From: Gaiella occulta
Lineage (GTDB): Bacteria > Actinomycetota > Thermoleophilia > Gaiellales > Gaiellaceae
DNA: 64,000 bases
Direction of reading: 5' to 3'
NCBI RefSeq assembly: GCF_003351045.1
Contig: NZ_QQZY01000005.1
Coordinates: 124,001-188,000, forward strand
Within the stretch, counting starts at the first letter, position 1; the number at the start of each line of letters is the position of its first letter. Below the pieces are notes generated by a model. It worked only from the letters and a program-made list of their open reading frames with translations. It was not told the origin of the DNA and made no database searches. The translations under genes and the position numbers were made by a program. This document shows, piece by piece, positions 1 through 64,000 of this stretch.

Positions 1-618
1 GAGGGCGAGATCTACGAGTCGAACGGCGTCATGCTCGAGGCGGCGCTCACGCGGGCGGGGGCCGCCGTCGATCGCGTCGGCGTCGTCTCGGACGACGCGG
101 TCGAGCATCGGGAGGCGATCGCGCGCGGTCTCGAAGCGGACGTGCTCGTCACCTCGGGAGGCGTCTCCGTCGGCCCGCACGACCTCGTGCGCAAGGTCGA
201 GGCGGAACTGGGCGTCGAGGAGGTCTTCTGGGGCATCGCCATGCGCCCCGGCAAGCCGCTCGCGTTCGGCGTGCGCGGCGACACCCTCGTCTTCGGCCTG
301 CCGGGGAACCCCGTCTCCTCGCTCGTCGGCTGCCTGCTCTTCGTCGTTCCCGCGTTGCGCGCGCTGCAGGGCGCCGCCGACGCGGGCTGGCGCTTCCTGC
401 CCGGCCTGCTTGCCGCGCCGCTGCGCCGCAACGCCGTGCGCGACGACTTCGTGCGCGCCCGGAGCGTGTGGGGCGCGGCCGGGGTGACTCTCTCCCCCGT
501 GAGCGGCCAGGAGTCGCACATGATCGTACGCGCGGCGGCCGCAGACGCACTCGTGCGGGTTCCGCGTGGAGAGGGAGAGCTCCCCGTGGGAGCGACGGTC
601 GGCTACCTCCCGCTCTGA
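1..618 (+). CDS. moeA: Molybdopterin molybdenumtransferase, C-terminal part
   Basis: The window opens inside this gene, so only about the last 205 residues are visible. MoeA inserts molybdate into adenylylated molybdopterin to finish the molybdenum cofactor in the cytoplasm. The visible part carries family hallmarks: an IYESNGVML-like segment, TSGGVSVGPHD in the MPT-binding fold, the MRPGKPLAFG block and GLPGNPVSS, followed by the small beta-barrel C-terminal domain ending in GATVGYLPL. The reading frame is open from base 1. It ends 16 bases inside the convergent M28-like gene. moaC and a mogA-like gene lie 8 kb downstream, so cofactor genes are scattered here. The assignment is confident; the true start lies outside the window. 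Confidence 0.93.
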   Translation, partial: EGEIYESNGVMLEAALTRAGAAVDRVGVVSDDAVEHREAIARGLEADVLVTSGGVSVGPHDLVRKVEAELGVEEVFWGIAMRPGKPLAFGVRGDTLVFGLPGNPVSSLVGCLLFVVPALRALQGAADAGWRFLPGLLAAPLRRNAVRDDFVRARSVWGAAGVTLSPVSGQESHMIVRAAAADALVRVPRGEGELPVGATVGYLPL

Positions 619-2375
619 GGCGCCTGCCCGCCGCCTCTGACCACGAGCGAGCCGAGCTGCATCGCAACCGCAGCCCACAGGAAGAGCGCCAGTGTCGTCG
701 CCCACGGCACGAGCCCGAGCGTCAGCAGCGCGGTGAGGTAGAGCGGTGCCGTCGCTCCGAGACCGAGCTGGGCGCTGATCGCCGCCAGGGCGAGTGCCGG
801 CCCGGCGAGGCCCAGCCCGAAGAGCACGCCTCGCCGACGGCCGTGCCCGCACTGCGGCAGCCAGAGCCAGGCATACAGCGACGGGAGCACGAACACGAGG
901 CCGTACGGGCTTACGAGCGCCGTGAGCAGGGCGATGCCGGCGAGGGCCGTGAGAGCGACGGCGTAGCCGGCGAGAACCTCGTCCGCCGTCACGGGCGCGG
1001 AGGCGCGGAGGCCGCGCCGCATCCGCCCCCAGCCCGCCGCTGCGAGCGCGCCGAGCACGGCGAGCCCGACCGCCGGCCACTCCGCGACGGCCGGGCTGGA
1101 CGGAGGCGGTGGGATCGGGGAATCCCGCGGGAAGACGCCGATGAGCGCCCCGATGCCGATGAGGAGGGCGAACCACAGCCAGAGGCCGGCGCGCGCACGC
1201 TGGGCGCGCCAGGCATCGCGCAGCGGCAGGCGGCGCCGTCGACAGCGGGCAAGCAGGTCGACCGTGCCGATGAGGTAGGGGAGCAGCGCGGCGAGGAGCA
1301 CGAGCTCGATCGCCCAGCCGCGCACGACGCGGTCACCGAGGTAGAGGTAGCCGGCGCTGCCGCCGGCGAGCTCGATGCCGGCGTCGAGGGACGCGATCAG
1401 GCTTTCGACGGCACGGCCGAGCTGGCCGAACCGCGCCGCGTCGAGGCGCTCCGGCACGTCGCCTTCGGGTGTCGCGCCCGTGTCATCCGAGGTTGCGATG
1501 CGCACGGCCGAGATGCGCCGGCCGAGGAACGGCGCCTGCTCGCCGTAGCCGAACGGCACGGCGAGATCGACGAGCTGCGTGAGCCAGCCCGGCCGTGCAG
1601 GTGGGCGCCCGAGCTGGGCGGTGATGCGCACGTCGGCGGTGCGCAGGAGCGCGGGCGCGGGTGAGCGCGGCGCTGTGCCGGAGATGACGAGCCGTGGCCG
1701 CGCAGAGCCGGCGAGACCGTCGAGGGAGACCACGGCGAGCACACGGCCCCGGAACGTCGACGTGCGGGCGAAGCGCGCGGCGCCGAAGCCGCCGTACGCG
1801 CCGCCGTCCGAGGAGAGGAAGACGAGCGTGTGTCGGGGGGTCGGACGGGACGCGGCGGTCCCGAGGCGGGCATACCCCCGCGCCAGCTCGATGAGCGCCG
1901 CGGTGCCCGAGGCGTTGTCGTTCGCGCCCGGCCCGCCGCCGTCGTTGTCGCGATGGGCGACGAAGACGATCGCGTCCTCGGCCGTGCCGCGGACGACCGC
2001 GAAGATGTTGCGCAGCTCGACGGGCCCCAGCCCCGGGATCGCCTCCTTCCAGGTGTCCTCCGTCGTCGGGAGCCCGTACAGCGCCAGCTTCTCCTCGAAC
2101 CAGCGGGCGGCGCCGGCGGCCCCCGCGGTACCGGGCTTCCGATTCGGGTTCTCCCGCGCGAGCTCGGTCGCGAGCGCCGTCGCGGCGGCCCCGTCGAAGG
2201 ATGGCGGCAGCGTCGGGGCGGGCAGCGGCCCCGGGCGGCCGATCGTGAACGCGAGCAGCAGCAGCGGCGGCAGGAGCACGAGCAGCGCGCTGCGTACGAG
2301 GCGCGTGTTGACGGGACGCTCGACGGAGCCGCGGCGCGGCCTCCTGCGGGAGCTACGGGGCCGGGCGGCTTTCAT
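603..2375 (-). CDS. M28-like membrane protein with degenerate peptidase site
   Basis: This is a protein of about 590 residues with an arginine-rich N-terminus, one membrane segment (about residues 26-42), an extracytoplasmic M28-peptidase-like domain and several C-terminal membrane helices. The start ATG at 2375 gives MKAARPRSSRRR just before the first helix. The peptidase fold is recognisable from VFVAHRDNDGGGPGANDNASG, which matches the M28 AHxD...GANDNASG metal region. The usual Glu-Glu motif (DEEGLLGS in relatives) reads SSDGGAYGG here. The late histidine segment (SDHxPF) reads GYGEQAPF. Two metal or catalytic positions therefore appear lost. It may be a non-catalytic relative or bind a different ligand. 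It converges on moeA and is divergent from the response regulator. Confidence 0.7.
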   Translation of the reverse strand: MKAARPRSSRRRPRRGSVERPVNTRLVRSALLVLLPPLLLLAFTIGRPGPLPAPTLPPSFDGAAATALATELARENPNRKPGTAGAAGAARWFEEKLALYGLPTTEDTWKEAIPGLGPVELRNIFAVVRGTAEDAIVFVAHRDNDGGGPGANDNASGTAALIELARGYARLGTAASRPTPRHTLVFLSSDGGAYGGFGAARFARTSTFRGRVLAVVSLDGLAGSARPRLVISGTAPRSPAPALLRTADVRITAQLGRPPARPGWLTQLVDLAVPFGYGEQAPFLGRRISAVRIATSDDTGATPEGDVPERLDAARFGQLGRAVESLIASLDAGIELAGGSAGYLYLGDRVVRGWAIELVLLAALLPYLIGTVDLLARCRRRRLPLRDAWRAQRARAGLWLWFALLIGIGALIGVFPRDSPIPPPPSSPAVAEWPAVGLAVLGALAAAGWGRMRRGLRASAPVTADEVLAGYAVALTALAGIALLTALVSPYGLVFVLPSLYAWLWLPQCGHGRRRGVLFGLGLAGPALALAAISAQLGLGATAPLYLTALLTLGLVPWATTLALFLWAAVAMQLGSLVVRGGGQAPQSGR

Positions 2376-2433
2376 CGACCGGGCTATAGTACGAGCGGCA
2401 GGCAAACGCGCGCCCCGCGCGAAGGACGCGACG

Positions 2434-3132
2434 ATGCCCGAATCCTCGACCATCCTCCTCGTCGACGACGAGGACTCGATCCAGAAGCTCCTGACCTACC
2501 CGCTCGAGCGGGACGGATACCGGGTCGTACAGGCGCGCGACGGCGAGGAGGCGCTCCGCCGCTTCGCCGAGGAGGCGGTCGATCTCGTCGTCCTCGACAT
2601 CATGCTGCCTAAAGTCGATGGACTCGAGGTGTGCCGGCGTCTGCGCGCGCAGAGCACCGTGCCGATCATCATGCTGACGGCGCGCGACGACGAGCTCGAC
2701 AAGGTCCTCGGACTCGAGCTCGGCGCCGACGACTACATCACGAAGCCGTTCCTCATCCGCGAGTTCCGAAGCCGTGTGCGCGCCGTCCTGCGGCGCGCGG
2801 CCACTCCGCACCTCGGGACCCGGCGCGAGGAGGTCATCGACCGGGGAGAGGTCGTCATCGACCTGCCGCGCCGCACCGTGGAGGTGCGCGGCGAGCCCGT
2901 CCAGCTCACGTTCGTCGAGTTCGAGCTGCTGGCGCTGCTGGCCTCTGCGCCGGGCGTGGTGTTCTCACGGCGCCAGCTGCTCGAGCGCCTCCGTGGGGGC
3001 GCCGACTATCGCGAGCCGCGCACGATCGACGTCCATGTGCGGCACCTGCGGGAGAAGATCGAACGCGAGCCGCGCGAGCCCGAGCTCATCCTCACCGTGC
3101 GCGGCGCCGGCTACCGCTTTCGCGACGGATGA
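2434..3132 (+). CDS. OmpR/PhoB-family response regulator
   Basis: The 232-residue protein has a receiver domain (residues 6-118) and an OmpR-type winged-helix DNA-binding domain (about 130-230). The receiver shows the acidic pair D11-D12, phosphoacceptor D55 in VVLDIMLP, T82 in MLTARD and K104 in YITKPF. The effector domain contains VQLTFVEFELLALLA, RRQLLERL and RTIDVHVRHLREKIE, then TVRGAGYRF at the end. I chose ATG 2434, which places STILLVDDE at the N-terminus. The stop overlaps the histidine kinase start (ATGA at 3129-3132), so the two genes are co-translated. The signal and regulon cannot be read from the sequence. Confidence 0.92.
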   Translation: MPESSTILLVDDEDSIQKLLTYPLERDGYRVVQARDGEEALRRFAEEAVDLVVLDIMLPKVDGLEVCRRLRAQSTVPIIMLTARDDELDKVLGLELGADDYITKPFLIREFRSRVRAVLRRAATPHLGTRREEVIDRGEVVIDLPRRTVEVRGEPVQLTFVEFELLALLASAPGVVFSRRQLLERLRGGADYREPRTIDVHVRHLREKIEREPREPELILTVRGAGYRFRDG

Positions 3133-4547
3133 TCCTGCCGGGAGGCATCCGGCTCAGGCTGGCGCTGGCGCTCATCTTCATCGTCGGCGGAGCGCTGCTC
3201 GCCGCGTACGTGATCGTGGTGCCGTCGCTGGAGCAGCGCCTCGTCGACGCGAAGCTCGAGCAGCAGCAGTCGGACGCGGAGATCCTCGCGTCGAACTACG
3301 CGGTACAGGACGCCGCCGGCAGGCTCAACCCCGACGACTTCGTCGACGTCGCGGCGTTCGTCTCGAACGCCCGCGTCGTGCTCTTCAACGTCGTCGGGCC
3401 GCCGGTCAGGCTGCTGCGGTTGGCCGACTCATCCGGCGTCGGCTCGCGGGAGCTCACGAGCGACCCCATCGCCGTGAAGGCGGCGCAGGAGGGGTTTCAG
3501 CGCGGTCGCGTGCGCCGCGACGGCCGCTGGTATGCCGAGGTCGCGCTCCCGCTCCTCACGACGGGCGACGTGATGCTGTTGTCCGGATCGCTCGAGGACC
3601 AGCTCGCGACCGTCCGGCTCGTCGAGCGGCGGCTGCTCGTCGCGACCGCCGCCGCGCTCGCGATCGCGTTCGGCCTCGGGTTCGTCGCGGCCGCGATGCA
3701 CGCGCGGCGAATCCGCCGGCTGCAGCAGGCTGCCGATCGCATCGCCGAGGGCGCGTTCGACGAGCCGGTCTACGACGACCGCAGCGACGAGCTCGCGCAG
3801 CTCGCGCGGTCGTTCGACCGCATGCGCCTCCAGCTCGCGCAGCTCGACCGCGCCCGCAAGGAGTTCGTCGCAAACGCCTCGCACGAGCTGCGCACGCCGC
3901 TGTTCTCGCTTGCGGGCTTCCTCGAGCTGCTCGCCGACGAGGACCTCGACGAGGAGACGCGACGCGAGTTCCTGGCGACGACGCGGGGTCAGGTCGAGCG
4001 GTTGACGAAGCTCGCGACCGACTTGCTCGACCTCTCGCGCATGGACGCGGGCCGGCTGCGCGTCGAGCGCGAGGAGCTCGACCTGGCCGAGACCGCCCGC
4101 CTGCTCGCGGAGGAGCTGGGCGCTCTCGCCGACGCGTCCGGCCACGTGCTCGAGGTGGTGGCGGACGATGAAGTGCCGGCCTGGGGCGACGAGGAGCGCG
4201 TGCTGCAGATCGGCCGCGCCCTCGCGGGCAACGCTCTCCATCACACGCCGGCCCGCACGCGCGTCGTGATCCGCGCGGAACGGCGCCGGGGCTGCGTCGC
4301 CCTCGCGGTCGAGGACGACGGCCCGGGGATCCCGGCCGAGCACCAGGAACGGGTCTTCCAGCGCTTCTATCGCGTCGACGGTGGGCAGGCGTCCGGCAGC
4401 GGGCTCGGGCTGGCCATCGCGCGCGAGCTCGCCGACCGCATGGGCGGCAGCGTCGTGCTCCACAGTCGACCCGGGCGGACGGTGCTGACGCTCGAGCTGC
4501 CCGCCGCCGAGCCGGCCGCCGCCGCGACCGCCCCCGCCGCCGAGTGA
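3129..4547 (+). CDS. Sensor histidine kinase (HAMP, HisKA, HATPase)
   Basis: The 472-residue membrane kinase partners the overlapping response regulator. Membrane helices at about residues 9-31 and 168-189 enclose an extracytoplasmic sensor loop of about 135 residues. A HAMP segment follows (about 190-240). The dimerisation helix carries phosphoacceptor H252 in NASHELRTPLFSLAGF. The ATPase domain shows the N box (GNALHHTP, N368), the G1 box EDDGPGIP and the G2 box GSGLGLAIARELADRMGG. The C-terminus is an Ala/Pro/Glu tail. It probably autophosphorylates and transfers phosphate to D55 of the upstream regulator. The sensor loop has no recognisable ligand domain. No terminator is seen downstream. 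Confidence 0.92.
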   Translation: MILPGGIRLRLALALIFIVGGALLAAYVIVVPSLEQRLVDAKLEQQQSDAEILASNYAVQDAAGRLNPDDFVDVAAFVSNARVVLFNVVGPPVRLLRLADSSGVGSRELTSDPIAVKAAQEGFQRGRVRRDGRWYAEVALPLLTTGDVMLLSGSLEDQLATVRLVERRLLVATAAALAIAFGLGFVAAAMHARRIRRLQQAADRIAEGAFDEPVYDDRSDELAQLARSFDRMRLQLAQLDRARKEFVANASHELRTPLFSLAGFLELLADEDLDEETRREFLATTRGQVERLTKLATDLLDLSRMDAGRLRVEREELDLAETARLLAEELGALADASGHVLEVVADDEVPAWGDEERVLQIGRALAGNALHHTPARTRVVIRAERRRGCVALAVEDDGPGIPAEHQERVFQRFYRVDGGQASGSGLGLAIARELADRMGGSVVLHSRPGRTVLTLELPAAEPAAAATAPAAE

Positions 4548-4570
4548 GGCGTTCGCTGTCGCGCTCCTCC

Positions 4571-4598
4571 TCCACGTGAAAGCGTTTCCACGTGAAAA
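4571..4598. repeat. Direct repeat TCCACGTGAAA x2 upstream of htrA-like gene
   Basis: The 11-base sequence TCCACGTGAAA occurs at 4571-4581 and again at 4587-4597, 16 bases apart. Each copy contains the palindrome CACGTG. The second copy sits in a nearly palindromic frame, TTTCCACGTGAAAA. It is unusually AT-rich for this genome and lies about 75 bases before the -10 of the protease gene, so it may be a regulator-binding site. This is an inference from position and symmetry only. Confidence 0.35.
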
Positions 4599-4669
4599 CG
4601 TCGCCGCGCGTTCGCGTGCTTCCGCCTGCCGCCCACGACGTCCGCGCTGTGACGCCCGGCGGCCCAGGC

Positions 4670-4675
4670 TAGAGT
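4670..4675 (+). promoter_or_regulatory. -10 hexamer TAGAGT, leaderless start
   Basis: TAGAGT ends six bases before the GTG at 4682, and no Shine-Dalgarno sequence is present. The distance fits transcription starting at or next to the start codon. Confidence 0.45.
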
Positions 4676-4681
4676 GCGGCG

Positions 4682-5854
4682 GTGCGCCCGGCTCCGCCAG
4701 CGATCGTCGCCGTGGTCGCCGCGCTGCTCGGCGGTATCACCGCGCTCGTGCTCGGCGCTGCGACCGGCCTCACGAGCGGCGAGACGCGGACCGTCGTCGT
4801 GCCGGGCGCAGCGGTGACGACCGAGCTTCGCCCGGCGGCGGTGCCGGCACTCGGCAACCGCTTCGATCCCGCCGCGATCTACGCCGCGCGCGCGCCCGGC
4901 GTCGTCACGCTCTACGCCGATCTCGGCGCGGACGGCCAGTCACAGGGATCGGGATTCGTCGTCGACGCGGCCGGAACGATTCTCACGAACGCGCATGTCG
5001 TCACGAACGTCGCCGCCGCGGCGGGGCAGAAGGTGGTCGGAGCCCGGAGGCTGTATGCCGAGTTCAAGGACCGGGACCGTGCTCCCGCGCGCATCGTCGG
5101 CTGGGATCTCTTCAGCGACGTCGCCGTCGTCCGTGTCGACCCGGCCGACCACGCTCTCGCCCCGGTGCCGCTCGGGGACTCGGCGTCCGCCGTCGTCGGG
5201 GAGCCCGTGGCAGCGATCGGCAGCCCGTTCAACGAGCAGAGCTCGCTTTCCGTGGGGGTGGTCTCGGCCACCGACCGGACGATCGAGTCGCTTACCTCGA
5301 GCTTCAGCGTCGTCGGCGCGATCCAGATCGATGCCCCGATCAACCGCGGCAACTCCGGCGGCCCCCTGTTCGACGCTCGCGGCCGCGTGATCGGGATCAA
5401 CGCCCAGATCCGCTCGACGAGCGGATCTGCGGAGGGTGTCGGGTTCGCGATCCCGATCGACGTGGCGCGCCGCGCGCTCGTGCAGCTCGAGCGCTTCGGA
5501 CGGGTCTCGTACGCATACGTCGGGATCACGACGCAGGACGTGACACCGGGTCTCGCGCGCCGCTTCGGCTTCGCCGCCGCACGCGGCGCTCTCGTCGCCA
5601 GGGTCGAGCCGGGCACGCCGGCGGCGAAGGCGGGTCTCCGCGGCGGAAGCCGCTCCGAGACCGTCAACGGGCTGCGCGTGGCGCTGGGCGGCGATCTCAT
5701 CGTGCGCATCGGCTCCGTGCGGATCGACGGCGCAGGGGACGTGTCCCGCGCCGTCCTGGAGCTTTCCCCGGGGCAGAAGGTGCCGTTTGTCGTGCTGCGG
5801 CAGGGCACGAGGCGCGAGACGATCGAGGTCACGCTCGCCGAGCGGCCGGCGTAG
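4682..5854 (+). CDS. HtrA/DegP-like trypsin-family serine protease with PDZ domain
   Basis: The 390-residue protein has an N-terminal membrane anchor (about residues 6-28), a chymotrypsin-fold protease domain (about 70-265) and a C-terminal PDZ domain (about 280-385). The catalytic triad is visible as H105 in TNAHVV, D146 in FSDVAVVRVD and S225 in GNSGGP. This matches HtrA-family envelope proteases that degrade or refold damaged exported proteins. The GTG start is supported by the -10 six bases upstream and the immediate hydrophobic segment. The two-component pair just upstream could control it, since htrA genes are often linked to envelope-stress kinases, but the hypothesis rests only on adjacency. 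It ends 11 bases before the GT20 gene. Confidence 0.9.
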   Translation: MRPAPPAIVAVVAALLGGITALVLGAATGLTSGETRTVVVPGAAVTTELRPAAVPALGNRFDPAAIYAARAPGVVTLYADLGADGQSQGSGFVVDAAGTILTNAHVVTNVAAAAGQKVVGARRLYAEFKDRDRAPARIVGWDLFSDVAVVRVDPADHALAPVPLGDSASAVVGEPVAAIGSPFNEQSSLSVGVVSATDRTIESLTSSFSVVGAIQIDAPINRGNSGGPLFDARGRVIGINAQIRSTSGSAEGVGFAIPIDVARRALVQLERFGRVSYAYVGITTQDVTPGLARRFGFAAARGALVARVEPGTPAAKAGLRGGSRSETVNGLRVALGGDLIVRIGSVRIDGAGDVSRAVLELSPGQKVPFVVLRQGTRRETIEVTLAERPA

Positions 5855-5865
5855 CCTTCCCGGCT

Positions 5866-7281
5866 GTGCGCCCGCTGCTCGTCGTCTCGAACCGCGCCCC
5901 GGTCGGCGTCGACGTCGACGCCGACGGCAACCGCGCTACGCGCCGTGGTGCAGGCGGCCTCGTGAGCGCGCTGCGGCCGCTCATCCGCGACCACGCCGTG
6001 ACGTGGGTCGCGAGCGCGACGACCGATGCCGAGCGCGCGCTCGCGGCCGCGGGATCCGTCGACCAGCAGGGCGAGGACGGCAGCCCGTACCGGCTGCGCT
6101 TCGTCGCCCACGACCTCGAGGCGTACAGGCTCTTCTACGAGGTCGTGGCGAATCCCGCGCTGTGGTTCGTGCAACACGGCCTGTGGCGGCTCAAGCACGA
6201 CCCGGAGGCCGACCTCGCGGGTGCGTGGCGCGACGGCTACACGACCGTGAACGCCGCGTTCGCCGCCGCCGTGCTCCAGGAGCTGGAGCAGGCGCCCGAC
6301 GCGGGAGTCCTGTTCCAGGACTACCACCTCTACGAGGCTCCGGCCATGGTGCGCGAAGAGCGCCCGGAGGCGCGCCTCGCGCACTTCGTGCACATCCCGT
6401 GGCCCGGTCCGGGCGAGTGGTCGGTGCTCCCCCGTGCGCTTTCCGTGCGCGTGCACGAAGGGCTTCTCGCGTGCGACAGCGTGGGATTCCATACCGAGCG
6501 CTGGCGGCGAGCCTTCGTCGAGAGCTGCGCGGTGCTGCTCGGCCGCGGAGACGAGGCGGCCGCGTGCTCGCACGTGAACCCGGTCGCGGTGGACGCGTCC
6601 GGGCTGGAGGCCGTCGCCGGCAGCGCCGCCGTGAAGGAACGCGAGGCGGATCTCGTGGCCGCGCGTCCCGAGATCCTCGTCCTTCGCGTCGACCGCACCG
6701 ATCCGTCGAAGAACGCGGTCGCCGGCTTCGCCGCCTTCGGGCACCTGCTCGGCCGCCGGCCCGATCTGCACGGGCGCATCGGCATGCTCGCCCTGCTCGA
6801 CCCGTCGCGGCAGGCGATCCCCGAGTACGTCCGTTACCGCGAGGCGCTCGAGCACGAGGCGCGCAGGGTCAACGCGTCGTTCGGTGGAGCGGGCTGGGTT
6901 CCGATCGACCTGCGCGTCCGTGACGACTTCCCGGGCTCTGTAGCCGCCTACCGCCAGTACGACGTGTTGCTCGTGAACCCGCTGCGAGACGGGCTCAACC
7001 TCGTGGCGATGGAGGCACCGCTCGTGAACGCGCGCAACGGCGTGCTCGTGCTCTCCCGTGAGGCCGGCGCGTGGGAGGAGATCGGCCGCTGGGCGCTCGC
7101 CGTCGATCCCTCCGACGTCGCGGGCACCGCCGATGCGCTCGAGCAGGCGCTTGCGCTCGCCCCCGCCGAGCGGCGGCGGCGGATCGAGGGCATCAGGCGT
7201 CGGGTGCGCGCACACGACACTCGTGCCTGGGCCGCCGCGGAGGTCGCCGCGCTCGATGCCCGCAGTACGATGCGCTCGTGA
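5866..7281 (+). CDS. otsA: GT20 glycosyltransferase, probable trehalose-6-phosphate synthase
   Basis: The 471-residue protein belongs to glycosyltransferase family 20. Relatives transfer glucose from a nucleotide sugar to glucose-6-phosphate, or in some lineages to glycerol-3-phosphate. Landmarks are VVSNRAPVG at the N-terminus, a GGLVSAL loop, QDYHLY (usually HDYHL), HIPWPGPGEW (usually HTPFP), VDRTDPSKN (usually VDRLDYSKG) and the donor-site segment NPLRDGLNLVAMEA. Several motifs differ from classical OtsA, so a glucosylglycerol-phosphate synthase is an alternative. The start GTG at 5866 lies 11 bases after the protease stop. The gene overlaps the aldehyde dehydrogenase start (GTGA at 7278-7281). 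No trehalose phosphatase gene is nearby. Confidence 0.8.
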   Translation: MRPLLVVSNRAPVGVDVDADGNRATRRGAGGLVSALRPLIRDHAVTWVASATTDAERALAAAGSVDQQGEDGSPYRLRFVAHDLEAYRLFYEVVANPALWFVQHGLWRLKHDPEADLAGAWRDGYTTVNAAFAAAVLQELEQAPDAGVLFQDYHLYEAPAMVREERPEARLAHFVHIPWPGPGEWSVLPRALSVRVHEGLLACDSVGFHTERWRRAFVESCAVLLGRGDEAAACSHVNPVAVDASGLEAVAGSAAVKEREADLVAARPEILVLRVDRTDPSKNAVAGFAAFGHLLGRRPDLHGRIGMLALLDPSRQAIPEYVRYREALEHEARRVNASFGGAGWVPIDLRVRDDFPGSVAAYRQYDVLLVNPLRDGLNLVAMEAPLVNARNGVLVLSREAGAWEEIGRWALAVDPSDVAGTADALEQALALAPAERRRRIEGIRRRVRAHDTRAWAAAEVAALDARSTMRS

Positions 7282-8870
7282 GCGCGACTCCTCTCTTCGC
7301 CGCGGGCGAGCTCGTATCGGTCGACCCGGCGACGCTGCGCGAGGTCGGCCGCGTCGTCGCGACGGAGCCGGAGGCGATCGGCGAGATCGTGGCCGAGGCC
7401 CGCATGGCGCAGGAGCGATGGGCGCGGGAGCCCTTCGAGCAGCGCTCGCGCGTGTTGCGTGGCGTCGCGCGCGCGCTCCTCGACGCCGGAGAGGAGATCG
7501 CGGAGACGATCGTCGCCGAGACCGGAAAGCCGATCGTGGAGGCGTACACCTCCGAGCTGTTCGTCTGTCTGGACAACCTCATATGGCTCGCGTCGCACCT
7601 CGGGAGGGTGTTGCGCCCCGAGCGCGTCCCCATGCCGCAGCTCCACGTGCGCCACAAGAGCGCGTCGCTGCGCTACGAGCCGGCGGGCGTCATCGGCATC
7701 ATCTCGGCCTGGAACTTCCCCCTGGGGGTGCCGCTGACGCAGGCGGCGACGGCCGTGGCCGCCGGCAACGCGGCGGTCGTCAAGCCGTCCGAGCTGACGC
7801 CGTTGACCGGGGCGTGGGTCGAAGAGCTGTTTCGGCGGGCGGGGGCTCCCGCCGGTCTCGTGCGCATCGTGCAGGGCCCGGGCGAGACCGCCGGCGATGC
7901 GATCGTCCGCCAACGGGGGATCCACCGGGTCGTCTTCACCGGCTCGTCCGATGCCGGTCGCGCTGTCGCGCGGCGGGCCGCCGAGCGACTCTGTCCCGTC
8001 ACCCTGGAGCTCGGCGGCAAGGATCCGATGCTCGTGCTCGACGACGCCGACCTCGAGCGGGCGGTGGAGGGCGCGCTGTGGGCGTCGTTCTCCAACTGCG
8101 GGCAGGTGTGCTCGGGTGTCGAGCGCATCTACGTGGACGCCTCTCTCTACGAGCCGTTCGTGGCCCGGCTCGGTGAGCGCGCCCGCGCTCTCCGCATCGG
8201 TCGCGGCAGCGACCCGCGCACCGACCTGGGCCCGCTCGTCACCGAGATGCAGCGCGCCAGGGTGGAGGAGCTCGTCGCCGACGCGGTCGAGCGCGGCGCA
8301 GCAGTCGTCAGCGGCGGGGGGCGACCGCCGCTGGGGCTGCCCGGCTGGTTCCTCGAGCCGACCGTGCTCGCCGAGGTGCCCGCGGACGCTCGCGTCCATG
8401 CCGAGGAGATCTTCGGGCCCGTCGTCATAGTTGCCAGCATGGAGAACGAGTCGGACGGCATTCGCCGGGCCAATGCCTCGCGCTTCGGACTCGGCGCCAG
8501 CGTGTGGACCCGCGACCGGCAGCGCGGGCGGCGGGTGGCCGAGCAGCTCGAGGCCGGCTCGGTCTGGATGAACGACCATGCCTATTCGTACGGCGCATGT
8601 CAGGCGCCGTGGGGCGGCCGCAAGGAGTCCGGCTACGGCCGCACCCACTCCAAACATGGCCTCTACGAGATGTCCCAGGTCAAGTACACCGACGCCGATC
8701 GCGGTCGGCTCACGCCTCCATGGTGGTACCCGTACTCAGAGGAGGTCGTCGACGGTTTCCGCGGCGCCCTCGGCGCTCTCTACGGCGACGGCGTCCGCGG
8801 GCGGGCCGCCGCGCTCGTCGCGCACCGTCACGGTCTCGTCGCGCTCGGAAGGAGGGCGTTGCGCCGATGA
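7278..8870 (+). CDS. NAD(P)-dependent aldehyde dehydrogenase
   Basis: The 530-residue protein is a standard aldehyde dehydrogenase that oxidises an aldehyde to its acid with NAD(P). The cofactor-site segment [11 protein letters not shown], catalytic E244 in LELGGKDP and nucleophile C278 in NCGQVCSG are all present, as is EEIFGPV near the end. After the fold ends there is an extra tail of about 40 residues with [19 protein letters not shown]. The same type of tail is seen in succinate-semialdehyde-like ALDH groups, but I cannot name the substrate. The GTG start overlaps the stop of the GT20 gene, and the stop overlaps moaC (ATGA), so it sits within one transcription unit. Confidence 0.9.
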
Positions 8871-9328
8871 GCGACCTCTCTCACGTCGACGAGAGCGGTG
8901 CCGTGCGGATGGTCGACGTCGGCGCGAAGCCGCTCTCACGTCGGCGCGCAGTGGCGCGGGCAACCGTGCGGATGGCGCCGGCGACGGCCGCGCGCCTCGG
9001 CGCCCTCCCCAAGGGCGACGCCCTCACGACCGCGCAGCTCGCCGGCATCATGGCCGCCAAGCGCACGAGCGACCTGATTCCGCTGTGCCATCCGCTGCCG
9101 CTCTCGGTCGTCGACGTGCGGCTGACCGTCGTTGCCGGCGGCGTCGAGGTCGAAGCCGTGGCGGAGACGACCGCGCGGACCGGCGTCGAGATGGAGGCGC
9201 TGATGGCGGTATCCGTGGCCGCGTTGACGGTGTACGACATGGCGAAGGCGGTGGACAAGGAGATGTCGATCACGGACGTGACACTCGTCGAGAAGACGAA
9301 GGAGGTCGTGTGCGCGCCGCCGTCCTGA
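8867..9328 (+). CDS. moaC: Cyclic pyranopterin monophosphate synthase
   Basis: The 153-residue protein catalyses the second half of the first step of molybdenum-cofactor synthesis, making cyclic pyranopterin monophosphate from the MoaA product. Family signatures are [68 protein letters not shown] and LVEKT. The length matches the family. ATG 8867 overlaps the aldehyde dehydrogenase stop and has a strong ribosome-binding site, GGAAGGAGGG, at about 8847-8856. The last 19 bases overlap the mogA-like gene. No moaA is visible in the window. Confidence 0.95.
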
Positions 9329-9792
9329 CCGTGTCGGACGGCGTCCGCGCAGGCACGCGCGAGGATCGCAGCGGCGACCTCCTCGCCGAGCTCCTGCGCG
9401 CGGACGGGTTCGAGGTCGTGCGCAGACTCGTCGCCGACGAGCGCGACGAGATCGCGGCGGCGATCGCAGAGCTCGCCACGGGCAGCGCGCTCGTGCTGAC
9501 GACGGGCGGCACGGGCTTCACGCCCCGCGACGTCACGCCCGAGGCGACCCGCGCCGTGATCGAGCGGGAGGCGCCCGGAGTCGCAGAGGCCATCCGCGCC
9601 GACGCGCGCGAGAAGACACCGCACGCGCTCCTTTCGCGCGGCATCGCGGGTCTGCTCGGCGCGACACTCGTCGTCAACTTGCCGGGGTCGCCCGGTGGTT
9701 GCCGTGACGGCTACGAGGTGCTGCGCCCCGCGCTGGCGCACGGCCTCGAACTCGCCGCCGGCGACCAGGAATCGCGGCACCGGCAGACGTGA
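9310..9792 (+). CDS. mog: MogA/MoaB-type molybdopterin adenylyltransferase
   Basis: The 160-residue protein has the MoCF-binding fold. It begins [14 protein letters not shown], then has [32 protein letters not shown] and the conserved NLPGSPGG near the C-terminus. Members adenylylate molybdopterin before molybdenum insertion by MoeA. MogA and MoaB forms are hard to tell apart by sequence, so the symbol is approximate. GTG 9310 lies within the end of moaC, and the coding end of moaC supplies an AAGGAGG ribosome-binding site. The stop overlaps the UbiA gene by four bases. Confidence 0.88.
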
Positions 9793-10652
9793 GCAGCGCC
9801 GCGGCCTCGCTTCCCCGTCGCTTCGCCTCGCTCGTGCGCATCGAGCACACGGTGTTCGCGCTGCCGTTCGCGTACGTCGGCGCTTTGCTCGGCGCGGACG
9901 GATTCCCCGGTTTCGGCGACCTGTTGTGGGTGACCGTGGCGATGGTGGGTGCGAGGACGCTGGCGATGGGCCTGAACCGCCTCGTCGACGCCGAGATCGA
10001 CGCGCGCAACCCGCGCACGGCAGCGCGGGAGATCCCGTCGGGTGCGCTGTCGCGGCGTCAGGTGTGGGTGCTCTGCGGCGCAGCGCTCGCGCTCTACCTC
10101 GCCGCCGTGCTGCAGCTCGATCCCGTCGTGCGCTGGCTGTGGCCGATCCCGGTGCTGCTCTTCGTCGTCTACCCGTACCTGAAGCGCGTCACGTGGCTCT
10201 GTCACCTCTGGCTCGGAGCCTGCACGGGCCTCGCCCCGGTCGGCGCCTGGCTCGCGGTCACCGGCACCGCACCCTGGGAAGCGTGGGCGCTGTTCCTCGC
10301 CCAGGGGCTGTGGGTGGCAGGCTTCGATCTCTTCTACGCCCTCTTCGACATCGACCACGACCGCGACGCGGGCTTGCACTCGTGGGCGACGCGCTTCGGC
10401 GAGCGCGGGGTGTTCGCCGGCGCCCGGCTGTTCCACCTCGCCGCCGTGGGGATGCTCGCGGCCGTCGGCGTCGGCCTCGAGCGGGGCATCCTCTACTGGC
10501 TCGGCGTCGCCGCGGCGGCCGTGCTCCTGCTCTACGAGCATGCGCTCGTGCGGCCCGGCGACCTGCGCCGGCTCGACGCCGCCTTCTTCACGGTCAACGG
10601 CGCTATCAGCGTCGTCTTCCTCGCCTTCGTCGCCCTCGACACCCTGCTCTGA
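9789..10652 (+). CDS. UbiA-family polyprenyltransferase (MqnP-like)
   Basis: The 287-residue integral membrane protein has about eight helices and the two aspartate-rich motifs of UbiA prenyltransferases: NRLVDAEIDARN (residues 63-74) and D180 through D187 in FDLFYALFDIDHD. These bind Mg-diphosphate of the prenyl donor. The NRxxDxxIDxxNPRTxxR form is typical of 4-hydroxybenzoate prenyltransferases and of MqnP of the futalosine menaquinone pathway. The actinobacterial setting favours MqnP, but no other mqn gene is in the window. GTG 9789 overlaps the end of the upstream gene, so translation is probably coupled. A GC hairpin lies about 105 bases downstream. Confidence 0.85.
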   Translation: MSSAAASLPRRFASLVRIEHTVFALPFAYVGALLGADGFPGFGDLLWVTVAMVGARTLAMGLNRLVDAEIDARNPRTAAREIPSGALSRRQVWVLCGAALALYLAAVLQLDPVVRWLWPIPVLLFVVYPYLKRVTWLCHLWLGACTGLAPVGAWLAVTGTAPWEAWALFLAQGLWVAGFDLFYALFDIDHDRDAGLHSWATRFGERGVFAGARLFHLAAVGMLAAVGVGLERGILYWLGVAAAAVLLLYEHALVRPGDLRRLDAAFFTVNGAISVVFLAFVALDTLL

Positions 10653-10757
10653 GCGCAGCGGGTGTTCTCGCGAGCGCGGGGGCGGCCGGGCGGCCGGCGC
10701 ACTTTCGGCACGCACTCGGCACACACAGGGCACGGATTCGCCGCTACCGTGACATCA

Positions 10758-10774
10758 GGGCACCGGGGGTGCCC
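10758..10774 (+). terminator. GC-rich hairpin between ubiA-like gene and ccmA
   Basis: GGGCACC (10758-10764) pairs perfectly with GGTGCCC (10768-10774) around a GGG loop. There is no T-run, so a terminator role is only suggested by its position after the UbiA gene. The 160 bases before ccmA also contain loosely repeated CGGCAC units at about 10697-10732. I see no gene there. Confidence 0.35.
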
Positions 10775-10857
10775 CTGGGGGTGGTTGTGCGCATGATGCA
10801 GCGGCCTGTCGCATGCGGCGGCAGGAGAACGGCGACGGCAGCGGAGGCGTGGCGCGG

Positions 10858-11442
10858 GTGATCTCGGCAGAGGGCCTCGAGAAGCGATACGGCCGCAAGC
10901 GCGTTCTGCGCGGCATCTCGTTCGTGCTCCCGCGGAACGGCTTCCTGCTCGTGACCGGGCCGAACGGCTCGGGCAAGACGACGCTGCTGCGGCTCGTCGC
11001 AGGTCTTGCGGCGCCGACGAAGGGCACGCTGCGCGTCGGCGTGGAGCGCGCCGACGTCGGCTACCTCGGCCACGAGCCGCTGCTCTACCGGGAGCTGACG
11101 GCGATGGAGAACCTCGATCTCTTCGGCCGGCTCTACCGCGTGCCGGAGCGTCGCGAGCGGATCGGGATGCTGCTCGAGCGCTTCGGGCTGTGGGATGTCC
11201 GCGGCGACCGCGTCTCGACCTACTCCCGCGGCATGACGCAGCGCCTCGCTCTCTGCCGCACCCTGCTGCACGAGCCGGCGCTGCTCGTTCTCGACGAGCC
11301 GTTCACGGCGCTCGACGAGGAGGGGGCGGCGCTGCTGGATCGCGAGCTCGAGGCGATCGCCGGCGCCCGCACGGTGCTGCTCTCGACCCACGACCCCGGC
11401 CGTGTCGCCGCGCTCGCCGGCGAGCGCCTGGTGCTCGCGTGA
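10858..11442 (+). CDS. ccmA: Heme exporter / cytochrome c maturation ATPase
   Basis: The 194-residue ABC ATPase is the energising subunit of the CcmAB(C) complex that handles heme and holo-CcmE release during System I cytochrome c maturation. It has Walker A GPNGSGKTT, signature YSRGMTQRL, Walker B LLVLDEPFTALD and the switch histidine in LSTHD. I placed the start at GTG 10858 because a GGAGG sequence sits 10 bases upstream and ISAEGLEKRYG then begins the domain. ATG 10813 and GTG 10849 are alternatives adding 15 or 3 residues. It overlaps ccmB by GTGA. Confidence 0.88.
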   Translation: MISAEGLEKRYGRKRVLRGISFVLPRNGFLLVTGPNGSGKTTLLRLVAGLAAPTKGTLRVGVERADVGYLGHEPLLYRELTAMENLDLFGRLYRVPERRERIGMLLERFGLWDVRGDRVSTYSRGMTQRLALCRTLLHEPALLVLDEPFTALDEEGAALLDRELEAIAGARTVLLSTHDPGRVAALAGERLVLA

Positions 11443-12080
11443 CGGGCTACGCAGCCGACGTCGTCGCGCTCGCGCGCAAGGATCTGAAGCTCGAGCTGCG
11501 CGCGCGCGACACACTCCCGGCGATGCTGCTCTTCGTCGTCTCCACGCTCGCCGTGTTCCACTTCGCCCTGCCCGCCGGCACGGGCGCGGGGGCCGCGTAC
11601 GGGCTGCTCTGGGTCGCGATCGTGTTCACCGCGCTCCTCGGCCTCGGCCGCGCCTGGGCGCCGGAGCGCGACGGCGGCGCGCTCGACGGCCTCGTGCTCG
11701 CACCCTGCGACCGCAGCGCCATCTGGCTCGGCAAGACCCTCGCCACGCTCGTCTTCCTCGCGGCCGCCGAGATCGTCGCGCTGCCGGCGTTCGCGCTCTT
11801 CTTCGCGCCGCTCGACCTCGTCGCGATCGCCGGCGTGGCGCTGGCGAGTGTCGGCATCTGCGCCGTCGGGTCGCTCCTCGCCGCGATGGCTGCGGCGAGC
11901 CGGGGACGTGAGGTCATCCTGCCGCTGCTCTTCCTGCCGCTGTCGATCCCCCTCGTCGTGGGCGGCGTCGGAGCCGGAATCTCGCCCGACGGGGCGACGT
12001 ATCTCTCCTTTCTCGGACTCTACGACGCCGTCTTCGCGATACTTTCCTGGGCCACCTTCGAGTATGTCGTCACGGAATAA
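11439..12080 (+). CDS. ccmB: Heme exporter membrane subunit CcmB
   Basis: The 213-residue membrane protein has six predicted helices. It starts with the cytoplasmic KDLKLELRARDTLPAMLLF segment typical of CcmB, includes ERDGGALDGLVLAPCDRSAIWLGK, and ends with a hydrophobic stretch. CcmB pairs with CcmA to form the ABC transporter core of System I. GTG 11439 overlaps the ccmA stop by four bases, and the gene runs 17 bases into ccmC, so the block is translationally coupled. Confidence 0.9.
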   Translation: MTGYAADVVALARKDLKLELRARDTLPAMLLFVVSTLAVFHFALPAGTGAGAAYGLLWVAIVFTALLGLGRAWAPERDGGALDGLVLAPCDRSAIWLGKTLATLVFLAAAEIVALPAFALFFAPLDLVAIAGVALASVGICAVGSLLAAMAAASRGREVILPLLFLPLSIPLVVGGVGAGISPDGATYLSFLGLYDAVFAILSWATFEYVVTE

Positions 12081-12744
12081 CCTCCCCTTCTTCGCCTTCA
12101 CCGCCGCCGCCCTCGTCGGGCTAGCCGTCGTGATGGCGTTCCTCGTCGCGCCCGAGGACGCTGACCAGGGGATCTCCCAGAAGATCTTCTACTTCCACGT
12201 CCCGATCGCCCTCACCGCCTACGGCTGCTTCGGACTCGGCGCCTGGAAGGCGCTGCGGCTCCTCTGGGTCGGCGGCGAGCGGCGCGATCTCGAGAGCTAC
12301 ACCGCCGTCCACCAGGGCACGATCTTCGGCGCTCTCACGCTCATCACCGGCTCGATCTGGGCGAAGGCGTCATGGGGCGTGTGGTGGAGCTGGGGCTCGA
12401 ACCAGCTCGTCCTCTTCCTCGTTCTCTTCCTCTTCTACTGCGCCTACTTCATGCTCCGCTTCTCGGTCGAGGAGGGGGCGAGGCGCGAGCGCATCTCGGC
12501 CGTCTACGCGCTCTTCGGCGTCGCCTTGATCCCGGTCAGCTTCCTCGCGATCCGGCTTGCAAGCGACTTCATCCACCCGACGGTCTTCACCCGCGCCGGG
12601 CCGCAGATGACCGGCACGATGTTCGCCGCCTTCCTCGTCAGCTGGCTGGCCATCAGCTGGCTCGCCTATGCGATGTACCGCGTCGAGCTCGCCGGCAAGC
12701 GCACGGACGCGCACCTGCGCGAGCTGCGCGAGGCGTTGACATGA
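12064..12744 (+). CDS. ccmC: Cytochrome c maturation protein CcmC
   Basis: The 226-residue, six-helix membrane protein belongs to the heme-handling (PF01578) family. The tryptophan-rich heme-binding loop reads WGVWWSWGSNQL; classical CcmC has WWxWDxRLT, so the aspartate position differs. Flanking histidines are in FYFHVPIA and DFIHPTVFT. CcmC presents heme to CcmE. No ccmE, ccmF or ccmH is in the window. ATG 12064 starts inside ccmB, and the stop overlaps the ccmD-like gene (ATGA at 12741). Confidence 0.9.
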   Translation: MSSRNNLPFFAFTAAALVGLAVVMAFLVAPEDADQGISQKIFYFHVPIALTAYGCFGLGAWKALRLLWVGGERRDLESYTAVHQGTIFGALTLITGSIWAKASWGVWWSWGSNQLVLFLVLFLFYCAYFMLRFSVEEGARRERISAVYALFGVALIPVSFLAIRLASDFIHPTVFTRAGPQMTGTMFAAFLVSWLAISWLAYAMYRVELAGKRTDAHLRELREALT

Positions 12745-12893
12745 GCCAGGTGCAGTACGTGGCGCTCGCCTACGGCGTCGTGTTCGTGTTCGTCCTCGTC
12801 TGGGCGGCGATCATCGCGACCAAGCTGGCGCGGCTCGAGCGCGAGACCGCGGAGCTCGCGGAGCTGGCACGCGGGCGCCGGGACGATGGCTGA
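12741..12893 (+). CDS. CcmD-like small membrane protein
   Basis: This 50-residue protein has one membrane helix (about residues 8-27, VALAYGVVFVFVLVWAAIIA) followed by a charged helix with KLARLERETAELAELARG. Its size, topology and position right after ccmC match CcmD, the small subunit that stabilises CcmC-CcmE contact. The sequence itself is too short for a firm family match. It overlaps both neighbours by four to eight bases. Confidence 0.7.
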   Translation: MSQVQYVALAYGVVFVFVLVWAAIIATKLARLERETAELAELARGRRDDG

Positions 12894-13659
12894 GCTGCTC
12901 GTCTGGCCCGCGCTGATCGCCTACGGAGAGGCCGCGTTCGCGTACGCCGGCGTGCTCCGAGGGCCGGGCGTCGCAGGCCGGCTCGGCATCTGGGGCGTGC
13001 GCGTGGGCTGGCTGGCGCAGACGGCGCTTCTCGTGGCGCAGGCGCTCGACAGCACCGGCTTCCCGTGGGGGACGTGGGCGGGCGCGCTCAACCTGTTCGT
13101 CTGGCTCGTCGTCAGCACGTACCTGATCTGGGGCTGCCGGCCGCGCTACCGGCTGCTCGGTCTCACCGTGATGCCGCTCGCTGCAGCGCTGCTGGCCGCC
13201 GCCTGGGCGGGCGGAGGAACGAGCGTCGCGAGCCGCGACGAGCCGGGCGGCCTGCTCGCGCTGCACGCCGGGCTCATGCTTGCCGGCTTCGCCGGCTTCA
13301 CGCTCGCGGCAGGCATGGCCGGCCTCTACCGCTGGGAGGAGCGCCGCCTCAAGCGCCGGGACTCGGGCCTGCTGCGGTTGCGCGTGCCGCCGCTCGACTC
13401 GCTCGACCGTCTCGCGGCCAGAACCACCGCCGCGGCGCTCGCGCTGCTGACCGTCGGCATCGTGGTCGGTCTCACGAGCTTCGAGCGCGGCGACTTCGAC
13501 GCCGCGATGGCCGTCACCCTCGGTATCTGGGCCGTCTACGCCACCGGTCTCGTGCTGCGCCGGGAGGCTGGTCTGCGCGGCCGCCGGTTCGCATCGCTCC
13601 TGCTCGCGGGCTTCGCCCTCGTCGCCGTCGTCCTGCCCCTGACCCACTTCGCGTCGTGA
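12886..13659 (+). CDS. HemX/CcsA-type cytochrome c assembly membrane protein
   Basis: The 257-residue protein has about eight membrane helices. Landmarks are the LHAGLMLAGFAGFTLAAGMAGLYRWEERRLKRR segment and LPPLDSLDRL-like RVPPLDSLDRLAA, both typical of HemX next to hemA in Gram-positive bacteria and of CcsA relatives (PF01578). HemX influences glutamyl-tRNA reductase levels in Bacillus, whereas CcsA proteins carry heme across the membrane. Lying between ccmD and hemA, it could serve either. The W-rich WWxWD loop is absent. Its stop overlaps the hemA GTG. Confidence 0.75.
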   Translation: MAELLVWPALIAYGEAAFAYAGVLRGPGVAGRLGIWGVRVGWLAQTALLVAQALDSTGFPWGTWAGALNLFVWLVVSTYLIWGCRPRYRLLGLTVMPLAAALLAAAWAGGGTSVASRDEPGGLLALHAGLMLAGFAGFTLAAGMAGLYRWEERRLKRRDSGLLRLRVPPLDSLDRLAARTTAAALALLTVGIVVGLTSFERGDFDAAMAVTLGIWAVYATGLVLRREAGLRGRRFASLLLAGFALVAVVLPLTHFAS

Positions 13660-14915
13660 AGCTCTCGCTCGTCGGCGTCTCTCACCACCAGGCGCCCGTC
13701 GAGCTGCGCGAGCGCGTCGCGATCGACGGCGCCGCCGCCGCCGCGCTTGCCCGCGAGCTCGCGGACGGTTGCGAGGTCGTCGTGCTGTCGACCTGCAACC
13801 GCACCGAGATCTACCTGGCAAGCGAGCAGCAGGCGCGGCTCGACGAGCGCGCGGCCGCTGCGCTGCTCGCGCTCGCCGGCGAGGAGCGGGATGCGCTCTC
13901 CGCAGTCATCTATCGCCTCGGCGACGACAGCGCTGCCCTGCACCTGTTCCGCGTCGCTGCCGGGCTCGACTCGCTCGTGCCCGGGGAGGGCGAGATCCTC
14001 GGGCAGGTGCGCGGGGCGTTCGAGTCGGGCGCCACGGGGCCGCTGCTCGACCGCCTCTTCCGCCAGGCGCTGCATGCGGGCCGGCGCGCCCGCGTCGAGA
14101 CGGCGATCGGCGAGAGCCCCGCGTCCGTGCCCGCCGCCGGCGCGGCGCTTGCACAGCAGGTGTTCGGTGAGCTGGGGGGACGGAAGGTGGTGCTCGTCGG
14201 CGCCGGCAAGATGAGCGAGCTGACCGCCCGCAACCTTCGCTCCCGCGGCGCCACGATCGCGGCCGTCGCCAACCGCACGCTCGAGCACGGCGGCGATCTT
14301 GCCGAGCGGGTGGGCGCGCGCGCCGTCGGCCTCGACGGCGTGGCCGAGTTGCTCGGTGAGGCGGATGTCGTCGTGACCTCGACCAGTGCGCAGGGGTTCG
14401 TGCTCGACGGGGAGACCTTCGGCCCCACGGTGCGCGCCCGCCGCGGCCGGCCGCTGCTGTTCGTCGACCTTGCCGTCCCTCGCGACGTCGACCCGGCGCT
14501 CGCGGGCGCGGACGGCTGCTTCGTGTACGACATCGACGATCTGCAGGCCGTCGTCGAGGCGTCGCTCGCCGGCCGCCGTTCGGAGGCCGTCCGCGCCGAG
14601 CGGCTGGTCGCCGCCGAGGCGGAGCGCTTCCGCGAGTGGCAGGCGTCGCTCAGCGTCGTCCCGGCGATCGCCTCGTTGCGTGCCCGTGCGGAGGAGATTC
14701 GCGCCGCTGAGCTCGCGAAGGCCGAGGGCAGGCTCGGCCGCCTGCCCGAGAGCGAGCGCAAGCTCGTGGAGTCCGTCACCTCCCAGATCGTGGCGAAGCT
14801 CTTGCACATGCCGACCGTGCGCATGAAGGAGGCGGCCGCCGCCGCCGACGGCCTCGTCTATGCTGATGTCGTGCGGCACCTGTTCGGGCTGGAGGAAGAG
14901 GAGCGGAAGCCGTGA
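13656..14915 (+). CDS. hemA: Glutamyl-tRNA reductase
   Basis: The 419-residue enzyme reduces glutamyl-tRNA to glutamate-1-semialdehyde, the committed step of C5 tetrapyrrole synthesis. The N-terminus reads VGVSHHQAPVELRE, followed by nucleophile C47 in LSTCNRTEIY. Other marks are GLDSLVPGEGEILGQV, the NADPH-binding GAGKMSELTARNLRSRG, ANRT and DLAVPRDVDP. A C-terminal dimerisation helix bundle ends the protein. The GTG start overlaps the hemX-like gene. A 120-base gap with no evident gene follows before hemC. Confidence 0.95.
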   Translation: MKLSLVGVSHHQAPVELRERVAIDGAAAAALARELADGCEVVVLSTCNRTEIYLASEQQARLDERAAAALLALAGEERDALSAVIYRLGDDSAALHLFRVAAGLDSLVPGEGEILGQVRGAFESGATGPLLDRLFRQALHAGRRARVETAIGESPASVPAAGAALAQQVFGELGGRKVVLVGAGKMSELTARNLRSRGATIAAVANRTLEHGGDLAERVGARAVGLDGVAELLGEADVVVTSTSAQGFVLDGETFGPTVRARRGRPLLFVDLAVPRDVDPALAGADGCFVYDIDDLQAVVEASLAGRRSEAVRAERLVAAEAERFREWQASLSVVPAIASLRARAEEIRAAELAKAEGRLGRLPESERKLVESVTSQIVAKLLHMPTVRMKEAAAAADGLVYADVVRHLFGLEEEERKP

Positions 14916-15035
14916 TGAGCCCGCTGCTCGTCGGGCGGCCGTTGCCGCTCCAGGCTCCGACCGCCTTCGTGCGCATCCGCCCACGGGGTCGCCGGCTCTG
15001 CGGCGAGACGCACACCGCTCCCTTCCGCCGCTGCT

Positions 15036-15860
15036 GTGCTGCTGCGCGTCGGTTCCCGCGGCAGTAGGCTCGCGCTCACCCAGGCCGAGCGTGCCGCAGA
15101 GGCACTGCGCCGGTCGGGGATCGAGATCGCGCTCGTGCCCATCACCACCGCCGGAGATCGCGACCGCACGCGCCCGTTCGGCGAGATCGGCTCGCGCGGC
15201 GTGTTCGTCAAGGAGCTCGAGGAGGCGCTGCTGGGGGGGCGCATCGACGTCGCCGTGCACTCCGCGAAGGACATGACCTCCAGCGACGCCGAGGGCCTCG
15301 TCGTCGGCGCCTACACCCGGCGCGAGGACGCCCGCGACGCGCTGTGCGGGGCGACCGAGCTTCGGCCCGGGATGCGCATCGGCACGGCTTCGGTGCGGCG
15401 CCGCGCGCAGCTGCTCGCCCTCGAGCCGGCACTCTCGATCGAGCCCCTGCGTGGGAACATCGACACGCGGTTGCGCAAGCGCGGCGAGCGCGGGCTCGAC
15501 GCCGTCGTGCTCGCGGCGTGCGGCCTCGACCGCCTGGGGCTCGATGGCGAGATCGGCCTGCGGCTCGATCCGTCGCTGATGCTGCCCGAGGCCGGGCAGG
15601 GAGCGCTGGCGCTCCAGGTGCGCGCCGGGGAGGAGCATCTCGTCGCCGACGCCGACGACCCCGAGACGCGCCGCCGGGTCGAGCTCGAACGCCGTTGCGT
15701 CGCGCTCCTCGGCGGCGGCTGCCTCGCGCCGGTTGCCGCCCACCACGACGGCGTCACGTTGACGGCGCTCGTCGCAGACGAGAACGGAGCCTGGGTCGAG
15801 CGGCGCAGCGGCGACGACCCGGTGTCCCTCGCCGCGGAGCTCGCCGCCTTCGTCGGATGA
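15036..15860 (+). CDS. hemC: Porphobilinogen deaminase (hydroxymethylbilane synthase)
   Basis: The 274-residue enzyme polymerises four porphobilinogen units into hydroxymethylbilane. It shows RVGSRGSRLALTQA at the N-terminus, DVAVHSAKDM, GTASVRRRAQL, RGNIDTRL, PEAGQGALALQ and the dipyrromethane cofactor attachment residue C229 in GGGCLAPV. The length is slightly below the usual 300-310 because the third domain is short. I placed the start at GTG 15036. The stop overlaps the hemD start (ATGA at 15857). hemB is not seen in the window. Confidence 0.94.
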   Translation: MLLRVGSRGSRLALTQAERAAEALRRSGIEIALVPITTAGDRDRTRPFGEIGSRGVFVKELEEALLGGRIDVAVHSAKDMTSSDAEGLVVGAYTRREDARDALCGATELRPGMRIGTASVRRRAQLLALEPALSIEPLRGNIDTRLRKRGERGLDAVVLAACGLDRLGLDGEIGLRLDPSLMLPEAGQGALALQVRAGEEHLVADADDPETRRRVELERRCVALLGGGCLAPVAAHHDGVTLTALVADENGAWVERRSGDDPVSLAAELAAFVG

Positions 15861-16486
15861 AGCTGATCGTCACACGTCCCCGCGGCCAGGAGGCGGAGCT
15901 CGTCGCGCGGCTCGAGGCGCTCGGCCACGAGGTCGTCCACTGCCCGCTGCTCGAGATCGAGCCGCTCGGCGACGACCCGGTCGACGTGGAGGGCTACGAC
16001 TGGGTCATCGTGACGAGCCCGAACGGCGCCCGGGAGCTCCTGCGCCGTGCCCGCGGGACGTTGCCGCGTATCGCCGCGATCGGCCGCGCCACCGCCGACG
16101 CGCTCGGCGGCGCCGACCTCGTCGCCCGCGTCTCGACGCAGGAAGGCCTGCTCGCGGAGCTGCCGCGCCCGGCCGGCCGCGTCCTCGTGGCCGCCGCCGA
16201 GGGCGCCCGTCCGCTGCTCGTCGCCGAGCTCGACGCCGACTTCGTGCCGCTCTACCGCACCCGCGAGCTGCGGCCCGCCGCCGCACCCTCGGGCGACCTC
16301 TGCCTGCTGGCGTCGGCGTCGGCCGCACGCGCGTTCGGCGCGCTCACCACGGGCATTCCCGCCGTCTCGATCGGCCCCGAGACGAGCCGCGCCGGGCGCG
16401 AAGCTGGAGTCGAGATCGTCGCCGAGGCTGGTACGCACGACGTCGACGGGCTCGTCGCCGCCGTCCTCCGCGCGGTCGCGCTCTAG
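15857..16486 (+). CDS. hemD: Uroporphyrinogen-III synthase
   Basis: The 209-residue protein begins KLIVTRPRGQEAELVARLEALGHEVVHCPLLEIEPL, typical of HemD. It has the WVIVTSPNGARELL and VPLYRT segments of the two-domain fold. HemD cyclises hydroxymethylbilane with D-ring inversion. It is shorter than the usual 250 residues. The family is poorly conserved, so the hemC-adjacent, overlapping position carries much of the weight. The stop codon TAG is also part of the putative -10 of the next gene. Confidence 0.85.
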   Translation: MKLIVTRPRGQEAELVARLEALGHEVVHCPLLEIEPLGDDPVDVEGYDWVIVTSPNGARELLRRARGTLPRIAAIGRATADALGGADLVARVSTQEGLLAELPRPAGRVLVAAAEGARPLLVAELDADFVPLYRTRELRPAAAPSGDLCLLASASAARAFGALTTGIPAVSIGPETSRAGREAGVEIVAEAGTHDVDGLVAAVLRAVAL

Positions 16487-16489
16487 ACT
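16484..16489 (+). promoter_or_regulatory. -10 hexamer TAGACT, leaderless start
   Basis: TAGACT lies six bases before the GTG at 16496 and overlaps the stop codon of hemD. No Shine-Dalgarno sequence is visible for the downstream gene. Confidence 0.4.
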
Positions 16490-16495
16490 CGGCCG

Positions 16496-17293
16496 GTGTT
16501 CATCGCGTTCCTGACCGACTTCGGCCTGCAAGACGACTTCGTCGGCACCTGTCACGGAGTCATCAAGCGCATCGCGCCAGAGGCCGAGATCATCGACATC
16601 ACGCACGGCATTCCGCCGCAGGCGGTCCTGCAAGGCGCGCTCGTGCTCGCCAACACCCTGCCCTACATGCCGATCGGCGTCCATCTCGCCGTCGTCGACC
16701 CGGGAGTCGGCGGGCACCGGCGGGCGCTCGCGCTCGAGGACGCGGGCGGGCGCCTCTACGTGGGGCCGGACAACGGCCTGCTCATCCCGGCAGCCGAGCA
16801 GGCGGGCATCGTCGAGGCGCGCGAGCTCGCGAACCCCGCCTACGCGCTCGAGTCGATCTCGCGCACGTTCCACGGCCGTGACCTGTTCGCTCCTGCCGCC
16901 GCGCATCTAGCCGCCGGCGTCCCCCTCGCCGAGTTCGGGCCGCCGATCGACCCAGCCGCCCTCGTCCGGCTCGACCTGCCCGAGCCGTCCTTCGACGACG
17001 CCGTCGTCGGCGCGACGGCCCTCTACGTCGACAGCTTCGGCAACATCGCGCTCAACCTGACGCGCGACGATCTCGACCGCATCGGCATCGTGCCCGGCAC
17101 GCGCGTCGAGCTGGAAGTGGCCGGCGCGCGCTGCTACGCGGTCGTGGCGCGGACGTTCGCGGACGCACGCTCCGGCGACGTCATCCTGTACGAGGACAGC
17201 TACCGGAACATGTCGGTCGCGATCTCGAACGGCAACGCGGCCCGGATGCTACACGCGGCCGTCGGGCAGTCGCTGCGCATCCGCCCCGTCTGA
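16496..17293 (+). CDS. SAM hydroxide adenosyltransferase (DUF62 family)
   Basis: The 265-residue protein belongs to the S-adenosylmethionine hydroxide adenosyltransferase family, related to fluorinase and chlorinase, which splits SAM to adenosine and methionine. It begins FLTDFGLQDDFVGTCHGVI and contains IIDITHGIPPQ, AVVDPGVGG, GPDNGLL, RTFHGRDLFAPAAAHLA and YVDSFGNIALNL. The Asp-Arg-His residues that activate water appear as D7, R163-region and H-containing TFHGRD. It lacks the fluorinase-specific loop as far as I can see. The cellular role of this family is not settled. Confidence 0.88.
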   Translation: MFIAFLTDFGLQDDFVGTCHGVIKRIAPEAEIIDITHGIPPQAVLQGALVLANTLPYMPIGVHLAVVDPGVGGHRRALALEDAGGRLYVGPDNGLLIPAAEQAGIVEARELANPAYALESISRTFHGRDLFAPAAAHLAAGVPLAEFGPPIDPAALVRLDLPEPSFDDAVVGATALYVDSFGNIALNLTRDDLDRIGIVPGTRVELEVAGARCYAVVARTFADARSGDVILYEDSYRNMSVAISNGNAARMLHAAVGQSLRIRPV

Positions 17294-17310
17294 CCCCGTC
17301 GTGCGTCTGC

Positions 17311-17339
17311 TTGGCGCCGGCGCCGACATGCGCTAGTGT
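17311..17339 (+). promoter_or_regulatory. Putative sigma-70-like promoter before structured region
   Basis: TTGGCG (17311-17316) and TAGTGT (17334-17339) are separated by exactly 17 bases. No open reading frame follows on this strand before the hairpin at 17521, so the promoter would drive a non-coding RNA. Confidence 0.4.
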
Positions 17340-17500
17340 CGATCGGAACGAGAGACGTCGGCGGCGCGGTCATTCCGGTCACGACGTCTCTCCGCTCGTG
17401 TGGGCCAGAGAACGGCCGTGGCTGCGGGACGCACCGCGGCCGACGGAACCGATCATGCCGGACGGCTCGCGAACCGGTTGCTCCCGGGCTCGCCGGCAGG

Positions 17501-17550
17501 CTCCTCAGGGATCTTCGCGAATGCGGAATCCCCGAGCGGGGATTCCGCAT
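17501..17550 (-). repeat. Dispersed hairpin element, copy A
   Basis: Read on the minus strand, a 13-bp hairpin is followed by TCGCGAAGATCCCTGAGGAG (17520 down to 17501). Copy B at 28043-28093 has a similar hairpin followed by TCGCGCAGATCCCTGAAGGAG. The shared 20-base tag differs by one substitution and one inserted base. Both copies lie just downstream of a gene. Confidence 0.5.
17521..17550. terminator. Perfect 13-bp hairpin, likely bidirectional terminator
   Basis: ATGCGGAATCCCC (17521-17533) and GGGGATTCCGCAT (17538-17550) form a perfect stem with a GAGC loop. It lies 17 bases past the 3' end of the minus-strand tRNA-Phe and at the end of the plus-strand candidate RNA. There is no T-run on either side, as is common in high-GC actinobacteria. 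Confidence 0.55.
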
Positions 17551-17566
17551 GTTGCACCGGCAAGCA

Positions 17567-17639
17567 TGGCGAGGGCCGGACTTGAACCGGCGACACCACG
17601 GTTTTCAGCCGTGTGCTCTACCAGCTGAGCTACCTCGCC
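17567..17639 (-). tRNA. tRNA-Phe (anticodon GAA)
   Basis: The minus strand folds into a full 73-base cloverleaf. The acceptor stem is GGCGAGG/CCTCGCC. The D arm is GCTC-AGCTGGTA-GAGC, the anticodon arm CACGG-CTGAAAA-CCGTG with anticodon GAA, the variable loop GTGTC, and the T arm GCCGG-TTCAAGT-CCGGC with discriminator A. The 3' CCA is not encoded. A hairpin follows downstream at 17521-17550. No integrase gene or attachment-site repeat is seen beside it. Confidence 0.96.
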
Positions 17640-17685
17640 GCGGCCCGCAGTGTACCCTCACGCGGGCGTTCGAGACCGCGCACGG

Positions 17686-17691
17686 TAGGCT
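17686..17691 (+). promoter_or_regulatory. -10 hexamer TAGGCT, leaderless start
   Basis: TAGGCT ends eight bases before the GTG at 17700, and no Shine-Dalgarno sequence is present. Confidence 0.4.
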
Positions 17692-17699
17692 CCTGCCCC

Positions 17700-18611
17700 G
17701 TGAGCAGCGAGCACGCGAAGGCCGTCTCGATCATCGGCGCCCCGCTCGATCTCGGCCAGACCCGCCGCGGCGTCGACATGGGGCCGTCGGCGATACGCTA
17801 TGCGGGCCTGGAGGAGCGGCTGGCGGAGATCGGCTACGCGGTCACCGAGCGCGGCAACGTCGCCGCGCCCGAGCCGGAGGCGCTCACCGTCCGCGACGCG
17901 CGTGCGCGCTACCTCCCCGAGATACTCGACGCATGCGCGGCCCTCGCGGCTCTCGTCGAGGGCGCTGTCCGTGAAGGCGCCCGCCCGCTCGTCCTCGGCG
18001 GCGACCACGCGATCGCGCTCGGAACGCTCGCGGGGCTCGCGGCGGCCGCGGGGCAGCCGGGCGGCGTGATCTGGATCGACGCGCACGGCGATCTGAACAC
18101 GCCGGAGACGAGCCCGTCCGGCAACGTGCACGGAATGCCCCTCGCCGCCGCCCTCGGCCGCGCGCCGGAGTGGTTCCGTCACGACGGGCTCGCGCTTCCG
18201 GCCGTGACGCCGTCCCGCGTCGCCCTCGTCGGCATCCGCTCTCTCGACCCCGCGGAGCGCGCCTACCTGCGCGATGCCGACATCAGGGTGTTCACGATGA
18301 GCGACATCGACCGGATCGGGATCGAGCGGGCCGTGCGCGAGGCCCTCGACCATGTCGCCGGCCCCGGCTTCGTCCACGCCTCGCTCGATCTCGACTCGCT
18401 CGACCCCGAGGTGGCACCGGGCGTCGGGACGCCCGTGCGAGGCGGCCTCACCTACCGCGAGGCCCACCTCGCCTGCGAGCTGATCGCCGAGTCGGAGCTG
18501 CTCGGGTCGTTGGAGGTCGTCGAGGCGAATCCGATCCTCGACCGCGAGAACACGACCGCGCTGACAGCCGTCGAGCTCGTCGCGAGCGCGCTCGGCAAGA
18601 CGATCCTCTGA
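17700..18611 (+). CDS. rocF: Arginase
   Basis: The 303-residue ureohydrolase-family protein splits arginine to ornithine and urea using two manganese ions. Metal ligands appear as H103 in LGGDHA, D127, H129 and D131 in WIDAHGDLN, and D230 and D232 in ASLDLDSLDP. GNVHGMPLA and VVEANPILDRENTTA are arginase-type substrate-loop and C-terminal signatures. Agmatinase is less likely because GNVHGM fits arginase. The GTG start has a -10 hexamer eight bases upstream. Its release of urea and ornithine fits a nitrogen-salvage neighbourhood with the amidohydrolases downstream. Confidence 0.92.
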   Translation: MSSEHAKAVSIIGAPLDLGQTRRGVDMGPSAIRYAGLEERLAEIGYAVTERGNVAAPEPEALTVRDARARYLPEILDACAALAALVEGAVREGARPLVLGGDHAIALGTLAGLAAAAGQPGGVIWIDAHGDLNTPETSPSGNVHGMPLAAALGRAPEWFRHDGLALPAVTPSRVALVGIRSLDPAERAYLRDADIRVFTMSDIDRIGIERAVREALDHVAGPGFVHASLDLDSLDPEVAPGVGTPVRGGLTYREAHLACELIAESELLGSLEVVEANPILDRENTTALTAVELVASALGKTIL

Positions 18612-18618
18612 CCGACTC

Positions 18619-19464
18619 TCACGCGGGCCGGTGCGCGAGCGCCACCCGCGCGCGTCCCGGCACGACGACGGATCCGTCCTCGCGGACGTAGGTGCGCAGC
18701 CGTTCCGCGGCCCCCGCGCGAATCGCTGCGACCTGCGCCGGTGTCGCCGAGGCGACCGCCTGCGCGAGCATGCGCGAGGTGTCGAGCGCCACCGCCCACC
18801 ATTCGTCGAGCGACGCGGCGTGCCACGCGATCTCGACGTCGTCGAGCGACACGAGGTCGAGCCCGCCGCCCTCGAGCACCGCCCGCAGCCGCGCGGGATC
18901 GGCGAGCCCGAACGGGCCGGGCGCATCCGGCTCGGGCCTCTCGACCAGGCCCAGAGCGAGGCAGGCCCGCCCCGCCGCGGTCATCCAGTCGTTGTGCTCG
19001 GGCTCGGCCCAGACCGCGACAGCGGCGTTCCGCCCGGGCCGGAGCACGCGGCCGATCTCCCGTGCCGCCGCGTCGCAGTCGGGGACGAGCATGACGCCGA
19101 AGCGGCAGAGCACGTCGTCGACCGACGAGTCGGGCAGGTCGACCGCAGCAGCGTCGACCACCCGGTATTCGACGTTCGCGAGCGCGAGCTCCTCGCCACG
19201 GCGGCGAGCGGCAGCGACCATCTCCGGCGCCACGTCCGTGCACAGCAGCAGCCCGGCGGCGCCGATGCGCGCGGCGGCGAGGAAGCCGGTGTCCCCCGGA
19301 CCGGCCGCGAGCTCGAGCACGCGGTCGCCGGGCCGCAGATCCACCAGCTCGACCATGCGCTCGGAGACGGGGCGGGTCGCCTCCCAGAAGAGGGCGCGCC
19401 GACGCTCCCACCCCGCCGCGACGGAACGCCAGGCCTCGATCTGCTCGTGGGCGAGCCCGCTCAG
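18619..19464 (-). CDS. Class I SAM-dependent methyltransferase
   Basis: The 281-residue protein has a Rossmann methyltransferase domain. Motif I is VLELAAGPGDTG, followed by LLCTDVAPEMVAAARRRG, a motif IV region VDDVLCRFGVMLVPD and LRPGRNAAVAVW. The substrate is unknown. No ATG, GTG or TTG precedes the domain in frame within the expected distance. The best start is a CTG at 19464 that overlaps the stop of the upstream oxidoreductase as CTGA. That CTG is uncertain; an internal ATG further in would remove the first 35 or so residues. It is translationally coupled to the LLM gene, which suggests a shared pathway. Confidence 0.75.
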   Translation of the reverse strand: MSGLAHEQIEAWRSVAAGWERRRALFWEATRPVSERMVELVDLRPGDRVLELAAGPGDTGFLAAARIGAAGLLLCTDVAPEMVAAARRRGEELALANVEYRVVDAAAVDLPDSSVDDVLCRFGVMLVPDCDAAAREIGRVLRPGRNAAVAVWAEPEHNDWMTAAGRACLALGLVERPEPDAPGPFGLADPARLRAVLEGGGLDLVSLDDVEIAWHAASLDEWWAVALDTSRMLAQAVASATPAQVAAIRAGAAERLRTYVREDGSVVVPGRARVALAHRPA

Positions 19465-20483
19465 GCCGTCGCTCCCGCGAACTGCGGGATGATGTGCTCG
19501 CCGTAGGCGGTGAGCGTTGCCTCCTGGCCGTGCGTCATCAAGTAGACGCTGAAGTGGTCGACGCCGATCGACTCCAGCTCCCGCAGCTTCGCCGTCGCCT
19601 GCTCGACGCTGCCGAGCACGGAGAAGCGGTCGCAGATCTCGTCGGTGACGAACGCGCCGTGCGCGGCGCCGACGCGCGAGTGGTCGTTGTAGTCGTAGAA
19701 CGTGCGCGCCTGCACGTAGTCGGTGAGCGCCTGCGGTACGACGGAGCCGTCGCTGCCGTAGCGCTCGATCAGGTCCTTGACGTGATTCGACACCATGGCG
19801 GGAAACCAGCGCGTCTGCTCGCGCGCGTCGGCGATGTCGTCCGAGATGTGGCTCGGCGCGCAGACGATGCACTTGAGCTCCGCCGGGTCGCGCCCGGCCT
19901 CCTCGGCCGCCTTCCGCGCCGTCCCCATGATCCACTGGATGATCTCCGGGTCGGCGAGCTGGATGATGACGCCGTCGCCCACGCGGCCGGCGACGGCGAG
20001 GGCCTTCGGGCCGTAGCCGGCGACCCACATCGGGATCCGCGGTAGCTCGGGCCGCACCCACTTGAGCTGGAGGTCCTTGTCGTTCCAGTGCACCTCTTCG
20101 CCGTTCATGAACGGCTTGATCATGCGGAGCGCGTTCTCGAACTGCGCCACCCGCACCGGCGGCTGGCCGATGTAGCGGCGCGCCGAGTCGCCGCGGCCGA
20201 TCCCCATCACCATGCGGCCGTCCGAGATGTCGTGCAGTGTCGCGTACAGGCTCGCGAGCACGGTCGGCTCACGCGTGCCGGGGTTCGTCACGAGGTGCCC
20301 GAACTTCATCCGCGACGTCGCCTGGATCGCGAGGGCGAGGAGGGGGAACGACTCCTGCCAGAGCACGTGCGAGTCGTACGTCCACCCGTGCTCGAAGCCG
20401 TTGTCCTCCCCGAGCTTCATCAGCTCGACGAGTCGCGTGTAGGGCGGATCGGGCAGAACGGTGACGCCGAAGCTGAGGGCCAT
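19461..20483 (-). CDS. LLM-class F420-type oxidoreductase
   Basis: The 340-residue protein is a TIM-barrel luciferase-like (LLM) enzyme of the group related to F420-dependent methylene-tetrahydromethanopterin reductase. Supporting segments are LSFGVTVLPDPPYTRLVELMKLGEDNGFEHGWTYD split over the N-terminus, FGHLVTNPGTREPTVLASLYATL, GRMVMGIGRGDSARR, IPMWVAGYGPKAL and GRVGDGVIIQLADPEI. Starting at ATG 20483 gives a good AAGGAGAA ribosome-binding site. It lies beside dihydropyrimidinase and amidohydrolase genes; it resembles the CPS_4043-type LLM subfamily, whose function is unknown to me. RutA, the pyrimidine-ring monooxygenase, is also an LLM enzyme. The reaction cannot be fixed from sequence. 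Confidence 0.85.
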   Translation of the reverse strand: MALSFGVTVLPDPPYTRLVELMKLGEDNGFEHGWTYDSHVLWQESFPLLALAIQATSRMKFGHLVTNPGTREPTVLASLYATLHDISDGRMVMGIGRGDSARRYIGQPPVRVAQFENALRMIKPFMNGEEVHWNDKDLQLKWVRPELPRIPMWVAGYGPKALAVAGRVGDGVIIQLADPEIIQWIMGTARKAAEEAGRDPAELKCIVCAPSHISDDIADAREQTRWFPAMVSNHVKDLIERYGSDGSVVPQALTDYVQARTFYDYNDHSRVGAAHGAFVTDEICDRFSVLGSVEQATAKLRELESIGVDHFSVYLMTHGQEATLTAYGEHIIPQFAGATA

Positions 20484-20516
20484 GGGTTCTCCTTGCTGTC
20501 TCTCGTGGAAGCCTCG

Positions 20517-20546
20517 ATTATCCGCCTCCGCGGCGGGCGCTGCCAG
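20517..20546 (-). promoter_or_regulatory. Promoter for LLM gene
   Basis: On the minus strand CTGGCA (20546-20541) and GATAAT (20522-20517) are 18 bases apart, matching four and five of six consensus bases. The transcript would start about 25 bases before ATG 20483 and carry its Shine-Dalgarno site. Confidence 0.4.
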
Positions 20547-20588
20547 GGAACCCCACATCGCCGACGAATGTCGCCTCGTTCGCGCGTT

Positions 20589-21710
20589 CTAGAGAGCGGC
20601 CCGTCGTAGAGGCACGAGCGCGACGAGCGAAAGCGCGCCGACGGCGGCGAAGGCGATCCGCCCCTCCCCCGGCAGGGAGAACGCGAGCCCCGCGAGCGGG
20701 GTGCCGACGAGGAGCAGCAGGACGGCCCAGGAGTTGACGAACGCGAGCGCCGCAGCGGGCGCATCCGGCCGCAGGCGCTGTGCTGCCCCGAAGAGGAGCG
20801 CGAACGGGAGTCCCGCGGAGAGCCCCGCGAGCAGCGTCGCGGCGGCGGCGGTGGCGAGGCCGAGCGGGAGCGCCAGCAGCAGGCCCGCTGCCGCCCCGGC
20901 GGCGAGCGACAGCGCGACGGCGAGGCGCGCGCGATGCGGAGCGCGAACGGCGACCACTCCGCCGAGGGTGCGTGTGACGATGCCGCCGAGCAGGACGAGC
21001 GCGCCGGCGAGGGCGGCGTCGCGCCGGTCGATCTGCTGTCGCTCGAGCAGCGGCACCACCCAGCTCGCGGCCAGGTAGCTCCCGCCGAAGGTGGCCGCGT
21101 GGATGATCCCGAGCGGGATCAAGCGGCGATCCGCGACGACGGCTGCTCCACGATGCCCGACCGCCCGCACGGTCGGTGCGGCGAGCACGACGGCGGCGAT
21201 CGCGGCGGCGATCGCGAGGCCGCTCCAGTACGGCGCGCGCCAGCCGAGCGGCCCGGCGATCTGCGGGACGATCGCGACGGCGAGGCCGCCGCCGGCCATC
21301 GTCGAGGCGCCGTAGGTGCCCTGCCAGACCGCGGACAGCCCGGCAGCCCGCATCGCGTCCGCGCCGGCGACGAAGCCCGCGCCGCTGCCGAGCCCGGTGA
21401 GCGCGCGTCCCGCGAGAGCGATCGCCGGTGAGGGGGCGGTGAGCGCGAGCGCGTTTCCGGCGGCGCACAGCCCCGCCGCGAGGAGCCCGATGCGGAGCGC
21501 GCCGAAGCGGTCGGCGCCGCGCCCGGCCGGAAGCTGAACGAGGAAGTGCGTGAGGACGAGCGCCGTCGTGAAGAGCCCGACGAACGGGAGGCTGACACCG
21601 TACGCGGCGGCCGTCGGGTCGGCGATCGCCCCGACGCTCGACATGTTCCAGGTCGTGCCCGCGCCCAGCGCGACGGCGGCGACGGCGACCCGGGCGGCGC
21701 TACTGCTCAG
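20589..21710 (-). CDS. MFS transporter
   Basis: The protein of about 373 residues has 12 predicted membrane helices and major-facilitator signatures: GRGADRFGALRIGLLAAGL between helices 2 and 3, GRALTGLGSGAGFVAGADAMR, and a long loop with RAVGHRGAAVVADRRLIP in the middle. No ATG or GTG precedes helix 1. A CTG at 21710, inside the end of the M20 gene, would include it. ATG 21644 would cut helix 1 in half. The start is therefore uncertain. It follows the M20 amidohydrolase with an overlap of about 11 bases, so its cargo may be a ureide, hydantoin or pyrimidine. Confidence 0.75.
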   Translation of the reverse strand: MSSSAARVAVAAVALGAGTTWNMSSVGAIADPTAAAYGVSLPFVGLFTTALVLTHFLVQLPAGRGADRFGALRIGLLAAGLCAAGNALALTAPSPAIALAGRALTGLGSGAGFVAGADAMRAAGLSAVWQGTYGASTMAGGGLAVAIVPQIAGPLGWRAPYWSGLAIAAAIAAVVLAAPTVRAVGHRGAAVVADRRLIPLGIIHAATFGGSYLAASWVVPLLERQQIDRRDAALAGALVLLGGIVTRTLGGVVAVRAPHRARLAVALSLAAGAAAGLLLALPLGLATAAAATLLAGLSAGLPFALLFGAAQRLRPDAPAAALAFVNSWAVLLLLVGTPLAGLAFSLPGEGRIAFAAVGALSLVALVPLRRAAL

Positions 21711-22941
21711 CGACCCAGGCGATCGTCTTGTCCGCGAGCCGGTCGAGTGCGACCACCGACATCTCGATGTGCTCCTCGCGCGTGTCCTCGAGCTTCGTGT
21801 GCGAGAGACCACGGAGGCTCTGCGCGAACATCATCACCGTCGGGATACCGGCCCGGGCGATCTCGGCCGCGTCGTGCAGCGGCCCCGACGGGAGCCGGTG
21901 CGAGACGCCCGCGACGTCGCGGATCGCCTCGTCGCAGAAGCCGACCAGGGTCTCGTCGAACGGGATCGGCTCGATGTTCCAGATCCGCTCCCAGGCGACG
22001 TCGATGTTCTCCTCGGCCGCGAAGCGCTCGCTCGCCTCCCGGGCCTGGCGCAGCAGCTCGGCGAGACTCGCGGCGTCGAGGTGGCGCTGGTCGAGGAGCT
22101 GCTCGGCGGTCTCCACGACCGAGGTGACGATGCCCGGCTTGCAGACGACGCCGCCGCAGGTGCAGACGGCGCCGTCGCCGACGCGCGCTGCGATGTCACG
22201 GATCTCGAGCGCCAGCTTGGCTGAGCCCGCGAGCGCGTCACGGCGCCTGTCCATCGGCGTCGAGCCGGCGTGGGCGGCCTGCCCCGTCCACGTGATGCGC
22301 CAGCGCTCGACGCCGAAGGTGCCGAGCACCGCGCCGAGCGGGAGCCCCATCGACTCGAGCACCGGGCCCTGCTCGATGTGCAGCTCGAGGTAGGCGGCGG
22401 CCCCTTCCAGCCGGCGCCGCGCCTCGAGCGCGCGATCGAGGTCGACCCCGAACGCTCCCACGGCCTCCGGCAGCCCGACGCCGTCGCGGTCCTCGAGCAG
22501 CCGCAGCTCGTCCTGGTCGCGCATCGACCCGGCCGCCGCCGACGAGCCGAACAGCGAGCGCCCGAAGCGCGCCCCCTCTTCGTCGGCCCAGTCGACGAGC
22601 CGGACGGTGACGGGAGGCGTGCCCTCGCCCGCGATGCGCCGGAGCACCTCCGCGCCCGCGAGGACGTTGAGGCAGCCGTCGAGCCAGCCGCCGTTCGGCA
22701 CCGAGTCCATGTGCCCGCCGATCAGCACCGCGCGCTCGGAGAGGCCGCGCAGCGTGTACCAGTCGTTGCCCGCCTCGTCGCGTTCGACCTCGAGCGGCAG
22801 ATCCCGCAGCAGGCCCGCGAGCCAGGCTCTGGCGGCGCTCCAGGTGTCGGTCCAGGCCACGCGCTGGGCACCGTTCTCGTCCCCGGTCAGCTGCTGCAGC
22901 TCGCGCAGCCGGGAGACGACGCGTGCGGGTTCGAGTGCCAT
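21700..22941 (-). CDS. M20-family amidohydrolase (beta-ureidopropionase / N-carbamoyl amino acid hydrolase type)
   Basis: The 413-residue zinc enzyme belongs to the allantoate amidohydrolase / N-carbamoyl-L-amino acid hydrolase / bacterial beta-ureidopropionase group. Metal-site segments are IGGHMDSVPNGGWLDGCLNVLAG, WADEEGARFGRSLFGS and LELHIEQGPVLES; the lid domain contains GQAAHAGSTPMDRRRDAL, and a late metal ligand is in LSHTKLED. Such enzymes remove a carbamoyl group, releasing ammonia and CO2. With the divergent dihydropyrimidinase and aminotransferase, hydrolysis of N-carbamoyl-beta-alanine is the likely job; allantoate hydrolysis is an alternative. ATG 22941 has TAGGGT six bases upstream and no Shine-Dalgarno sequence. 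Confidence 0.88.
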   Translation of the reverse strand: MALEPARVVSRLRELQQLTGDENGAQRVAWTDTWSAARAWLAGLLRDLPLEVERDEAGNDWYTLRGLSERAVLIGGHMDSVPNGGWLDGCLNVLAGAEVLRRIAGEGTPPVTVRLVDWADEEGARFGRSLFGSSAAAGSMRDQDELRLLEDRDGVGLPEAVGAFGVDLDRALEARRRLEGAAAYLELHIEQGPVLESMGLPLGAVLGTFGVERWRITWTGQAAHAGSTPMDRRRDALAGSAKLALEIRDIAARVGDGAVCTCGGVVCKPGIVTSVVETAEQLLDQRHLDAASLAELLRQAREASERFAAEENIDVAWERIWNIEPIPFDETLVGFCDEAIRDVAGVSHRLPSGPLHDAAEIARAGIPTVMMFAQSLRGLSHTKLEDTREEHIEMSVVALDRLADKTIAWVAEQ

Positions 22942-22947
22942 GGCCGT

Positions 22948-22953
22948 ACCCTA
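22948..22953 (-). promoter_or_regulatory. -10 hexamer TAGGGT, leaderless start of M20 gene
   Basis: TAGGGT on the minus strand (22953-22948) lies six bases before ATG 22941. The 87-base divergent gap to the ABC permease must hold the control region for both arms of the locus. On the other side TAGGGA (23017-23022) lies six bases before ATG 23029. Confidence 0.45.
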
Positions 22954-23028
22954 ACCACTGTACTGCGCTCGCTCTCGACTGAACGGCTCCCGCTACCAAT
23001 GCCGCCGCAGGCGTGGTAGGGAATACGC

Positions 23029-23865
23029 ATGGCGCGAAGGATCCTCACGCGACTCGGGATCACCGCGGCCGTGCTCGGCGGCCTGTGGGGCCTGTACACG
23101 GGCTACCGCTGGCTCTGGATGACGACCGGCTGGACGTGGCCGTTCGTCGTCGACGACCTCACGATGCCGCCGCTGCACACGATCGTGAGCAGGCTCTGGC
23201 AGCCGGCTGCGAGTGATCAGCCGTGGCTCCTGCGAGTGCTGCTCGAGAAGGCGGCGTTCACCGCCAAGGAGGCGCTCGTGGGCTTTACGCTCGGCGCCGT
23301 CGTCGGCTTTGCGATCGGCGTCGTCTTCCACTTCTCGAACCTGTTGCGGCGCGGCTTCCTTCCCTACGTCGTCGGCTCGCAGACGGTGCCGATCCTCGCC
23401 ATCGCGCCGATGGTCGTGATCTGGCTCGGCGGCAGGGGCCTGCCCGTGTGGGTGCCCGTCGCCGTCATCGCGGCCTTCCTGACGTTCTTCCCGGTGGCGA
23501 TCAACACCCTGCGTGGGCTCGACGCGGCCGACCCGCGGAAGCTCGAGCTGATGCGCTCGTACGCGGCCTCCGGATGGGCGACGCTGTGGCGCGTCAAGTT
23601 CCCGTCGGCGCTGCCCTACCTGTTCTCGGCGCTGAAGGTCTCCGCGACGGCGAGCGTCGTGGGTGCGATCATCGGCGAGCTCCCGTCGTCGATCCAGGAG
23701 GGCCTGGGAGGTGCGATCCTGACGTTCAACCAGTACTACTCACTCGACCCGTCGGCGCTGTGGGCGACGAACATCGTCGCCGCCGCGCTCGGCATCGTCT
23801 TCTTCCTCGCCGTCCTGCTCGTCGAGAAGCTCGTCGTCCGCCGTGCGCCGGAGAACGTCGCGTGA
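23029..23865 (+). CDS. ABC transporter permease (SsuC/ThiX type)
   Basis: The 278-residue membrane protein has six or seven helices and a binding-protein-dependent permease domain with the EAA-loop region SYAASGWATLWRVKFPSALPYLFSALK. The family includes SsuC, TauC and ThiX/RibX permeases. Signature segments are QTVPILAIAPMVVIWLGG and FFPVAINTLRGL. It is divergent from the M20 gene and overlaps the ATPase gene by four bases. With a second permease and an NMT1-type binding protein it forms a heterodimeric importer, here probably for a pyrimidine-like compound. Confidence 0.88.
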   Translation: MARRILTRLGITAAVLGGLWGLYTGYRWLWMTTGWTWPFVVDDLTMPPLHTIVSRLWQPAASDQPWLLRVLLEKAAFTAKEALVGFTLGAVVGFAIGVVFHFSNLLRRGFLPYVVGSQTVPILAIAPMVVIWLGGRGLPVWVPVAVIAAFLTFFPVAINTLRGLDAADPRKLELMRSYAASGWATLWRVKFPSALPYLFSALKVSATASVVGAIIGELPSSIQEGLGGAILTFNQYYSLDPSALWATNIVAAALGIVFFLAVLLVEKLVVRRAPENVA

Positions 23866-24650
23866 GCGCCCGCGCCGCCGCCGTCTCCATCCACGGCGTC
23901 TCGAAGCTGTTCGGCAAGGGCGGCGTGACCGCGCTCGCCGACATCGACCTCGAGATCCAGCCCGGCGAGTTCGTCTCGCTCATCGGCCCGTCCGGCTGCG
24001 GCAAGTCGACGCTGTTGCGCATCATCGGCGACCTCATCGAGCCCTCCCGGGGGGAGGCGTGGATCGGCGGCAAGACCGCCCATCAGGCGCGGCTCGACCG
24101 CGACTACGGGATGGTGTTCCAGGAGGCGACGCTGATGGACTGGCGCACCGTGCGCAAGAACGTCGCGCTCCCGCTCGAGATGATGGGCTGGGCCAAGGCC
24201 CGCCGCGAGGAGCGCGTGCGCGAGCTGCTCCAGCTCGTGGAGCTGACCGGGTTCGAGGGTCACCACCCCTGGCAGCTCTCCGGCGGCATGCAGCAGCGCG
24301 TCGCGATCGCCCGCGCGCTGTCGTTCAGCCCGTCGCTCATCCTCATGGACGAGCCGTTCGGCGCCCTCGACGAGATGACCCGTGACCGCCTCAACCTCGA
24401 GCTGCTGCGCATCTGGGAGGCCACCCGCGCCACCGTCGTGTTCGTCACGCACTCGATAGCGGAGGCGGTGTTCCTGTCCTCCCGCATCGTCGTCATGTCC
24501 GCTCGCCCGGGCCGCATCCAGCGCATCGTCGAGGTCGACCTGCCGTACCCGCGCTCGAACGACACGCGCGAGGAGCCGCGCTTCTTCGAGATCGCCACCG
24601 AGGTGCGCGAGCTGCTGCGCGAGTCGCACGACGCGCGGGAGATCGTGTGA
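23862..24650 (+). CDS. ABC transporter ATP-binding protein (SsuB/TauB type)
   Basis: The 262-residue ATPase shows Walker A GPSGCGKST, Q-loop VFQEATLMDW, signature LSGGMQQRVAIARAL, Walker B LILMDEPFGALD and the switch histidine in VTHSIAEAVFL. The C-terminal segment with RPGRIQRIVEVDLPYPR is typical of nitrate/sulfonate/taurine-type importers. GTG 23862 overlaps the upstream permease, and the stop overlaps the second permease, so all three are coupled. It energises uptake by the permease pair. Confidence 0.92.
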   Translation: MSARAAAVSIHGVSKLFGKGGVTALADIDLEIQPGEFVSLIGPSGCGKSTLLRIIGDLIEPSRGEAWIGGKTAHQARLDRDYGMVFQEATLMDWRTVRKNVALPLEMMGWAKARREERVRELLQLVELTGFEGHHPWQLSGGMQQRVAIARALSFSPSLILMDEPFGALDEMTRDRLNLELLRIWEATRATVVFVTHSIAEAVFLSSRIVVMSARPGRIQRIVEVDLPYPRSNDTREEPRFFEIATEVRELLRESHDAREIV

Positions 24651-25429
24651 TCACGATGCGCAGGGGCTTCGGCGAGTGGGCGCCACCGCTCGCCATCGGC
24701 GTGCTCGTGCTCGTCGGCTGGCAGCTCCTGATCGACGTCTTCGACATCCAGAAGTTCCTGCTGCCGAAGCCGACGGAGATCGCGTCGGCGTTCTGGCATC
24801 AGCGCAGGGAGCTGTGGCCGGCAGGCTGGTACACGTTCACCGAGGCGTTGTGGGGCTTCGTGGGCGGCTGCGGGTTCGGGATCGTGTCCGCGCTCCTGCT
24901 CGCCCGCTTCCGTGTGCTGGGCTCGGCGCTGATGCCGTACTTCATCGCGTTGAACGCGGTGCCGATCATCGCCTTCGCGCCGATCGCAAACGCCTGGTTC
25001 GGGATCGAGAAGGGGTCGAAGATCTTCATCGCGGCGGTGCTCTGCTTCTTCCCGGTGCTCGTCAACACGCTGCGCGGGCTCACGTCGGTGCGGCCATCGC
25101 AGATCGAGCTGATGCGCTCGTACGCCGCCGGCGACGTCGCCGTCTTCCGGCGCGTGCGCATCCCGACCGCGCTCCCGTACGTGTTCTCGTCGCTCAAGGT
25201 CGCGAGCGTGCTCGCGATGATCGGCGCGATCGTCGGCGAGTACTTCGGCGGCTCCCAGCAGCAGCTCGGGATCCTGATCAAGAACTCGGCCGCGCTCTTC
25301 CAGTTCGAGACGGCCTGGGCGGCGATCCTCGTCGCTTGTATCCTCGGCATCGCGTTCTACCTCGCGGTGTCGCTGCTGGAGTCGGCCACGATGCGGTGGC
25401 ACCCGTCTGCGCGCGGGGCGCAGGCGTGA
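24647..25429 (+). CDS. ABC transporter permease (SsuC/ThiX type), second subunit
   Basis: The 260-residue protein is a paralogue of the permease at 23029-23865, with the same NAVPIIAFAPIANAWFG, FFPVLVNTLRGL and SYAAGDVAVFRRVRIPTALPYVFSSLK signatures. Two different permeases with one ATPase imply a heterodimeric channel. I took GTG 24647, which overlaps the ATPase stop; ATG 24656 is an alternative three codons in. It ends 32 bases before the binding-protein gene, which has its own strong ribosome-binding site. Confidence 0.88.
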   Translation: MITMRRGFGEWAPPLAIGVLVLVGWQLLIDVFDIQKFLLPKPTEIASAFWHQRRELWPAGWYTFTEALWGFVGGCGFGIVSALLLARFRVLGSALMPYFIALNAVPIIAFAPIANAWFGIEKGSKIFIAAVLCFFPVLVNTLRGLTSVRPSQIELMRSYAAGDVAVFRRVRIPTALPYVFSSLKVASVLAMIGAIVGEYFGGSQQQLGILIKNSAALFQFETAWAAILVACILGIAFYLAVSLLESATMRWHPSARGAQA

Positions 25430-25461
25430 CAGGGACTACAAACCACGGAGGAGGGCTCTAC

Positions 25462-26574
25462 ATGAGGAGTCGTTGGAGCATCGGCGCGGCACTCGCCGTC
25501 ATGGCGGTCGCGGCGCTCACGTTCGTCTCGCTCGGATCGGCGAAACCGGCCTCGGCGAAGGTGGACAAGGTGACGCTGCAGCTCAAGTGGGTGGCGCAGG
25601 CGCAGTTCGCCGGCTACTACGCGGCGGCGGCGAAGGGCTACTACAAGCAGTTCGGCCTCGACGTCACGATCAAGCCGGGCGGCCCCGACATCACGCCGGA
25701 GCAGGTCGTCGCCTCCGGCCAGGCCGAGTTCGGCATCGACTGGCTGCCGTCGCTGCTCGCGACGCGCGACAAGGGCGGGGACATCGTCAACATCGCCCAG
25801 GTGTTCAGGCGCTCGGGCATGACGGAGCTGACCTGGAAGGACAGCGGCATCACGACCGTGGCCCAGATGAAGGGCAAGAAGGTCGGCGTGTGGTGCTGCG
25901 GCAACGAGAACGAGCTGTTCGCCGCGCTCGTCAAGAACGGGCTCAACCCGAAGAAGGCGAGCGACGTCAAGATCATCAACCAGCCGTTCGACATGAACCT
26001 GTTCCTGCAGCGCAAGGTCGACGCCGCCGCGGCGATGACCTACAACGAGCTGGCGCAGGTGCTCGAGACGAAGAACCCGAAGACGGGCAAGCTCTACACG
26101 CTCGCCGACTTGAACGTGATCACGATGGAGAAGGCCGGCACGGCGATGCTCGAGGATGGGATCTTCGCCACGGGCGACTGGCTCAAGGACCCGAACAACG
26201 TCGACATCGCGAAGCGCTTCGTCGCGGCGTCCCTGAAGGGCTGGGCGTACTGCCGCGACAACCTCGCGGCCTGCACGGCGATCGTGCTCAAGAACGGCAC
26301 GCTGCTCGGCAAGGGCCACCAGACGTGGCAGATGAACGAGATCAACAAGCTCGTCTGGCCCTCCCCCGGCGGTGTCGGGGTGATGGACCCGGCGGCGTTC
26401 ACGCGCACGGCGAAGATCGCGCAGCAGTTCAAGGTGATCACGAAGGCCCCGCAGGGCGCCTATCGCACCGACATCGCAAAGGGCGCGCTCGCGCTCCTGA
26501 AGAAGCAGGGTGTCAACGTCGTCGGCGCCGGCTACAAGCCCGCCGTCGTCAAGGTCACCCCGGGCGGCAAGTAG
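25462..26574 (+). CDS. NMT1/THI5-type ABC substrate-binding protein
   Basis: The 370-residue exported protein has a Sec signal (RSRW, hydrophobic residues about 8-27, cleavage near AKPASA). The mature part starts VTLQLKWVAQAQFAGYYAAAAKGYYKQFGLDV, the hallmark of NMT1/THI5-like (PF09084) proteins. Relatives bind thiamin pyrimidine precursors, riboflavin or sulfonates. KKVGVWCCGNENELF marks the ligand-loop region. A GGAGGAGG ribosome-binding site precedes ATG 25462. Given the dihydropyrimidinase downstream, a pyrimidine or hydantoin ligand is my inference. A strong hairpin follows the stop. Confidence 0.88.
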   Translation: MRSRWSIGAALAVMAVAALTFVSLGSAKPASAKVDKVTLQLKWVAQAQFAGYYAAAAKGYYKQFGLDVTIKPGGPDITPEQVVASGQAEFGIDWLPSLLATRDKGGDIVNIAQVFRRSGMTELTWKDSGITTVAQMKGKKVGVWCCGNENELFAALVKNGLNPKKASDVKIINQPFDMNLFLQRKVDAAAAMTYNELAQVLETKNPKTGKLYTLADLNVITMEKAGTAMLEDGIFATGDWLKDPNNVDIAKRFVAASLKGWAYCRDNLAACTAIVLKNGTLLGKGHQTWQMNEINKLVWPSPGGVGVMDPAAFTRTAKIAQQFKVITKAPQGAYRTDIAKGALALLKKQGVNVVGAGYKPAVVKVTPGGK

Positions 26575-26587
26575 CCCGATCGACCAC

Positions 26588-26616
26588 GAGCCCCGGGCCG
26601 TCGCGGCCCGGGGCTC
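26588..26616 (+). terminator. 12-bp GC hairpin after binding-protein gene
   Basis: GAGCCCCGGGCC (26588-26599) and GGCCCGGGGCTC (26605-26616) form a perfect stem with a GTCGC loop, followed by CCCTTCC. It may partly terminate or stabilise the binding-protein message, which usually needs higher expression, before the dihydropyrimidinase gene 24 bases on. Confidence 0.6.
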
Positions 26617-26639
26617 CCCTTCCGGCGAAAGGAGGCCCG

Positions 26640-28031
26640 GTGTCCGTTCTCATCAAGGGCGGTCGCATCGTCACGGCGGCCGACAGCACCGTCGGCGACG
26701 TCTACATCGAGGGGGAGCGCGTCTCCCGCATCGGGACGTCCCTCGAGGACGACGCCGACGTCGTCATCGACGCGACGGGGAAGCTCGTGCTCCCGGGCGC
26801 GATCGACCCCCACACCCACCTCGACATGCCGTTCGGCGGCACGGTCACCATCGACGACTTCACCTCCGGGCAGACGGCGGCAGCGTTCGGAGGCACCACC
26901 TGCCACGTCGACTTCTGCATCCAGGCCAGGGGCCAGTCGTTCACCGACGCGCTCGCCGCCTGGCACGAGAAGCGGGAGGGCAGGGCGATCATCGACAACG
27001 GCTTCCACATCGCCGTCACCGACCTGGACGAAGGCGGCTCGCTCGAGGAGCTCGCGACCCTGCCCGAGCAGGGCGTGACCTCGTACAAGCTGTTCATGGC
27101 CTACAAGGGCGCACTCATGGTCGACGACGAGACGCTGTTCCGGACGATGGAGGTCGCCGCACGCACGGGCGCCCTCGTGATGGTGCACGCGGAGAACGGC
27201 GACGCGATCGACGTGCTCGTGCGGGAGGCGCTCGCCGCCGGCAACAGCGCGCCCGTGTACCACGCGCTGACGCGCCCGCCCGAGCTCGAGGGCGAGGCGA
27301 CGAACCGGGCCATCCAGCTCGCACGCGTCGCCGGCGCGCCGCTGTACGTCGTGCACGTGTCGTGCAAGGAGGCCGTGCACCCGATCGCCAAGGCCCGCCG
27401 GGCCGGCTGGGACGTGTGGGGGGAGACCTGCACCCAGTACTTCTTCATCGACCAGAGCTATCTCGAGCGGCCGGACTTCGAAGGCGCCAAGTACGTGTAC
27501 ACGCCGCCGCCGCGCCCGCGGGAGAACCAGCAGGTGCTCTGGGACGCGGTGCGCACCGACGTGCTCTCGGCCATCTCCACCGACCACTGCGCGTTCCTGT
27601 GGGACGGGCAGAAGACGATGGGCAAGGACGACTTCTCGAAGATCCCGAACGGAGGGCCGGGGCTCGAGAACCGGCTCCACATGATCCACGAGTTCGGCGT
27701 CCGCGTCGGGCGAATCTCGCTCAACCGCATGGTCGAGCTGCTGGCGACGAACCCCGCCAAGCTCTTCGGCCTCTATCCGCGCAAGGGCACGATCGCCCCG
27801 GGCTCCGACGCGGACATCGTGATCTTCGACCCGAGCCGCAGGAAGACGATCACCGCGGCCGGCCAGCACTCGAAGTCGGACTACAACCTGTTCGAGGGCG
27901 TCGAGGTGACGGGCGACGTCGACACGACATTGATCCGCGGCACCGTCGTCGTCGACGGCGGCGAGCTCAAGGTGGATCCGGGCTTCGGGCAATTCGTACG
28001 GCGGGCGCGGTTCGGCGAGGAGTTGCAGTAG
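26640..28031 (+). CDS. Dihydropyrimidinase (D-hydantoinase family)
   Basis: The 463-residue amidohydrolase opens the ring of 5,6-dihydrouracil or hydantoins to N-carbamoyl amino acids. The binuclear zinc site is complete: H58 and H60 in DPHTHLD, carboxylated K150 in SYKLFMAYKG, H183 in MVHAEN, H239 in YVVHVS and D315 in STDHCAF. The Tyr of FMAYKG is the usual substrate-contact residue. The C-terminus has GSDADIVIFDPSRRKTI and SDYNLFEG, both typical of dihydropyrimidinases. GTG 26640 is preceded by AAAGGAGG. It lies between an importer and a class III aminotransferase, which fits pyrimidine catabolism; allantoinase is unlikely. Confidence 0.93.
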   Translation: MSVLIKGGRIVTAADSTVGDVYIEGERVSRIGTSLEDDADVVIDATGKLVLPGAIDPHTHLDMPFGGTVTIDDFTSGQTAAAFGGTTCHVDFCIQARGQSFTDALAAWHEKREGRAIIDNGFHIAVTDLDEGGSLEELATLPEQGVTSYKLFMAYKGALMVDDETLFRTMEVAARTGALVMVHAENGDAIDVLVREALAAGNSAPVYHALTRPPELEGEATNRAIQLARVAGAPLYVVHVSCKEAVHPIAKARRAGWDVWGETCTQYFFIDQSYLERPDFEGAKYVYTPPPRPRENQQVLWDAVRTDVLSAISTDHCAFLWDGQKTMGKDDFSKIPNGGPGLENRLHMIHEFGVRVGRISLNRMVELLATNPAKLFGLYPRKGTIAPGSDADIVIFDPSRRKTITAAGQHSKSDYNLFEGVEVTGDVDTTLIRGTVVVDGGELKVDPGFGQFVRRARFGEELQ

Positions 28032-28042
28032 CCTTGCTGCAA

Positions 28043-28093
28043 GATCGGGGATCCTCGAGCGGGGATCCTCGATCGCGCAGATCCCTGAAGGAG
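28043..28093 (+). repeat. Dispersed hairpin element, copy B
   Basis: GATCGGGGATCC (28043-28054) pairs with GGATCCTCGATC (28063-28074) through 12 positions including one G-T. The tag TCGCGCAGATCCCTGAAGGAG follows at 28073-28093. It lies 12 bases after the dihydropyrimidinase stop and could terminate it. The tag matches copy A at 17501-17520 in reverse. Within the hairpin CGGGGATCCTCGA is directly repeated (28046-28058, 28060-28072). The rest of the 259-base gap up to 28291 holds only the promoter signal of the aminotransferase. Confidence 0.5.
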
Positions 28094-28254
28094 ACGCGCC
28101 CGCGCGCCTCTCCCGGCGGTCGTCGCCGGCTCCGCACACGCGCTGTCGCGGCGTCGGCCGTTCGTTACCGCCCCTACGACTTCCGGGTCGAACGTCGCGG
28201 GAGGGCGGGCTTGCGGCCGTTGCGCCACGAGCCGTGCCGATCCAGCCGCCGCGG

Positions 28255-28260
28255 TACGAT
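28255..28260 (+). promoter_or_regulatory. -10 hexamer TACGAT for aminotransferase gene
   Basis: TACGAT lies 30 bases before the GTG at 28291, and a Shine-Dalgarno AAGGAGG (28279-28285) lies between them, so this message would have a short leader. No good -35 is visible. Confidence 0.3.
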
Positions 28261-28290
28261 CGCCTCATACCGACGATCAAGGAGGCGCGC

Positions 28291-29661
28291 GTGGCGACAA
28301 CCGAGACCGATCCCCGCACCATCGACCCGAATCTCGGCGCCCAGATCGTCGCCGACGCCAGGGAGCACGTCCTCTACTCCTGGTCCGTCCAGAGCGCGAT
28401 CAACCCCATTCCCGTCGCGGGCGCCGAGGGCCGCCATTTCTGGGACTACGACGGCAAGCGCTACCTCGACTTCGCCTCGCAGCTCGTCAACGTCAACATC
28501 GGCCACCAGCATCCGAAGATCATCCAGGCGATCAAGGACCAGGCGGACAAGCTGTGCACGATCGGGCCGCCGATGGCCAACGAGTCACGCTCGCAGCTCG
28601 GACGCATGCTCGCCGAGGTGACCCCGGGCGACCTGTCGGTGTCGTTCTTCACCAACGGCGGCACCGAGGCGAACGAGAACGCGGTCAAGCTCGCGCGCCT
28701 GGTCACCGGGCGCCACAAGATCATCGCGCGCTACCGCTCCTACCACGGCGCCACGCACGGGGCCGTCACGCTCACCGGCGACCCGCGCCGCTGGGCGGTC
28801 GAGCCGGGCATGGCGGGCGTCGTGCGTGCCTTCGATCCGTACACCTACCGCTGCCCCGCCGGCCATCCGGATCCGTGCCCCGTCTGCTCGGGCGCCCCGC
28901 ATCTGGAGGAGATCCTCGCCTACGAGGGCGCCCACACGGTGGCGGCGATCATCCTGGAGACGGTCACCGGCACGAACGGCATCATCGTCCCGCCGGACGG
29001 CTACCTGCAGTCCGTGCGCGAGGTGTGCGACCGGCACGGCATCCTGCTCATCCTCGACGAGGTGATGGCCGGCTTCGGCCGCACCGGCAAGTGGTTCGCG
29101 TGCGAGCACTGGGATGTCGTCCCCGACATCCTCTGCGTCGCGAAGGGCATCAACTCGGGCTATGTGCCGCTCGGCGCCATGATCGCCCGCGGCGAGATCA
29201 TCGACCAGGTGCGCGACCGCTTCTTCCCCGGCGGCCTCACCTACGCCGGTCATCCGCTTGCGTGCGCGTCCGCGGTTGCCTCGATCGAGGCGTTTCGCGA
29301 GGAGGGCGTTGTCGAGAACGCGGCAGCGATGGGCGACTACTTCCGTGAGGCGCTCGGTCGCCTGCAGGAGCGGCACCCGTCGATCGGCGAGGTGCGTGGC
29401 CTCGGCTGTTTCTGGGGTATCGAGCTCGTCCGCGACCGCGAGACGAAGGAGATGCTCGTTCCCTTCAACGCGTCGGGCGAGGCGGCGGCTCCGGTCTCCC
29501 GCGTGGCGAAGGCGGCGCTCGAGCGCGGGCTCTATCTGATGACCCACTGGAACGTCGTCATGGTCGTGCCGCCGCTGACGATCACGCGCGAGGAGGCCGA
29601 GGAGGGGATCGCGATCCTCGACGACGTGCTCGCGATCGCCGACGAGTACTACCAGGAATAG
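28291..29661 (+). CDS. Class III PLP aminotransferase (probable beta-alanine aminotransferase)
   Basis: The 456-residue fold-type I transaminase has FFTNGGTEANENAVKLAR, YRSYHGATHGA, D256 in LILDEVMAGFGRTGKW, Schiff-base K285 in CVAKGINSGYVPLGA and GGLTYAGHPLACA. A cysteine-rich insert CPAGHPDPCPVC occurs at about residues 188-199. Omega-amino acid:pyruvate transaminases of this class remove the amino group of beta-alanine, which would complete uracil breakdown to malonate semialdehyde. GTG 28291 has a good AAGGAGG site. The last codons differ from the duplicate at 35221: DEYYQE here versus DEYVA there, and this copy lacks the terminator found after the duplicate, so its 3' end looks altered. 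Confidence 0.9.
   Translation: MATTETDPRTIDPNLGAQIVADAREHVLYSWSVQSAINPIPVAGAEGRHFWDYDGKRYLDFASQLVNVNIGHQHPKIIQAIKDQADKLCTIGPPMANESRSQLGRMLAEVTPGDLSVSFFTNGGTEANENAVKLARLVTGRHKIIARYRSYHGATHGAVTLTGDPRRWAVEPGMAGVVRAFDPYTYRCPAGHPDPCPVCSGAPHLEEILAYEGAHTVAAIILETVTGTNGIIVPPDGYLQSVREVCDRHGILLILDEVMAGFGRTGKWFACEHWDVVPDILCVAKGINSGYVPLGAMIARGEIIDQVRDRFFPGGLTYAGHPLACASAVASIEAFREEGVVENAAAMGDYFREALGRLQERHPSIGEVRGLGCFWGIELVRDRETKEMLVPFNASGEAAAPVSRVAKAALERGLYLMTHWNVVMVVPPLTITREEAEEGIAILDDVLAIADEYYQE
29055..29649 (+). repeat. 595-bp direct repeat, left copy
   Basis: This stretch of the aminotransferase gene (codon 255/256 to near the end) recurs at 35221-35815 with one difference, A at 29600 against C at 35766 (Glu to Ala). 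The identity is at the DNA level across the whole length. Confidence 0.97.
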
Positions 29662-29680
29662 ACGAGTACTACCAGGAATA
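29641..29680 (+). repeat. Perfect 20-bp tandem duplication at aminotransferase stop
   Basis: GACGAGTACTACCAGGAATA occurs twice head to tail (29641-29660 and 29661-29680). The first unit holds the last codons and, with the next base, the TAG stop. It marks the left edge of the inserted segment. Confidence 0.97.
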
Positions 29681-29706
29681 GCGGGACGGCCCGATCGGGC
29701 GCACGC

Positions 29707-30648
29707 CTACGGGACGATCACGAGCTTGCGGCCGGCCCCTTCCTCCTGACGACGCCAGGCGTCCGCGATGCCGTCGAGCGGGACGCACTCGACCTCGATC
29801 ACGATCCTGCCGGCGACGGCATGGTCGACCAGGCGGCGGAAGTGCTCGGCGATCACGTCAAGCGGGACGGCAAAGCTCGAGTAGCCGAGGATTTCAAGCT
29901 GCTTTCCCCGCACCGCTGCCGACGTGAGGGAAGCGGCGGCACCCGCCGACTGACCCAGGTTGACGATCCGCGCCCCTGGCGCCGCGGCTTCGGCCGCCGC
30001 GACCGCGGGCTCGCCCCACAGCGGGTCGATCACGAGCTGCGGCCCTTCACCACCACACGCTTCCCGCAGCGCCGCCGCGAGGTCGCCGTGCGCATCGAGC
30101 TTCACCGTGACGTCGGCGCCTGCCTCGAACGCCCGCTCCAGCGCCGCCTCGCTGCGGCCCGCGGCAACGACGCGCCCGGCGCCGAGGAGCTTCGCGCCCT
30201 GAACGGCCACAAGTCCTGCGGTGCCGGTTGCACCGAGCACGAGCACGGTCTCGCCCTCCCGGACGGGAGAGCGCCAGGCGACCGGAAGCCAGCCGGCGAG
30301 CCCGGCGATCCCGAGTGCTGCTGCGACGGCGGGATCCGCACCGGTCGGGACCGGGACGACGAGAGCGCCAGCCGAAGCGAGCGCCGCCATCGTCCCGTCT
30401 CGGCTCACGCCGAGCCCGCCGCCGTGCGTCCACACGAGCTCGCCCGACCCACGCAGGCGGCCGACGCACTCGCAGCCCGGTACGAAAGGTAGCGGCGGAT
30501 ACCCGCCGTAGAACCGCCCGCTGCCGACGGCGATGTCGATCGGATTCAGCGGCGCCGCGAGCACCTCGACCAGCGTCTCCGCCGCAGGATCGGGCGCCTC
30601 GCCCATCGTGGGCGGCCGCCCGAGCTCTGTTATCTGCGCCGCTCGCAC
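29707..30648 (-). CDS. MDR-family quinone oxidoreductase-like protein
   Basis: The 313-residue protein belongs to the medium-chain dehydrogenase/reductase superfamily, zinc-independent quinone-oxidoreductase branch. It has the N-terminal GroES-like half with LVEVLAAPLNPIDIAVGSG and FVPGCECVGRL, and a Rossmann half with VLVLGATGTAGLVAVQGAKLLGAGRVVAAGR. Catalytic-zinc cysteines are absent. I chose GTG 30648, eight bases after the binding-protein stop, with GGGAAGG upstream, rather than an ATG inside that gene. It is the last gene of the leftward ABC cluster and may oxidise or reduce the imported compound; substrate unknown. Confidence 0.82.
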   Translation of the reverse strand: MRAAQITELGRPPTMGEAPDPAAETLVEVLAAPLNPIDIAVGSGRFYGGYPPLPFVPGCECVGRLRGSGELVWTHGGGLGVSRDGTMAALASAGALVVPVPTGADPAVAAALGIAGLAGWLPVAWRSPVREGETVLVLGATGTAGLVAVQGAKLLGAGRVVAAGRSEAALERAFEAGADVTVKLDAHGDLAAALREACGGEGPQLVIDPLWGEPAVAAAEAAAPGARIVNLGQSAGAAASLTSAAVRGKQLEILGYSSFAVPLDVIAEHFRRLVDHAVAGRIVIEVECVPLDGIADAWRRQEEGAGRKLVIVP

Positions 30649-30656
30649 CGCCGCGG

Positions 30657-32060
30657 TCAGACCTTCCCCTGTGCGCGCCACTTCCGGAAGATCTCCTTGA
30701 TCTGGCGGTCGTAGGTGAGCGCGGCGTCATCCGGTGTCCGTTTGCCCTGCGCGACCTCTGCGAACATCTGTGGGATCAGGAACTTGTTGAACATCTCGTC
30801 GATGGCGGCGTTCGAGGTGCCGGGGTAGCCGACGTTCTTCGTGTACTTGTCGGCGATCTCCGCCAGCACCGTGTACTTCCCGGCCGGCTTTGCGATCGGA
30901 TCCCGCTCGACGCGGCGTTTGATGTTGGGCACCGACCTCGGCCACGTCGGGAAGTTGTAGAACTTCGAGTTCTCGAACGCGCCGACGTACTTCGTCTCGA
31001 GGTCGGCGAGGAACTTCTTTGCCATCTTCTTGTTCTTGGCGAACTTCCAGATCACGTAGCAGCCCATCACGTGCTCGAGCCCGATGCGGCCATTCGGCCC
31101 GCTCGGGATCGGGAGCAGCTCGATCTTTGCCGCGAGATCCGGGTTGAGGAGCTCGGCGCTGCGGGTGATCGAGATCGCGTTCATTGCGAACGAGAGCCGT
31201 CCGGCGAGCATGGCCTGGTTGTTCGAGGCGGGCGTCCACGCGAAGATCTCGTCCGACATCCCCTGGTCGTACAGCGCTTTGCCGAACTTGAGTGCCTCGC
31301 GCGTTGCCTTCGAGTTGAGCACGACCTGGTTCCTGTCGTTCTGGATGAACGAGCCGAAGCACATCATCAGGGCCATCAGGGCCATGTTCGAGTCGAGCTC
31401 GTTCGACATGCCGATCCCGACCGGATTGCCCATCGCCTTCAGCTTGGGCGCTGCCTTGAGCACGTTGTCCCAGCTCGTCGGCTTGAGCCCGACCTCGCCC
31501 CACAGGTCGGTGCGGTAGTTGGCGGGATCGGGCACGTAGTTGTCTGCGAAGGCGAAGTACTTCTTCGTCTTCGGGTTGTAGGTGCTGCGGAAGGCGAGAT
31601 CGTTCATCTTGCCTCGCTTGCGCGTGACCTCCTCGACGATCTCCTTGTGGTCGATCACCTGATCCTCGTAGGCGGCCGGCGGCGCGAGGAAGAAGAAGAT
31701 GTCGTGACCGCTCTGGGCGGCAACCTCGGCGGCCGCGCGAGCGGGGATATCGGTGGCGCTGATGTGGTCGACGGTCACCTCGGTGTCGTTCGCCGCGCCC
31801 CACCGCTTTATGTAGATGTTGTCGAACCACTTGTCGTACGCGGGCACGAAGTGGCTCCACTGGATGATCCGGAGTGTGTACTTCGCCTCCCTGCCCATGA
31901 ACCGGGCCGGACCTGCGACTGCGGTCTTCGCGCCCATGCCAGCGGCGACCACGGCGGCCGCGCCGATACTCGCGTGACGGATCAGCTCTCGCCGGGTCGT
32001 ACCCCCCCTTCCCTGGCCCTCGCTGCGGGCCGAGCCGGGAACGCGATTCGATGTGGCCAT
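30657..32060 (-). CDS. CUT1-type ABC substrate-binding protein with Tat signal
   Basis: The 467-residue protein is an extracellular solute-binding protein (family 1 type). Its N-terminus has a twin-arginine signal: TTRRELIRHASIGAAAVVAAGM with cleavage near AVAGPA, so it is exported folded by Tat. The mature part holds YTLRIIQWSHFVPAYDKWFDN, YVPDPANYRTDLWGEVGLKPTSWDNVL and DPDLAAKIELLPIPSGPNGR-like segments typical of sugar binders. AAGGAGGAAGG precedes ATG 32060. It heads the leftward operon with two permeases upstream in the same direction. The ligand is unknown; a carbohydrate or polyol is likely from the family. Confidence 0.88.
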   Translation of the reverse strand: MATSNRVPGSARSEGQGRGGTTRRELIRHASIGAAAVVAAGMGAKTAVAGPARFMGREAKYTLRIIQWSHFVPAYDKWFDNIYIKRWGAANDTEVTVDHISATDIPARAAAEVAAQSGHDIFFFLAPPAAYEDQVIDHKEIVEEVTRKRGKMNDLAFRSTYNPKTKKYFAFADNYVPDPANYRTDLWGEVGLKPTSWDNVLKAAPKLKAMGNPVGIGMSNELDSNMALMALMMCFGSFIQNDRNQVVLNSKATREALKFGKALYDQGMSDEIFAWTPASNNQAMLAGRLSFAMNAISITRSAELLNPDLAAKIELLPIPSGPNGRIGLEHVMGCYVIWKFAKNKKMAKKFLADLETKYVGAFENSKFYNFPTWPRSVPNIKRRVERDPIAKPAGKYTVLAEIADKYTKNVGYPGTSNAAIDEMFNKFLIPQMFAEVAQGKRTPDDAALTYDRQIKEIFRKWRAQGKV

Positions 32061-32098
32061 GACTCCCTTCCTCCTTGGTCGTTGGCGGTCGGTATCGG

Positions 32099-32941
32099 CT
32101 AGCGGAAGGCCCCGCCGGTGAATCCTGCGATGAAACGATCGAGGAACGTGTTGTAGAGCAGCGCGAGCGGGATCGACGGGATCAGTGTCGCCGCCATCAG
32201 CGCGCCCCAGAAGAAGACATCACCGCGGATCAGCTCCGTGTAGATGCCCGTCGAGATCGTCTTCGACGAAGAGTTGGTGATGAAGGCGAGCGCGTACACG
32301 AACTCGTTCGCGCAGAGCGAGAACGAGAAGATCACGACGGTGAGGATCCCGGGCAGCGAGATCGGGAACACGACGTGCAGGAGCGACCGCACGCGGGAGG
32401 CGCCGTCGACGAGCGCCGCGTCCTCGAGCTCACGCGGGATCGACTTGAAGAAGCCCATCAGCAGCCACGTTGCGAACGGGATCGTGAAGGACGGGTAGAC
32501 GAGTATGAGCGACCAGAGACTGTCCTGCAGGCCGAGTTCGGCGATCAGGCGCGAGAGCGGAAGGAAGAGGAGCGTCGGCGGCACGAGGTAGACGAGGAAG
32601 ATGCCGACGCCGAGGCTCTGACCCCAACGCCCGGAGAGGCGGGCGAGCGCGTAGCCGGCCGGCAGCGAGACGAGCAGCGTGAAGATGACGACCGTCGCGC
32701 CGACGAGCGCCGTGTTGCCGAGCCAACGGAGGTAGTCGGTCTGCTCGAACAGGAACCGCACGTTGGCGAGGGTCGGCGAGCCCTGGGTGAATCCGAACGG
32801 GTTGTTCTTGGTGTTGTAGAGATCCCCCTCCGTTTTCAGCGCCGTCCAGAGCATCCAGTAGAAGGGAAAGGCGAGCACGATCGCGAACGGCCCGACGACC
32901 ATGTAGGTGAGCAGGTTCTCGCGTGTTCGGCGCGACGGCAT
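32099..32941 (-). CDS. CUT1 ABC permease, MalG type
   Basis: The 280-residue membrane protein has six helices, a FPFYWMLWTALKTEGDL N-terminal signature and the EAA loop EDAALVDGASRVRSLLHVVFPISLPG. These are typical of MalG/UgpE-type subunits of sugar importers. ATG 32941 overlaps the stop of the MalF-type permease by one base (TGATG). It ends 38 bases before the binding-protein gene. It works with the MalF-type partner and the divergent ATPase. Confidence 0.9.
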   Translation of the reverse strand: MPSRRTRENLLTYMVVGPFAIVLAFPFYWMLWTALKTEGDLYNTKNNPFGFTQGSPTLANVRFLFEQTDYLRWLGNTALVGATVVIFTLLVSLPAGYALARLSGRWGQSLGVGIFLVYLVPPTLLFLPLSRLIAELGLQDSLWSLILVYPSFTIPFATWLLMGFFKSIPRELEDAALVDGASRVRSLLHVVFPISLPGILTVVIFSFSLCANEFVYALAFITNSSSKTISTGIYTELIRGDVFFWGALMAATLIPSIPLALLYNTFLDRFIAGFTGGAFR

Positions 32942-33867
32942 CACGTCACCTCGACCCTGCGGGCGAAGACGAGCATGAGCACGGTCACGAGCGCGAGCAC
33001 CGGCAGCAAGTAGAGCGCGATCGCCGCACCCGCGCCGAGCGAGCCGGAACCGATGCCGGTCTGGAACGCCCACATCGGCAGCGTCTGCGTCGAGTTGAAG
33101 GGCCCGCCGCGCGTGAGGATGTAGACGACGGCCATATCGGTTGCCGTGAAGACGATCCCGAACAGGACGGCGATCGTGGCGATCGGGAGCTGCAGCGGCA
33201 GCGTTACGTACCAAAGCTTCTTCAGGCCGGTCGCGCCGTCGACCCGGGCCGCGTCGTTGACCTCGGTGGGGATCGAGGCGAGGCCGGCGATCATGATCAC
33301 GGTGGCGAACGGGAGCAGCCGCCAGGCGTGCACTGTCGTGATCGCGGCGAGCGCGAGCGTCGGGTCGCCGAGCCACTGCGGCGGGTTGAAGGTATCGACG
33401 AGGCTGAGGCTCTTCAGCACCCAGTTCACGACCGAGAAGAGCGAGTCGAAGATCCAGAGGAAGCCGATCGTCGAGAGCGCGACCGGCGCCGCCCACGGCA
33501 GCAGGATGAGGAAGCGTAGGAACCATTTGCCCCTGAACGGGCGGATCAGGAAGTGCGCGAGAATCGAGGCGCCCACGACGATGATCGCGTTTGCGAGCAG
33601 CGTGAAGACGATCGTGTTCCGAAATGCCGTGCGGAAGTTCGGGTCGCTCCACTGGCTCGTGAAGTTGTCGAGCCCGATGAAGTCACCGGTGAGCGACCCG
33701 GCGGTGGCGTCCGTGAGGCTCAGGTAGATCGAGAGCCCGAGCGGCGCTCCCACGAGCAGGACGATGAAGATGATCGCCGGTGAGAGTAGCGCCGGCCCGA
33801 GGAAGCGCCGCTGCTCGAGCAGGTCTCGCCGGCGCTTCCTTCTGGGATAGCCGGCAGCGGTCTCCAT
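32941..33867 (-). CDS. CUT1 ABC permease, MalF type
   Basis: The 308-residue protein has a basic N-terminus (RRKRRRDLLEQRR), about six helices and the EAA loop EVNDAARVDGATGLKKLWYVTLPLQLP. GLDNFTSQWSDPNFRTAFRNTIVFT is a characteristic segment of MalF/UgpA subunits. It is the first gene of the leftward operon, facing the ATPase gene across a 79-base divergent region that contains palindromic sequence. Confidence 0.9.
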   Translation of the reverse strand: METAAGYPRRKRRRDLLEQRRFLGPALLSPAIIFIVLLVGAPLGLSIYLSLTDATAGSLTGDFIGLDNFTSQWSDPNFRTAFRNTIVFTLLANAIIVVGASILAHFLIRPFRGKWFLRFLILLPWAAPVALSTIGFLWIFDSLFSVVNWVLKSLSLVDTFNPPQWLGDPTLALAAITTVHAWRLLPFATVIMIAGLASIPTEVNDAARVDGATGLKKLWYVTLPLQLPIATIAVLFGIVFTATDMAVVYILTRGGPFNSTQTLPMWAFQTGIGSGSLGAGAAIALYLLPVLALVTVLMLVFARRVEVT

Positions 33868-33876
33868 GTCGGCGAT

Positions 33877-33893
33877 TCAAACACCTTGTTTCA
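33877..33893. promoter_or_regulatory. Palindromic operator candidate between divergent ABC genes
   Basis: AAACACCTTGTTT (33879-33891) is a perfect 5-bp inverted repeat with a 3-base centre, extended with one mismatch to TCAAACACCTTGTTTCA. A second pair, CAGCAT (33892-33897) and ATGCTG (33916-33921), is nearby. LacI-family sugar regulators use palindromes of this general form. No regulator gene is in the segment. Confidence 0.35.
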
Positions 33894-33933
33894 GCATGCA
33901 CAAGAGCGGCTGGAAATGCTGCAAGCGAGCCGG

Positions 33934-33939
33934 TAGGGT
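33934..33939 (+). promoter_or_regulatory. -10 hexamer TAGGGT, leaderless start of ATPase gene
   Basis: TAGGGT ends seven bases before GTG 33947, with no Shine-Dalgarno sequence. Confidence 0.4.
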
Positions 33940-33946
33940 CCGAGCC

Positions 33947-35113
33947 GTGGCGGAGATCACGCTCGACCGGCTTGCGAAGGTGTACCCGGACGGCACGCGG
34001 GCCGTCGTTGGTCTCGATATGGAGGTCGCGGACGGCGAGTTCGTCGTCTTTGTCGGCCCGTCGGGATGCGGCAAGACCTCGGCGCTGCGCATGATCGCGG
34101 GGCTCGAGGAGATCACGGAGGGCACCGTTACGATCGGCGGCGAGGTCGTGAACGAGTTGCCGCCGAAGAACCGCGACGTCGCCATGGTGTTCCAGAACTA
34201 CGCGCTCTACCCGCACATGTCGGTGTTCGACAACATGGGTTTCGCCCTCAAGATGCGCGGCTTCGAGAGGGGCGAGATCGCTCGCCGCGTAAACGACGCC
34301 GCGAAGGCGCTTGGGCTCGTCGAGGTGCTGAGGAAGCGGCCGCGCACTCTCTCGGGCGGGCAGCGCCAGCGGGTGGCGATGGGCCGCGCGATCGTCCGGG
34401 AGCCGCAGGCGTTCCTGATGGACGAGCCGCTCTCGAACCTGGACGCGAAGCTGCGCGTGCAGATGCGAGCGGAAATCGCGCGCATCCAGCGCTCGCTCGG
34501 GACGACCACGATCTACGTCACCCACGATCAGAGCGAGGCGATGACGCTCGGCGACCGCGTGGCGGTGATGCGCCGCGGCGAACTGCAGCAGCTCGACCCA
34601 CCACAGCGGCTCTACGAGGAGCCGGTGAACCTGTTCGTGGCCGAGTTTATCGGCTCGCCTGCGATGAACCTCGTGGAGGCGGTGCTCGCGTGGGAAAACG
34701 GCGCTGCCAGGGTTCGCTTTGGCGAGCATGAGCTGCCGTTGGACGCCGAGACGCTCACGCGGCGCCCGGGTCTCGCGTCGTACGACGGAAGGCGTCTCGC
34801 GCTCGGCATCCGCCCCGAAGACCTTGGCGACGCGGCGTTGGAAGGGGTGCCCGAAGACCGGCGGATCCCCGTCACCATCGATCTTCGCGAGGACATGGGC
34901 GCCGAGGTCTTCCTACACTTCGGCGTTGACGCGACCGCGGTGGAGACGGAGGATGTGAAGGAGGCTCAGGAGGACGACGTCGCTCAGGGGCTTCGTTTCA
35001 TCGCTCGCGTGGCGCGCGAGAGTCGGGCGCGCGAGGGGGAGCGCATCGATCTCTCGATCGACACGAGGCGGCTGCGCTTCTTCGATCTCGAGACGGGTCA
35101 GGCGATTCTCTAG
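33947..35113 (+). CDS. Sugar ABC transporter ATPase (UgpC/MalK type)
   Basis: The 388-residue ATPase has Walker A GPSGCGKTS, Q-loop VFQNYALYPHMSV, signature LSGGQRQRVAMGRA, Walker B FLMDEPLSNLDAKLR, switch histidine in VTHDQSEAM, and a C-terminal TOBE/MalK regulatory domain (about residues 240-388) with GIRPEDLG and EDMGAEVFLHFGV. An acidic insert of about 20 residues (ETEDVKEAQEDDVAQ) interrupts the TOBE region. It is divergent from the permeases and binding protein and completes the importer. The C-terminal FDLETGQAIL is a normal family end, so the gene is intact at the right edge of the segment. Confidence 0.92.
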   Translation: MAEITLDRLAKVYPDGTRAVVGLDMEVADGEFVVFVGPSGCGKTSALRMIAGLEEITEGTVTIGGEVVNELPPKNRDVAMVFQNYALYPHMSVFDNMGFALKMRGFERGEIARRVNDAAKALGLVEVLRKRPRTLSGGQRQRVAMGRAIVREPQAFLMDEPLSNLDAKLRVQMRAEIARIQRSLGTTTIYVTHDQSEAMTLGDRVAVMRRGELQQLDPPQRLYEEPVNLFVAEFIGSPAMNLVEAVLAWENGAARVRFGEHELPLDAETLTRRPGLASYDGRRLALGIRPEDLGDAALEGVPEDRRIPVTIDLREDMGAEVFLHFGVDATAVETEDVKEAQEDDVAQGLRFIARVARESRAREGERIDLSIDTRRLRFFDLETGQAIL

Positions 35114-35142
35114 GGCGCCCGAAACCTCAACCCGCCCCGGTA

Positions 35143-35215
35143 CGACGAACGCCCACGCCTGCCACAGCAGCACCGGCAGCACGAGCGCGCCGAGCGTGAC
35201 GAAGAGGCGGTGGCG
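35143..35215 (-). pseudogene. tatC remnant (two joined fragments)
   Basis: Two tatC pieces are fused. Bases 35143-35180 equal 36340-36377 of the intact gene, encoding LLWQAWAFV. Bases 35181-35215 equal 36531-36565 with one difference, encoding LRHRLFVTLGA. The 153 bases between them in the real gene are missing. The remnant joins directly to the aminotransferase duplicate at 35221 at a place where tatC and the aminotransferase gene share about 15 of 20 bases. It shows that a tatC copy once stood here. Confidence 0.85.
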
Positions 35216-35220
35216 TAGCC

Positions 35221-35824
35221 CGACGAGGTGATGGCCGGCTTCGGCCGCACCGGCAAGTGGTTCGCGTGCGAGCACTGGGATGTCGTCCCCGACATCCTCT
35301 GCGTCGCGAAGGGCATCAACTCGGGCTATGTGCCGCTCGGCGCCATGATCGCCCGCGGCGAGATCATCGACCAGGTGCGCGACCGCTTCTTCCCCGGCGG
35401 CCTCACCTACGCCGGTCATCCGCTTGCGTGCGCGTCCGCGGTTGCCTCGATCGAGGCGTTTCGCGAGGAGGGCGTTGTCGAGAACGCGGCAGCGATGGGC
35501 GACTACTTCCGTGAGGCGCTCGGTCGCCTGCAGGAGCGGCACCCGTCGATCGGCGAGGTGCGTGGCCTCGGCTGTTTCTGGGGTATCGAGCTCGTCCGCG
35601 ACCGCGAGACGAAGGAGATGCTCGTTCCCTTCAACGCGTCGGGCGAGGCGGCGGCTCCGGTCTCCCGCGTGGCGAAGGCGGCGCTCGAGCGCGGGCTCTA
35701 TCTGATGACCCACTGGAACGTCGTCATGGTCGTGCCGCCGCTGACGATCACGCGCGAGGAGGCCGCGGAGGGGATCGCGATCCTCGACGACGTGCTCGCG
35801 ATCGCCGACGAGTACGTGGCCTGA
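35221..35824 (+). pseudogene. 5'-truncated aminotransferase duplicate
   Basis: This is the 3' 44% of the class III aminotransferase (from D256 on), 594 of 595 bases identical to 29055-29649. It retains the Schiff-base lysine segment but lacks the whole N-terminal domain and the TNGGTEAN phosphate-binding region, so it cannot be a working transaminase. An in-frame GTG-ATG at 35228 could allow translation of 198 residues. It ends DEYVA and is followed by a strong hairpin, which looks like the original 3' end of the gene. Confidence 0.92.
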
Positions 35825-35827
35825 GCC

Positions 35828-35859
35828 CGGTGCCGGGGCGAGGTCGCGCCCCGGCACCG
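35828..35859. terminator. 13-bp hairpin between aminotransferase copy and tatC
   Basis: CGGTGCCGGGGCG (35828-35840) pairs perfectly with CGCCCCGGCACCG (35847-35859) around AGGTCG. It starts four bases after the stop at 35824 and lies between convergent genes, so it can terminate both. The full-length aminotransferase gene lacks an equivalent. Confidence 0.65.
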
Positions 35860-35869
35860 CTCATGCCCG

Positions 35870-36640
35870 CTACACGCCCTCTGCGAGTGCGTGCGGCGCG
35901 GCGGCGGCGCGGCGCTCCATCAGAGCGGCGAGCCAGATCGACGTCTCGTAGAGCGCGAGCAGCGGCGTCACCTCGAGAGCGAGCGAGACAGGATCGACGG
36001 TGGGGAGCACGATCGCGAACGTCAGCATCGCCACGTAGCCGACGCGGCGGTTGCGGCGCAGCTGGCGCGAGCTGACGACGCCCAGGCGCACCAGTCCGAG
36101 CACCAGCACGGGGAGCTCGAAGGCGATGCCGCTGGCGAGCAGGCCCATGGCGGCGAAGCCGAAGTAGGAGCTCGCGCGAAGCTGCACGTCGTACAGGTGG
36201 GTGTCGAAGGTGGTGAGGAAGTCGAGCGCGCGCGGCAGCACCACGACGTAGGCGAACAGCGACCCCGCCGCGAAGAGCGCGGTGCCGAGCGCGACGAGCG
36301 CGCCGATCGTGCGTCGTGTCGCCCGGTCGACGGCGGGCGCGACGAACGCCCACGCCTGCCACAGCAGCACCGGCAGCGCGAGCGCGAGCGCTGCCACCAC
36401 GCTGACCTTCACGGAGACCGTGAACGGCTCGGTGACGCCGAGCGTCACGAGACGGCGTCCGTCCGGCAGCGGCTCCCGCAGCGCCGCGACGAGACGGCCG
36501 TGGAACGCGAACGCGAGCGCGAAGGCGGGCACGAACGCGCCGAGCGTGACGAAGAGGCGGTGGCGGAGCTCGCCGAGATGATCGACGAGCTCCGCCTCCT
36601 CTCCTTCTCCGAGGCGCCTGGGAATCAGGCGAGCGAGCAC
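35870..36640 (-). CDS. tatC: Sec-independent translocase TatC
   Basis: The 256-residue, six-helix protein is the receptor core of the Tat pathway, recognising twin-arginine signals. It has VDHLGELRHRLFVTLGAF at the N-terminus, VTEPFTVSVKVSVVAAL, LPVLLWQAWAFVAPAV, YFGFAAMGLLASGIAFELPVLVLGLVRLGVV and LTFAIVLPTVDPVSL. The start is GTG 36640, three bases after the tatA stop. The C-terminal tail is Ala-rich. It exports folded proteins such as the Tat-signal binding protein at 30657-32060. Confidence 0.94.
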   Translation of the reverse strand: MLARLIPRRLGEGEEAELVDHLGELRHRLFVTLGAFVPAFALAFAFHGRLVAALREPLPDGRRLVTLGVTEPFTVSVKVSVVAALALALPVLLWQAWAFVAPAVDRATRRTIGALVALGTALFAAGSLFAYVVVLPRALDFLTTFDTHLYDVQLRASSYFGFAAMGLLASGIAFELPVLVLGLVRLGVVSSRQLRRNRRVGYVAMLTFAIVLPTVDPVSLALEVTPLLALYETSIWLAALMERRAAAAPHALAEGV

Positions 36641-36643
36641 GAC

Positions 36644-36847
36644 CTAGACGGTCTCGCGCTCGGCTGCCGCGACCGTCGACGGCAGGGCGTTGTCGTCAAC
36701 CGCGTCGCTGCCGGAGATGGTGTCCTTGAACTCCCGCATGCCTCTGCCGAGCTGGCGCCCCATCTCGGGGAGCTTCTTCGGCCCGAACACGAGCAGCAGC
36801 ACCATCAGCAGGATCAGCATCTCCCAGATCCCGATTCCGAACGGCAT
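36644..36847 (-). CDS. tatA: Twin-arginine translocase subunit TatA
   Basis: The 67-residue protein has a short N-terminus, one membrane helix (WEMLILLMVLLLVFG), the FGPKKLPEMGRQLGRGMREFK hinge-amphipathic helix region and a variable acidic tail. This is the classical TatA/E pattern; TatB is usually longer. It is transcribed just before tatC. No tatB-like gene is in the window. Confidence 0.93.
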   Translation of the reverse strand: MPFGIGIWEMLILLMVLLLVFGPKKLPEMGRQLGRGMREFKDTISGSDAVDDNALPSTVAAAERETV

Positions 36848-36854
36848 CGCAGAC

Positions 36855-37439
36855 CTAGCCGAGGAACGGGGTGACGGCCTTCGTCGCCTCGGCGGCGGTG
36901 AATGCCTTGGGGAACGCCGGGATGATCGGCTTGCCGGTGGCGATGTCGCTGAACACGCTCAGGTGCGACGCCTCGCTGGCGGCGATGGTCGCGGCGACAC
37001 CCTTGAGGTCGTTGGACTTCAGCGCGGTGACCGCGCCGAGGTAGGCGCCCACGAAGGCCGTCTCGAGCGCGACACCCGTCTTCGCGATGCTGAGCCGCGA
37101 GTCGAACGTGCCGGCCGGGTACGTGAACGACAGCCCCTTCGGGGTGGCCGACTTGAGCACGCCGGCGAGCGCCTTGTAGTGGGCCCGCTCGGAGATCCGC
37201 GCCTGGAACAGGTACTCGAGCTCGTTGCCCTTGAACTTCTTGCTGCCGATCGACTTCGAGTAGAAGTCGATCGCGAGCAGCTCCGCGGTGGCGGCGAGCT
37301 TCGCGATGTCGGCGTCGGCCGTGGCCGCACCGAACGCCTGGCCGCTGGTGGCGGCGAGCAGCGAGCCGCCCGCGACGAGCGCGATGCCGCCTCTGGCGCC
37401 TCGCGACAGGAACGCTGCGCGGCTGGTGGTCTCGGACAT
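36855..37439 (-). CDS. Exported ferritin-like domain protein
   Basis: The 194-residue protein has an N-terminal signal (SRAAFLSRGARGGIALVAGGSLLAATSG) and a four-helix ferritin-like domain. Helix motifs with acidic and histidine residues are AELLAIDFYSKS, EYLFQARISERAHYKAL, LETAFVGAYLGAV and IAASEASHLSVF. The signal resembles a Tat signal but lacks a true twin arginine. ATG 37439 has an AGGAGG ribosome-binding site; an ATG 11 codons upstream is less likely. Relatives (Ferritin_2 type) are often annotated as desiccation-related. The function is not known. It precedes tatA in the same direction. Confidence 0.75.
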   Translation of the reverse strand: MSETTSRAAFLSRGARGGIALVAGGSLLAATSGQAFGAATADADIAKLAATAELLAIDFYSKSIGSKKFKGNELEYLFQARISERAHYKALAGVLKSATPKGLSFTYPAGTFDSRLSIAKTGVALETAFVGAYLGAVTALKSNDLKGVAATIAASEASHLSVFSDIATGKPIIPAFPKAFTAAEATKAVTPFLG

Positions 37440-37535
37440 CTGGTGGAACCTCCTGGGTCGCGTGGTACGCATGGCCCGCGGGGTGCGAGCGACCCTGATT
37501 CGGCTCCGCCGTGCGACCGGTTCGGTCCCGCGCCG

Positions 37536-38318
37536 TCAGACGTCGGCGAGGAACGCGGTGACCGCGGCCGCCGTCTCCTCGAGCGCGTCCCACAGCAGCG
37601 TGTGGCCGCTCTCGACGTCGACGACACGCAGCAGGTCGCCGAGCGCGGCGCGGTGCGCGTCGAGCAGGTGGTCGTAGGTGACGTACGAGCGATTCCCGAG
37701 CACGAGCAGCGTCGGCACGCGCACCGACGAAAACGACGGCGGCGCGCTCGCCATCTCGCCGTAGGCCGCGATCACCGCCGCCTGGCTGTAGCGGTAGCGC
37801 CAGAGGCCGTCCTCCGACTGCACGACGTGCTCGCGCAGATCGGTCTCCACGAGCTCGCGCGGCGCGGTGCGGAGCCCGCTCTCCTCGAAGCGCCGCTCCA
37901 CCGCGTCCTCGAACGAGGCGTAGGCGCGCTCCTCGCGCCCGCTCTCGGCCGCGTAGAGGGCGACCGCCGGGTCGAGCGCGAGCGCCGGGTCGAGCAACAC
38001 GAGCCTGCGCACGAGCCCGGGATGGCGCGCGGCGAGCTCGAATGCGAGGCGGCCGCCGAAGGAGTGACCGATCCAGTCGGCAGGCTCGCGGCCGACGCTG
38101 TCGAGCACCGCGTCGACGTGGGCCTCGATGTCCCACGGCGGCTCGTAGGGCGAGGAGCCGTGACCGAGCAGGTCGGGAGCGAGCACGCGGAAGCGGCCCG
38201 CGAGCCACCCTTCGGCGAGACCGCGCGCATGGCCGCCGCACCCGGTGACGCCGTGCAGGTAGACGGCACGCGGCGCCTCCGGGTCGCCCCAGGCCTCGAC
38301 GTGCAGGGTCCGCTTCAC
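37536..38318 (-). CDS. Alpha/beta-fold hydrolase
   Basis: The 260-residue protein has the canonical alpha/beta hydrolase layout. The oxyanion region is VYLHGVTGCGG, the nucleophile elbow GHSFGG has S86, PDLLGHGSS follows the family pattern, and H239 in ESGHTLLWD completes the triad. The substrate is not predictable; esterase or haloperoxidase-like annotations are common. GTG 38318 overlaps the peroxiredoxin stop as GTGA, so the two are coupled, and an oxidative-stress role is possible. Confidence 0.85.
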   Translation of the reverse strand: MKRTLHVEAWGDPEAPRAVYLHGVTGCGGHARGLAEGWLAGRFRVLAPDLLGHGSSPYEPPWDIEAHVDAVLDSVGREPADWIGHSFGGRLAFELAARHPGLVRRLVLLDPALALDPAVALYAAESGREERAYASFEDAVERRFEESGLRTAPRELVETDLREHVVQSEDGLWRYRYSQAAVIAAYGEMASAPPSFSSVRVPTLLVLGNRSYVTYDHLLDAHRAALGDLLRVVDVESGHTLLWDALEETAAAVTAFLADV

Positions 38319-38785
38319 CCGCCGCCGCCGAGTGCGTCCAGGGACTCCGGCACCATCTCCGTGCGGCGGGTGTCGGCCTCCTTGACGAGAGACCAGATCA
38401 CGATCCCGTCCCTGTCGATGAGGAAGGTGCCGCGCACGGGCGCGCCCGTCCGCTCGTTGAAGACGCCGTAGGCGCGCGCCGCGGCGCCGTGCTCCCAGAA
38501 GTCGGAGGCGAAGGTGTAGGTGACGCCGAGCTCGTGCTTCCATGCCTGGCGAGACGCCGACGGGTCACACGAGACGAAGACGACGTCGGTCTCGGCGTTG
38601 TGGAACGACTCGAGATTCGCCTGCAGGTCGAGCGCCTCGTCGCGGCAGACGGGCGTCCAGGCGAACGGGTGGAAGACGAGCAGCACGTTGCGCCGGCCGC
38701 GGAAGTCCGCCAGCCGCACGCGTGGCCGGTCGGGGGCCTCCTCGAGGTCGAACTCCGGTGCCTGATCACCCGTCCCGACTGCCAT
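38315..38785 (-). CDS. Peroxiredoxin (AhpC/TSA family, AhpE-like)
   Basis: The 156-residue thioredoxin-fold protein reduces peroxides. The active-site loop reads FHPFAWTPVCRDE with T44 and peroxidatic C47, the PxxxTxxC motif; a second cysteine, C73, is in VFVSCDPSA. DFWEHGAAARAYGVFNERTGAPVRGTFLID is typical of AhpE and related actinobacterial peroxiredoxins. The start ATG 38785 lies 20 bases inside the rarA end. It is followed by the overlapping hydrolase gene. Confidence 0.9.
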   Translation of the reverse strand: MAVGTGDQAPEFDLEEAPDRPRVRLADFRGRRNVLLVFHPFAWTPVCRDEALDLQANLESFHNAETDVVFVSCDPSASRQAWKHELGVTYTFASDFWEHGAAARAYGVFNERTGAPVRGTFLIDRDGIVIWSLVKEADTRRTEMVPESLDALGGGG

Positions 38786-40040
38786 CCGTGCTCTCCTCTC
38801 CGTGTCCCGAGGGAACATAGTAGGTCCTGCCCTGGAGGCCGTCGGGAAGGTGATCGACGGCGAACCCGCGTGGATCGTCGTGCGGGTAGAGGTAGCCCTC
38901 GCCGTGGCCGCGCTCGCGCGCGCCGCGGTAGTGCGCGTCGCGCAGGGCGGCCGGCGGCGCCAGGATGCCTCGCTCGCGCACCTCGCCGCGCGCCGCCCAG
39001 ATCGCCCTGGCGGTCGCATTCGACTTCGGGGCGTTGGCGAGGTAGATCGCCGCCTGCGCGAGGTTGAGCTGCGCCTCGGGCAGGCCGACGTGCTCGAGCG
39101 CCTGGGCTGCCGCGACCGCGACCAGGAGCGCGCGCGGGTCGGCGTTGCCGACGTCTTCGGAGGCGAGGATGATCATGCGGCGGGCGACGAAGCGCGGATC
39201 CTCGCCGCCTTCGAGCATCGCGGCGAGATAGTAGACGGCAGCGTCGGGGTCGCCTCCGCGCATCGACTTGATGAAGGCGGAGACGATGTCGTAGTGCTGG
39301 TCGCCGGCGCGGTCGTAGCGCAGCGGGCGCTTGCGGGCGGCGTCGGCGACGTGCCGCTCCTCGAGCGGCGCACCCTCGGCCCGGGCCGTCTGCCAGGAGA
39401 GCTCGAGCGTGGCGAGCGCGCTGCGGGCGTCCCCTCCAGCGCGCCGTGCGATCGCCGCCGTCACCTCCGCCGGCAGCTCGATGCCGAGCTCGCGCGCGCC
39501 GCGCCCGATCACCGCCGCGACCTCGCCGTCGGAGAGCGGCTCCAGCTCGACGACCGTGCAGCGCGACAGCAACGCCGCGTTGACCTCGAAGTACGGGTTC
39601 TCGGTCGTGGCGCCGATGAGCGTCAGCAGGCCGCTCTCGACACCGGGCAGCAGCGCGTCCTGCTGCCCCTTGTTGAAGCGGTGGATCTCGTCGAGGAAGA
39701 GGATCGTGCGGGCGCCGTTGGCGCCGAGGCGCTCCCGCGCGCGCTGCAGCACCCCGCGGACGTCGTCGACGCGCGCCGACACCGCCGACAGCTCCTCGAA
39801 CGCCGCGCCCGTCGTCTCGGCGACGATGCGGGCGAGCGTCGTCTTGCCGACGCCGGGGGGGCCGTGGAGGATCATCGACGGCGGCCGGTCGCCCTCGATC
39901 GCAAGCCGCAACGCCGATCCCTCGGCGAGCACGTGCCGCTGGCCGACGAGCTCGTCCAGCGACCGGGGCCGCACGCGCTGCGGCAGCGGCGCCGTCTCGG
40001 CCTGCCGGGTGTGCGCCGCGTCGGCGAACAGATCTCCCAT
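38766..40040 (-). CDS. rarA: Replication-associated recombination protein A
   Basis: The 424-residue AAA+ ATPase of the RarA/MgsA/WRNIP1 family acts at stalled replication forks. It has PRSLDELVGQRHVL, Walker A GPPGVGKTT, Walker B LFLDEIHRF, sensor GATTENPYFEVN, arginine-finger region LLSRC, and the C-terminal MgsA domain with DIVSAFIKSMRGGDPDAAVYYLA and the HVGLPEAQLNLAQAAIYLA segment. I chose ATG 40040 so that GDLFADAA starts the protein; an upstream ATG lies within the divergent gene. Confidence 0.93.
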   Translation of the reverse strand: MGDLFADAAHTRQAETAPLPQRVRPRSLDELVGQRHVLAEGSALRLAIEGDRPPSMILHGPPGVGKTTLARIVAETTGAAFEELSAVSARVDDVRGVLQRARERLGANGARTILFLDEIHRFNKGQQDALLPGVESGLLTLIGATTENPYFEVNAALLSRCTVVELEPLSDGEVAAVIGRGARELGIELPAEVTAAIARRAGGDARSALATLELSWQTARAEGAPLEERHVADAARKRPLRYDRAGDQHYDIVSAFIKSMRGGDPDAAVYYLAAMLEGGEDPRFVARRMIILASEDVGNADPRALLVAVAAAQALEHVGLPEAQLNLAQAAIYLANAPKSNATARAIWAARGEVRERGILAPPAALRDAHYRGARERGHGEGYLYPHDDPRGFAVDHLPDGLQGRTYYVPSGHGEESTDGSRDG

Positions 40041-40049
40041 CGACGGGAG

Positions 40050-40055
40050 TATGCT
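40050..40055 (+). promoter_or_regulatory. -10 hexamer TATGCT, leaderless start
   Basis: TATGCT ends seven bases before ATG 40063 in the 22-base gap between divergent rarA and the dioxygenase gene. There is no Shine-Dalgarno sequence. Confidence 0.4.
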
Positions 40056-40062
40056 CCCCGCC

Positions 40063-40782
40063 ATGTCACAGGAGACCTGGGAGCCGCCGCTGAGCAGCCC
40101 CGTGCTGCCGGGCGAGGCCCGCACAGACTACGAGCGCTACCTCAACACGGAGGAGCTGCTCGCCCTGCAGAAGGGCCCGCAGGAGTGGGTGCATCGCGAC
40201 GAGCTGCTGTTCCAGGTCGTGCACCAGTCGTCGGAGCTCTGGCTCAAGCTGGCGTGGAACGACACTGGCGCCGCGGCGGCTCTCGTGGCAGAGGACGACC
40301 TCGGCGGAGCGCTGCGGCTGCTCCGCCGGGCGTCGCTCTGCATGCGTTACGTGACGGCGCAGCTGGACATGCTCGAGCACATGTCGCCGTGGGAGTACCA
40401 GGAGATCCGCAAGGTGCTCGGCCACGGCTCCGGCTTCGACTCGCCCGGCGTGAAGGAGCTGCGGCCGGCGATGGCGCGGCTCGGCGAGGCGTTCCACGCC
40501 GCCCGCGAGCGCGCCGGGCTCTCCCTCGTCGACCTCTACGTGCACGGGCGCGCGCACGAGGAGCTGTACCAGCTCGCGGAGGCGCTGATGGAGCTCGACG
40601 AGTGGTTGCAGACGTGGCGCATCCGCCACTATCGGGTCGTCGCGCGCGTGATCGGCGAGCGTGTGGTCGGCACCCAGGGCACGCCCGTGGAGGTGCTGGG
40701 ACGCCTCATCCACCGGGTCGAGTACCCGGAGCTGTGGGACGTCCGCAACGAGCTGACGGCTCGTTCGCAGGCCGAGTCGTGA
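40063..40782 (+). CDS. kynA: Tryptophan 2,3-dioxygenase
   Basis: The 239-residue heme enzyme opens the indole ring of tryptophan to N-formylkynurenine, the first step of the kynurenine route. Signatures are YERYLNTEELLALQ, catalytic-site H54 in VVHQSSELWLK, GHGSGFDSPGV and axial-heme H189 in WRIRHYRVVARVIG. The usual substrate loop GTGGSS reads GTQGTP, a notable change. It is shorter than the 270-280 residues of characterised enzymes. It overlaps the M20 peptidase gene by GTGA. No kynureninase or formamidase is in the window. Confidence 0.88.
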   Translation: MSQETWEPPLSSPVLPGEARTDYERYLNTEELLALQKGPQEWVHRDELLFQVVHQSSELWLKLAWNDTGAAAALVAEDDLGGALRLLRRASLCMRYVTAQLDMLEHMSPWEYQEIRKVLGHGSGFDSPGVKELRPAMARLGEAFHAARERAGLSLVDLYVHGRAHEELYQLAEALMELDEWLQTWRIRHYRVVARVIGERVVGTQGTPVEVLGRLIHRVEYPELWDVRNELTARSQAES

Positions 40783-42065
40783 CCCTCCGCGAGGAGGTGA
40801 CGGTGCTCCTGCGGGAGCTGCTCCGCGCGAACACGGTCAACCCGCCCGGGAACGAGACGATCGCGGCCGAGCTGCTGCGCGACTATCTCGACCGCAACGG
40901 CATCCCGTGCGAGCTCGTCGGTCGCTCATCCGACCGGCTCAACCTCGTCGCCCGCCTGCCGGGCGGCGACGGGCCGTCGATCGCGCTGCTCGCGCACACC
41001 GACACCGTCCGCGCCGACGCCGAGGAGTGGGCGCACGACCCGTGGTGCGGCGACCTCGTCGACGGCGAGATCTGGGGCCGCGGCGCGCTCGACATGAAGA
41101 GCCAGGTGGCTGCGAGCGCGGTGGCGTTCGCGTCGCTCGCGCGCGACGGCTTCCGGCCTGCCGGGGACGTCATCCTCGCGCTCACCGCGGACGAGGAGGT
41201 GAACGACGACTACGGCCTTGCCTGGCTCGTGCGCGAGCACCCTGAGCTCGTGCGCGCCGACTACTCGCTCAACGAGGGCGGCGGCGAGCGCTGCGTCTTC
41301 GGCGGCAACGTCTTCTACCTGTGTGCGGTGGGGGAGAAGATGAGCGCGCCGTTCCGGGTGCACGTGCGCGGGCGCAGCGGACATGCGTCGATGCCGGCGA
41401 TCGCCGACAATGCGCTCGTCAAGGCGGCGCCGCTGATCGAAGCGCTCGGTCGCTACGCGCCGCCGCAGGAGCTGATCCCCGAGGTGGCGCGCTTCCTCGA
41501 GCTCGTGCTCGGCGAGCTGCCGCCGCTCGAGGAAGCGCTCGACCGCGCGCGGGCGCTGCACCCACTCGCGGCCGAGCTCGTCGAGCCGCTGCTCTCGTTC
41601 ACGCTCGCGCCGACGTTGATCGAGGCCTCCAAGCAGCGCAACGTGATCCCCGCGCACTGCGTCGTCACGGTCGACTGCCGCCTACCGCCCGGAATGACGC
41701 CCGAGGACGCCGATCCGCTCGTACGCGCGGCGTTGGGACGGGGCGACTACGAGCTGGAGTGGTTCGAGCGCGACGGCGGCACCCGCTCGGCGATGGAGAC
41801 CCCGCTGTGGTCGGTGCTCGAATCGTGGGTGGCGGACGTCGAGCCTGGCGCCCGCCTGGCGCCCGTCGTGTGCGCCGGCTTCACCGACTCGCACTGGATG
41901 CGCGAGGCCTTCGGCACGGTGGCGTACGGCTTCTTCCCCCTGAGGGCGATGGACGGCGAGCTCGCCTCACGGCTCGTGCACTCGGCCGACGAGCGCATCC
42001 CGGTAGACGACCTCGAGCTGGGCGTGCACGCGCTACGCGCGGCCGTCACCTCCATCGAGGGCTGA
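40779..42065 (+). CDS. M20/ArgE-DapE family metallopeptidase
   Basis: The 428-residue protein has LLRANTVNPPGNE at the N-terminus, the metal ligands in LLAHTDTVRA and GRGALDMKSQ, catalytic ADEEVNDDYGL, GRSGHAS in the dimerisation domain and a late metal-site region. This pattern marks the ArgE/DapE/ACY1/CPG2 group of deacylases and carboxypeptidases. The exact substrate is unclear; translation coupling to tryptophan dioxygenase suggests an acyl or formyl amino acid, possibly N-formylkynurenine-like, but that is speculative. Confidence 0.85.
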   Translation: MTLREEVTVLLRELLRANTVNPPGNETIAAELLRDYLDRNGIPCELVGRSSDRLNLVARLPGGDGPSIALLAHTDTVRADAEEWAHDPWCGDLVDGEIWGRGALDMKSQVAASAVAFASLARDGFRPAGDVILALTADEEVNDDYGLAWLVREHPELVRADYSLNEGGGERCVFGGNVFYLCAVGEKMSAPFRVHVRGRSGHASMPAIADNALVKAAPLIEALGRYAPPQELIPEVARFLELVLGELPPLEEALDRARALHPLAAELVEPLLSFTLAPTLIEASKQRNVIPAHCVVTVDCRLPPGMTPEDADPLVRAALGRGDYELEWFERDGGTRSAMETPLWSVLESWVADVEPGARLAPVVCAGFTDSHWMREAFGTVAYGFFPLRAMDGELASRLVHSADERIPVDDLELGVHALRAAVTSIEG

Positions 42066-42301
42066 TGGCGGACCCCGTGCGCGTGACGGTCGTGCCGAAC
42101 GAGGTCGCCGCCGACCTCGTGTGCTCGTTCCTGCGCGCGGAGGGCATCCGCTGCGCGCACCGGATCACGGACATCGGGGCCGGCGCCTGGGACGGAGTGC
42201 CGAGCGCCGCGGGGCCGCGCGAGGTGCTGGTCGATCCGGCCGATCTCGACGCGGCGCGGCAGGCGCTCGCATCCGCGGAGCTCGGGGAGTTCTCGGCGTA
42301 G
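42065..42301 (+). CDS. DUF2007-like small protein
   Basis: The 78-residue protein begins DPVRVTVVPNEVAADLVCSFLRAEGIRC and ends VLVDPADLDAARQAL. This matches the ferredoxin-like DUF2007 putative signal-transducing family, whose members have the same NEVEAELIRGLLEAEGI pattern. No function is established. ATG 42065 shares one base with the stop of the M20 gene. Confidence 0.7.
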   Translation: MADPVRVTVVPNEVAADLVCSFLRAEGIRCAHRITDIGAGAWDGVPSAAGPREVLVDPADLDAARQALASAELGEFSA

Positions 42302-42316
42302 CGGCGCGGCGGTGTG

Positions 42317-43333
42317 CTACGCCGTCTTCTCGGCGTGCCCGCCGAACTGCTTGCGCATGGCGGAGAGCACCTTGTTCGCGAACTCGCCCTCGTTTCTCGA
42401 GGAGAAGCGCGCGTACACCGCCGCCGTGAGCACGTCGGCGGGAACGCCCTCCTCGATCGCGGCGATCGCCGTCCAGCGGCCCTCGCCCGAGTCCGAGACG
42501 CGGCCCGCGAAGCCGTCGAGCTGCGGCGACTCGAGGAGAGCGGCCGCTGTGAGATCGAGCAGCCACGACTCGACGACGCTGCCGCGCCGCCACACTTCCG
42601 TGATCGCGGGCACGTCGAGCCGGTAGGAGTAGAACTCGGGGTGGTCGAGCGGCGCCGTCTCCGCGTCGCTGTCGCGCGGGCGCAGGCCTGCGTCGGCGCT
42701 GTGGAGGATGTTCAGGCCCTCGGCGAGCGCGGCCATCATCCCGTACTCGATCCCGTTGTGCACCATCTTCACGAAGTGGCCCGCGCCTGCGGGACCGCAG
42801 TGGAGGTAGCCGCGCTCTTCGGGCGCTGGCTCGCCTTCGCGCCCCGGGGTGCGCTCTGCCGCGCCGACGCCGGGGGCGAGTGAGGCGAAGATCGGCTCCA
42901 GCTCGCGGACTGCGTCCTCGGGCCCGCCGACCATCAGGCAGAAGCCCCGTTCCAGGCCGAAGACGCCGCCGCTCGTGCCGCAGTCGACGTAGCGGATGCC
43001 TTTCTGCGCGAGCTCGGCCGCGCGGCGGATGTCGTCGCGGTAGTACGTGTTGCCGCCGTCGACGATCGTGTCGCCGGGGTCGAGCCGGGCGGCGAGCTCG
43101 CGGACGGTCGACCCGGTGATCTCGCCGGCGGGAACCATCACCCAGGCGTGCCGCGGCGCGTCGAGCTTGGCGACGAAGTCGTCGAGCGAGTCCGCGCCGG
43201 TCGCGCCCTCGGCGGCGAGCGCCTCCACGGCCTTCCGGTCGACGTCGTACGCCACGCACGTGTGCCCGTCGCGGAGGAGCCGGCGCACGATGTTCCGGCC
43301 CATGCGGCCGAGGCCGATCATCCCGAGCTGCAT
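42317..43333 (-). CDS. gnd: 6-phosphogluconate dehydrogenase (decarboxylating)
   Basis: The 338-residue protein is the short Gnd/YqeC type, which oxidises 6-phosphogluconate to ribulose-5-phosphate. It has [17 protein letters not shown] for NAD(P) binding, [32 protein letters not shown] and catalytic Lys in [22 protein letters not shown]. At 338 residues it lacks the long C-terminal domain of the 470-residue enzyme. ATG 43333 has TAGGCT six bases upstream. It is divergent from pgi, linking the pentose phosphate branch with glycolysis. Confidence 0.92.
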
Positions 43334-43339
43334 GGGCCG

Positions 43340-43351
43340 AGCCTATACGCT
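43340..43351. promoter_or_regulatory. Back-to-back -10 hexamers for gnd and pgi
   Basis: On the minus strand TAGGCT (43345-43340) lies six bases before the gnd ATG at 43333. On the plus strand TACGCT (43346-43351) lies ten bases before the pgi ATG at 43362. The two hexamers abut, so polymerases on the two genes would compete for the same DNA. Confidence 0.4.
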
Positions 43352-43361
43352 CGGATACGGC

Positions 43362-44999
43362 ATGTCGGAGACCGTCAGCAGCCCGAGCGCGGGTGCAGCC
43401 TGGCAGGCGCTCGCCGCCCACGCCGCCGTGATCCGCGGCAGGCACCTGCGCGACCTGTTCGCCGCCGACGAGAGCCGCGGCGAGGGATTCGCCCGCGAGG
43501 CGGCCGGTCTCTACCTCGATTTCGCCAAGCAGCGCGTCAGCGCCGAGACGCTCGACCTCCTGCTCGCGCTCGCGCGCGAGCGAGGGGTCGAGGAACGACG
43601 CGACGCGATGTTCCGCGGAGAGCGCATCAATGTCACCGAGGGTCGTCCGGCGCTCCACATCGCGCTGCGCCTTCCTCGTGACCGCTCGCTCGTGGTGGAC
43701 GGCGTCGACGTCGTGGTCGAGGTGCACGAGGTGCTCGACCGCATGGCGCGCTTCGCCGCCGCGGTGCGCGACGGCTCGTGGACGGGGTACGGCGGCAGGC
43801 CGATCCGCAACGTCGTCAACATCGGTATCGGCGGCTCCGACCTCGGACCGGCGATGGCCTACGAGGCGCTGCGCCACTACAGCCGCCGCGACATGGTGTT
43901 CCGCTTCGTCTCGAACGTCGACGGCAGCGACTTCGCCGAGGCGACCCGCGATCTCGACCCGGCGGAGACGCTCTTCGTCGTGGCGTCGAAGACGTTCACC
44001 ACGCTCGAGACCATGACGAATGCGCGTACCGCCCGCGCCTGGACGGTCGGCGCGCTCGGCGACGAGGCGGCCGTGGGGCGGCACTTCGTCGCCGTCTCGA
44101 CGAACCTCGCCGAGGTTGCGGCGTTCGGCATCGATCCGGCGAACGCCTTCGGCTTCTGGGAGTGGGTGGGCGGGCGCTACTCGATGTGCTCCGCGATCGG
44201 GCTGTCGACGATGGTCGCGGTCGGGCCCGAGCACTTCCGCGAGCTGCTGGCGGGATTCCACGCGGTCGACGAGCACTTCCGCGAGGCGCCGCTGCGCGAC
44301 AATCTGCCGGCGCTGATGGGGCTCCTCGCCGTGTGGAACACGACGTTCCTCGGCTCCGACTCGATCGCGGTCCTGCCCTACGACCAGTACCTGCGGCGCT
44401 TCCCCGCCTACCTGCAGCAGTTGGCGATGGAGTCGAACGGCAAGTCGGTGCGGCTCGACGGGGAGCGCGTCGACTACCCCACCGGGTACGTCATCTGGGG
44501 GGAGCCGGGGACGAACGGGCAGCACAGCTTCTACCAGCTGCTCCACCAGGGCACGCGCATCGTCCCCTGCGACTTGATCGGCTTCTGCCGCTCGCTCAAT
44601 CCGCTCGGCGGGCACCACGACCTCCTGTTCGCGAACGTGCTCGCCCAGGCGGAGGCGCTCGCCTTCGGCAAGACCGCCGAGCAGGTGCGCGCGGAGGGCA
44701 CGCCGGAGGCGCTCGTCGCGCACCGCGTCTTCGAGGGCAACCGGCCCACGACGGTGCTGCTCGCCGACGAGCTGACGCCCGCCGCGCTCGGCAGCCTCGT
44801 CGCGCTCTACGAGCACAGCGTGTTCACCCAGGGCGCCGTGTGGGGCATCGACTCGTTCGACCAGTGGGGCGTCGAGCTCGGCAAGCAGCTCGCCCAGCGG
44901 ATCGCGCCTGAGCTGTCCGGGGACGTCGAGGCCGGGGCGGGCCACGACTCGTCGACGAACGCGCTCGTCCGTCGCTACCGGGCGCGACGTCGCCGATGA
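43362..44999 (+). CDS. pgi: Glucose-6-phosphate isomerase
   Basis: The 545-residue enzyme interconverts glucose-6-phosphate and fructose-6-phosphate. Conserved segments include [83 protein letters not shown] with the catalytic Glu and His, and [18 protein letters not shown] with the late Lys. The length matches the family. The stop overlaps the pabB start by four bases. Confidence 0.96.
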
Positions 45000-46105
45000 G
45001 CGGCGAGCTGCTCGAGGTCCGCGAGGCAGCCGGCGCCTTCGACCGCATCGAGGCCTGGCTGCGCGAGCGCGGCTTCTTCCAGCCCGGAGGCGAGCACCTC
45101 GTCGCTGACCTCTACCTCGGCTACGGGCTCTCCGAGGTGCTCCGCCGGTCGCACGGCGCCGCGCCGCCGGAGCCGTGCCCCCTGCCTCTCGCCGCCTGCG
45201 CCGTCCGGCCCGCACAGTATGTTGTCGAATATGAGAACGAGACGGCGACGAGCGTTCGCATCGGCCCCTGGGAGCGCACCTGGTCGGCCGCCGCGTACGG
45301 CCGCGCCGTCGCCGCCGTGCGTGCCGCGATCGCGCGTGGCGACGTCTACCAGGTCAACCTCGTGCAGCACCTGTCGGCGTCGTTCGCCGGCGAGGCGGGC
45401 GCGCTCGCCGCCCGGCTCGCGCCGCTGCGACCGCACACTCGAGAGCCTTTCCGCGGCAACGGCTGGACCGTCGTCTCGGCATCTCCGGAGCTCTTCCTCG
45501 CGCGGCGCGGCCGCCGCGTGTGGACCTGCCCGATCAAGGGGACACGGGCCGTCGGCGGCGCCATCGAGTTGGCACGGTCGACCAAGGACGCGGCCGAGCA
45601 CGTGATGATCGTCGATCTCGAGCGCAACGACCTCTCCCGGGTGTGCGTCCCGGGGAGCGTTCGCTGGCCGGAGCTGATGGCCACCCGGCGGCTCGCGGGC
45701 GTCGAGCACATGGTGTCGACTGTCGAAGGCACGCTTCGGGAGGGAGTCGGGCTCGCGGAGCTGCTCGCGGCAACGTTCCCGGGCGGGTCGATCACAGGCG
45801 CGCCGAAGATCGCCGCAATCGACCTCATCGCCGAGCTCGAGCCGGTCGGCAGAGGGGCGTCGATGGGCGCGCTCGGCCGTGTCCAGGGCAACGGCGACCT
45901 CGATCTGGCGCTGACGATCCGGACGTTCGCCGTCGCGGACGGAACCATCCACCTCTGGGTCGGGGGCGGTGTCGTCTGGGACTCGAGCCCCAGCGCGGAG
46001 GTCGAGGAGTCCTGGACGAAGGCGAGACCGTTGTTCGCCGCGCTCGGGACGCCGCCGCCCGTCCTGGCGGCGGCGGGCGCGCGAACGGCGGTGAGAAGTC
46101 CGTGA
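44996..46105 (+). CDS. pabB: Aminodeoxychorismate synthase component I-like
   Basis: The 369-residue chorismate-binding enzyme converts chorismate toward 4-amino-4-deoxychorismate for folate. It shows [16 protein letters not shown], the SPELFL segment, [11 protein letters not shown] with the catalytic Lys, [40 protein letters not shown] and an unusual [17 protein letters not shown] end. The N-terminal domain is shorter than in typical PabB/TrpE (about 450 residues). Anthranilate synthase is unlikely because a class IV lyase (pabC type) follows directly with a GTGA overlap. Confidence 0.9.
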
Positions 46106-46959
46106 GCGGCGCCGCTTCGCGCGCGCATCCGCACCCGCTCGCGGTCGCCGTCTCCGGCCGCGGCCTCGTCGACCCAGCGGAGCCCGTCCTCGTCGCCGAC
46201 GACGAGGGCTTCACGCGCGGGCGGGCTGCGTTCGAGACCCTGCGCGTCTACGGGGGCCGGCCCTTCCGGCTCCGGCAGCATCTCGAGCGGCTGGCCGTCT
46301 CCGCTGCGCGGATCGGCCTCCCCGCCCCGGACCCGAGCGAGGTCGAGGCGCTCGCCCGTGTCGCGCTCGACGCGGCTGCGGCGCCCGATTCCGTCCTGCG
46401 GCTCTACTGGACGCCCGGCGCATCCGGCGCCGATCCACTCGCGCTCGCGCTCGTCGGGCCCGTGCCCGGCTGGATCGAGGCGGCTCGGGCCCGCGGCCAG
46501 CGGCTCGTGTCCCTCCTCTGCCCGCGCCGCTCGGCCCCATGGCTGCTGCCCGGCACGAAGTCGGTCAGCTACGCCGTCAACATGGCCGCGGAGGCGGAGG
46601 CGAAGGCACGCGGCGCCGACGACGCGATCTTCGTCGACGCGGACGAGATCGTGCTGGAGGGCCCGGTCACGAACGTCTGGTGGCGGGAGGGCGACCTGCT
46701 CCTGACGCCGGGCGTCGAGCTCGGCATCCTCGCCGGCGAGACGCGGGCGACCCTGCTCGAGCTCGCGCACGGCCTCGGCTTCGCCGTGCAGGAGGACGTC
46801 TTCCCGCTCGCGCGCATGCTGCGCGCGGACGAGGTGTTCACGTCCTCGTCGGTGCGCGAGGTGATGCCGGTGGTCGAGGTCGACGGACATCCGTTCGGCC
46901 GGGGCCCGGCGGTCGACGCGCTCCAGTCCGCCCTGCGCGCCGCGGCGGCGGCGGCGTAG
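46102..46959 (+). CDS. pabC: Aminodeoxychorismate lyase (class IV aminotransferase)
   Basis: The 285-residue fold-type IV PLP enzyme releases pyruvate and 4-aminobenzoate from aminodeoxychorismate. It contains DDEGFTRGRAAFETLRVYGGRPFRL, the PLP-lysine region LLPGTKSVSYAVNMAAEAEAKARGADDAIF, EGPVTNVWW and VFTSSSVREVMPVVEVDG. Branched-chain or D-amino acid transaminases share this fold, but position after pabB favours the lyase. GTG 46102 overlaps the pabB stop. The 252 bases that follow hold no gene I can support. Confidence 0.88.
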   Translation: MSGAASRAHPHPLAVAVSGRGLVDPAEPVLVADDEGFTRGRAAFETLRVYGGRPFRLRQHLERLAVSAARIGLPAPDPSEVEALARVALDAAAAPDSVLRLYWTPGASGADPLALALVGPVPGWIEAARARGQRLVSLLCPRRSAPWLLPGTKSVSYAVNMAAEAEAKARGADDAIFVDADEIVLEGPVTNVWWREGDLLLTPGVELGILAGETRATLLELAHGLGFAVQEDVFPLARMLRADEVFTSSSVREVMPVVEVDGHPFGRGPAVDALQSALRAAAAAA

Positions 46960-47211
46960 GCGACGGACCGGCGCCGGCCGCGGACCGAGATCGAGTCGCA
47001 CGGCGGCGGCGTCTGCTCTCCGCGCTACCGGCCCGGCTGCGCGTGGACGCCGACCGCCTCCAGCGCGACCTGCGCGCGCTGCACGGCACGCTCGCCGACC
47101 GCGGCCGCCGGCTCGACCAGCCGGACACCGTCTTCGGGCCCGGCGACGCCTGGCCCGAGCCGAACCGGCTCGCGGAGGGCACCGGCCGGGTGCGGGCCGG
47201 ATGGGATGCGG

Positions 47212-47640
47212 CGCCCGCGCCTCCTCGCCGTCGCGTGCCACGCCGCGCGCGAGCCGCACCTCCCGCGGCGCCTCCAGCCAGACCCGCACGTCGTAGGCGT
47301 CGCGAAACATCTGCTGCAGCGCGCAGACGCCCTCGACCACGACGATCCCAGAGGGGCGCACGACGCGCTCGGACGGGGCCGTGCGGCGGGCCGCCCAGTC
47401 GAACGCGCGGTAGCGCGCCTCGTCGCCGCGCAGCAGCGGCTCGAGCGCCTCGCGGGCGAGGCGGGTGAGCTCGAACTCCTCGCCGTTCCAGAACTCGTCG
47501 GTCGCGACCACCTGCGCTCCCGGGATCGCGGCCGCGAGCGTCGTCTTGTCGGATCCGCCGCGCCCCCCGATGCCGACGAGCACGAACGGGCGGCTCGGCT
47601 CGCACGCCGAGATGCGGTCGAGCACGGGCCGGGCGTCCAT
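47212..47640 (-). pseudogene. Decayed uridine-kinase-like gene, 3' end lost
   Basis: About 143 residues resemble small uridine-kinase-like P-loop proteins: EFWNGEEFELTRLAREALEPLL, ARYRAFDWAARR, VVVEGVCALQQMFRDAYDVRVWLEAPREVRLARGVARDGE. Normal relatives then continue with a tryptophan-rich W..WM...E segment and ADLVVDG, which is absent in every frame here; the reading frame simply stays open through antisense of pabC. The P-loop is also altered: GGRGGSDKTTLA instead of GGSGKTT. I infer a broken gene. ATG 47640 has TACCGT six bases upstream, back to back with the DUF1385 promoter. Confidence 0.6.
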
Positions 47641-47650
47641 GGCAGCACGG

Positions 47651-47656
47651 TACCCT
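47651..47656 (+). promoter_or_regulatory. -10 hexamer TACCCT, leaderless start of DUF1385 gene
   Basis: TACCCT ends six bases before ATG 47663. The minus-strand TACCGT (47652-47647) for the uridine-kinase remnant overlaps it by two bases. Confidence 0.4.
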
Positions 47657-47662
47657 GCGCGC

Positions 47663-48436
47663 ATGGAGAAGCTCCGGCTCGGCGGGATGGCGCTCGCCAA
47701 CGGTGTCCTCGTCCACGGCCCGACCGCGTGGGCCGCGGCCGTCCGCACGCCCGACGGAGAGATCCGCGTCGGCTCCGGGCCCAAGCGCCGCCTGGCGCCG
47801 GGCGTGCAGACCCCGTTCGTGCGCGGGCCCTTGCGGCTCGCCGAGGCGCTCGCGCTGCTGCCGGACGTGCGCCGCGTGCTCCCCGAGGCGCGGTTCGCCT
47901 TCGAGCGGCCCGTGGTCGCCGCCGCGGTCGTCGCCGGCTCGGTGGCCGCTCGGACGGCCCGCCGCTCGACAAGTCTGGGCTTCGCCACCCGGGAGGCGGT
48001 CGCAGCCTGCGCCTCGCTCGCCCCTGCCGTGCTCGCGCTCCGCGGCGGCGAGCTCGCCTCCTACCACGGCGCCGAGCACGTCTCGATCGGCACCTACGAG
48101 ACGGGACGGCCGGCGGCGAAGGAGCACGACCGTTGCGGCGGCCACCTCGTCGGCCCGCTGCTCGCGACGAGCGCGGCCGCGGGTGCGCTCGCCGCGAAGG
48201 CGCCGCGCCGCTCGCGCTCGCTCGCGCAGGCGGTCGGCGCGATCGCTGCCGTCGGGGCGGCCGTGGAGGTCTTCGCCTGGATGGGCCGGAATCCGCGCCA
48301 CCCGCTCTCCCGCATCCTCGCGGTGCCCGGTCGCGAGCTGCAGGCACGGCTCACGACGGCCGAGCCGTCCCCGGCGCAGCTCGAAGTCGCGCGGGCGGCG
48401 CTCGACGCCTGCCTCCGGGCCGAGGGAGCGGCGTGA
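47663..48436 (+). CDS. DUF1385 family membrane protein
   Basis: The 257-residue protein matches the DUF1385 (PF07136) family of uncharacterised metal-dependent-looking membrane proteins. Key marks are LRLGGMALANGVLVHGPTAWAAAVR at the N-terminus, ASYHGAEHVSIGTYE (usually YHGAEHKxxxxYE) and HDRCGGHLVGPL (usually HxRCGTxFL). Hydrophobic segments follow. Its neighbour in many Gram-positive genomes is prfA/rpmE; here it instead leads into NAD salvage genes with a GTGA overlap. No function is known. Confidence 0.75.
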   Translation: MEKLRLGGMALANGVLVHGPTAWAAAVRTPDGEIRVGSGPKRRLAPGVQTPFVRGPLRLAEALALLPDVRRVLPEARFAFERPVVAAAVVAGSVAARTARRSTSLGFATREAVAACASLAPAVLALRGGELASYHGAEHVSIGTYETGRPAAKEHDRCGGHLVGPLLATSAAAGALAAKAPRRSRSLAQAVGAIAAVGAAVEVFAWMGRNPRHPLSRILAVPGRELQARLTTAEPSPAQLEVARAALDACLRAEGAA

Positions 48437-49521
48437 GCACAGCCGCATCCAGCCGCGAGGCCCGGCTCGACCCGAGCGTCTTCGACCTCCCGGTCGAGAA
48501 GATGCGGGAGGGCTACTACACGGACGCCTACTTCAACCACGTGCGCGCCGCGCTGCTCGCCGACGGCCGCCACCCGCAGGTGTTGATGCAGGTGTTCCAG
48601 CGCAAGCACGCGATGCTCGGCGGCATGGACGAGGCGATCGCGATCCTCCGGCTCTGCTCGCACGACTGGGACGCGCTCACCGTGCACGCGCTCCACGACG
48701 GCGACCGCATCGAGCCCTGGGAGACCGTGATGACGATCGAGGGCGACTACACCCTCTTCGCGCACCTCGAGACCGTCTACCTCGGAGTGCTCGCGCGCCG
48801 CACCCTCATCTCCACCAACACGGCCCGCGTGCTCGAGGCCGCGGGCGGCAAGCCGATCATCTTCATGCCCGCCCGGCACGACCATCACCGGGTGCAGACC
48901 GGCGACGGCTACGCGGCGTTCGTCGCCGGCGCGATGCTCGGAGCGGAGATCGGCGTCACCTCCGACGCGCAGGCATCGTGGTGGGGAGGCCGCGGAGTCG
49001 GCACCGTCCCTCACGCGCTGATCGCGGCCTACGGGGGCGACACGGCGCTGGCGGCGACGAAGTTCGCCGCCTGGGCGCCCGAGGACTTCCACATCACGGT
49101 GCTCGTCGACTTCGAGAACGACTCCGTGCGCACGGCGCTCGAGGTCGCCCGTGCGCTCGGCCCGAGGCTGTGGGGCGTCCGGCTCGACACGTCGAACCAG
49201 CTCGTCGACCGCTCGCTGTGGCAGGAGATGGGCGACTTCGACCCGCGCGGCGTCAACGAGCGCCTCGTGCGCAAGGTGCGCGCGGCGCTCGACGCGGAGG
49301 GCTTCGACCAGGTGCGCATCGTCGTCTCCGGAGGGTTCTCCGTCGAGAAGATCGAGGAGTTCGAGCTCCGCGGGGTACCGGTCGACGCGTACGGTGTCGG
49401 GTCGTCCCTCATCCGCGGAGAGAACGACTTCACCGCCGATATCGTCGTCAGCGACGGCCGCACGACCGCGAAGGTCGGCCGGCAGCTGCGTCCGAACGCG
49501 AGGCTGGAGCGTGTCGTCTAG
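48433..49521 (+). CDS. pncB: Nicotinate phosphoribosyltransferase
   Basis: The 362-residue enzyme converts nicotinate and PRPP to nicotinate mononucleotide in NAD salvage. It has PVEKMREGYYTDAYF at the N-terminus, VLMQVFQRKHAMLGG, HLETVYLGVLARRTLISTNTARV, the FMPARHDHHRVQTGDG segment, GTVPHALIAAYGGD, VDFEND, GVRLDTSN, IVVSGGFSVEKIEEFE and DAYGVGSSLI. This is the short, quinolinate-phosphoribosyltransferase-like bacterial type. It overlaps the isochorismatase-like gene by 11 bases. Confidence 0.92.
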   Translation: MSTAASSREARLDPSVFDLPVEKMREGYYTDAYFNHVRAALLADGRHPQVLMQVFQRKHAMLGGMDEAIAILRLCSHDWDALTVHALHDGDRIEPWETVMTIEGDYTLFAHLETVYLGVLARRTLISTNTARVLEAAGGKPIIFMPARHDHHRVQTGDGYAAFVAGAMLGAEIGVTSDAQASWWGGRGVGTVPHALIAAYGGDTALAATKFAAWAPEDFHITVLVDFENDSVRTALEVARALGPRLWGVRLDTSNQLVDRSLWQEMGDFDPRGVNERLVRKVRAALDAEGFDQVRIVVSGGFSVEKIEEFELRGVPVDAYGVGSSLIRGENDFTADIVVSDGRTTAKVGRQLRPNARLERVV

Positions 49522-50140
49522 ACAGGTTCTGTGGGACGTCGACACCCAGGTCGACTTCATGCTCCCCGACGGCAAGCTCTACGTGCCCGGGGCGGAGCAG
49601 CTTGCCCCGGCGATGGGGCGCCTCGTCTCGTGGGCGCGGGCGGCAGGTGCCGTCCACGTCGCCTCCGCCGACGACCACGAGCTCACGGATCCGGAGATCT
49701 CGGACGCGCCCGACTTCACGAGCACGTACCCGCCACACTGCCTGCGCGGCACCCGGGGCGCCCAGCGGATCCCCGAGACAGAGCAGGCCGACCCGCTGCC
49801 GCTCTCGCACGTCGCCTACCCGCCGCGGCTGCTGCGGGAGCTGGTGCGCGGTCGCCGCGAGCTGCTGCTGCTGAAGAAGAGCTTCGACGTGTTCACGAAC
49901 CCGAACGCCGACGCGGTGCTCGAGGCGCTCGACCCGTCCGAGGTGATCCTCTTCGGCGTCGCCACCGACGTCTGCGATCACGCGGCGATCGTCGGCCTGC
50001 TGCGCCGGGGACGCCGCGTGGCGTTCGTCGAGGACGCCGCCCGCGGTCTCGACGAGGGGCGCACGCGGTCGTGCCTCGCGCAGTGGCGCGACGCCGGCGT
50101 GCGCTTCACCACCGTCGAGGCCGTGGTCGCGACGGGTTGA
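49511..50140 (+). CDS. pncA: Isochorismatase-fold hydrolase, probable nicotinamidase
   Basis: The 209-residue protein has the cysteine-hydrolase fold. D9 or D11 lies in LWDVDTQVDFM, the Lys in LLLKKSFDVF, and the nucleophile Cys in GVATDVCDHAAIVGLL. Nicotinamidase makes nicotinate, the substrate of the overlapping upstream phosphoribosyltransferase gene, which is why I prefer this to isochorismatase. The metal-binding DxHxxxxxxD/H pattern of classical PncA appears only loosely in ADDHELTDPE, so the substrate is not certain. GTG 49511 lies within the upstream gene. Confidence 0.8.
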   Translation: MSSRQVLWDVDTQVDFMLPDGKLYVPGAEQLAPAMGRLVSWARAAGAVHVASADDHELTDPEISDAPDFTSTYPPHCLRGTRGAQRIPETEQADPLPLSHVAYPPRLLRELVRGRRELLLLKKSFDVFTNPNADAVLEALDPSEVILFGVATDVCDHAAIVGLLRRGRRVAFVEDAARGLDEGRTRSCLAQWRDAGVRFTTVEAVVATG

Positions 50141-50543
50141 TGGAGGCCCCGCCGCTCGTCGTCCGCGCGCTCGCGCCGGCCGGGAAGCACGGTCTCACGA
50201 TGTCGTGTCCACCCGAGGAAGGCGCGCTGCTGCACGTGCTCGCCGCCAGGCGCGGGCTCGTTCGCGCGGGCGAGATCGGTACGGGCAGCGGGGTCGCCGC
50301 CGCATGGATCGTGGCGGCGCTGCCGCCGCAGATCCCGTCCGTCACGGTCGAGATCGACGGCGATCGCGCCGTGGCCGCAGCCGGCCTGCTCGCCCCCGGC
50401 GGGACAGCCGTGCTCGACGACTTCCGGGACGACAGGGGCTCCCCGGCCGGCATCGCGACGCCTGGCTCTCCCATCCGTCGCTCGCCGCCGTCGAGCTGCG
50501 GCTGACGCCGCGGCGGAGCGCCGTCGTCGCCGTGCGGCGGTAG
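50140..50543 (+). pseudogene. Decayed O-methyltransferase gene
   Basis: The start is an intact O-methyltransferase: GKHGLTMSCPPEEGALLHVLAARRGLVRAGEIGTGSGVAAAWIVAALPP. It jumps from VEIDGDRA straight to AGLLAPGGTAVLDDF, skipping about 60 residues that hold the middle methyltransferase motifs. Near 50450 the frame then shifts: the expected end, DAWLSHPSLAAVELRLTPRRSAVVAVRR, runs in another frame up to 50543, while the original frame stops at 50505. An internal deletion plus a frameshift make this a pseudogene, unless the assembly is wrong. Confidence 0.7.
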
Positions 50544-50614
50544 GCGGGTCGGCGCCCGCGGTACCCGCTGCCTCGGAGCTACAGCCTCGCAGCGGCGCTG
50601 CCGATAGACCGCTC

Positions 50615-52132
50615 GTGGTCACCTGGCCCCATTCCCCCGACGACATCGGGGGCTTCCTCATCACATGGCTCCCGATCATCTTCTTCGGGATCATCATCGT
50701 CCTGCTCCTGCGCACCATGTCGCTGGTGCCGAAGGTGAAGCCGGCGATGGTCGACCGCGACACCACCGACCCGGTCGGGTGGGACGACGTCGCCGGCGTG
50801 GACGAGGCGAAGGAGGAGCTGAAGGAGGTCGTCGAGTTCCTCCGAGACCGCAAGAAGTTCGAGCGGCTCGGCGCCCGCGTGCCCAAGGGCATCCTCCTCT
50901 ACGGCCCACCGGGGACGGGCAAGACGCTGCTCGCGAAGGCGGCCGCGAACGAGTCGGGCGCGAACTTCTACTCGTCGAGCGCGTCGGCGTTCGTCGAGAT
51001 GTTCGCGGGTCTCGGCGCCGCCCGCATCCGCAAGCTGTTCGAGGATGCGCGCAAGAACGCGCCCTCGATCGTGTTCATCGACGAGCTCGACGCCGTCGGC
51101 AGCGCCCGCTCGGGCGGCGCCCACAACCGCGAGCACGACCAGACGCTGAACCAGCTGCTCGTCGAGCTGGACGGCTTCGGCAGCTCGGACGAGGTCGTGA
51201 TCATGGGCGCCTCCAACCGCCTCCAGGATCTCGACCCGGCCCTGCTGCGACCCGGCCGCTTCGACCGGCAGGTCAACGTGGCGCCCCCCGACCTCACGGG
51301 CCGCGAGGACATCCTGCGCGTGCACACGCGCTCGAAGCCGCTCGGCGCGGACGTCGACCTCTCCGTCCTCGCGCGCCGTACGGCCGGTCTCACCGGCGCC
51401 GACCTGGCGAACATCGCCAACGAGGCCGCCATCTTCGCTGCGCGCAAGGACCAGCAGTACATCCGCCAGGAGGACTTCGAGGGCGCGATGGAGCGCGTCC
51501 TCACGGGGCTCCAGAAGCGCCGCGTGGTGACGGAGAAGGAGAAGCGCATCCTCGCCTACCACGAGGCCGGGCATGCGCTCCTCGCCCACCTCATGGGCGA
51601 CGTGATGCCGATCCAGAAGGTGACCATCGTCGGCCGCGGCGACGCGCTCGGCATGGCGTACTACCTGCCGGTCGAGGATCGCTATCTGCACACGAAGGAA
51701 GAGCTGCTCGACGTGATGAAGGTCGCCCTCGCGGGCCGGGCCGCCGAGGAGATCGTCTTCGGCCGCGTCACGAACGGCGCCGCCAGCGACCTCGAGAAGG
51801 TGACGCAGATCGCCCGCGCGATGGTGTTCGAGTTCGGCATGTCCGAGGTGGCGCCGTCACGCACGATGCGGGCCGACAACTACGCGCTCTCGGAGGAGAC
51901 GAAGCGGATGCGCGACAGCGAGCAGGCCCGTCTCACCGACCACGCCTACGAGGAGGCGCTCCGCCTCCTCGGCAAGCACCGTGCCACGCTCGACCGCCTC
52001 GCGGGCACGCTTCTCGAGAAGGAGACGATCGACCGCGACGAGTTCGTCACGCTGATGGCGGAGGTCGGACAGGAGTCGCGCTCGGCCGAGACCGTGGGCA
52101 CGGTGCGCGCGCTCGAGCGCGCTGCCGAGTAG
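50615..52132 (+). CDS. FtsH-like AAA+ zinc metalloprotease, short form
   Basis: The 505-residue protein has one N-terminal membrane helix (about residues 14-34), a AAA+ module and an M41 peptidase domain. Walker A GPPGTGKT is at 97-104, Walker B in VFIDELDAVG, the second region of homology DPALLRPGRFDRQV, the zinc motif HEAGH at 316-320 and the third ligand region GAASDLEKVT. It lacks the extracytoplasmic domain and first helix of standard FtsH (about 610-650 residues). The pore loop reads FAG rather than FVG. It may be a paralogue with a special role in membrane-protein quality control. GTG 50615 is the best start. Confidence 0.88.
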   Translation: MVTWPHSPDDIGGFLITWLPIIFFGIIIVLLLRTMSLVPKVKPAMVDRDTTDPVGWDDVAGVDEAKEELKEVVEFLRDRKKFERLGARVPKGILLYGPPGTGKTLLAKAAANESGANFYSSSASAFVEMFAGLGAARIRKLFEDARKNAPSIVFIDELDAVGSARSGGAHNREHDQTLNQLLVELDGFGSSDEVVIMGASNRLQDLDPALLRPGRFDRQVNVAPPDLTGREDILRVHTRSKPLGADVDLSVLARRTAGLTGADLANIANEAAIFAARKDQQYIRQEDFEGAMERVLTGLQKRRVVTEKEKRILAYHEAGHALLAHLMGDVMPIQKVTIVGRGDALGMAYYLPVEDRYLHTKEELLDVMKVALAGRAAEEIVFGRVTNGAASDLEKVTQIARAMVFEFGMSEVAPSRTMRADNYALSEETKRMRDSEQARLTDHAYEEALRLLGKHRATLDRLAGTLLEKETIDRDEFVTLMAEVGQESRSAETVGTVRALERAAE

Positions 52133-52140
52133 GGCGCGGC

Positions 52141-52146
52141 TACGAT
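52141..52146 (+). promoter_or_regulatory. -10 hexamer TACGAT, leaderless start
   Basis: TACGAT ends seven bases before GTG 52154 in the 21-base gap after the FtsH-like gene. Confidence 0.4.
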
Positions 52147-52153
52147 CGGCCGC

Positions 52154-52558
52154 GTGACCACGCGCGGCATCCACCATCTCGGCGTCGCCGTCTCCGACCT
52201 CGACGAGGCGATCGGCACGTACGCGCGCCTGCTCGGCGGCACGGTCGAGCACCGCGCCGCCCTGCCCGACCAGGGCGTCTACGCCGCGTCGCTGCTCGTT
52301 GCCGGAAGCCGTATCGAGCTGCTCGCGCCGGACGGCGAGGACACCCCGGTGGGACGGTTCCTCGCCAGGCGCGGGCCCGGCATGCACCACGTCGCCTACG
52401 CCGTCGACGACGTCGCCGCCGCCCTCTCGGAGCTCGCCGGCGCCGGCGCGGAGTTGATCGACGAGCAGCCGCGCGTCGGCCTGTTCGGCCTGCAGGTCGC
52501 ATTCGTCCATCCCGACGCCGTCCACGGCGTCCTCACGGAGGTGGTTTCCCCGGCATGA
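52154..52558 (+). CDS. mce: Methylmalonyl-CoA epimerase
   Basis: The 134-residue VOC-fold protein interconverts methylmalonyl-CoA epimers in propionate metabolism. It has GIHHLGVAVSDLDEAI, SRIELLAPDGEDTPVGRFLARRGPGMHHVAYAVDD and EVVSP at the end, with the metal ligand pattern H, E, H, E. The length matches the family. A generic glyoxalase-like role is less likely. Its stop overlaps the DUF3107-like gene (ATGA). No mutase gene is nearby. Confidence 0.9.
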   Translation: MTTRGIHHLGVAVSDLDEAIGTYARLLGGTVEHRAALPDQGVYAASLLVAGSRIELLAPDGEDTPVGRFLARRGPGMHHVAYAVDDVAAALSELAGAGAELIDEQPRVGLFGLQVAFVHPDAVHGVLTEVVSPA

Positions 52559-52785
52559 GCACCGAACCAGAATCCGTCCGCATCGAGGTCGCGTTCGCGG
52601 GCGGGCCGATCATCGCCGCCAACGTCGCCCCCGCGGGCGCCGACGCGCTCGAGCACGCGCTCGCCTCCGCTGCGCAGGGAACGCACCAGCTCGACACCGA
52701 CGACGGCCGCGTCACGCTCGTCCTCGGCCGCGTCGCGTACATGAAGCGGTTCGCGCGAGACTCGAAAGTCGGCTTCGGCCTCTAG
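52555..52785 (+). CDS. DUF3107-like small protein
   Basis: The 76-residue protein begins TEPESVRIEVAFAGGPIIAANVA and ends RVTLVLGRVAYMKRFARDSKVGFGL. The DDGRVTLVLGRVAYM and final KVGFG segments resemble DUF3107, a short actinobacterial family ending in R-VGFG. The match is by eye. ATG 52555 overlaps the epimerase stop. Confidence 0.55.
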   Translation: MSTEPESVRIEVAFAGGPIIAANVAPAGADALEHALASAAQGTHQLDTDDGRVTLVLGRVAYMKRFARDSKVGFGL

Positions 52786-52824
52786 CGCTCCGGTGCGCGC
52801 CGCCCGGCCTCGTGGACGCGCGGC

Positions 52825-52830
52825 TACCCT
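52825..52830 (+). promoter_or_regulatory. -10 hexamer TACCCT, leaderless start of ychF-like gene
   Basis: TACCCT ends nine bases before ATG 52840, with no Shine-Dalgarno sequence. Confidence 0.35.
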
Positions 52831-52839
52831 ACGCCGCCC

Positions 52840-53778
52840 ATGGCTCTCGAGGTAGGCATCGTCGGTCTCCCCAACGCGGGGAAGACCACGCTCTTCAACG
52901 CCCTCACGAAGGCGGGAGCGGAGATCACCGCGTACGCATCCGTGACCGACAAGTCCAACGTCGGCATGGCGACGATCGCCGACGACCGGCTCGAGCGTCT
53001 CGCCGCCCTCGTCAGGGCGCGCAAGGTGACGCCGGCGGCGGTTCGCGTGCAGGACGTGCCGGGAACCGGCCCCGCTCTCCTCGGCGGGCTGCGTCAGGTC
53101 GACGCGCTGCTCGCGGTCGCGGACGGATTCTCGGAGGGCGCCGATCCCGCGGGCGACCTCGAGACGTTGAAGCTCGAGCTGCTCGTCGCCGACGCCGACC
53201 ACGTCGCACGACGCCTGGAGCGCGTCGAGAAGCAGGCGAAGTCCGGCGACGCCGCCGTGCGCAAGGAGGCGGAGGCGCTCGGCGCGGTCCTCGCGCACCT
53301 GGAGAGCGGCAGGCCGCTGAGCGAATGGACGGGCGAGCTGCCGGGGGAGCTCGACCCCCTCACGACCAAGCCGCTGATAGCGATCGAGAACGGCCCCCAC
53401 GGCATCGACTGCAAGCTCGAGGCGGAGCTCGCAGAGCTTCCCGACGAGGAGGCCGCCGCCTTCCGCGAGGGCCCCTCCGCGCTCGACGAGGTCGTGCGCC
53501 GGCTCAAGGACGCCCTCGGCCTGATCACGTTCTTCACCGCCGGCGAGAAGGAGACGCGCGCGTGGACGCTCCGCGACGGCCAGACCGCGGTCGAGGCTGC
53601 CGCCACCATCCACTCGGACATCGCGCGCGGCTTCATCCGCTGCGAGGTGATCCGCTGGGACGACCTGCTCGAGGCCGGCTCGCATGCGGAGGCGGCGAAA
53701 CGGGCCCTGCAGCGCCTCGAGGGCAAGACATACGTCGTCCAGGACGGCGACGTGCTCAACATCCGCTTCAACGTGTGA
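52840..53778 (+). CDS. Divergent YchF/OLA1-type GTPase
   Basis: The 312-residue protein has the P-loop GLPNAGKTTLFNAL, a YchF-type switch region KSNVGMATIADDRLERLAAL, and a C-terminal TGS domain with LITFFTAGEKETRAWTLRDGQTAVEAAATIHSDIARGFIRCEVI and the end KTYVVQDGDVLNIRFNV. The G3 region is DVPGTG followed directly by LLGGLRQVDALL; standard YchF has DIAGLVKGASKGEGLGN. It is about 50 residues short, and no NKxE-type G4 motif is visible. It is therefore a YchF relative that may bind nucleotides differently, rather than the housekeeping protein. Confidence 0.8.
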   Translation: MALEVGIVGLPNAGKTTLFNALTKAGAEITAYASVTDKSNVGMATIADDRLERLAALVRARKVTPAAVRVQDVPGTGPALLGGLRQVDALLAVADGFSEGADPAGDLETLKLELLVADADHVARRLERVEKQAKSGDAAVRKEAEALGAVLAHLESGRPLSEWTGELPGELDPLTTKPLIAIENGPHGIDCKLEAELAELPDEEAAAFREGPSALDEVVRRLKDALGLITFFTAGEKETRAWTLRDGQTAVEAAATIHSDIARGFIRCEVIRWDDLLEAGSHAEAAKRALQRLEGKTYVVQDGDVLNIRFNV

Positions 53779-53824
53779 GCGGACGCGCGCTTCGGCCCGG
53801 CCTCCCACACCGCGTGCCGCCGCC

Positions 53825-54658
53825 TCACCCAGCCGCGATCAGCGCCGCCCCGGCGAGCGCGATCACCCCCCCGGCTGTCCGCGTTGCGCCGATGCGCTCG
53901 TGCAGCACGGCGCGGGCGAGCAGGATCGTCGTCACGGGGTAGAGCGAGCTGAGCACTGCGACGATCCCGACCGCACCCCTCGTCGAGGCCAGCGCGATGA
54001 GCGCATTCGCGCCGGTGTCGAACACGCCCACCGCGACGACGAGCGGCAGCAGCTCTCGCGCGACACGCGGGACGGCGCGCGTCGCGGAGAGCGCGACGAC
54101 AATCGCGCAGACCGAGCCGAAGCGGGCCGCCGCCGCCGCCCAGGGAGCGCCGTCCTTCGCCGCCTCGCCGATGCCGACGACGAAGAGGCCGAATCCGAGC
54201 GCGGCCGCAAGCGCGAGCGCGACGCCGGCCGCAACCGGCGCGCGGCCGCTTCCCGGCTCGCGCGCGACGAGCACGACGCCTGCGAGGGCGACGAGGATGC
54301 CGGCCCACTGCAGCGCCCCCGGGGAGCGGCCGCGGGCGAGATCGACCGCGAGGGGGACGGCGGGGGACGTGGCCGAGATGGGCGCCACGATGCCGATGGC
54401 GCCGACTGCCATGCCGCGGTAGAGGCAGCCGAGCCCGACGACGCCCGCAACGCCGGCGCCGAAGGCGATCAGCAGCGCGCGGGCCTCCGGTCGGCCGGAT
54501 CCGCTTGCCAGCACCCACACGGCAAGCCCGGAGAGGCCGGCCAGCTGCGACCAGAACAGCACCAGGAGCACGCGCACGCGGCGTGACGCGACGCCGCCGA
54601 AGAAGTCGCCCGTTCCCCACAGCGCCGCCGCGCACAGCGCCAGCACGACCCCTGTCAT
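53825..54658 (-). CDS. EamA/DMT-family transporter
   Basis: The 277-residue protein has ten predicted membrane helices in two EamA repeats. It begins TGVVLALCAAALWGTGDFFGGVASRR and has the VAPISATSPAVPLAV and VLSSLYPVTTILLARAVLHERIGATRTAGGVIALAG segments of drug/metabolite transporters. The cargo is unknown. ATG 54658 lies six bases after the HD-domain gene stop, so the two are co-transcribed. Confidence 0.87.
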   Translation of the reverse strand: MTGVVLALCAAALWGTGDFFGGVASRRVRVLLVLFWSQLAGLSGLAVWVLASGSGRPEARALLIAFGAGVAGVVGLGCLYRGMAVGAIGIVAPISATSPAVPLAVDLARGRSPGALQWAGILVALAGVVLVAREPGSGRAPVAAGVALALAAALGFGLFVVGIGEAAKDGAPWAAAAARFGSVCAIVVALSATRAVPRVARELLPLVVAVGVFDTGANALIALASTRGAVGIVAVLSSLYPVTTILLARAVLHERIGATRTAGGVIALAGAALIAAG

Positions 54659-54664
54659 GCAGCG

Positions 54665-55504
54665 TCAGCCCTCGCCGACGGGACGGGTCGCCGCCTGTGC
54701 GTCCAGCTGGTTCGCGTGGTAGAGCACGGATGCCTCCGCCGTGCGGGCGCTCGCGCGGTCGTGGTGCGAGGCGACGGCGTGCAGCAGCTCCGCGCGCAGG
54801 GCGGCGTCGAGCCCGCCGGCACGCTGCTCGATCAGCCGCAGCCCCAGGTGGACGTGGCCGAGCAGGCGTCCTTCCTCGGTCTGCCGGAACGCCGGACCGC
54901 GCTCGAGCTCGAGCGTGCGGCCGACGTCGTGCACGAGCGCGGCGGCAACCAGCAGGTCGTGGCGCAGGCGTGGGTGCAGCTGCGCCGTCTCGCGGCAGAG
55001 CGTCGTCACGCCGACGGTGTGCTCGAGCAGCCCGCCCGCGTAGCCATGGTGGCCGTCTGCGCCCGCGGCGGGAAGCGCCCGCAGCGACGCGCGCAGGGCG
55101 CCGTCGTCGAGGAACCCGGCGACGAGCTCCGCGAGGCCGGGGTGGGCGATCTCGCCGGCGAGGAACTCGAGGAAGCCGTCGAGCTCGTCCGCGTCCCTGC
55201 GCATCGCCGGAGCCATCGACGCCGGGTCGGCGTCCGGCGCGGCCTCGAGCGCGCGCACCTGCACCTGCAGCTTGCCGCCGAAGCGCTCGACCCTGCCCAG
55301 CACGCGCACGGCGTCTCCCTCGCCGAAGCGACGGTCGAGCAGCTCGACGTCGCTCCACACACGCGCCTCGATGCGTCCGCTCGGGTCGACGAGCTCGAGC
55401 GCGAGGTAGGGCTGGCCGTTGCGGGTGCGCCGCCGCTCCTTGCGCCCGACGGCGTACACGCCCTCGACGGTGCGGTCCTCTGCGAGCTCGGCGATCGTGG
55501 TCAT
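54665..55504 (-). CDS. OB-fold plus HD-domain nuclease (YhaM-like)
   Basis: The 279-residue protein has an N-terminal OB domain (about residues 10-95: TVEGVYAVGRKERRRTRNGQPYLALELVDPSGRIEARVWSDV) and a C-terminal HD phosphohydrolase domain with LEHTVGVTTLC, LVHDVG, HVHLGLRLIE and ASHHD. The same two-domain layout is found in YhaM, a 3'-5' exoribonuclease of Gram-positive bacteria, and in CMP-binding factor relatives. ATG 55504 has TAGACT ten bases upstream. It is divergent from the DUF1015 gene. Confidence 0.82.
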   Translation of the reverse strand: MTTIAELAEDRTVEGVYAVGRKERRRTRNGQPYLALELVDPSGRIEARVWSDVELLDRRFGEGDAVRVLGRVERFGGKLQVQVRALEAAPDADPASMAPAMRRDADELDGFLEFLAGEIAHPGLAELVAGFLDDGALRASLRALPAAGADGHHGYAGGLLEHTVGVTTLCRETAQLHPRLRHDLLVAAALVHDVGRTLELERGPAFRQTEEGRLLGHVHLGLRLIEQRAGGLDAALRAELLHAVASHHDRASARTAEASVLYHANQLDAQAATRPVGEG

Positions 55505-55514
55505 CGTGACGGGG

Positions 55515-55536
55515 AGTCTAGGCCCGAAGGTACGCT
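55515..55536. promoter_or_regulatory. Divergent -10 hexamers (TAGACT minus, TACGCT plus)
   Basis: TAGACT on the minus strand (55520-55515) lies ten bases before ATG 55504. TACGCT on the plus strand (55531-55536) lies seven bases before ATG 55544. The whole divergent gap is only 39 bases. Confidence 0.4.
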
Positions 55537-55543
55537 CGCGGTG

Positions 55544-56614
55544 ATGGCCGACGTCGCTCCGTTCCGTGCGATCCGCTACGCCGAGCCGGCGCCGTCCGTG
55601 ACCGCGCCTCCCTACGACGTGCTCACGCCGGAGCAGCGCGATGCCTACCGCGCCCGCGATGAGCACAACGTCGTTCGCCTGACGTTGAACGAGTCCGAGG
55701 AGGAGGCGGGGCGCCTCTTCCGGTCGTGGCTCGAGGAGGGGGTGCTCGTGCGCGACGACGAGCCCGCCGTGTGGGCCGTCGCCCAGGACTACGTCGGCCC
55801 CGACGGGGTCGCCCGCCGCCGCGAGGGGCTCGTCGCCTCCCTGCGTGTCGAGCCGTACGACACGCGCACCGTGCTTCCGCACGAGCGCACACACGCCGGG
55901 CCGAAGGAGAGCCGGCTGCGCCTGCTGCGTGCCGCCCGCGCCCAGCTCGAGCCGATCTTCCTGCTCTACGACGGCGACGCGCCCGTCGCGGTGCCCGACC
56001 GCGAGCCCGACCTCGCCGCCGACGCCACGCAGCTGTGGCGCATGCCGGGCGACGGTGTCGCGGAGGCCTTCGCCGACCGTCAGTTGCTCATCGCCGACGG
56101 CCACCACCGTTACGAGACCGCGGTCGCCTACGCCGCCGAGCAGGGCACGGCCGAGAGCGCACGCATGATGGTCGTGCTCGTCTCCACCTCCGATCCCGGA
56201 CTCGAGATCTTCCCCACGCACCGGCTCTTCCACGGCCACGACGAGGTCGTACCGCCGCCGGGCGGCTCGACCGACGTCGCCTCGGCGGTCGAGCGCCTCG
56301 GGCGGCTGCCGTACGACATCGCGCACGCCGTCGTCTACCGCCGCGGCGCCGCCTTCCCGGTCGTCGGCGAGCCGGGCGAGCTCGACGTGGAGCTCGTCGA
56401 GCGGATCATCGGCCACGAGGGCCTCGGCTACACGGCCGACCTCGCCGACGCGGTGGCGCAGGTCGACGCCGGCGTCTACGACGGCGCCTTCCTGCTGCGC
56501 GCAACCCGGATCGAGGACGTGTTCGAGCGGGCCCGCCGCGGCGAGGTGATGCCGCAGAAGACGACGTACTTCTTCCCGAAGCTCACGAGCGGGCTGCTGT
56601 TCCACCCGGTATGA
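55544..56614 (+). CDS. DUF1015 family protein
   Basis: The 356-residue protein matches the DUF1015 family: PFRAIRYAEPAPSVTAPPYDVLTPEQRDAYRARDEHNVVRLTL at the N-terminus, AVWAVAQDYVGPDG, LPHERTHAGPKESRLRLLRAARAQLEPIFLLY, LLIADGHHRYETAVAY and a C-terminal VMPQKTTYFFPKLTSGLLF. The family has been linked with SerC-type operons in some bacteria but has no settled activity. GADGHHR-type ADGHHRYETA suggests a nucleotide- or metal-binding site. The start could also be GTG 55541. It overlaps the phosphatase gene by four bases. Confidence 0.85.
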   Translation: MADVAPFRAIRYAEPAPSVTAPPYDVLTPEQRDAYRARDEHNVVRLTLNESEEEAGRLFRSWLEEGVLVRDDEPAVWAVAQDYVGPDGVARRREGLVASLRVEPYDTRTVLPHERTHAGPKESRLRLLRAARAQLEPIFLLYDGDAPVAVPDREPDLAADATQLWRMPGDGVAEAFADRQLLIADGHHRYETAVAYAAEQGTAESARMMVVLVSTSDPGLEIFPTHRLFHGHDEVVPPPGGSTDVASAVERLGRLPYDIAHAVVYRRGAAFPVVGEPGELDVELVERIIGHEGLGYTADLADAVAQVDAGVYDGAFLLRATRIEDVFERARRGEVMPQKTTYFFPKLTSGLLFHPV

Positions 56615-57408
56615 CCGACTGGCTCGAGCTCTGCCGTGCCTGCGTCGCCGACATCGACGCCGCTCTGCGAGACCTCCCCACGCGCGCCGAGCGAGAGCCG
56701 GTTCTGCGCGCGGGCGAGGGCGGCGACGACACGACGGCTGTTGATGCGGCCGCCGAGGCCGCCGTCGTCGCACGGCTGGAGGCGCTCGAGGCGGACTTCA
56801 CGCTCGTGTCCGAGGAGCTCGGCGTGCGCGTCTTCGGCGCCGGCGGCTCCACGCGCGTCGTCGTCGACCCGATCGACGGGTCGATCAACGCGAAGCGGGG
56901 CATTCCGTTCTTCTCCCTCTCGCTCGCCGTCGCGGACGGCCCCGCGATGAGCGACGTCGCCTTCGGCTATGTCTACGACTTCGGCGCGCGCGAGGAGTGG
57001 ACGGCGACGCGCGGCGGCGGAGCGACCCTGAACGGGTCACCGCTGTCCGCACCCGGCCCGAAGAGCCCGATCGAGATCCTCGCGTTCGAAGCCACGACGA
57101 CCGCGCTCGTCGCGGACAAGGCCGCGGCGATGGAGGGCGTCGCTCAGCGGCTGCGTGTGATGGGCTCGCTGGCGCTGTCGCTCTGCCATCTCGCCGCCGG
57201 CCGGGTCGACGCGGTCTGCTCGCTCAAGCCGGCGCGCTCGATCGACATCGCCGCGGCGCAGCTGCTCGTGCGCGAACGGGGCTACGCGATCGAGCTCTTC
57301 GATGACCCGCCCTTCGCGTGCGCGCCGCTCGATCTCGAAGGCCGCTCGCGGGTCGTGGCAGCGGCGACGGACGCCCTCTGCGCCCTCCTCGCCGAAGCGC
57401 TCGCCTGA
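56611..57408 (+). CDS. Inositol monophosphatase family protein
   Basis: The 265-residue lithium-sensitive phosphatase superfamily member shows TTAVDAAAEAAVVARL, the metal-binding EEL segment (SEELGVRVFG), VVVDPIDGSINAKRGIPFFSLSLAV and the C-terminal metal site in ARSIDIAAAQLL, where the family usually has WDxAAG. The last motif is altered (SIDIAAA). Substrate may be inositol-1-phosphate, fructose-1,6-bisphosphate or another phosphomonoester. ATG 56611 overlaps the DUF1015 stop. Confidence 0.85.
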   Translation: MTDWLELCRACVADIDAALRDLPTRAEREPVLRAGEGGDDTTAVDAAAEAAVVARLEALEADFTLVSEELGVRVFGAGGSTRVVVDPIDGSINAKRGIPFFSLSLAVADGPAMSDVAFGYVYDFGAREEWTATRGGGATLNGSPLSAPGPKSPIEILAFEATTTALVADKAAAMEGVAQRLRVMGSLALSLCHLAAGRVDAVCSLKPARSIDIAAAQLLVRERGYAIELFDDPPFACAPLDLEGRSRVVAAATDALCALLAEALA

Positions 57409-57412
57409 CGCC

Positions 57413-57435
57413 GAGGGGCGGCTCGGCCGCCCCTC
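57413..57435. terminator. 10-bp hairpin between convergent genes
   Basis: GAGGGGCGGC (57413-57422) and GCCGCCCCTC (57426-57435) pair perfectly around TCG. It starts five bases after the phosphatase stop and sits before the convergent membrane-protein gene, so it can end both transcripts. Confidence 0.6.
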
Positions 57436-57465
57436 GCTTCCTCCTCGTGCAGATGTTCCCGCGGG

Positions 57466-58107
57466 TCAGCCCGTGACGGGCCTCGCCGGCGTGCCGGCCT
57501 TCGCCGTCTCGTCGACCCGGGCGGTCGTGCCGAGCGCCATGACGGCGAGGATCATGAAGCCGATGCCGCTGAGCAGGAGCGCGATTGCGACGACGAGCCC
57601 GAACAGCGCGATCTGCTCTGCCATGTAGGAGACGTTGAGCGCGGTCGAGAGCGCCGTCGCGGTGACCCAGGTGTTGCGGGCGGCGTTCGGGACGGGCTTG
57701 CCGTCGGCCATCAGCGCCGCCGCCGCGTCGCTCGTGCCCTTCGGGTCGCTCGGATCGGCCGCAGAGGCGAAGCGCCCCATCTGCGCGTAGGTGAGCCCGC
57801 CCGACGACTCCAGCGCGTGGATGCGCATGTACTGTGCGAAGCAGCGCGCATCGGATCCGCTCGTGATCTCCTTGTCGGCGACGTCGCAGGTCGGTAGGGC
57901 GGTCGTCGCCGGCAGCCCCGCCTCCTTCGCGGCCTTCCGGATCTCGGAGGGCTTCATGTCGGGCGAGCCGACGATGAACTCCCGCGAGAGCTCGTCGCTG
58001 ACGGTGCTGCGGGCGTTGATGCTCATGACGAGCGCTCCGATCCCGAACGCGATCAACACCACGCCGGCGACGATGCCGCCGAGCTCGAGCAGTCTCTTCG
58101 TGTTCAT
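57466..58107 (-). CDS. Membrane protein of unknown function
   Basis: The 213-residue protein has an N-terminal membrane helix (about residues 8-29), an extracytoplasmic region of about 125 residues with two cysteines (TCDVADKE and ARCFAQYMRIHALE), and a second helix near residues 165-193. GGGGAGG precedes ATG 58107. The central region contains SREFIVGSPDMKPSEIRKAAKEAG. I do not recognise the family. Similar two-helix proteins are common in actinobacteria. The 197 bases upstream hold no other gene. Confidence 0.7.
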   Translation of the reverse strand: MNTKRLLELGGIVAGVVLIAFGIGALVMSINARSTVSDELSREFIVGSPDMKPSEIRKAAKEAGLPATTALPTCDVADKEITSGSDARCFAQYMRIHALESSGGLTYAQMGRFASAADPSDPKGTSDAAAALMADGKPVPNAARNTWVTATALSTALNVSYMAEQIALFGLVVAIALLLSGIGFMILAVMALGTTARVDETAKAGTPARPVTG

Positions 58108-58289
58108 GACGCTACCTCCCCATCCGTCGGTCTACGCCGGCCCCGCCGCCCGCGCGCTCACGGGAGCTCGTGGACGAGGCCGATGCCGTCACTCTCGCCT
58201 CGACGCGCGCGCGCGGCATCCGCTGAGTGCACGCCGTCGGGTACGGGAAGACCGCCTCTCGTGCTGCGGGCGACTACGGACGGCGCTGG

Positions 58290-58295
58290 TACGCT
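58290..58295 (+). promoter_or_regulatory. -10 hexamer TACGCT, leaderless start of mrp
   Basis: TACGCT ends nine bases before ATG 58305 and is the same hexamer seen before the DUF1015 and pgi genes. Confidence 0.4.
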
Positions 58296-58304
58296 CATGA
58301 GCGG

Positions 58305-59387
58305 ATGGAACCGAGCCGCGACGCGATCCTGAAGGCGCTCGAGTCGGTCATCGACCCCGAGCTGCACAAGCCCGTCACCGAGCTCGAGATGGTGCGGGAC
58401 GTCGTCGTGGACGGCGGCGGGCACGTCGACGTCACGATCGCGCTCACGGTCGCGGGCTGCCCTCTGCGCTCCTCGTTCGAGGACCAGGTGCAGCGCTTCG
58501 TCGGCGCGGTCGACGGCGTCACCTCCGTGCGCCTGCGCTTCGACGTCATGAGCCCGGAGGAGAAGGCGGCGCTGTCCTCGCGCCTGCGGGGTGGGCGCCC
58601 CGAGAAGACGATCTCGATCGACGCGGCGACGCGCGTCCTCGCGGTGGCCTCGGGCAAGGGGGGCGTCGGCAAGTCGACGCTGACCGCCAACCTCGCCGCC
58701 GCGCTCGCGGCGCGCGGCGAGCGCGTGGGCGTGCTCGACGCCGACGTGTACGGGCACTCGATCCCTCACATGCTGGGCGTGCACCAGCGGCCGGTCGTCG
58801 TCGACACGATGATCGTGCCGCCGGTGCGCGGGACGCTCAAGCTGATGTCGATCGGCTTCTTCCTCGACGAGAACAGCCCGGTCATGTGGCGCGGGCCGAT
58901 GCTGCACCGCGCGCTCGAGCAGTTCCTCTCCGACGTGCACTGGGGCGAGCTGGAGACGCTCCTCGTCGACATGCCCCCCGGAACGGGCGACGTCGCCATC
59001 TCGCTCGGTCAGCTGCTGCCGCGCGCGGAGGTCGTGATCGTGACGACGCCGCAGGCGGCCGCGCAGGAGGTCGCCGTGCGCGCGGCCCAGATGGCGCAGA
59101 AGGTCGGCATGCGCACCGTCGGCGTGGTGGAGAACATGTCGTACCTCGTCGGCAGCGGCCAGGAGATCTTCGGCTCCGGGGGCGGGCAGCGGCTCGCCGA
59201 CGAGATCGGGGTGCCGCTCCTCGGCAGCATTCCGCTCGACCCGGTGCTGCGCGAGGCGGCCGACGCCGGCACGCCCGTGTTCGAGGCGGCGCCCGACTCC
59301 GAGGCCGCGGCGGCGATCGCGGCGCTCGCCGAGCGGGTGCAGCGCACGCGCCGCGGCATCCGCAAGGCGCTCACCGTTCTCTCCTAG
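58305..59387 (+). CDS. mrp: Mrp/ApbC-type iron-sulfur carrier ATPase
   Basis: The 360-residue protein has an N-terminal MIP18/PaaD-like domain (about residues 1-85: DAILKALESVIDPELHKPVTELEMVRDV) and a ParA-like ATPase domain. The deviant Walker A reads ASGKGGVGKSTLTANLA, followed by GVLDADVYGHSIPHMLG, PVMWRGPMLH, LLVDMPPGTGDVAISL and VVENMSYLV. The CxxC iron-sulfur motif that normally follows ENMS is missing (VENMSYLVGSGQEIFGSGGG), as in some actinobacterial Mrp proteins. It delivers Fe-S clusters to targets. ATG 58305 is preferred over one 26 codons upstream. Confidence 0.9.
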   Translation: MEPSRDAILKALESVIDPELHKPVTELEMVRDVVVDGGGHVDVTIALTVAGCPLRSSFEDQVQRFVGAVDGVTSVRLRFDVMSPEEKAALSSRLRGGRPEKTISIDAATRVLAVASGKGGVGKSTLTANLAAALAARGERVGVLDADVYGHSIPHMLGVHQRPVVVDTMIVPPVRGTLKLMSIGFFLDENSPVMWRGPMLHRALEQFLSDVHWGELETLLVDMPPGTGDVAISLGQLLPRAEVVIVTTPQAAAQEVAVRAAQMAQKVGMRTVGVVENMSYLVGSGQEIFGSGGGQRLADEIGVPLLGSIPLDPVLREAADAGTPVFEAAPDSEAAAAIAALAERVQRTRRGIRKALTVLS

Positions 59388-59393
59388 GACACG

Positions 59394-59419
59394 GAGAGGG
59401 CGCCCGCAGGCGCCCTCTC
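59394..59419. terminator. 11-bp hairpin between convergent genes
   Basis: GAGAGGGCGCC (59394-59404) and GGCGCCCTCTC (59409-59419) pair perfectly around CGCA. It begins seven bases after the mrp stop and lies before the convergent secreted-protein gene, so it is probably bidirectional. Confidence 0.65.
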
Positions 59420-59442
59420 GACGAGCAGGCCGATCGTGGCGG

Positions 59443-60201
59443 TCAGGACTTCTTCTCCAGCTTGACGAGCGTCATGTCGGTCCCGACGAGGGCGCAGCGG
59501 ATCTCGACCTTCGAGCCGACGGCGATGCCCGCCGTCGACGGGGACGTGGGGCTCACGATCTTGCAGGTCTGCTCGGCCGACCCGTCCCGGGGCTTGACCG
59601 TGATCGAGGACGCGTCGATCGCGGTCACCTCGCCCTTGACGGACAGGCGCACTGCCGTGCCGGCCGGCTTCGAGTCCTTGCACGGGCGTCCGGCGAGCAC
59701 GGCCGGAAGCGAGGTGGAGCCGTTGCCGAGCCTTCCGCCGGCGAAGCCGCCGTCGGCCGTGAACGTGGCGCTGAGGCTGCCGAGCAGGAAGGCGTCGCGC
59801 TCGTTGGCGCGGCCCTGCAGGAAGCCGTCGAGGTTGCCGCTGCCGTCGAGAGCGCCCCAGAAGCGGGCGTGGGTGCGGCGTGCGTCGTCCCTGCCGCGGA
59901 ACGAGCCCTCGATCCAGCCGATGCCGTCGGTCTTGTTGACGACGGCGCGCACCTTGATCGCGAGCGGGCCGTCGAGCGCCGAGTTGGGGTCGGCGAAGTC
60001 GATCGCGCCGACGTAGCGGCCGCTCGTGATCTCGTACGTCTTGCCGTCTGCGGTGCACGTGCGGGTCTCCGAGCGCTCCTTCGCCGCCGAGAACGTGGCG
60101 GTGGCGGCACTGACGCCGCTCGCGTTGAGCTTTGCGACGGCGAGGCCGGCCGTTGAAAGCGCAACGGCCGCCGCGAGCGCGCTGACGATGATGCGACGCA
60201 T
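59443..60201 (-). CDS. Secreted protein of unknown function
   Basis: The 252-residue protein has a clean Sec signal (RRIIVSALAAAVALSTAGLAVA, cleavage near residue 22) followed by a soluble two-part body. The first part includes TRTCTADGKTYEITSGRYVGAIDFADPNSALDG and FWGALDGSGNLDGFLQGRA; the second reads RLSVKGEVTAIDASSITVKPRDGSAEQTCKIV, which resembles a small beta-barrel repeat of the DUF5666 type. GGAGGG precedes ATG 60201. No function is known; similar proteins occur in Thermoleophilia-like genomes, as far as I recall. Confidence 0.75.
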   Translation of the reverse strand: MRRIIVSALAAAVALSTAGLAVAKLNASGVSAATATFSAAKERSETRTCTADGKTYEITSGRYVGAIDFADPNSALDGPLAIKVRAVVNKTDGIGWIEGSFRGRDDARRTHARFWGALDGSGNLDGFLQGRANERDAFLLGSLSATFTADGGFAGGRLGNGSTSLPAVLAGRPCKDSKPAGTAVRLSVKGEVTAIDASSITVKPRDGSAEQTCKIVSPTSPSTAGIAVGSKVEIRCALVGTDMTLVKLEKKS

Positions 60202-60306
60202 GTGATGCCCTCCAGGGTCGTTTGACAGCCTGAGTCTGCGCGGGGCGTGTATGCGCTCTGCGTAGCCAGGGTAAGCATTTCGTGAGGGCACGATCCCGGC
60301 GGGGGA

Positions 60307-60312
60307 TAGGCT
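60307..60312 (+). promoter_or_regulatory. -10 hexamer TAGGCT, leaderless start
   Basis: TAGGCT ends seven bases before ATG 60320 with no Shine-Dalgarno sequence. Confidence 0.4.
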
Positions 60313-60319
60313 CACCCCT

Positions 60320-61084
60320 ATGAGGGAGGCTCCGGCGACCGCGAAGGAGGCGTATGCGCGGCTGCTCGCGCTCGGGCTCGGGCACGAGGCCGCCGCGGTG
60401 CTGTTCGACCATTTCGACGACGCGCAGCGCCGCGGAAAGGAAGGGCACGGCTACGCGCGCATCCCGTGGCTCGAGGAGCAGCCGCTCGACCGGGGCGCGC
60501 GTCCGCTGAAGGTGTCGTCGGCGCCGGGCGTCGACCGCTGGCACGGGGGCGGAGCGCTCGGCTATCTGACGCTTGCCGCGGTCTGCGACGATCTCGTCGC
60601 GCACGACCCGGGCCCCGCACGCCTCGTGGTGGCGTCGTCGTGCTTCCCCACGGGCGCTCTCGGCTACTGGGTGCGCCGGCTCGCGCAGGCCGGCTACACC
60701 GCCCTGCTCACGGCGACCTCGCCGCGCCGCCTGCCGCCTCCCGGCGGCGGCGCGGCGTTGACGGGGACGAACCCGCTGGCGATCGCGATCCCGTCGAGCG
60801 TGGGCGAGCCGCTCGTCGCTGACGTCTCGATGGGCGCGGTCACCCACGGCGACGTGCTCGCCGGGCGTGCGGCGCCGCAGGAGCTCGTCCCGTTCGGCGG
60901 CCCGCATGCGCACAAGGCTTTCGCTCTCGCCGTCGGCCTGGAGCTCTTCGTGTCGGCGCTCGCCGGTGAGGAGCACGGCGCGGTGCTGCTCGTCGCGCGC
61001 GGCGAGCACGATCCCGTGCCGGCCTTCAGGAAGCTGGCGGCGGACGTGCGGCTGCCGGGAGACGCCCGGCCGCGCCGCGCGTGA
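60320..61084 (+). CDS. Ldh2-type malate/lactate/ureidoglycolate dehydrogenase family protein
   Basis: The 254-residue protein belongs to the Ldh_2 (YlbC/YiaK/AllD) family of NAD(P)-dependent 2-hydroxyacid dehydrogenases. Marks are LLALGLGHEAAAVLFDHFDDAQRRGKEGHGYARIPWL, LTGTNPLAIAIPSSVGEPLVADVSMGAVTHGDV and GPHAHKAFALAVGLELF. It is about 80 residues shorter than typical members (330-360): part of the central NADH-binding region between residues 70 and 130 is reduced. AllD-type ureidoglycolate dehydrogenase would fit a ureide-degrading strain, but the substrate is open. Confidence 0.8.
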   Translation: MREAPATAKEAYARLLALGLGHEAAAVLFDHFDDAQRRGKEGHGYARIPWLEEQPLDRGARPLKVSSAPGVDRWHGGGALGYLTLAAVCDDLVAHDPGPARLVVASSCFPTGALGYWVRRLAQAGYTALLTATSPRRLPPPGGGAALTGTNPLAIAIPSSVGEPLVADVSMGAVTHGDVLAGRAAPQELVPFGGPHAHKAFALAVGLELFVSALAGEEHGAVLLVARGEHDPVPAFRKLAADVRLPGDARPRRA

Positions 61085-61091
61085 CGAGTGA

Positions 61092-61193
61092 CTACGGCTC
61101 GAGCGGGCCGGCAGGCCGGGTGCCCGCCGGGAAGCGCCCGTCCGCGTCTGCCTCGACCTCGTCGCAGCGCACGACGCGGAAGCGCTCGCTCAC
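61092..61193 (-). CDS. Small ORF overlapping DUF1028 gene stop
   Basis: A 33-residue frame (SERFRVVRCDEVEADADGRFPAGTRPAG...) starts with GTG at 61193, overlapping the DUF1028 stop as GTGA, which is the usual coupling in this genome. It looks like a truncated N-terminus of a cupin- or ACR-type domain. I cannot say whether it is translated; it converges on the Ldh2 gene eight bases away and may be a remnant. Confidence 0.3.
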   Translation of the reverse strand: MSERFRVVRCDEVEADADGRFPAGTRPAGPLEP

Positions 61194-62023
61194 GACGCCC
61201 GCCGCAGCGCCTCGAGCACGACCGGGTCGATCGCGCTGCTGCCGTCCACGCGCTCTTCCAGGTTCTCGACCCCTGCCCAGTCGTCCAGCGTCGCATGGCC
61301 GAGCGCGGCGAGCCGGCCGGCGATCTCGGCCCGCAGCGTGTCGTCGACCGGGATCCACTCCTCGCGCGCCGTCTTCCCGAACAGCGTCTGATGGATGCCG
61401 TACAGCCGTCGCAGCTCCTCCAGCGGACGCGCGTGGTCGTCCACGCGCAGGTCGACGAGCCTGTCCGACAGGCCCGCGTAGCCCCCGTCGCGCTCGACGA
61501 CGAGCAGCGCCGCCGACTGCTGGCCGCGGCGGTCGCCCCCGGCCGCCTGCGCTGCGGCGAGCGCGTCCAGCAGCCGCTCGGCGAGCGGCCGGCCGCCGGA
61601 GGCGGCAAACGACGCCGCGAGCGCGTCCACCGTCGCCTCCGAGACGAGGATGTTGCCCTGCGCCGCATAGCCGTCGCCGGCGCGGCCGCCGGCCCAGGCG
61701 TGGCAGCCGGAGCCCGTGAACGTCGCCCCGCGGCCCTGGCCGTCGACGACACCGAGCTGGCGCAGGGCGCGGTCTTCGTCGGCGTCGGTCAGCCGCTCGA
61801 CGACCTCGCCGGCCGACAGTCCTCGTGCCAGGAGGGCGAGGCCGTCCGGCCCGTAGCGCGGGTTCGCGTACGACTGCGTCGCGATCGCTCCCGCGCCCGC
61901 CGCCGCCCACGGCACCACCGAGCCGACCGCGAGGAACTTCGACTGCGTCGCCACGCCCCACTGCCCGGCGCTCGGATCGCAGGCGCAGAGGGAATAGGTG
62001 GCGACGACCGGAGTGCTAGCCAT
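61190..62023 (-). CDS. DUF1028 Ntn-hydrolase family protein
   Basis: The 277-residue protein matches DUF1028: VVATYSLCACDPSAGQWGVATQSKFLAVGSVVPWAAAGAGAIATQSYANPRYGPDGLALL, then GVVDGQGRGATFTGSGCHAWAGG, YAAQGNILV and a C-terminal peptidoglycan-binding-like segment VDDHARPLEELRRLYGIH. The fold is Ntn-hydrolase-like, with the Thr/Ser near the N-terminus as candidate nucleophile after processing. The activity is unknown. It overlaps the 90-residue gene upstream by eight bases. Confidence 0.87.
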   Translation of the reverse strand: MASTPVVATYSLCACDPSAGQWGVATQSKFLAVGSVVPWAAAGAGAIATQSYANPRYGPDGLALLARGLSAGEVVERLTDADEDRALRQLGVVDGQGRGATFTGSGCHAWAGGRAGDGYAAQGNILVSEATVDALAASFAASGGRPLAERLLDALAAAQAAGGDRRGQQSAALLVVERDGGYAGLSDRLVDLRVDDHARPLEELRRLYGIHQTLFGKTAREEWIPVDDTLRAEIAGRLAALGHATLDDWAGVENLEERVDGSSAIDPVVLEALRRAS

Positions 62024-62288
62024 AGGTGAGGTCGGCGAGGTCGAGCTCGAGGAGCGCGGGATCGCGTACGAGCACGCACGACACCTCCGGATGGGCGAGC
62101 GCGGCCCTCACCTCGGCCGCGGTGGCCGCGTGCGCGAGCACCGGCACGCCGCGGCCGTGCGCGTCGCGCAGCGCGGCGGCGTCGAGGCCGGCGAGGTCGA
62201 GCGCCCCCTCGACCTCCAGCGACCCTTCGAGCGCGATCTCCGGCACCCGCCGGCCCGTCGCCCCGAACCAGCGCGTGCGGCCGCTCAC
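62016..62288 (-). CDS. Hypothetical protein between MBL and DUF1028 genes
   Basis: The 90-residue protein (SGRTRWFGATGRRVPEIALEG..., then AALRDAHGRGVPVLAHAATAAEVRAALAHPEVSCVLVRDPALLEL) has alternating strand and helix character like a fragment of a TIM-barrel or Rossmann protein. GTG 62288 overlaps the metallo-beta-lactamase stop as GTGA, and its end overlaps the DUF1028 start, so it is almost certainly translated. I do not recognise the family. Confidence 0.6.
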   Translation of the reverse strand: MSGRTRWFGATGRRVPEIALEGSLEVEGALDLAGLDAAALRDAHGRGVPVLAHAATAAEVRAALAHPEVSCVLVRDPALLELDLADLTYG

Positions 62289-62983
62289 AGCGGCACCGTC
62301 TCCCCGGGCGCGGGCACGAGCAGCTCGACGCCGTCACCGAGCAGCGGCCGCAGCGCCTCCGGCGTCCCGGTCAGCAGCGGGAAGGTGCCGTAGTGGCTCG
62401 GGACGATGCGGCGCGCACCCACGAGCTCCGCGGCGACGGCGGCCTCGCGTGGGCCCATCGTGAAGTGGTCGCCGATCGGCAGCACGGCGACGTCGGGCCG
62501 GTAGATGCGCCCGATCAGCGCCATGTCGCCGAACACGTTCGTGTCGCCGGCGACGTACACGGTGGGCCCATCGGGTATCTCCAGCACGAAGCCGCACGAC
62601 TCGCCCGCGTAGGTGCCGTCGTCGGTCGACGACGAGTGGTTCGCGTGCGTCAGCGTGACGCGGATGCCCGCCACCTCGACACCGCCTCCCTTGTTGAGCG
62701 CCTGGCTCATGTCGTCGCCGCTGCGCATCTGCCGCGCGAGCCAGCCGCGCAGCTCGACCTGGGCGATCAGCGGGCAGGCGAAGGCCTGCGCGAGGCGTGC
62801 CGCGTCGCCGACATGGTCGCCGTGGCCGTGGGTGACGAGGATCGCGTCGATCCGCTCCGGCTCGAGCTCCGAGGCGGGGCAGCTCGGATTGCCCGTCAGG
62901 AAGGGGTCGACGTAGATGCGCCGCCCGGCTGGAGTGTCGAGCCGGAACGCCGCATGGCCGAGCCAGGTGAGCGACGTCGCCAT
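62285..62983 (-). CDS. UlaG/UPF0173-type metallo-beta-lactamase fold hydrolase
   Basis: The 232-residue protein has the metal motif THGHGDHVGD, then the downstream ligands GDTNVFGDM and SHYGTFPLL. LTWLGHAAFRL at the N-terminus and VDPFLTGNP are hallmarks of the UPF0173/UlaG group. Members hydrolyse lactones or phosphodiesters, but the substrate is unknown. The start ATG 62983 has TACCCT six bases upstream. It heads a three-gene coupled unit with the 90-residue protein and DUF1028. Confidence 0.88.
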   Translation of the reverse strand: MATSLTWLGHAAFRLDTPAGRRIYVDPFLTGNPSCPASELEPERIDAILVTHGHGDHVGDAARLAQAFACPLIAQVELRGWLARQMRSGDDMSQALNKGGGVEVAGIRVTLTHANHSSSTDDGTYAGESCGFVLEIPDGPTVYVAGDTNVFGDMALIGRIYRPDVAVLPIGDHFTMGPREAAVAAELVGARRIVPSHYGTFPLLTGTPEALRPLLGDGVELLVPAPGETVPL

Positions 62984-62989
62984 GGCTGA

Positions 62990-62995
62990 AGGGTA
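62990..62995 (-). promoter_or_regulatory. -10 hexamer TACCCT, leaderless start of MBL gene
   Basis: TACCCT on the minus strand (62995-62990) ends six bases before ATG 62983, with no Shine-Dalgarno sequence. Confidence 0.4.
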
Positions 62996-63040
62996 GACGA
63001 CCGACCCGCCTCGAGGCGAGGGCGCGGGCGGCGGGGCCGC

Positions 63041-64000
63041 TCAGAAGGAGAGCGCGGAGACCGCGTGCCCGGCGAGGTCGACCAGCGGCTGCACGAAGAA
63101 GAACGAGCCGACCGTGACGGCGACCGCGGCGACGATCGCGGCGGTGAGCGCCGGGTCGGCGGCCGGAGAGCCGCCGGCGGCGACGAGGTCGGCACGGGCC
63201 GGCGCGGGGCGCATGAACAGCGCCCGGATCACCGACAGGTAGTAGTAGATGCTGGCCGCGGTCGCGACGACGCCGACGACGACGAGCCACCACCAGCCGG
63301 CCTCGTAGGCGGCGGAGAAGACGTAGAACTTGCCCAGCATGCCGCCCGTGAGCGGGAAGCCGGCGAAGCCGAGCATGAACACCCACAGCGCCGCCGCGTG
63401 GAACGGCCGCTCCCAACCGTAGCCTTCGAGCGTCGTCAGCGTCACCGCCCGGCCGAGCTCGCGCTCGCGCGCCGCGACGACGGCGAAGGCGCCGATCGAC
63501 ATCGCGCCGTAGGGGATCAGGTAGTAGAGGAGCGCCCTCCCGCCGAGCGGGGAGTTGGCGGCGACCGCGATCAGCATGAAGCCGGCGTGCGAGACGGACG
63601 AGTAGGCGAGCAGGCGCTTCACGTCCTTCTGCGCGAGCGCGGCGAGGTTGCCGACCACGAGCGATGCGACGGCCAGCACGGCGACCGCGAGCGACCAGAT
63701 CTCGGCCTGCTCCGGGAACGCCGTCACGAGCACGCGCAGCGTGACGACGAGCGCCGCGGCCTTCGTGGCCGCCGACATGAAGCCGGTCACCGCCGTCGGC
63801 GCGCCCTCGTAGACGTCCGGCGTCCACATGTGGAACGGCGCCGCGGAGGCCTTGAACGCGAGGCCGGCGAGGATCATCGCCATGCCCGTGACGAACAGCG
63901 GGTCGTCGGCGCCGGTCGCCTCGCGGATCGCGTTGAAGCCGAGCTGGCCGGTTGCCCCGTACGTGAGCGCCGCTCCGAACAGCAGGATCGCCGAGCCGAA
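63041..64000 (-). CDS. nuoN: NADH-quinone oxidoreductase subunit N, C-terminal part
   Basis: The gene runs off the window's right edge; about 319 C-terminal residues are visible. NuoN is one of the proton-pumping antiporter-like membrane subunits of complex I. Segments seen are GSAILLFGAALTYGATG, AMILAGLAFKASAAPFHMWTPDVYEGAPTAVTGFMS with the conserved Lys in a helix, KDVKRLLAYSSVSHAGFMLI, FMLGFAGFPLTGGMLGKFYVF and the terminal helices. No nuo genes follow, consistent with nuoN being the last of its operon. Confidence 0.95.
   Translation of the reverse strand, partial: FGSAILLFGAALTYGATGQLGFNAIREATGADDPLFVTGMAMILAGLAFKASAAPFHMWTPDVYEGAPTAVTGFMSAATKAAALVVTLRVLVTAFPEQAEIWSLAVAVLAVASLVVGNLAALAQKDVKRLLAYSSVSHAGFMLIAVAANSPLGGRALLYYLIPYGAMSIGAFAVVAARERELGRAVTLTTLEGYGWERPFHAAALWVFMLGFAGFPLTGGMLGKFYVFSAAYEAGWWWLVVVGVVATAASIYYYLSVIRALFMRPAPARADLVAAGGSPAADPALTAAIVAAVAVTVGSFFFVQPLVDLAGHAVSALSF

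Follow-up and report, generated by a model that had tools for sequence, protein, structure and literature searches.

A recent local rearrangement may have copied an aminotransferase gene past a native sugar-importer cassette in Gaiella occulta

We analyzed a 64,000-nt stretch of the Gaiella occulta genome (contig NZ_QQZY01000005.1), referred to below as the window. The locus starts on the left with a dihydropyrimidinase gene, whose true start lies some codons inside the listed frame, and a full-length class-III aminotransferase gene (AT). These are followed by an oxidoreductase gene and the genes of an ABC sugar importer (together, the cassette), the 3' part of a second AT copy, and tatC and tatA (Table 1).

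Table 1. Features of the locus, in window coordinates.
Feature	Position	Strand	Evidence
Dihydropyrimidinase (D-hydantoinase), anchoring the locus on the left	26592..28031	+	TIGR02033 over cut-off; upstream of AT in relatives too
Leader of full-length AT with TACGAT, a -10-like element	28241..28290	+	comparison with relatives' AT leaders
Full-length class-III aminotransferase (AT, copy 1), C-terminus ...DEYYQE	28291..29661	+	PF00202; 88-92% identity to six congeners
Repeat copy 1, the 3' part of AT	29055..29649	+	letter comparison
20-bp tandem duplication (two copies) across the copy 1 stop codon	29641..29680	+	repeat search
Zinc-type alcohol dehydrogenase/quinone-oxidoreductase-like protein	29707..30681	-	PF00107, PF08240
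Extracellular solute-binding protein (SBP)	30657..32060	-	PF13416, PF01547
ABC permease, MalG/UgpE/GlcU-like	32099..32941	-	PF00528; under NCBIfam cut-offs
ABC permease, UgpA/MalF-like	32941..33867	-	PF00528; under NCBIfam cut-offs
ABC ATPase, UgpC/MalK type	33947..35113	+	NF008653 over cut-off; open frame from 33866
Possible AT-leader remnant 3' of the ATPase gene (...CCGCCCCGGTACGA)	35127..35145	+	weak alignment to 28241-28257
tatC scrap, piece A (= 36340-36375)	35143..35178	+	exact, 36/36 identical
tatC scrap, piece B (= 36529-36570, 3 differences)	35179..35220	+	letter comparison
Repeat copy 2; 5'-truncated AT, open frame 35228-35824, C-terminus ...DEYVA	35221..35815	+	letter comparison
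Strong hairpin 3' of copy 2	35818..35870	+	folding energy
Intact tatC, source of the scrap	35870..36640	-	TIGR00945, PF00902
tatA	36644..36847	-	PF02416

The initial annotation of this DNA had reported a near-identical 595-bp repeat with a sugar importer and an oxidoreductase gene between its copies, and no transposase involved. Letter comparison bears out the repeat: it is direct and identical at 594 of 595 bp, with A at 29600 against C at 35766 as the sole mismatch. Identity ends at both edges of the block. The exact part is 545 bp, and the copies are spaced 6,166 bp apart. The second-best place in the genome is only 67% identical, and the repeat is far beyond chance. Pfam names confirm the genes in between, with the ATPase also over its NCBIfam cut-off. 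No transposase, integrase, replication or transfer protein is among the five Pfam-named proteins between the copies. Positions 26000-40000 hold six inverted pairs of at least 20 nt, none with arms at the two ends of the segment.

The two AT copies end differently. As claimed earlier, the end of copy 1 is altered; it carries a 20-bp tandem duplication across the stop codon. A search of the window for the source of this end matched it exactly twice, each time at the AT end, and with 2 mismatches at two further places, none of them the source. Nor did the oxidoreductase flanks of relatives supply one (best alignment score 19, an uncontrolled value from the longest flank, 1,320 bp). Copy 2 was said to have a normal end and a strong terminator that copy 1 lacks. 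The contrast in folding is real, with a hairpin of -41.8 kcal/mol (z -5.0) 3' of copy 2 and no strong one in the 3' flank of copy 1 (-11.2, z 0.6). However, the hairpin has no T run and is therefore not a classical intrinsic terminator, and a terminator scan listed none 3' of the stop codon of either copy.

Just left of copy 2 lies the tatC scrap, which had been described as fused to AT where about 15 of 20 bases agree. The scrap exists, but the agreement is 13 of 20 bases when counting starts at the breakpoint, with 11 matches in the first 14. At least 13 matches are reached by 2032 of 1,016,704 tatC x AT 20-mer pairs. The earlier description also omitted a gap: the two pieces are collinear and keep the tatC orientation, with 153 bp of tatC missing between them. 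At the junction inside the scrap, 9 of 11 bases agree. At the junction between the left flank and tatC, the two sides share CGA provided that the flank derives from AT leader. We considered whether the scrap might be older than the repeat, given an apparent excess of differences, and dropped the idea, as there are three differences, each at most 7 bp from a breakpoint. With piece A matching tatC throughout and the repeat copies identical at all but one base, both are recent.

A TACGAT element precedes full-length AT. Among the AT leaders of 15 relatives, 8 have TACGAT, 4 have TAGGAT and 3 have neither (G083, G018 and G093), and we infer a promoter role for the element. A possible remnant of the same leader follows the ATPase gene, and the CGA belongs both to it and to the next tatC piece. 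The likeness is weak: 26 of 2878 random 60-nt segments reached the score of 35127-35143, and with the whole leader it was reached by 164 of 2889 259-nt segments and by 230 of 2000 shuffles. In the spacer left of AT (28030-28291), no traces of malK or of the oxidoreductase were found. This spacer contains a dispersed repeat.

A comparison of GC content between segment and flanks, proposed in the initial annotation, gave 66.7% for the segment vs 70.3% on the left and 72.2% on the right. Among sliding segments of equal length, 8 of 293 are at or below 66.7%, and the 19 at or below 67.5% overlap the cassette, with every start lying at 27601-31401. The dip could be taken as a sign of foreign origin, which we rejected because the cassette of a relative from another genus, G093, dips equally (67.0% vs 71.2% to its right).

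That relative is Candidatus Gaiellasilicea maunaloa (G093, L048/L068), of the same family, Gaiellaceae. At the same locus it has the order aldehyde dehydrogenase (labelled mmsA)-oxidoreductase-SBP-permG-permF-malK-AT-...-ab_hyd-prx-rarA-TDO-m20, with 9 bp from the malK stop to the AT start. No other relative has the full cassette here. G093 is a metagenome-assembled genome (MAG), and its contig begins within mmsA, which puts the left side out of view. From oxidoreductase to ATPase its genes, their order and their orientation are as in the window, and so is the chromosomal neighbourhood; the window differs in having full AT on the far side and only the AT 3' part in the usual place. AT lies downstream of malK, in the same direction, in all three relatives with AT and permG less than 20 kb apart on one contig (G093, G014 and G018), and on the malK side of the oxidoreductase in both relatives with those two genes within that distance on one contig (G004 and G093).

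Other relatives show parts of the arrangement. At a threshold of 1e-60, two of six congeners (G004 and G005) have the oxidoreductase beside dihydropyrimidinase, 0.2 and 1.3 kb apart, and G023 has dihydropyrimidinase-mmsA-oxidoreductase. None of the six congeners shows the importer at the locus; the permeases of G002 and G005 are on contigs other than that of AT and far from the window's in the tree. Where both anchors are on one contig (12 relatives), the slot is without any of the six genes asked for in 8 and holds the whole cassette in none. Comparison with relatives lacking the segment had also been suggested earlier: in five sister-genus genomes (G024, G083, G084, G085 and G092), 36-381 bp separate dihydropyrimidinase from AT, with no cassette between. 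The genomes searched are all from outside the species, and the parent-like order comes from another genus.

In the cassette tree, the window and G093 are sisters (0.994). The rarA tree unites G093 with the genus and sister genus (0.999) yet places it outside both (0.938). The two placements are as vertical descent predicts, and the trees allow it. The AT tree puts G093 with G014, G018, G033 and G034, weakly (0.738). G015 has a near position in the cassette tree and a distant one in the rarA tree.

We infer the direction of change from these gene orders. Since AT lies downstream of the ATPase gene in three of three relatives, copy 2 probably sits where AT used to be, which would make the full-length left-hand gene the duplicate. 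The same cassette, locus and orientation in G093, with the oxidoreductase also in place in G004 and G005, leave the idea of an inserted importer unsupported; AT, rather than the cassette, more likely moved. Against this, the five cassette-free sister-genus genomes mean that copy 1 could be the old position. We put the probability at about 0.5 that the importer is native to the locus and AT was copied past it when the G. occulta lineage recently underwent a local rearrangement. Of the duplication history proposed in the initial annotation, the recent, local character and the short-homology junctions are supported; the ABC segment as an insertion that added an importer is not, given the same cassette at this locus in G093.

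The ancestral order would most likely have been dihydropyrimidinase-oxidoreductase-SBP-permease-permease-ATPase-AT-tatC-tatA. The rearrangement would have placed full AT and its promoter left of the oxidoreductase. In the old place, AT would be left without its first 764 bases and most of the leader (the equivalent of about 28260-29054), with two short stretches copied from neighbouring tatC patching the gap. Tandem duplication of the cassette-AT unit, with the observed spacing, followed by two deletions could give this outcome; a single series of template switches during replication, at sites of short homology, would fit equally. Relocation of AT requires some five template switches or else three recent, separate steps, which counts against it. 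That one template-switch burst carried the AT copy across the five-kilobase cassette and patched the old site with tatC snippets is a speculative version, rather unlikely as a whole.

The five cassette-free genomes also leave room for two other histories. The segment is flanked by direct repeats of a host gene, AT, and AT-cassette-AT is what one Campbell-type crossover in the AT 3' part would produce from a circle carrying oxidoreductase-ABC-malK-scrap-AT 3' part, made in or received from the same species. Such a circle would hold malK followed by AT, as G093 does, and the altered end at copy 1 with the hairpin end at copy 2 agrees with this. We consider it rather unlikely nonetheless: the circle's AT letters would have to be 99.8% identical to the host's, which calls for a conspecific source, the five Pfam-named proteins of the segment include none for replication or transfer, and the scrap still requires separate events. 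Quite unlikely is the history first proposed, in which tandem duplication of [AT 3' part-tatC] took place at the tatC/AT short homology of a dihydropyrimidinase-AT-tatC locus without the cassette, after which an ABC segment from elsewhere replaced most of the first unit. Its starting order exists in the five sister-genus genomes, the two scrap pieces are collinear and tatC-oriented as expected of a remnant, and the tatC/AT junction falls where bases agree. But the segment would have landed beside AT in the place and orientation seen in G093 by coincidence, and G004 and G005 already have a same-family oxidoreductase there.

An assembly effect appears improbable. The genome paper's method description gives 2x300 MiSeq reads assembled with SPAdes, and short reads could miss excision or multiplication of the 6,166-bp unit. 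If the repeat had been miswired, the chromosome would read dihydropyrimidinase-AT-tatC, as in G024, with the AT end followed by the hairpin, and the cassette and copy 2 would form a separate circle of that length, or the unit would be multiplied. However, the published depth is 520-fold, a free circle with no replication protein among the five Pfam-named ones would not persist alone, and miswiring at the repeat cannot make the scrap junctions.

No report of this locus was among the papers listed by a literature search, and the main text of the genome paper does not mention an aminotransferase, twin-arginine or duplication. The locus appears to be an ordinary, neatly preserved local rearrangement, recent and still legible, in a family known here mainly from MAGs. 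In starving E. coli, duplications with other complex changes at one place were read as repeated template switching by Lin et al. (2011, PMC3161906). The locus resembles that lac case in having a duplication with further complex changes at the same place; it differs in that amplification at lac was selected, whereas this is a trace in an environmental isolate, unamplified in the assembly. Single-crossover integration and homology-facilitated illegitimate recombination (PMC3240628) likewise join DNA by homology, the former leaving direct repeats and the latter making an illegitimate join at the opposite end; here, in contrast, no donor is known, both repeat copies are host-like and the cassette appears native.

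The locus also cautions that near-identical repeats on both sides of a segment are not proof of its insertion: in this case, comparison with relatives points to movement of the flanking gene. Should the repeats recombine, importer copy number could vary. Were the template-switch burst true, the direct repeats would make the importer an excisable, amplifiable 6.2-kb unit, whose excision would restore an AT with the hairpin-followed end. The host actinobacterium has been reported to be without mutS and mutL.

The 3' part of the aminotransferase (AT, class III) gene occurs twice, with a single mismatch over 595 bp (29600 A, 35766 C) and an exact stretch of 545 bp (29055–29599), which bears out the near-identical repeat of the initial annotation. 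Identity between the copies stops sharply at the left and right edges. Copy 1 is the 3' end of a complete 456-residue AT; copy 2 lacks the gene's first 764 bases. At the mismatch, Glu, as in copy 1, is present in five of six congeners and Asp in the other one (G004); the Ala of copy 2 therefore looks derived. The reported tatC scrap left of copy 2 proved to be two pieces of the neighbouring tatC, with 153 bp absent between them. Likewise confirmed are the altered end of copy 1, with no comparable hairpin 3' of it, and the highly stable hairpin that leads from copy 2 into intact tatC. A search of the window and alignment to relatives' oxidoreductase flanks did not find the origin of this altered end. 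Bases shared at the junctions are CGA, 9 of 11 and 11 of 14.

Features of the locus (window coordinates unless a contig is named) and labels of genes used in the comparisons
Feature	Position	Description	Basis
Dihydropyrimidinase	26592–28031
Dispersed repeat	28028–28118	In dihydropyrimidinase–AT spacer; relatives at G000:C2:519069–519158 (80%), C3:43673–43721 (88%), C1:191–235 (82%)
AT	28291–29661	Full length, plus strand
Copy 1	29055–29649
Tandem duplication	29641–29680	20 bp, exact; spans stop codon of full-length AT
Segment	29707–35113	Minus strand: oxidoreductase, solute-binding protein, two permeases (permG, permF); plus strand: UgpC/MalK-type ATPase (malK)
tatC piece	35143–35178	Exact
tatC piece	35179–35220	Three mismatches near breakpoints
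Copy 2	35221–35815
tatC–tatA	35870–36847
tatC–tatA, second pair	G000:C1:8108–9139	Locus L064
ab_hyd		Alpha/beta hydrolase	Pfam
prx		AhpC/TSA protein	Pfam
rarA		AAA protein with MgsA_C domain; narrower name presumed	Pfam
TDO		Tryptophan-dioxygenase match	Pfam
m20		M20 peptidase	Pfam
mmsA		Aldehyde dehydrogenase; narrower name presumed	Pfam

The window is on contig C5 of a genome (G000) that comprises 3,028,529 bases over 34 contigs, with contig C3 at 401,372 bases. The genome paper on strain F2-233T gives 3,028,529 bp, 34 contigs and an N50 of 401,372 bp for a SPAdes assembly of MiSeq 2x300 reads at 520-fold depth (PMC6741124). Joining the repeat's four arms differently would give a dihydropyrimidinase–AT–tatC chromosome and a 6,166-bp circle, and the two forms may be mixed, or the unit may be repeated in tandem. 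With no replication protein among the segment's five proteins, a free circle would probably not persist.

Those five include neither a transposase nor an integrase. A search for inverted repeats of at least 20 nt found none with arms at the segment ends. The UgpC-type ATPase fits the earlier description as a CUT1 sugar importer, but the solute-binding protein matches no NCBIfam model, and sugar is a putative substrate. The proposed GC comparison does place the segment (66.7%) below its flanks (70.3% and 72.2%), but the same dip occurs in the cassette of G093, presumably Candidatus Gaiellasilicea maunaloa (67.0%, against 71.2% on its right).

We searched 103 genomes of the family, including the window's own; many are fragmented MAGs, in which absence from a contig is weakly informative. 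AT was found in 63 (E ≤ 1e-150), permG in 29 (E ≤ 1e-70), oxidoreductase in 30 (E ≤ 1e-60) and tatC in 88 (E ≤ 1e-30). AT and permG lie within 20 kb on one contig in the window's genome, G093, G014 and G018. AT is downstream of the ATPase gene and on the same strand in all three relatives; mmsA intervenes in G014 and G018, and no gene does in G093 (9 bp from ATPase stop to AT start). Further along from AT, the G093 contig has ab_hyd–prx–rarA–TDO–m20, the same surroundings as in the window. Besides the window's genome, G004 and G093 have AT and oxidoreductase on one contig no more than 20 kb apart; in these two relatives, AT is on the side of oxidoreductase where malK stands in the window. G024 has both far apart on its one contig. 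Dihydropyrimidinase is 0.2 kb from oxidoreductase in G004 and 1.3 kb in G005, both of the window's genus, and G023 has the order dihydropyrimidinase–mmsA–oxidoreductase. Oxidoreductase was not found in the remaining four congeners at E ≤ 1e-60, and no congener has the importer at this locus. The oxidoreductase–AT interval of G004 (L029 5632–9746), where G093 has the importer, is filled by open frames on the minus strand, among them one that encodes a LuxR-family GerE domain and another an AAA_16 domain. The AT match in G007 (L038 8847–10248) is interrupted near residue 335, giving two separated pieces; the gene may be broken in the genome or its assembly.

The malK–AT adjacency in relatives, together with oxidoreductase beside dihydropyrimidinase in two congeners, suggests a native cassette, with copy 2 at the site of the old AT and the full AT on the left as its duplicate. 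The initial annotation had instead proposed tandem duplication of the AT 3' half with tatC, followed by insertion of the ABC segment; its local duplication stands, but the same adjacencies argue against an insertion. In 12 relatives with dihydropyrimidinase and AT on one fetched contig, the interval was queried for six genes. The slot between the two is variable (36–6,984 bp), with oxidoreductase in 1, mmsA in 3 and none of the six in 8. In five of those eight (G024, G083, G084, G085 and G092) the pair is at most 381 bp apart, a position that the copy 1 AT shares, and this is the chief evidence against a native cassette with copy 2 at the old site. The single contig of G024 also has AT–tatC (partial match)–tatA–ferritin-like, so the AT–tatC neighbourhood is an older one.

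Trees are compatible with vertical descent of the cassette, and transfer between genera is possible. Four cassette proteins place the window and G093 as sisters (0.994), with G015 next (1.000). The rarA tree joins G093 to the window's genus and its sister genus (0.999), yet outside both (0.938), as vertical inheritance with losses would predict; there, congeners G003–G005 cluster with the sister genus (0.972), and the position of G015, a 67% complete MAG, is far away. The AT tree places G093 weakly (0.738) with G014, G018, G033 and G034.

If the cassette is native, the tatC pieces would be filler copied into a deletion at the old AT site. Tandem duplication with two deletions and a single chain of template switches fit the whole rearrangement equally well. 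Complex duplications in starving E. coli have been read as repeated template switching (Lin et al., PMC3161906). The genome paper reports finding neither mutS nor mutL in G. occulta (PMC6741124), an absence that might, we infer, ease joining at imperfect homologies. The 17 bases 3' of malK resemble the AT leader, weakly hinting that an AT start was lost there. Among random 60-nt segments, 26 of 2878 score at least as high; with the whole leader, however, 164 of 2889 segments (259 nt) and 230 of 2000 shuffles do so. The common GGTACGA contains the TACGA of TACGAT, a −10-like element recurrent among AT leaders (TACGAT in 8 of 15 relatives, TAGGAT in 4, neither in 3). The rearrangement is well preserved and ordinary in kind.

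The two TatC proteins of G000 are 63% identical. TatC of congener G001 is nearer the C1 copy (75%) than the window copy (61%); the pair in the window therefore appears to be the additional one. The partial tatC match beside AT in G024 covers residues 149–243.
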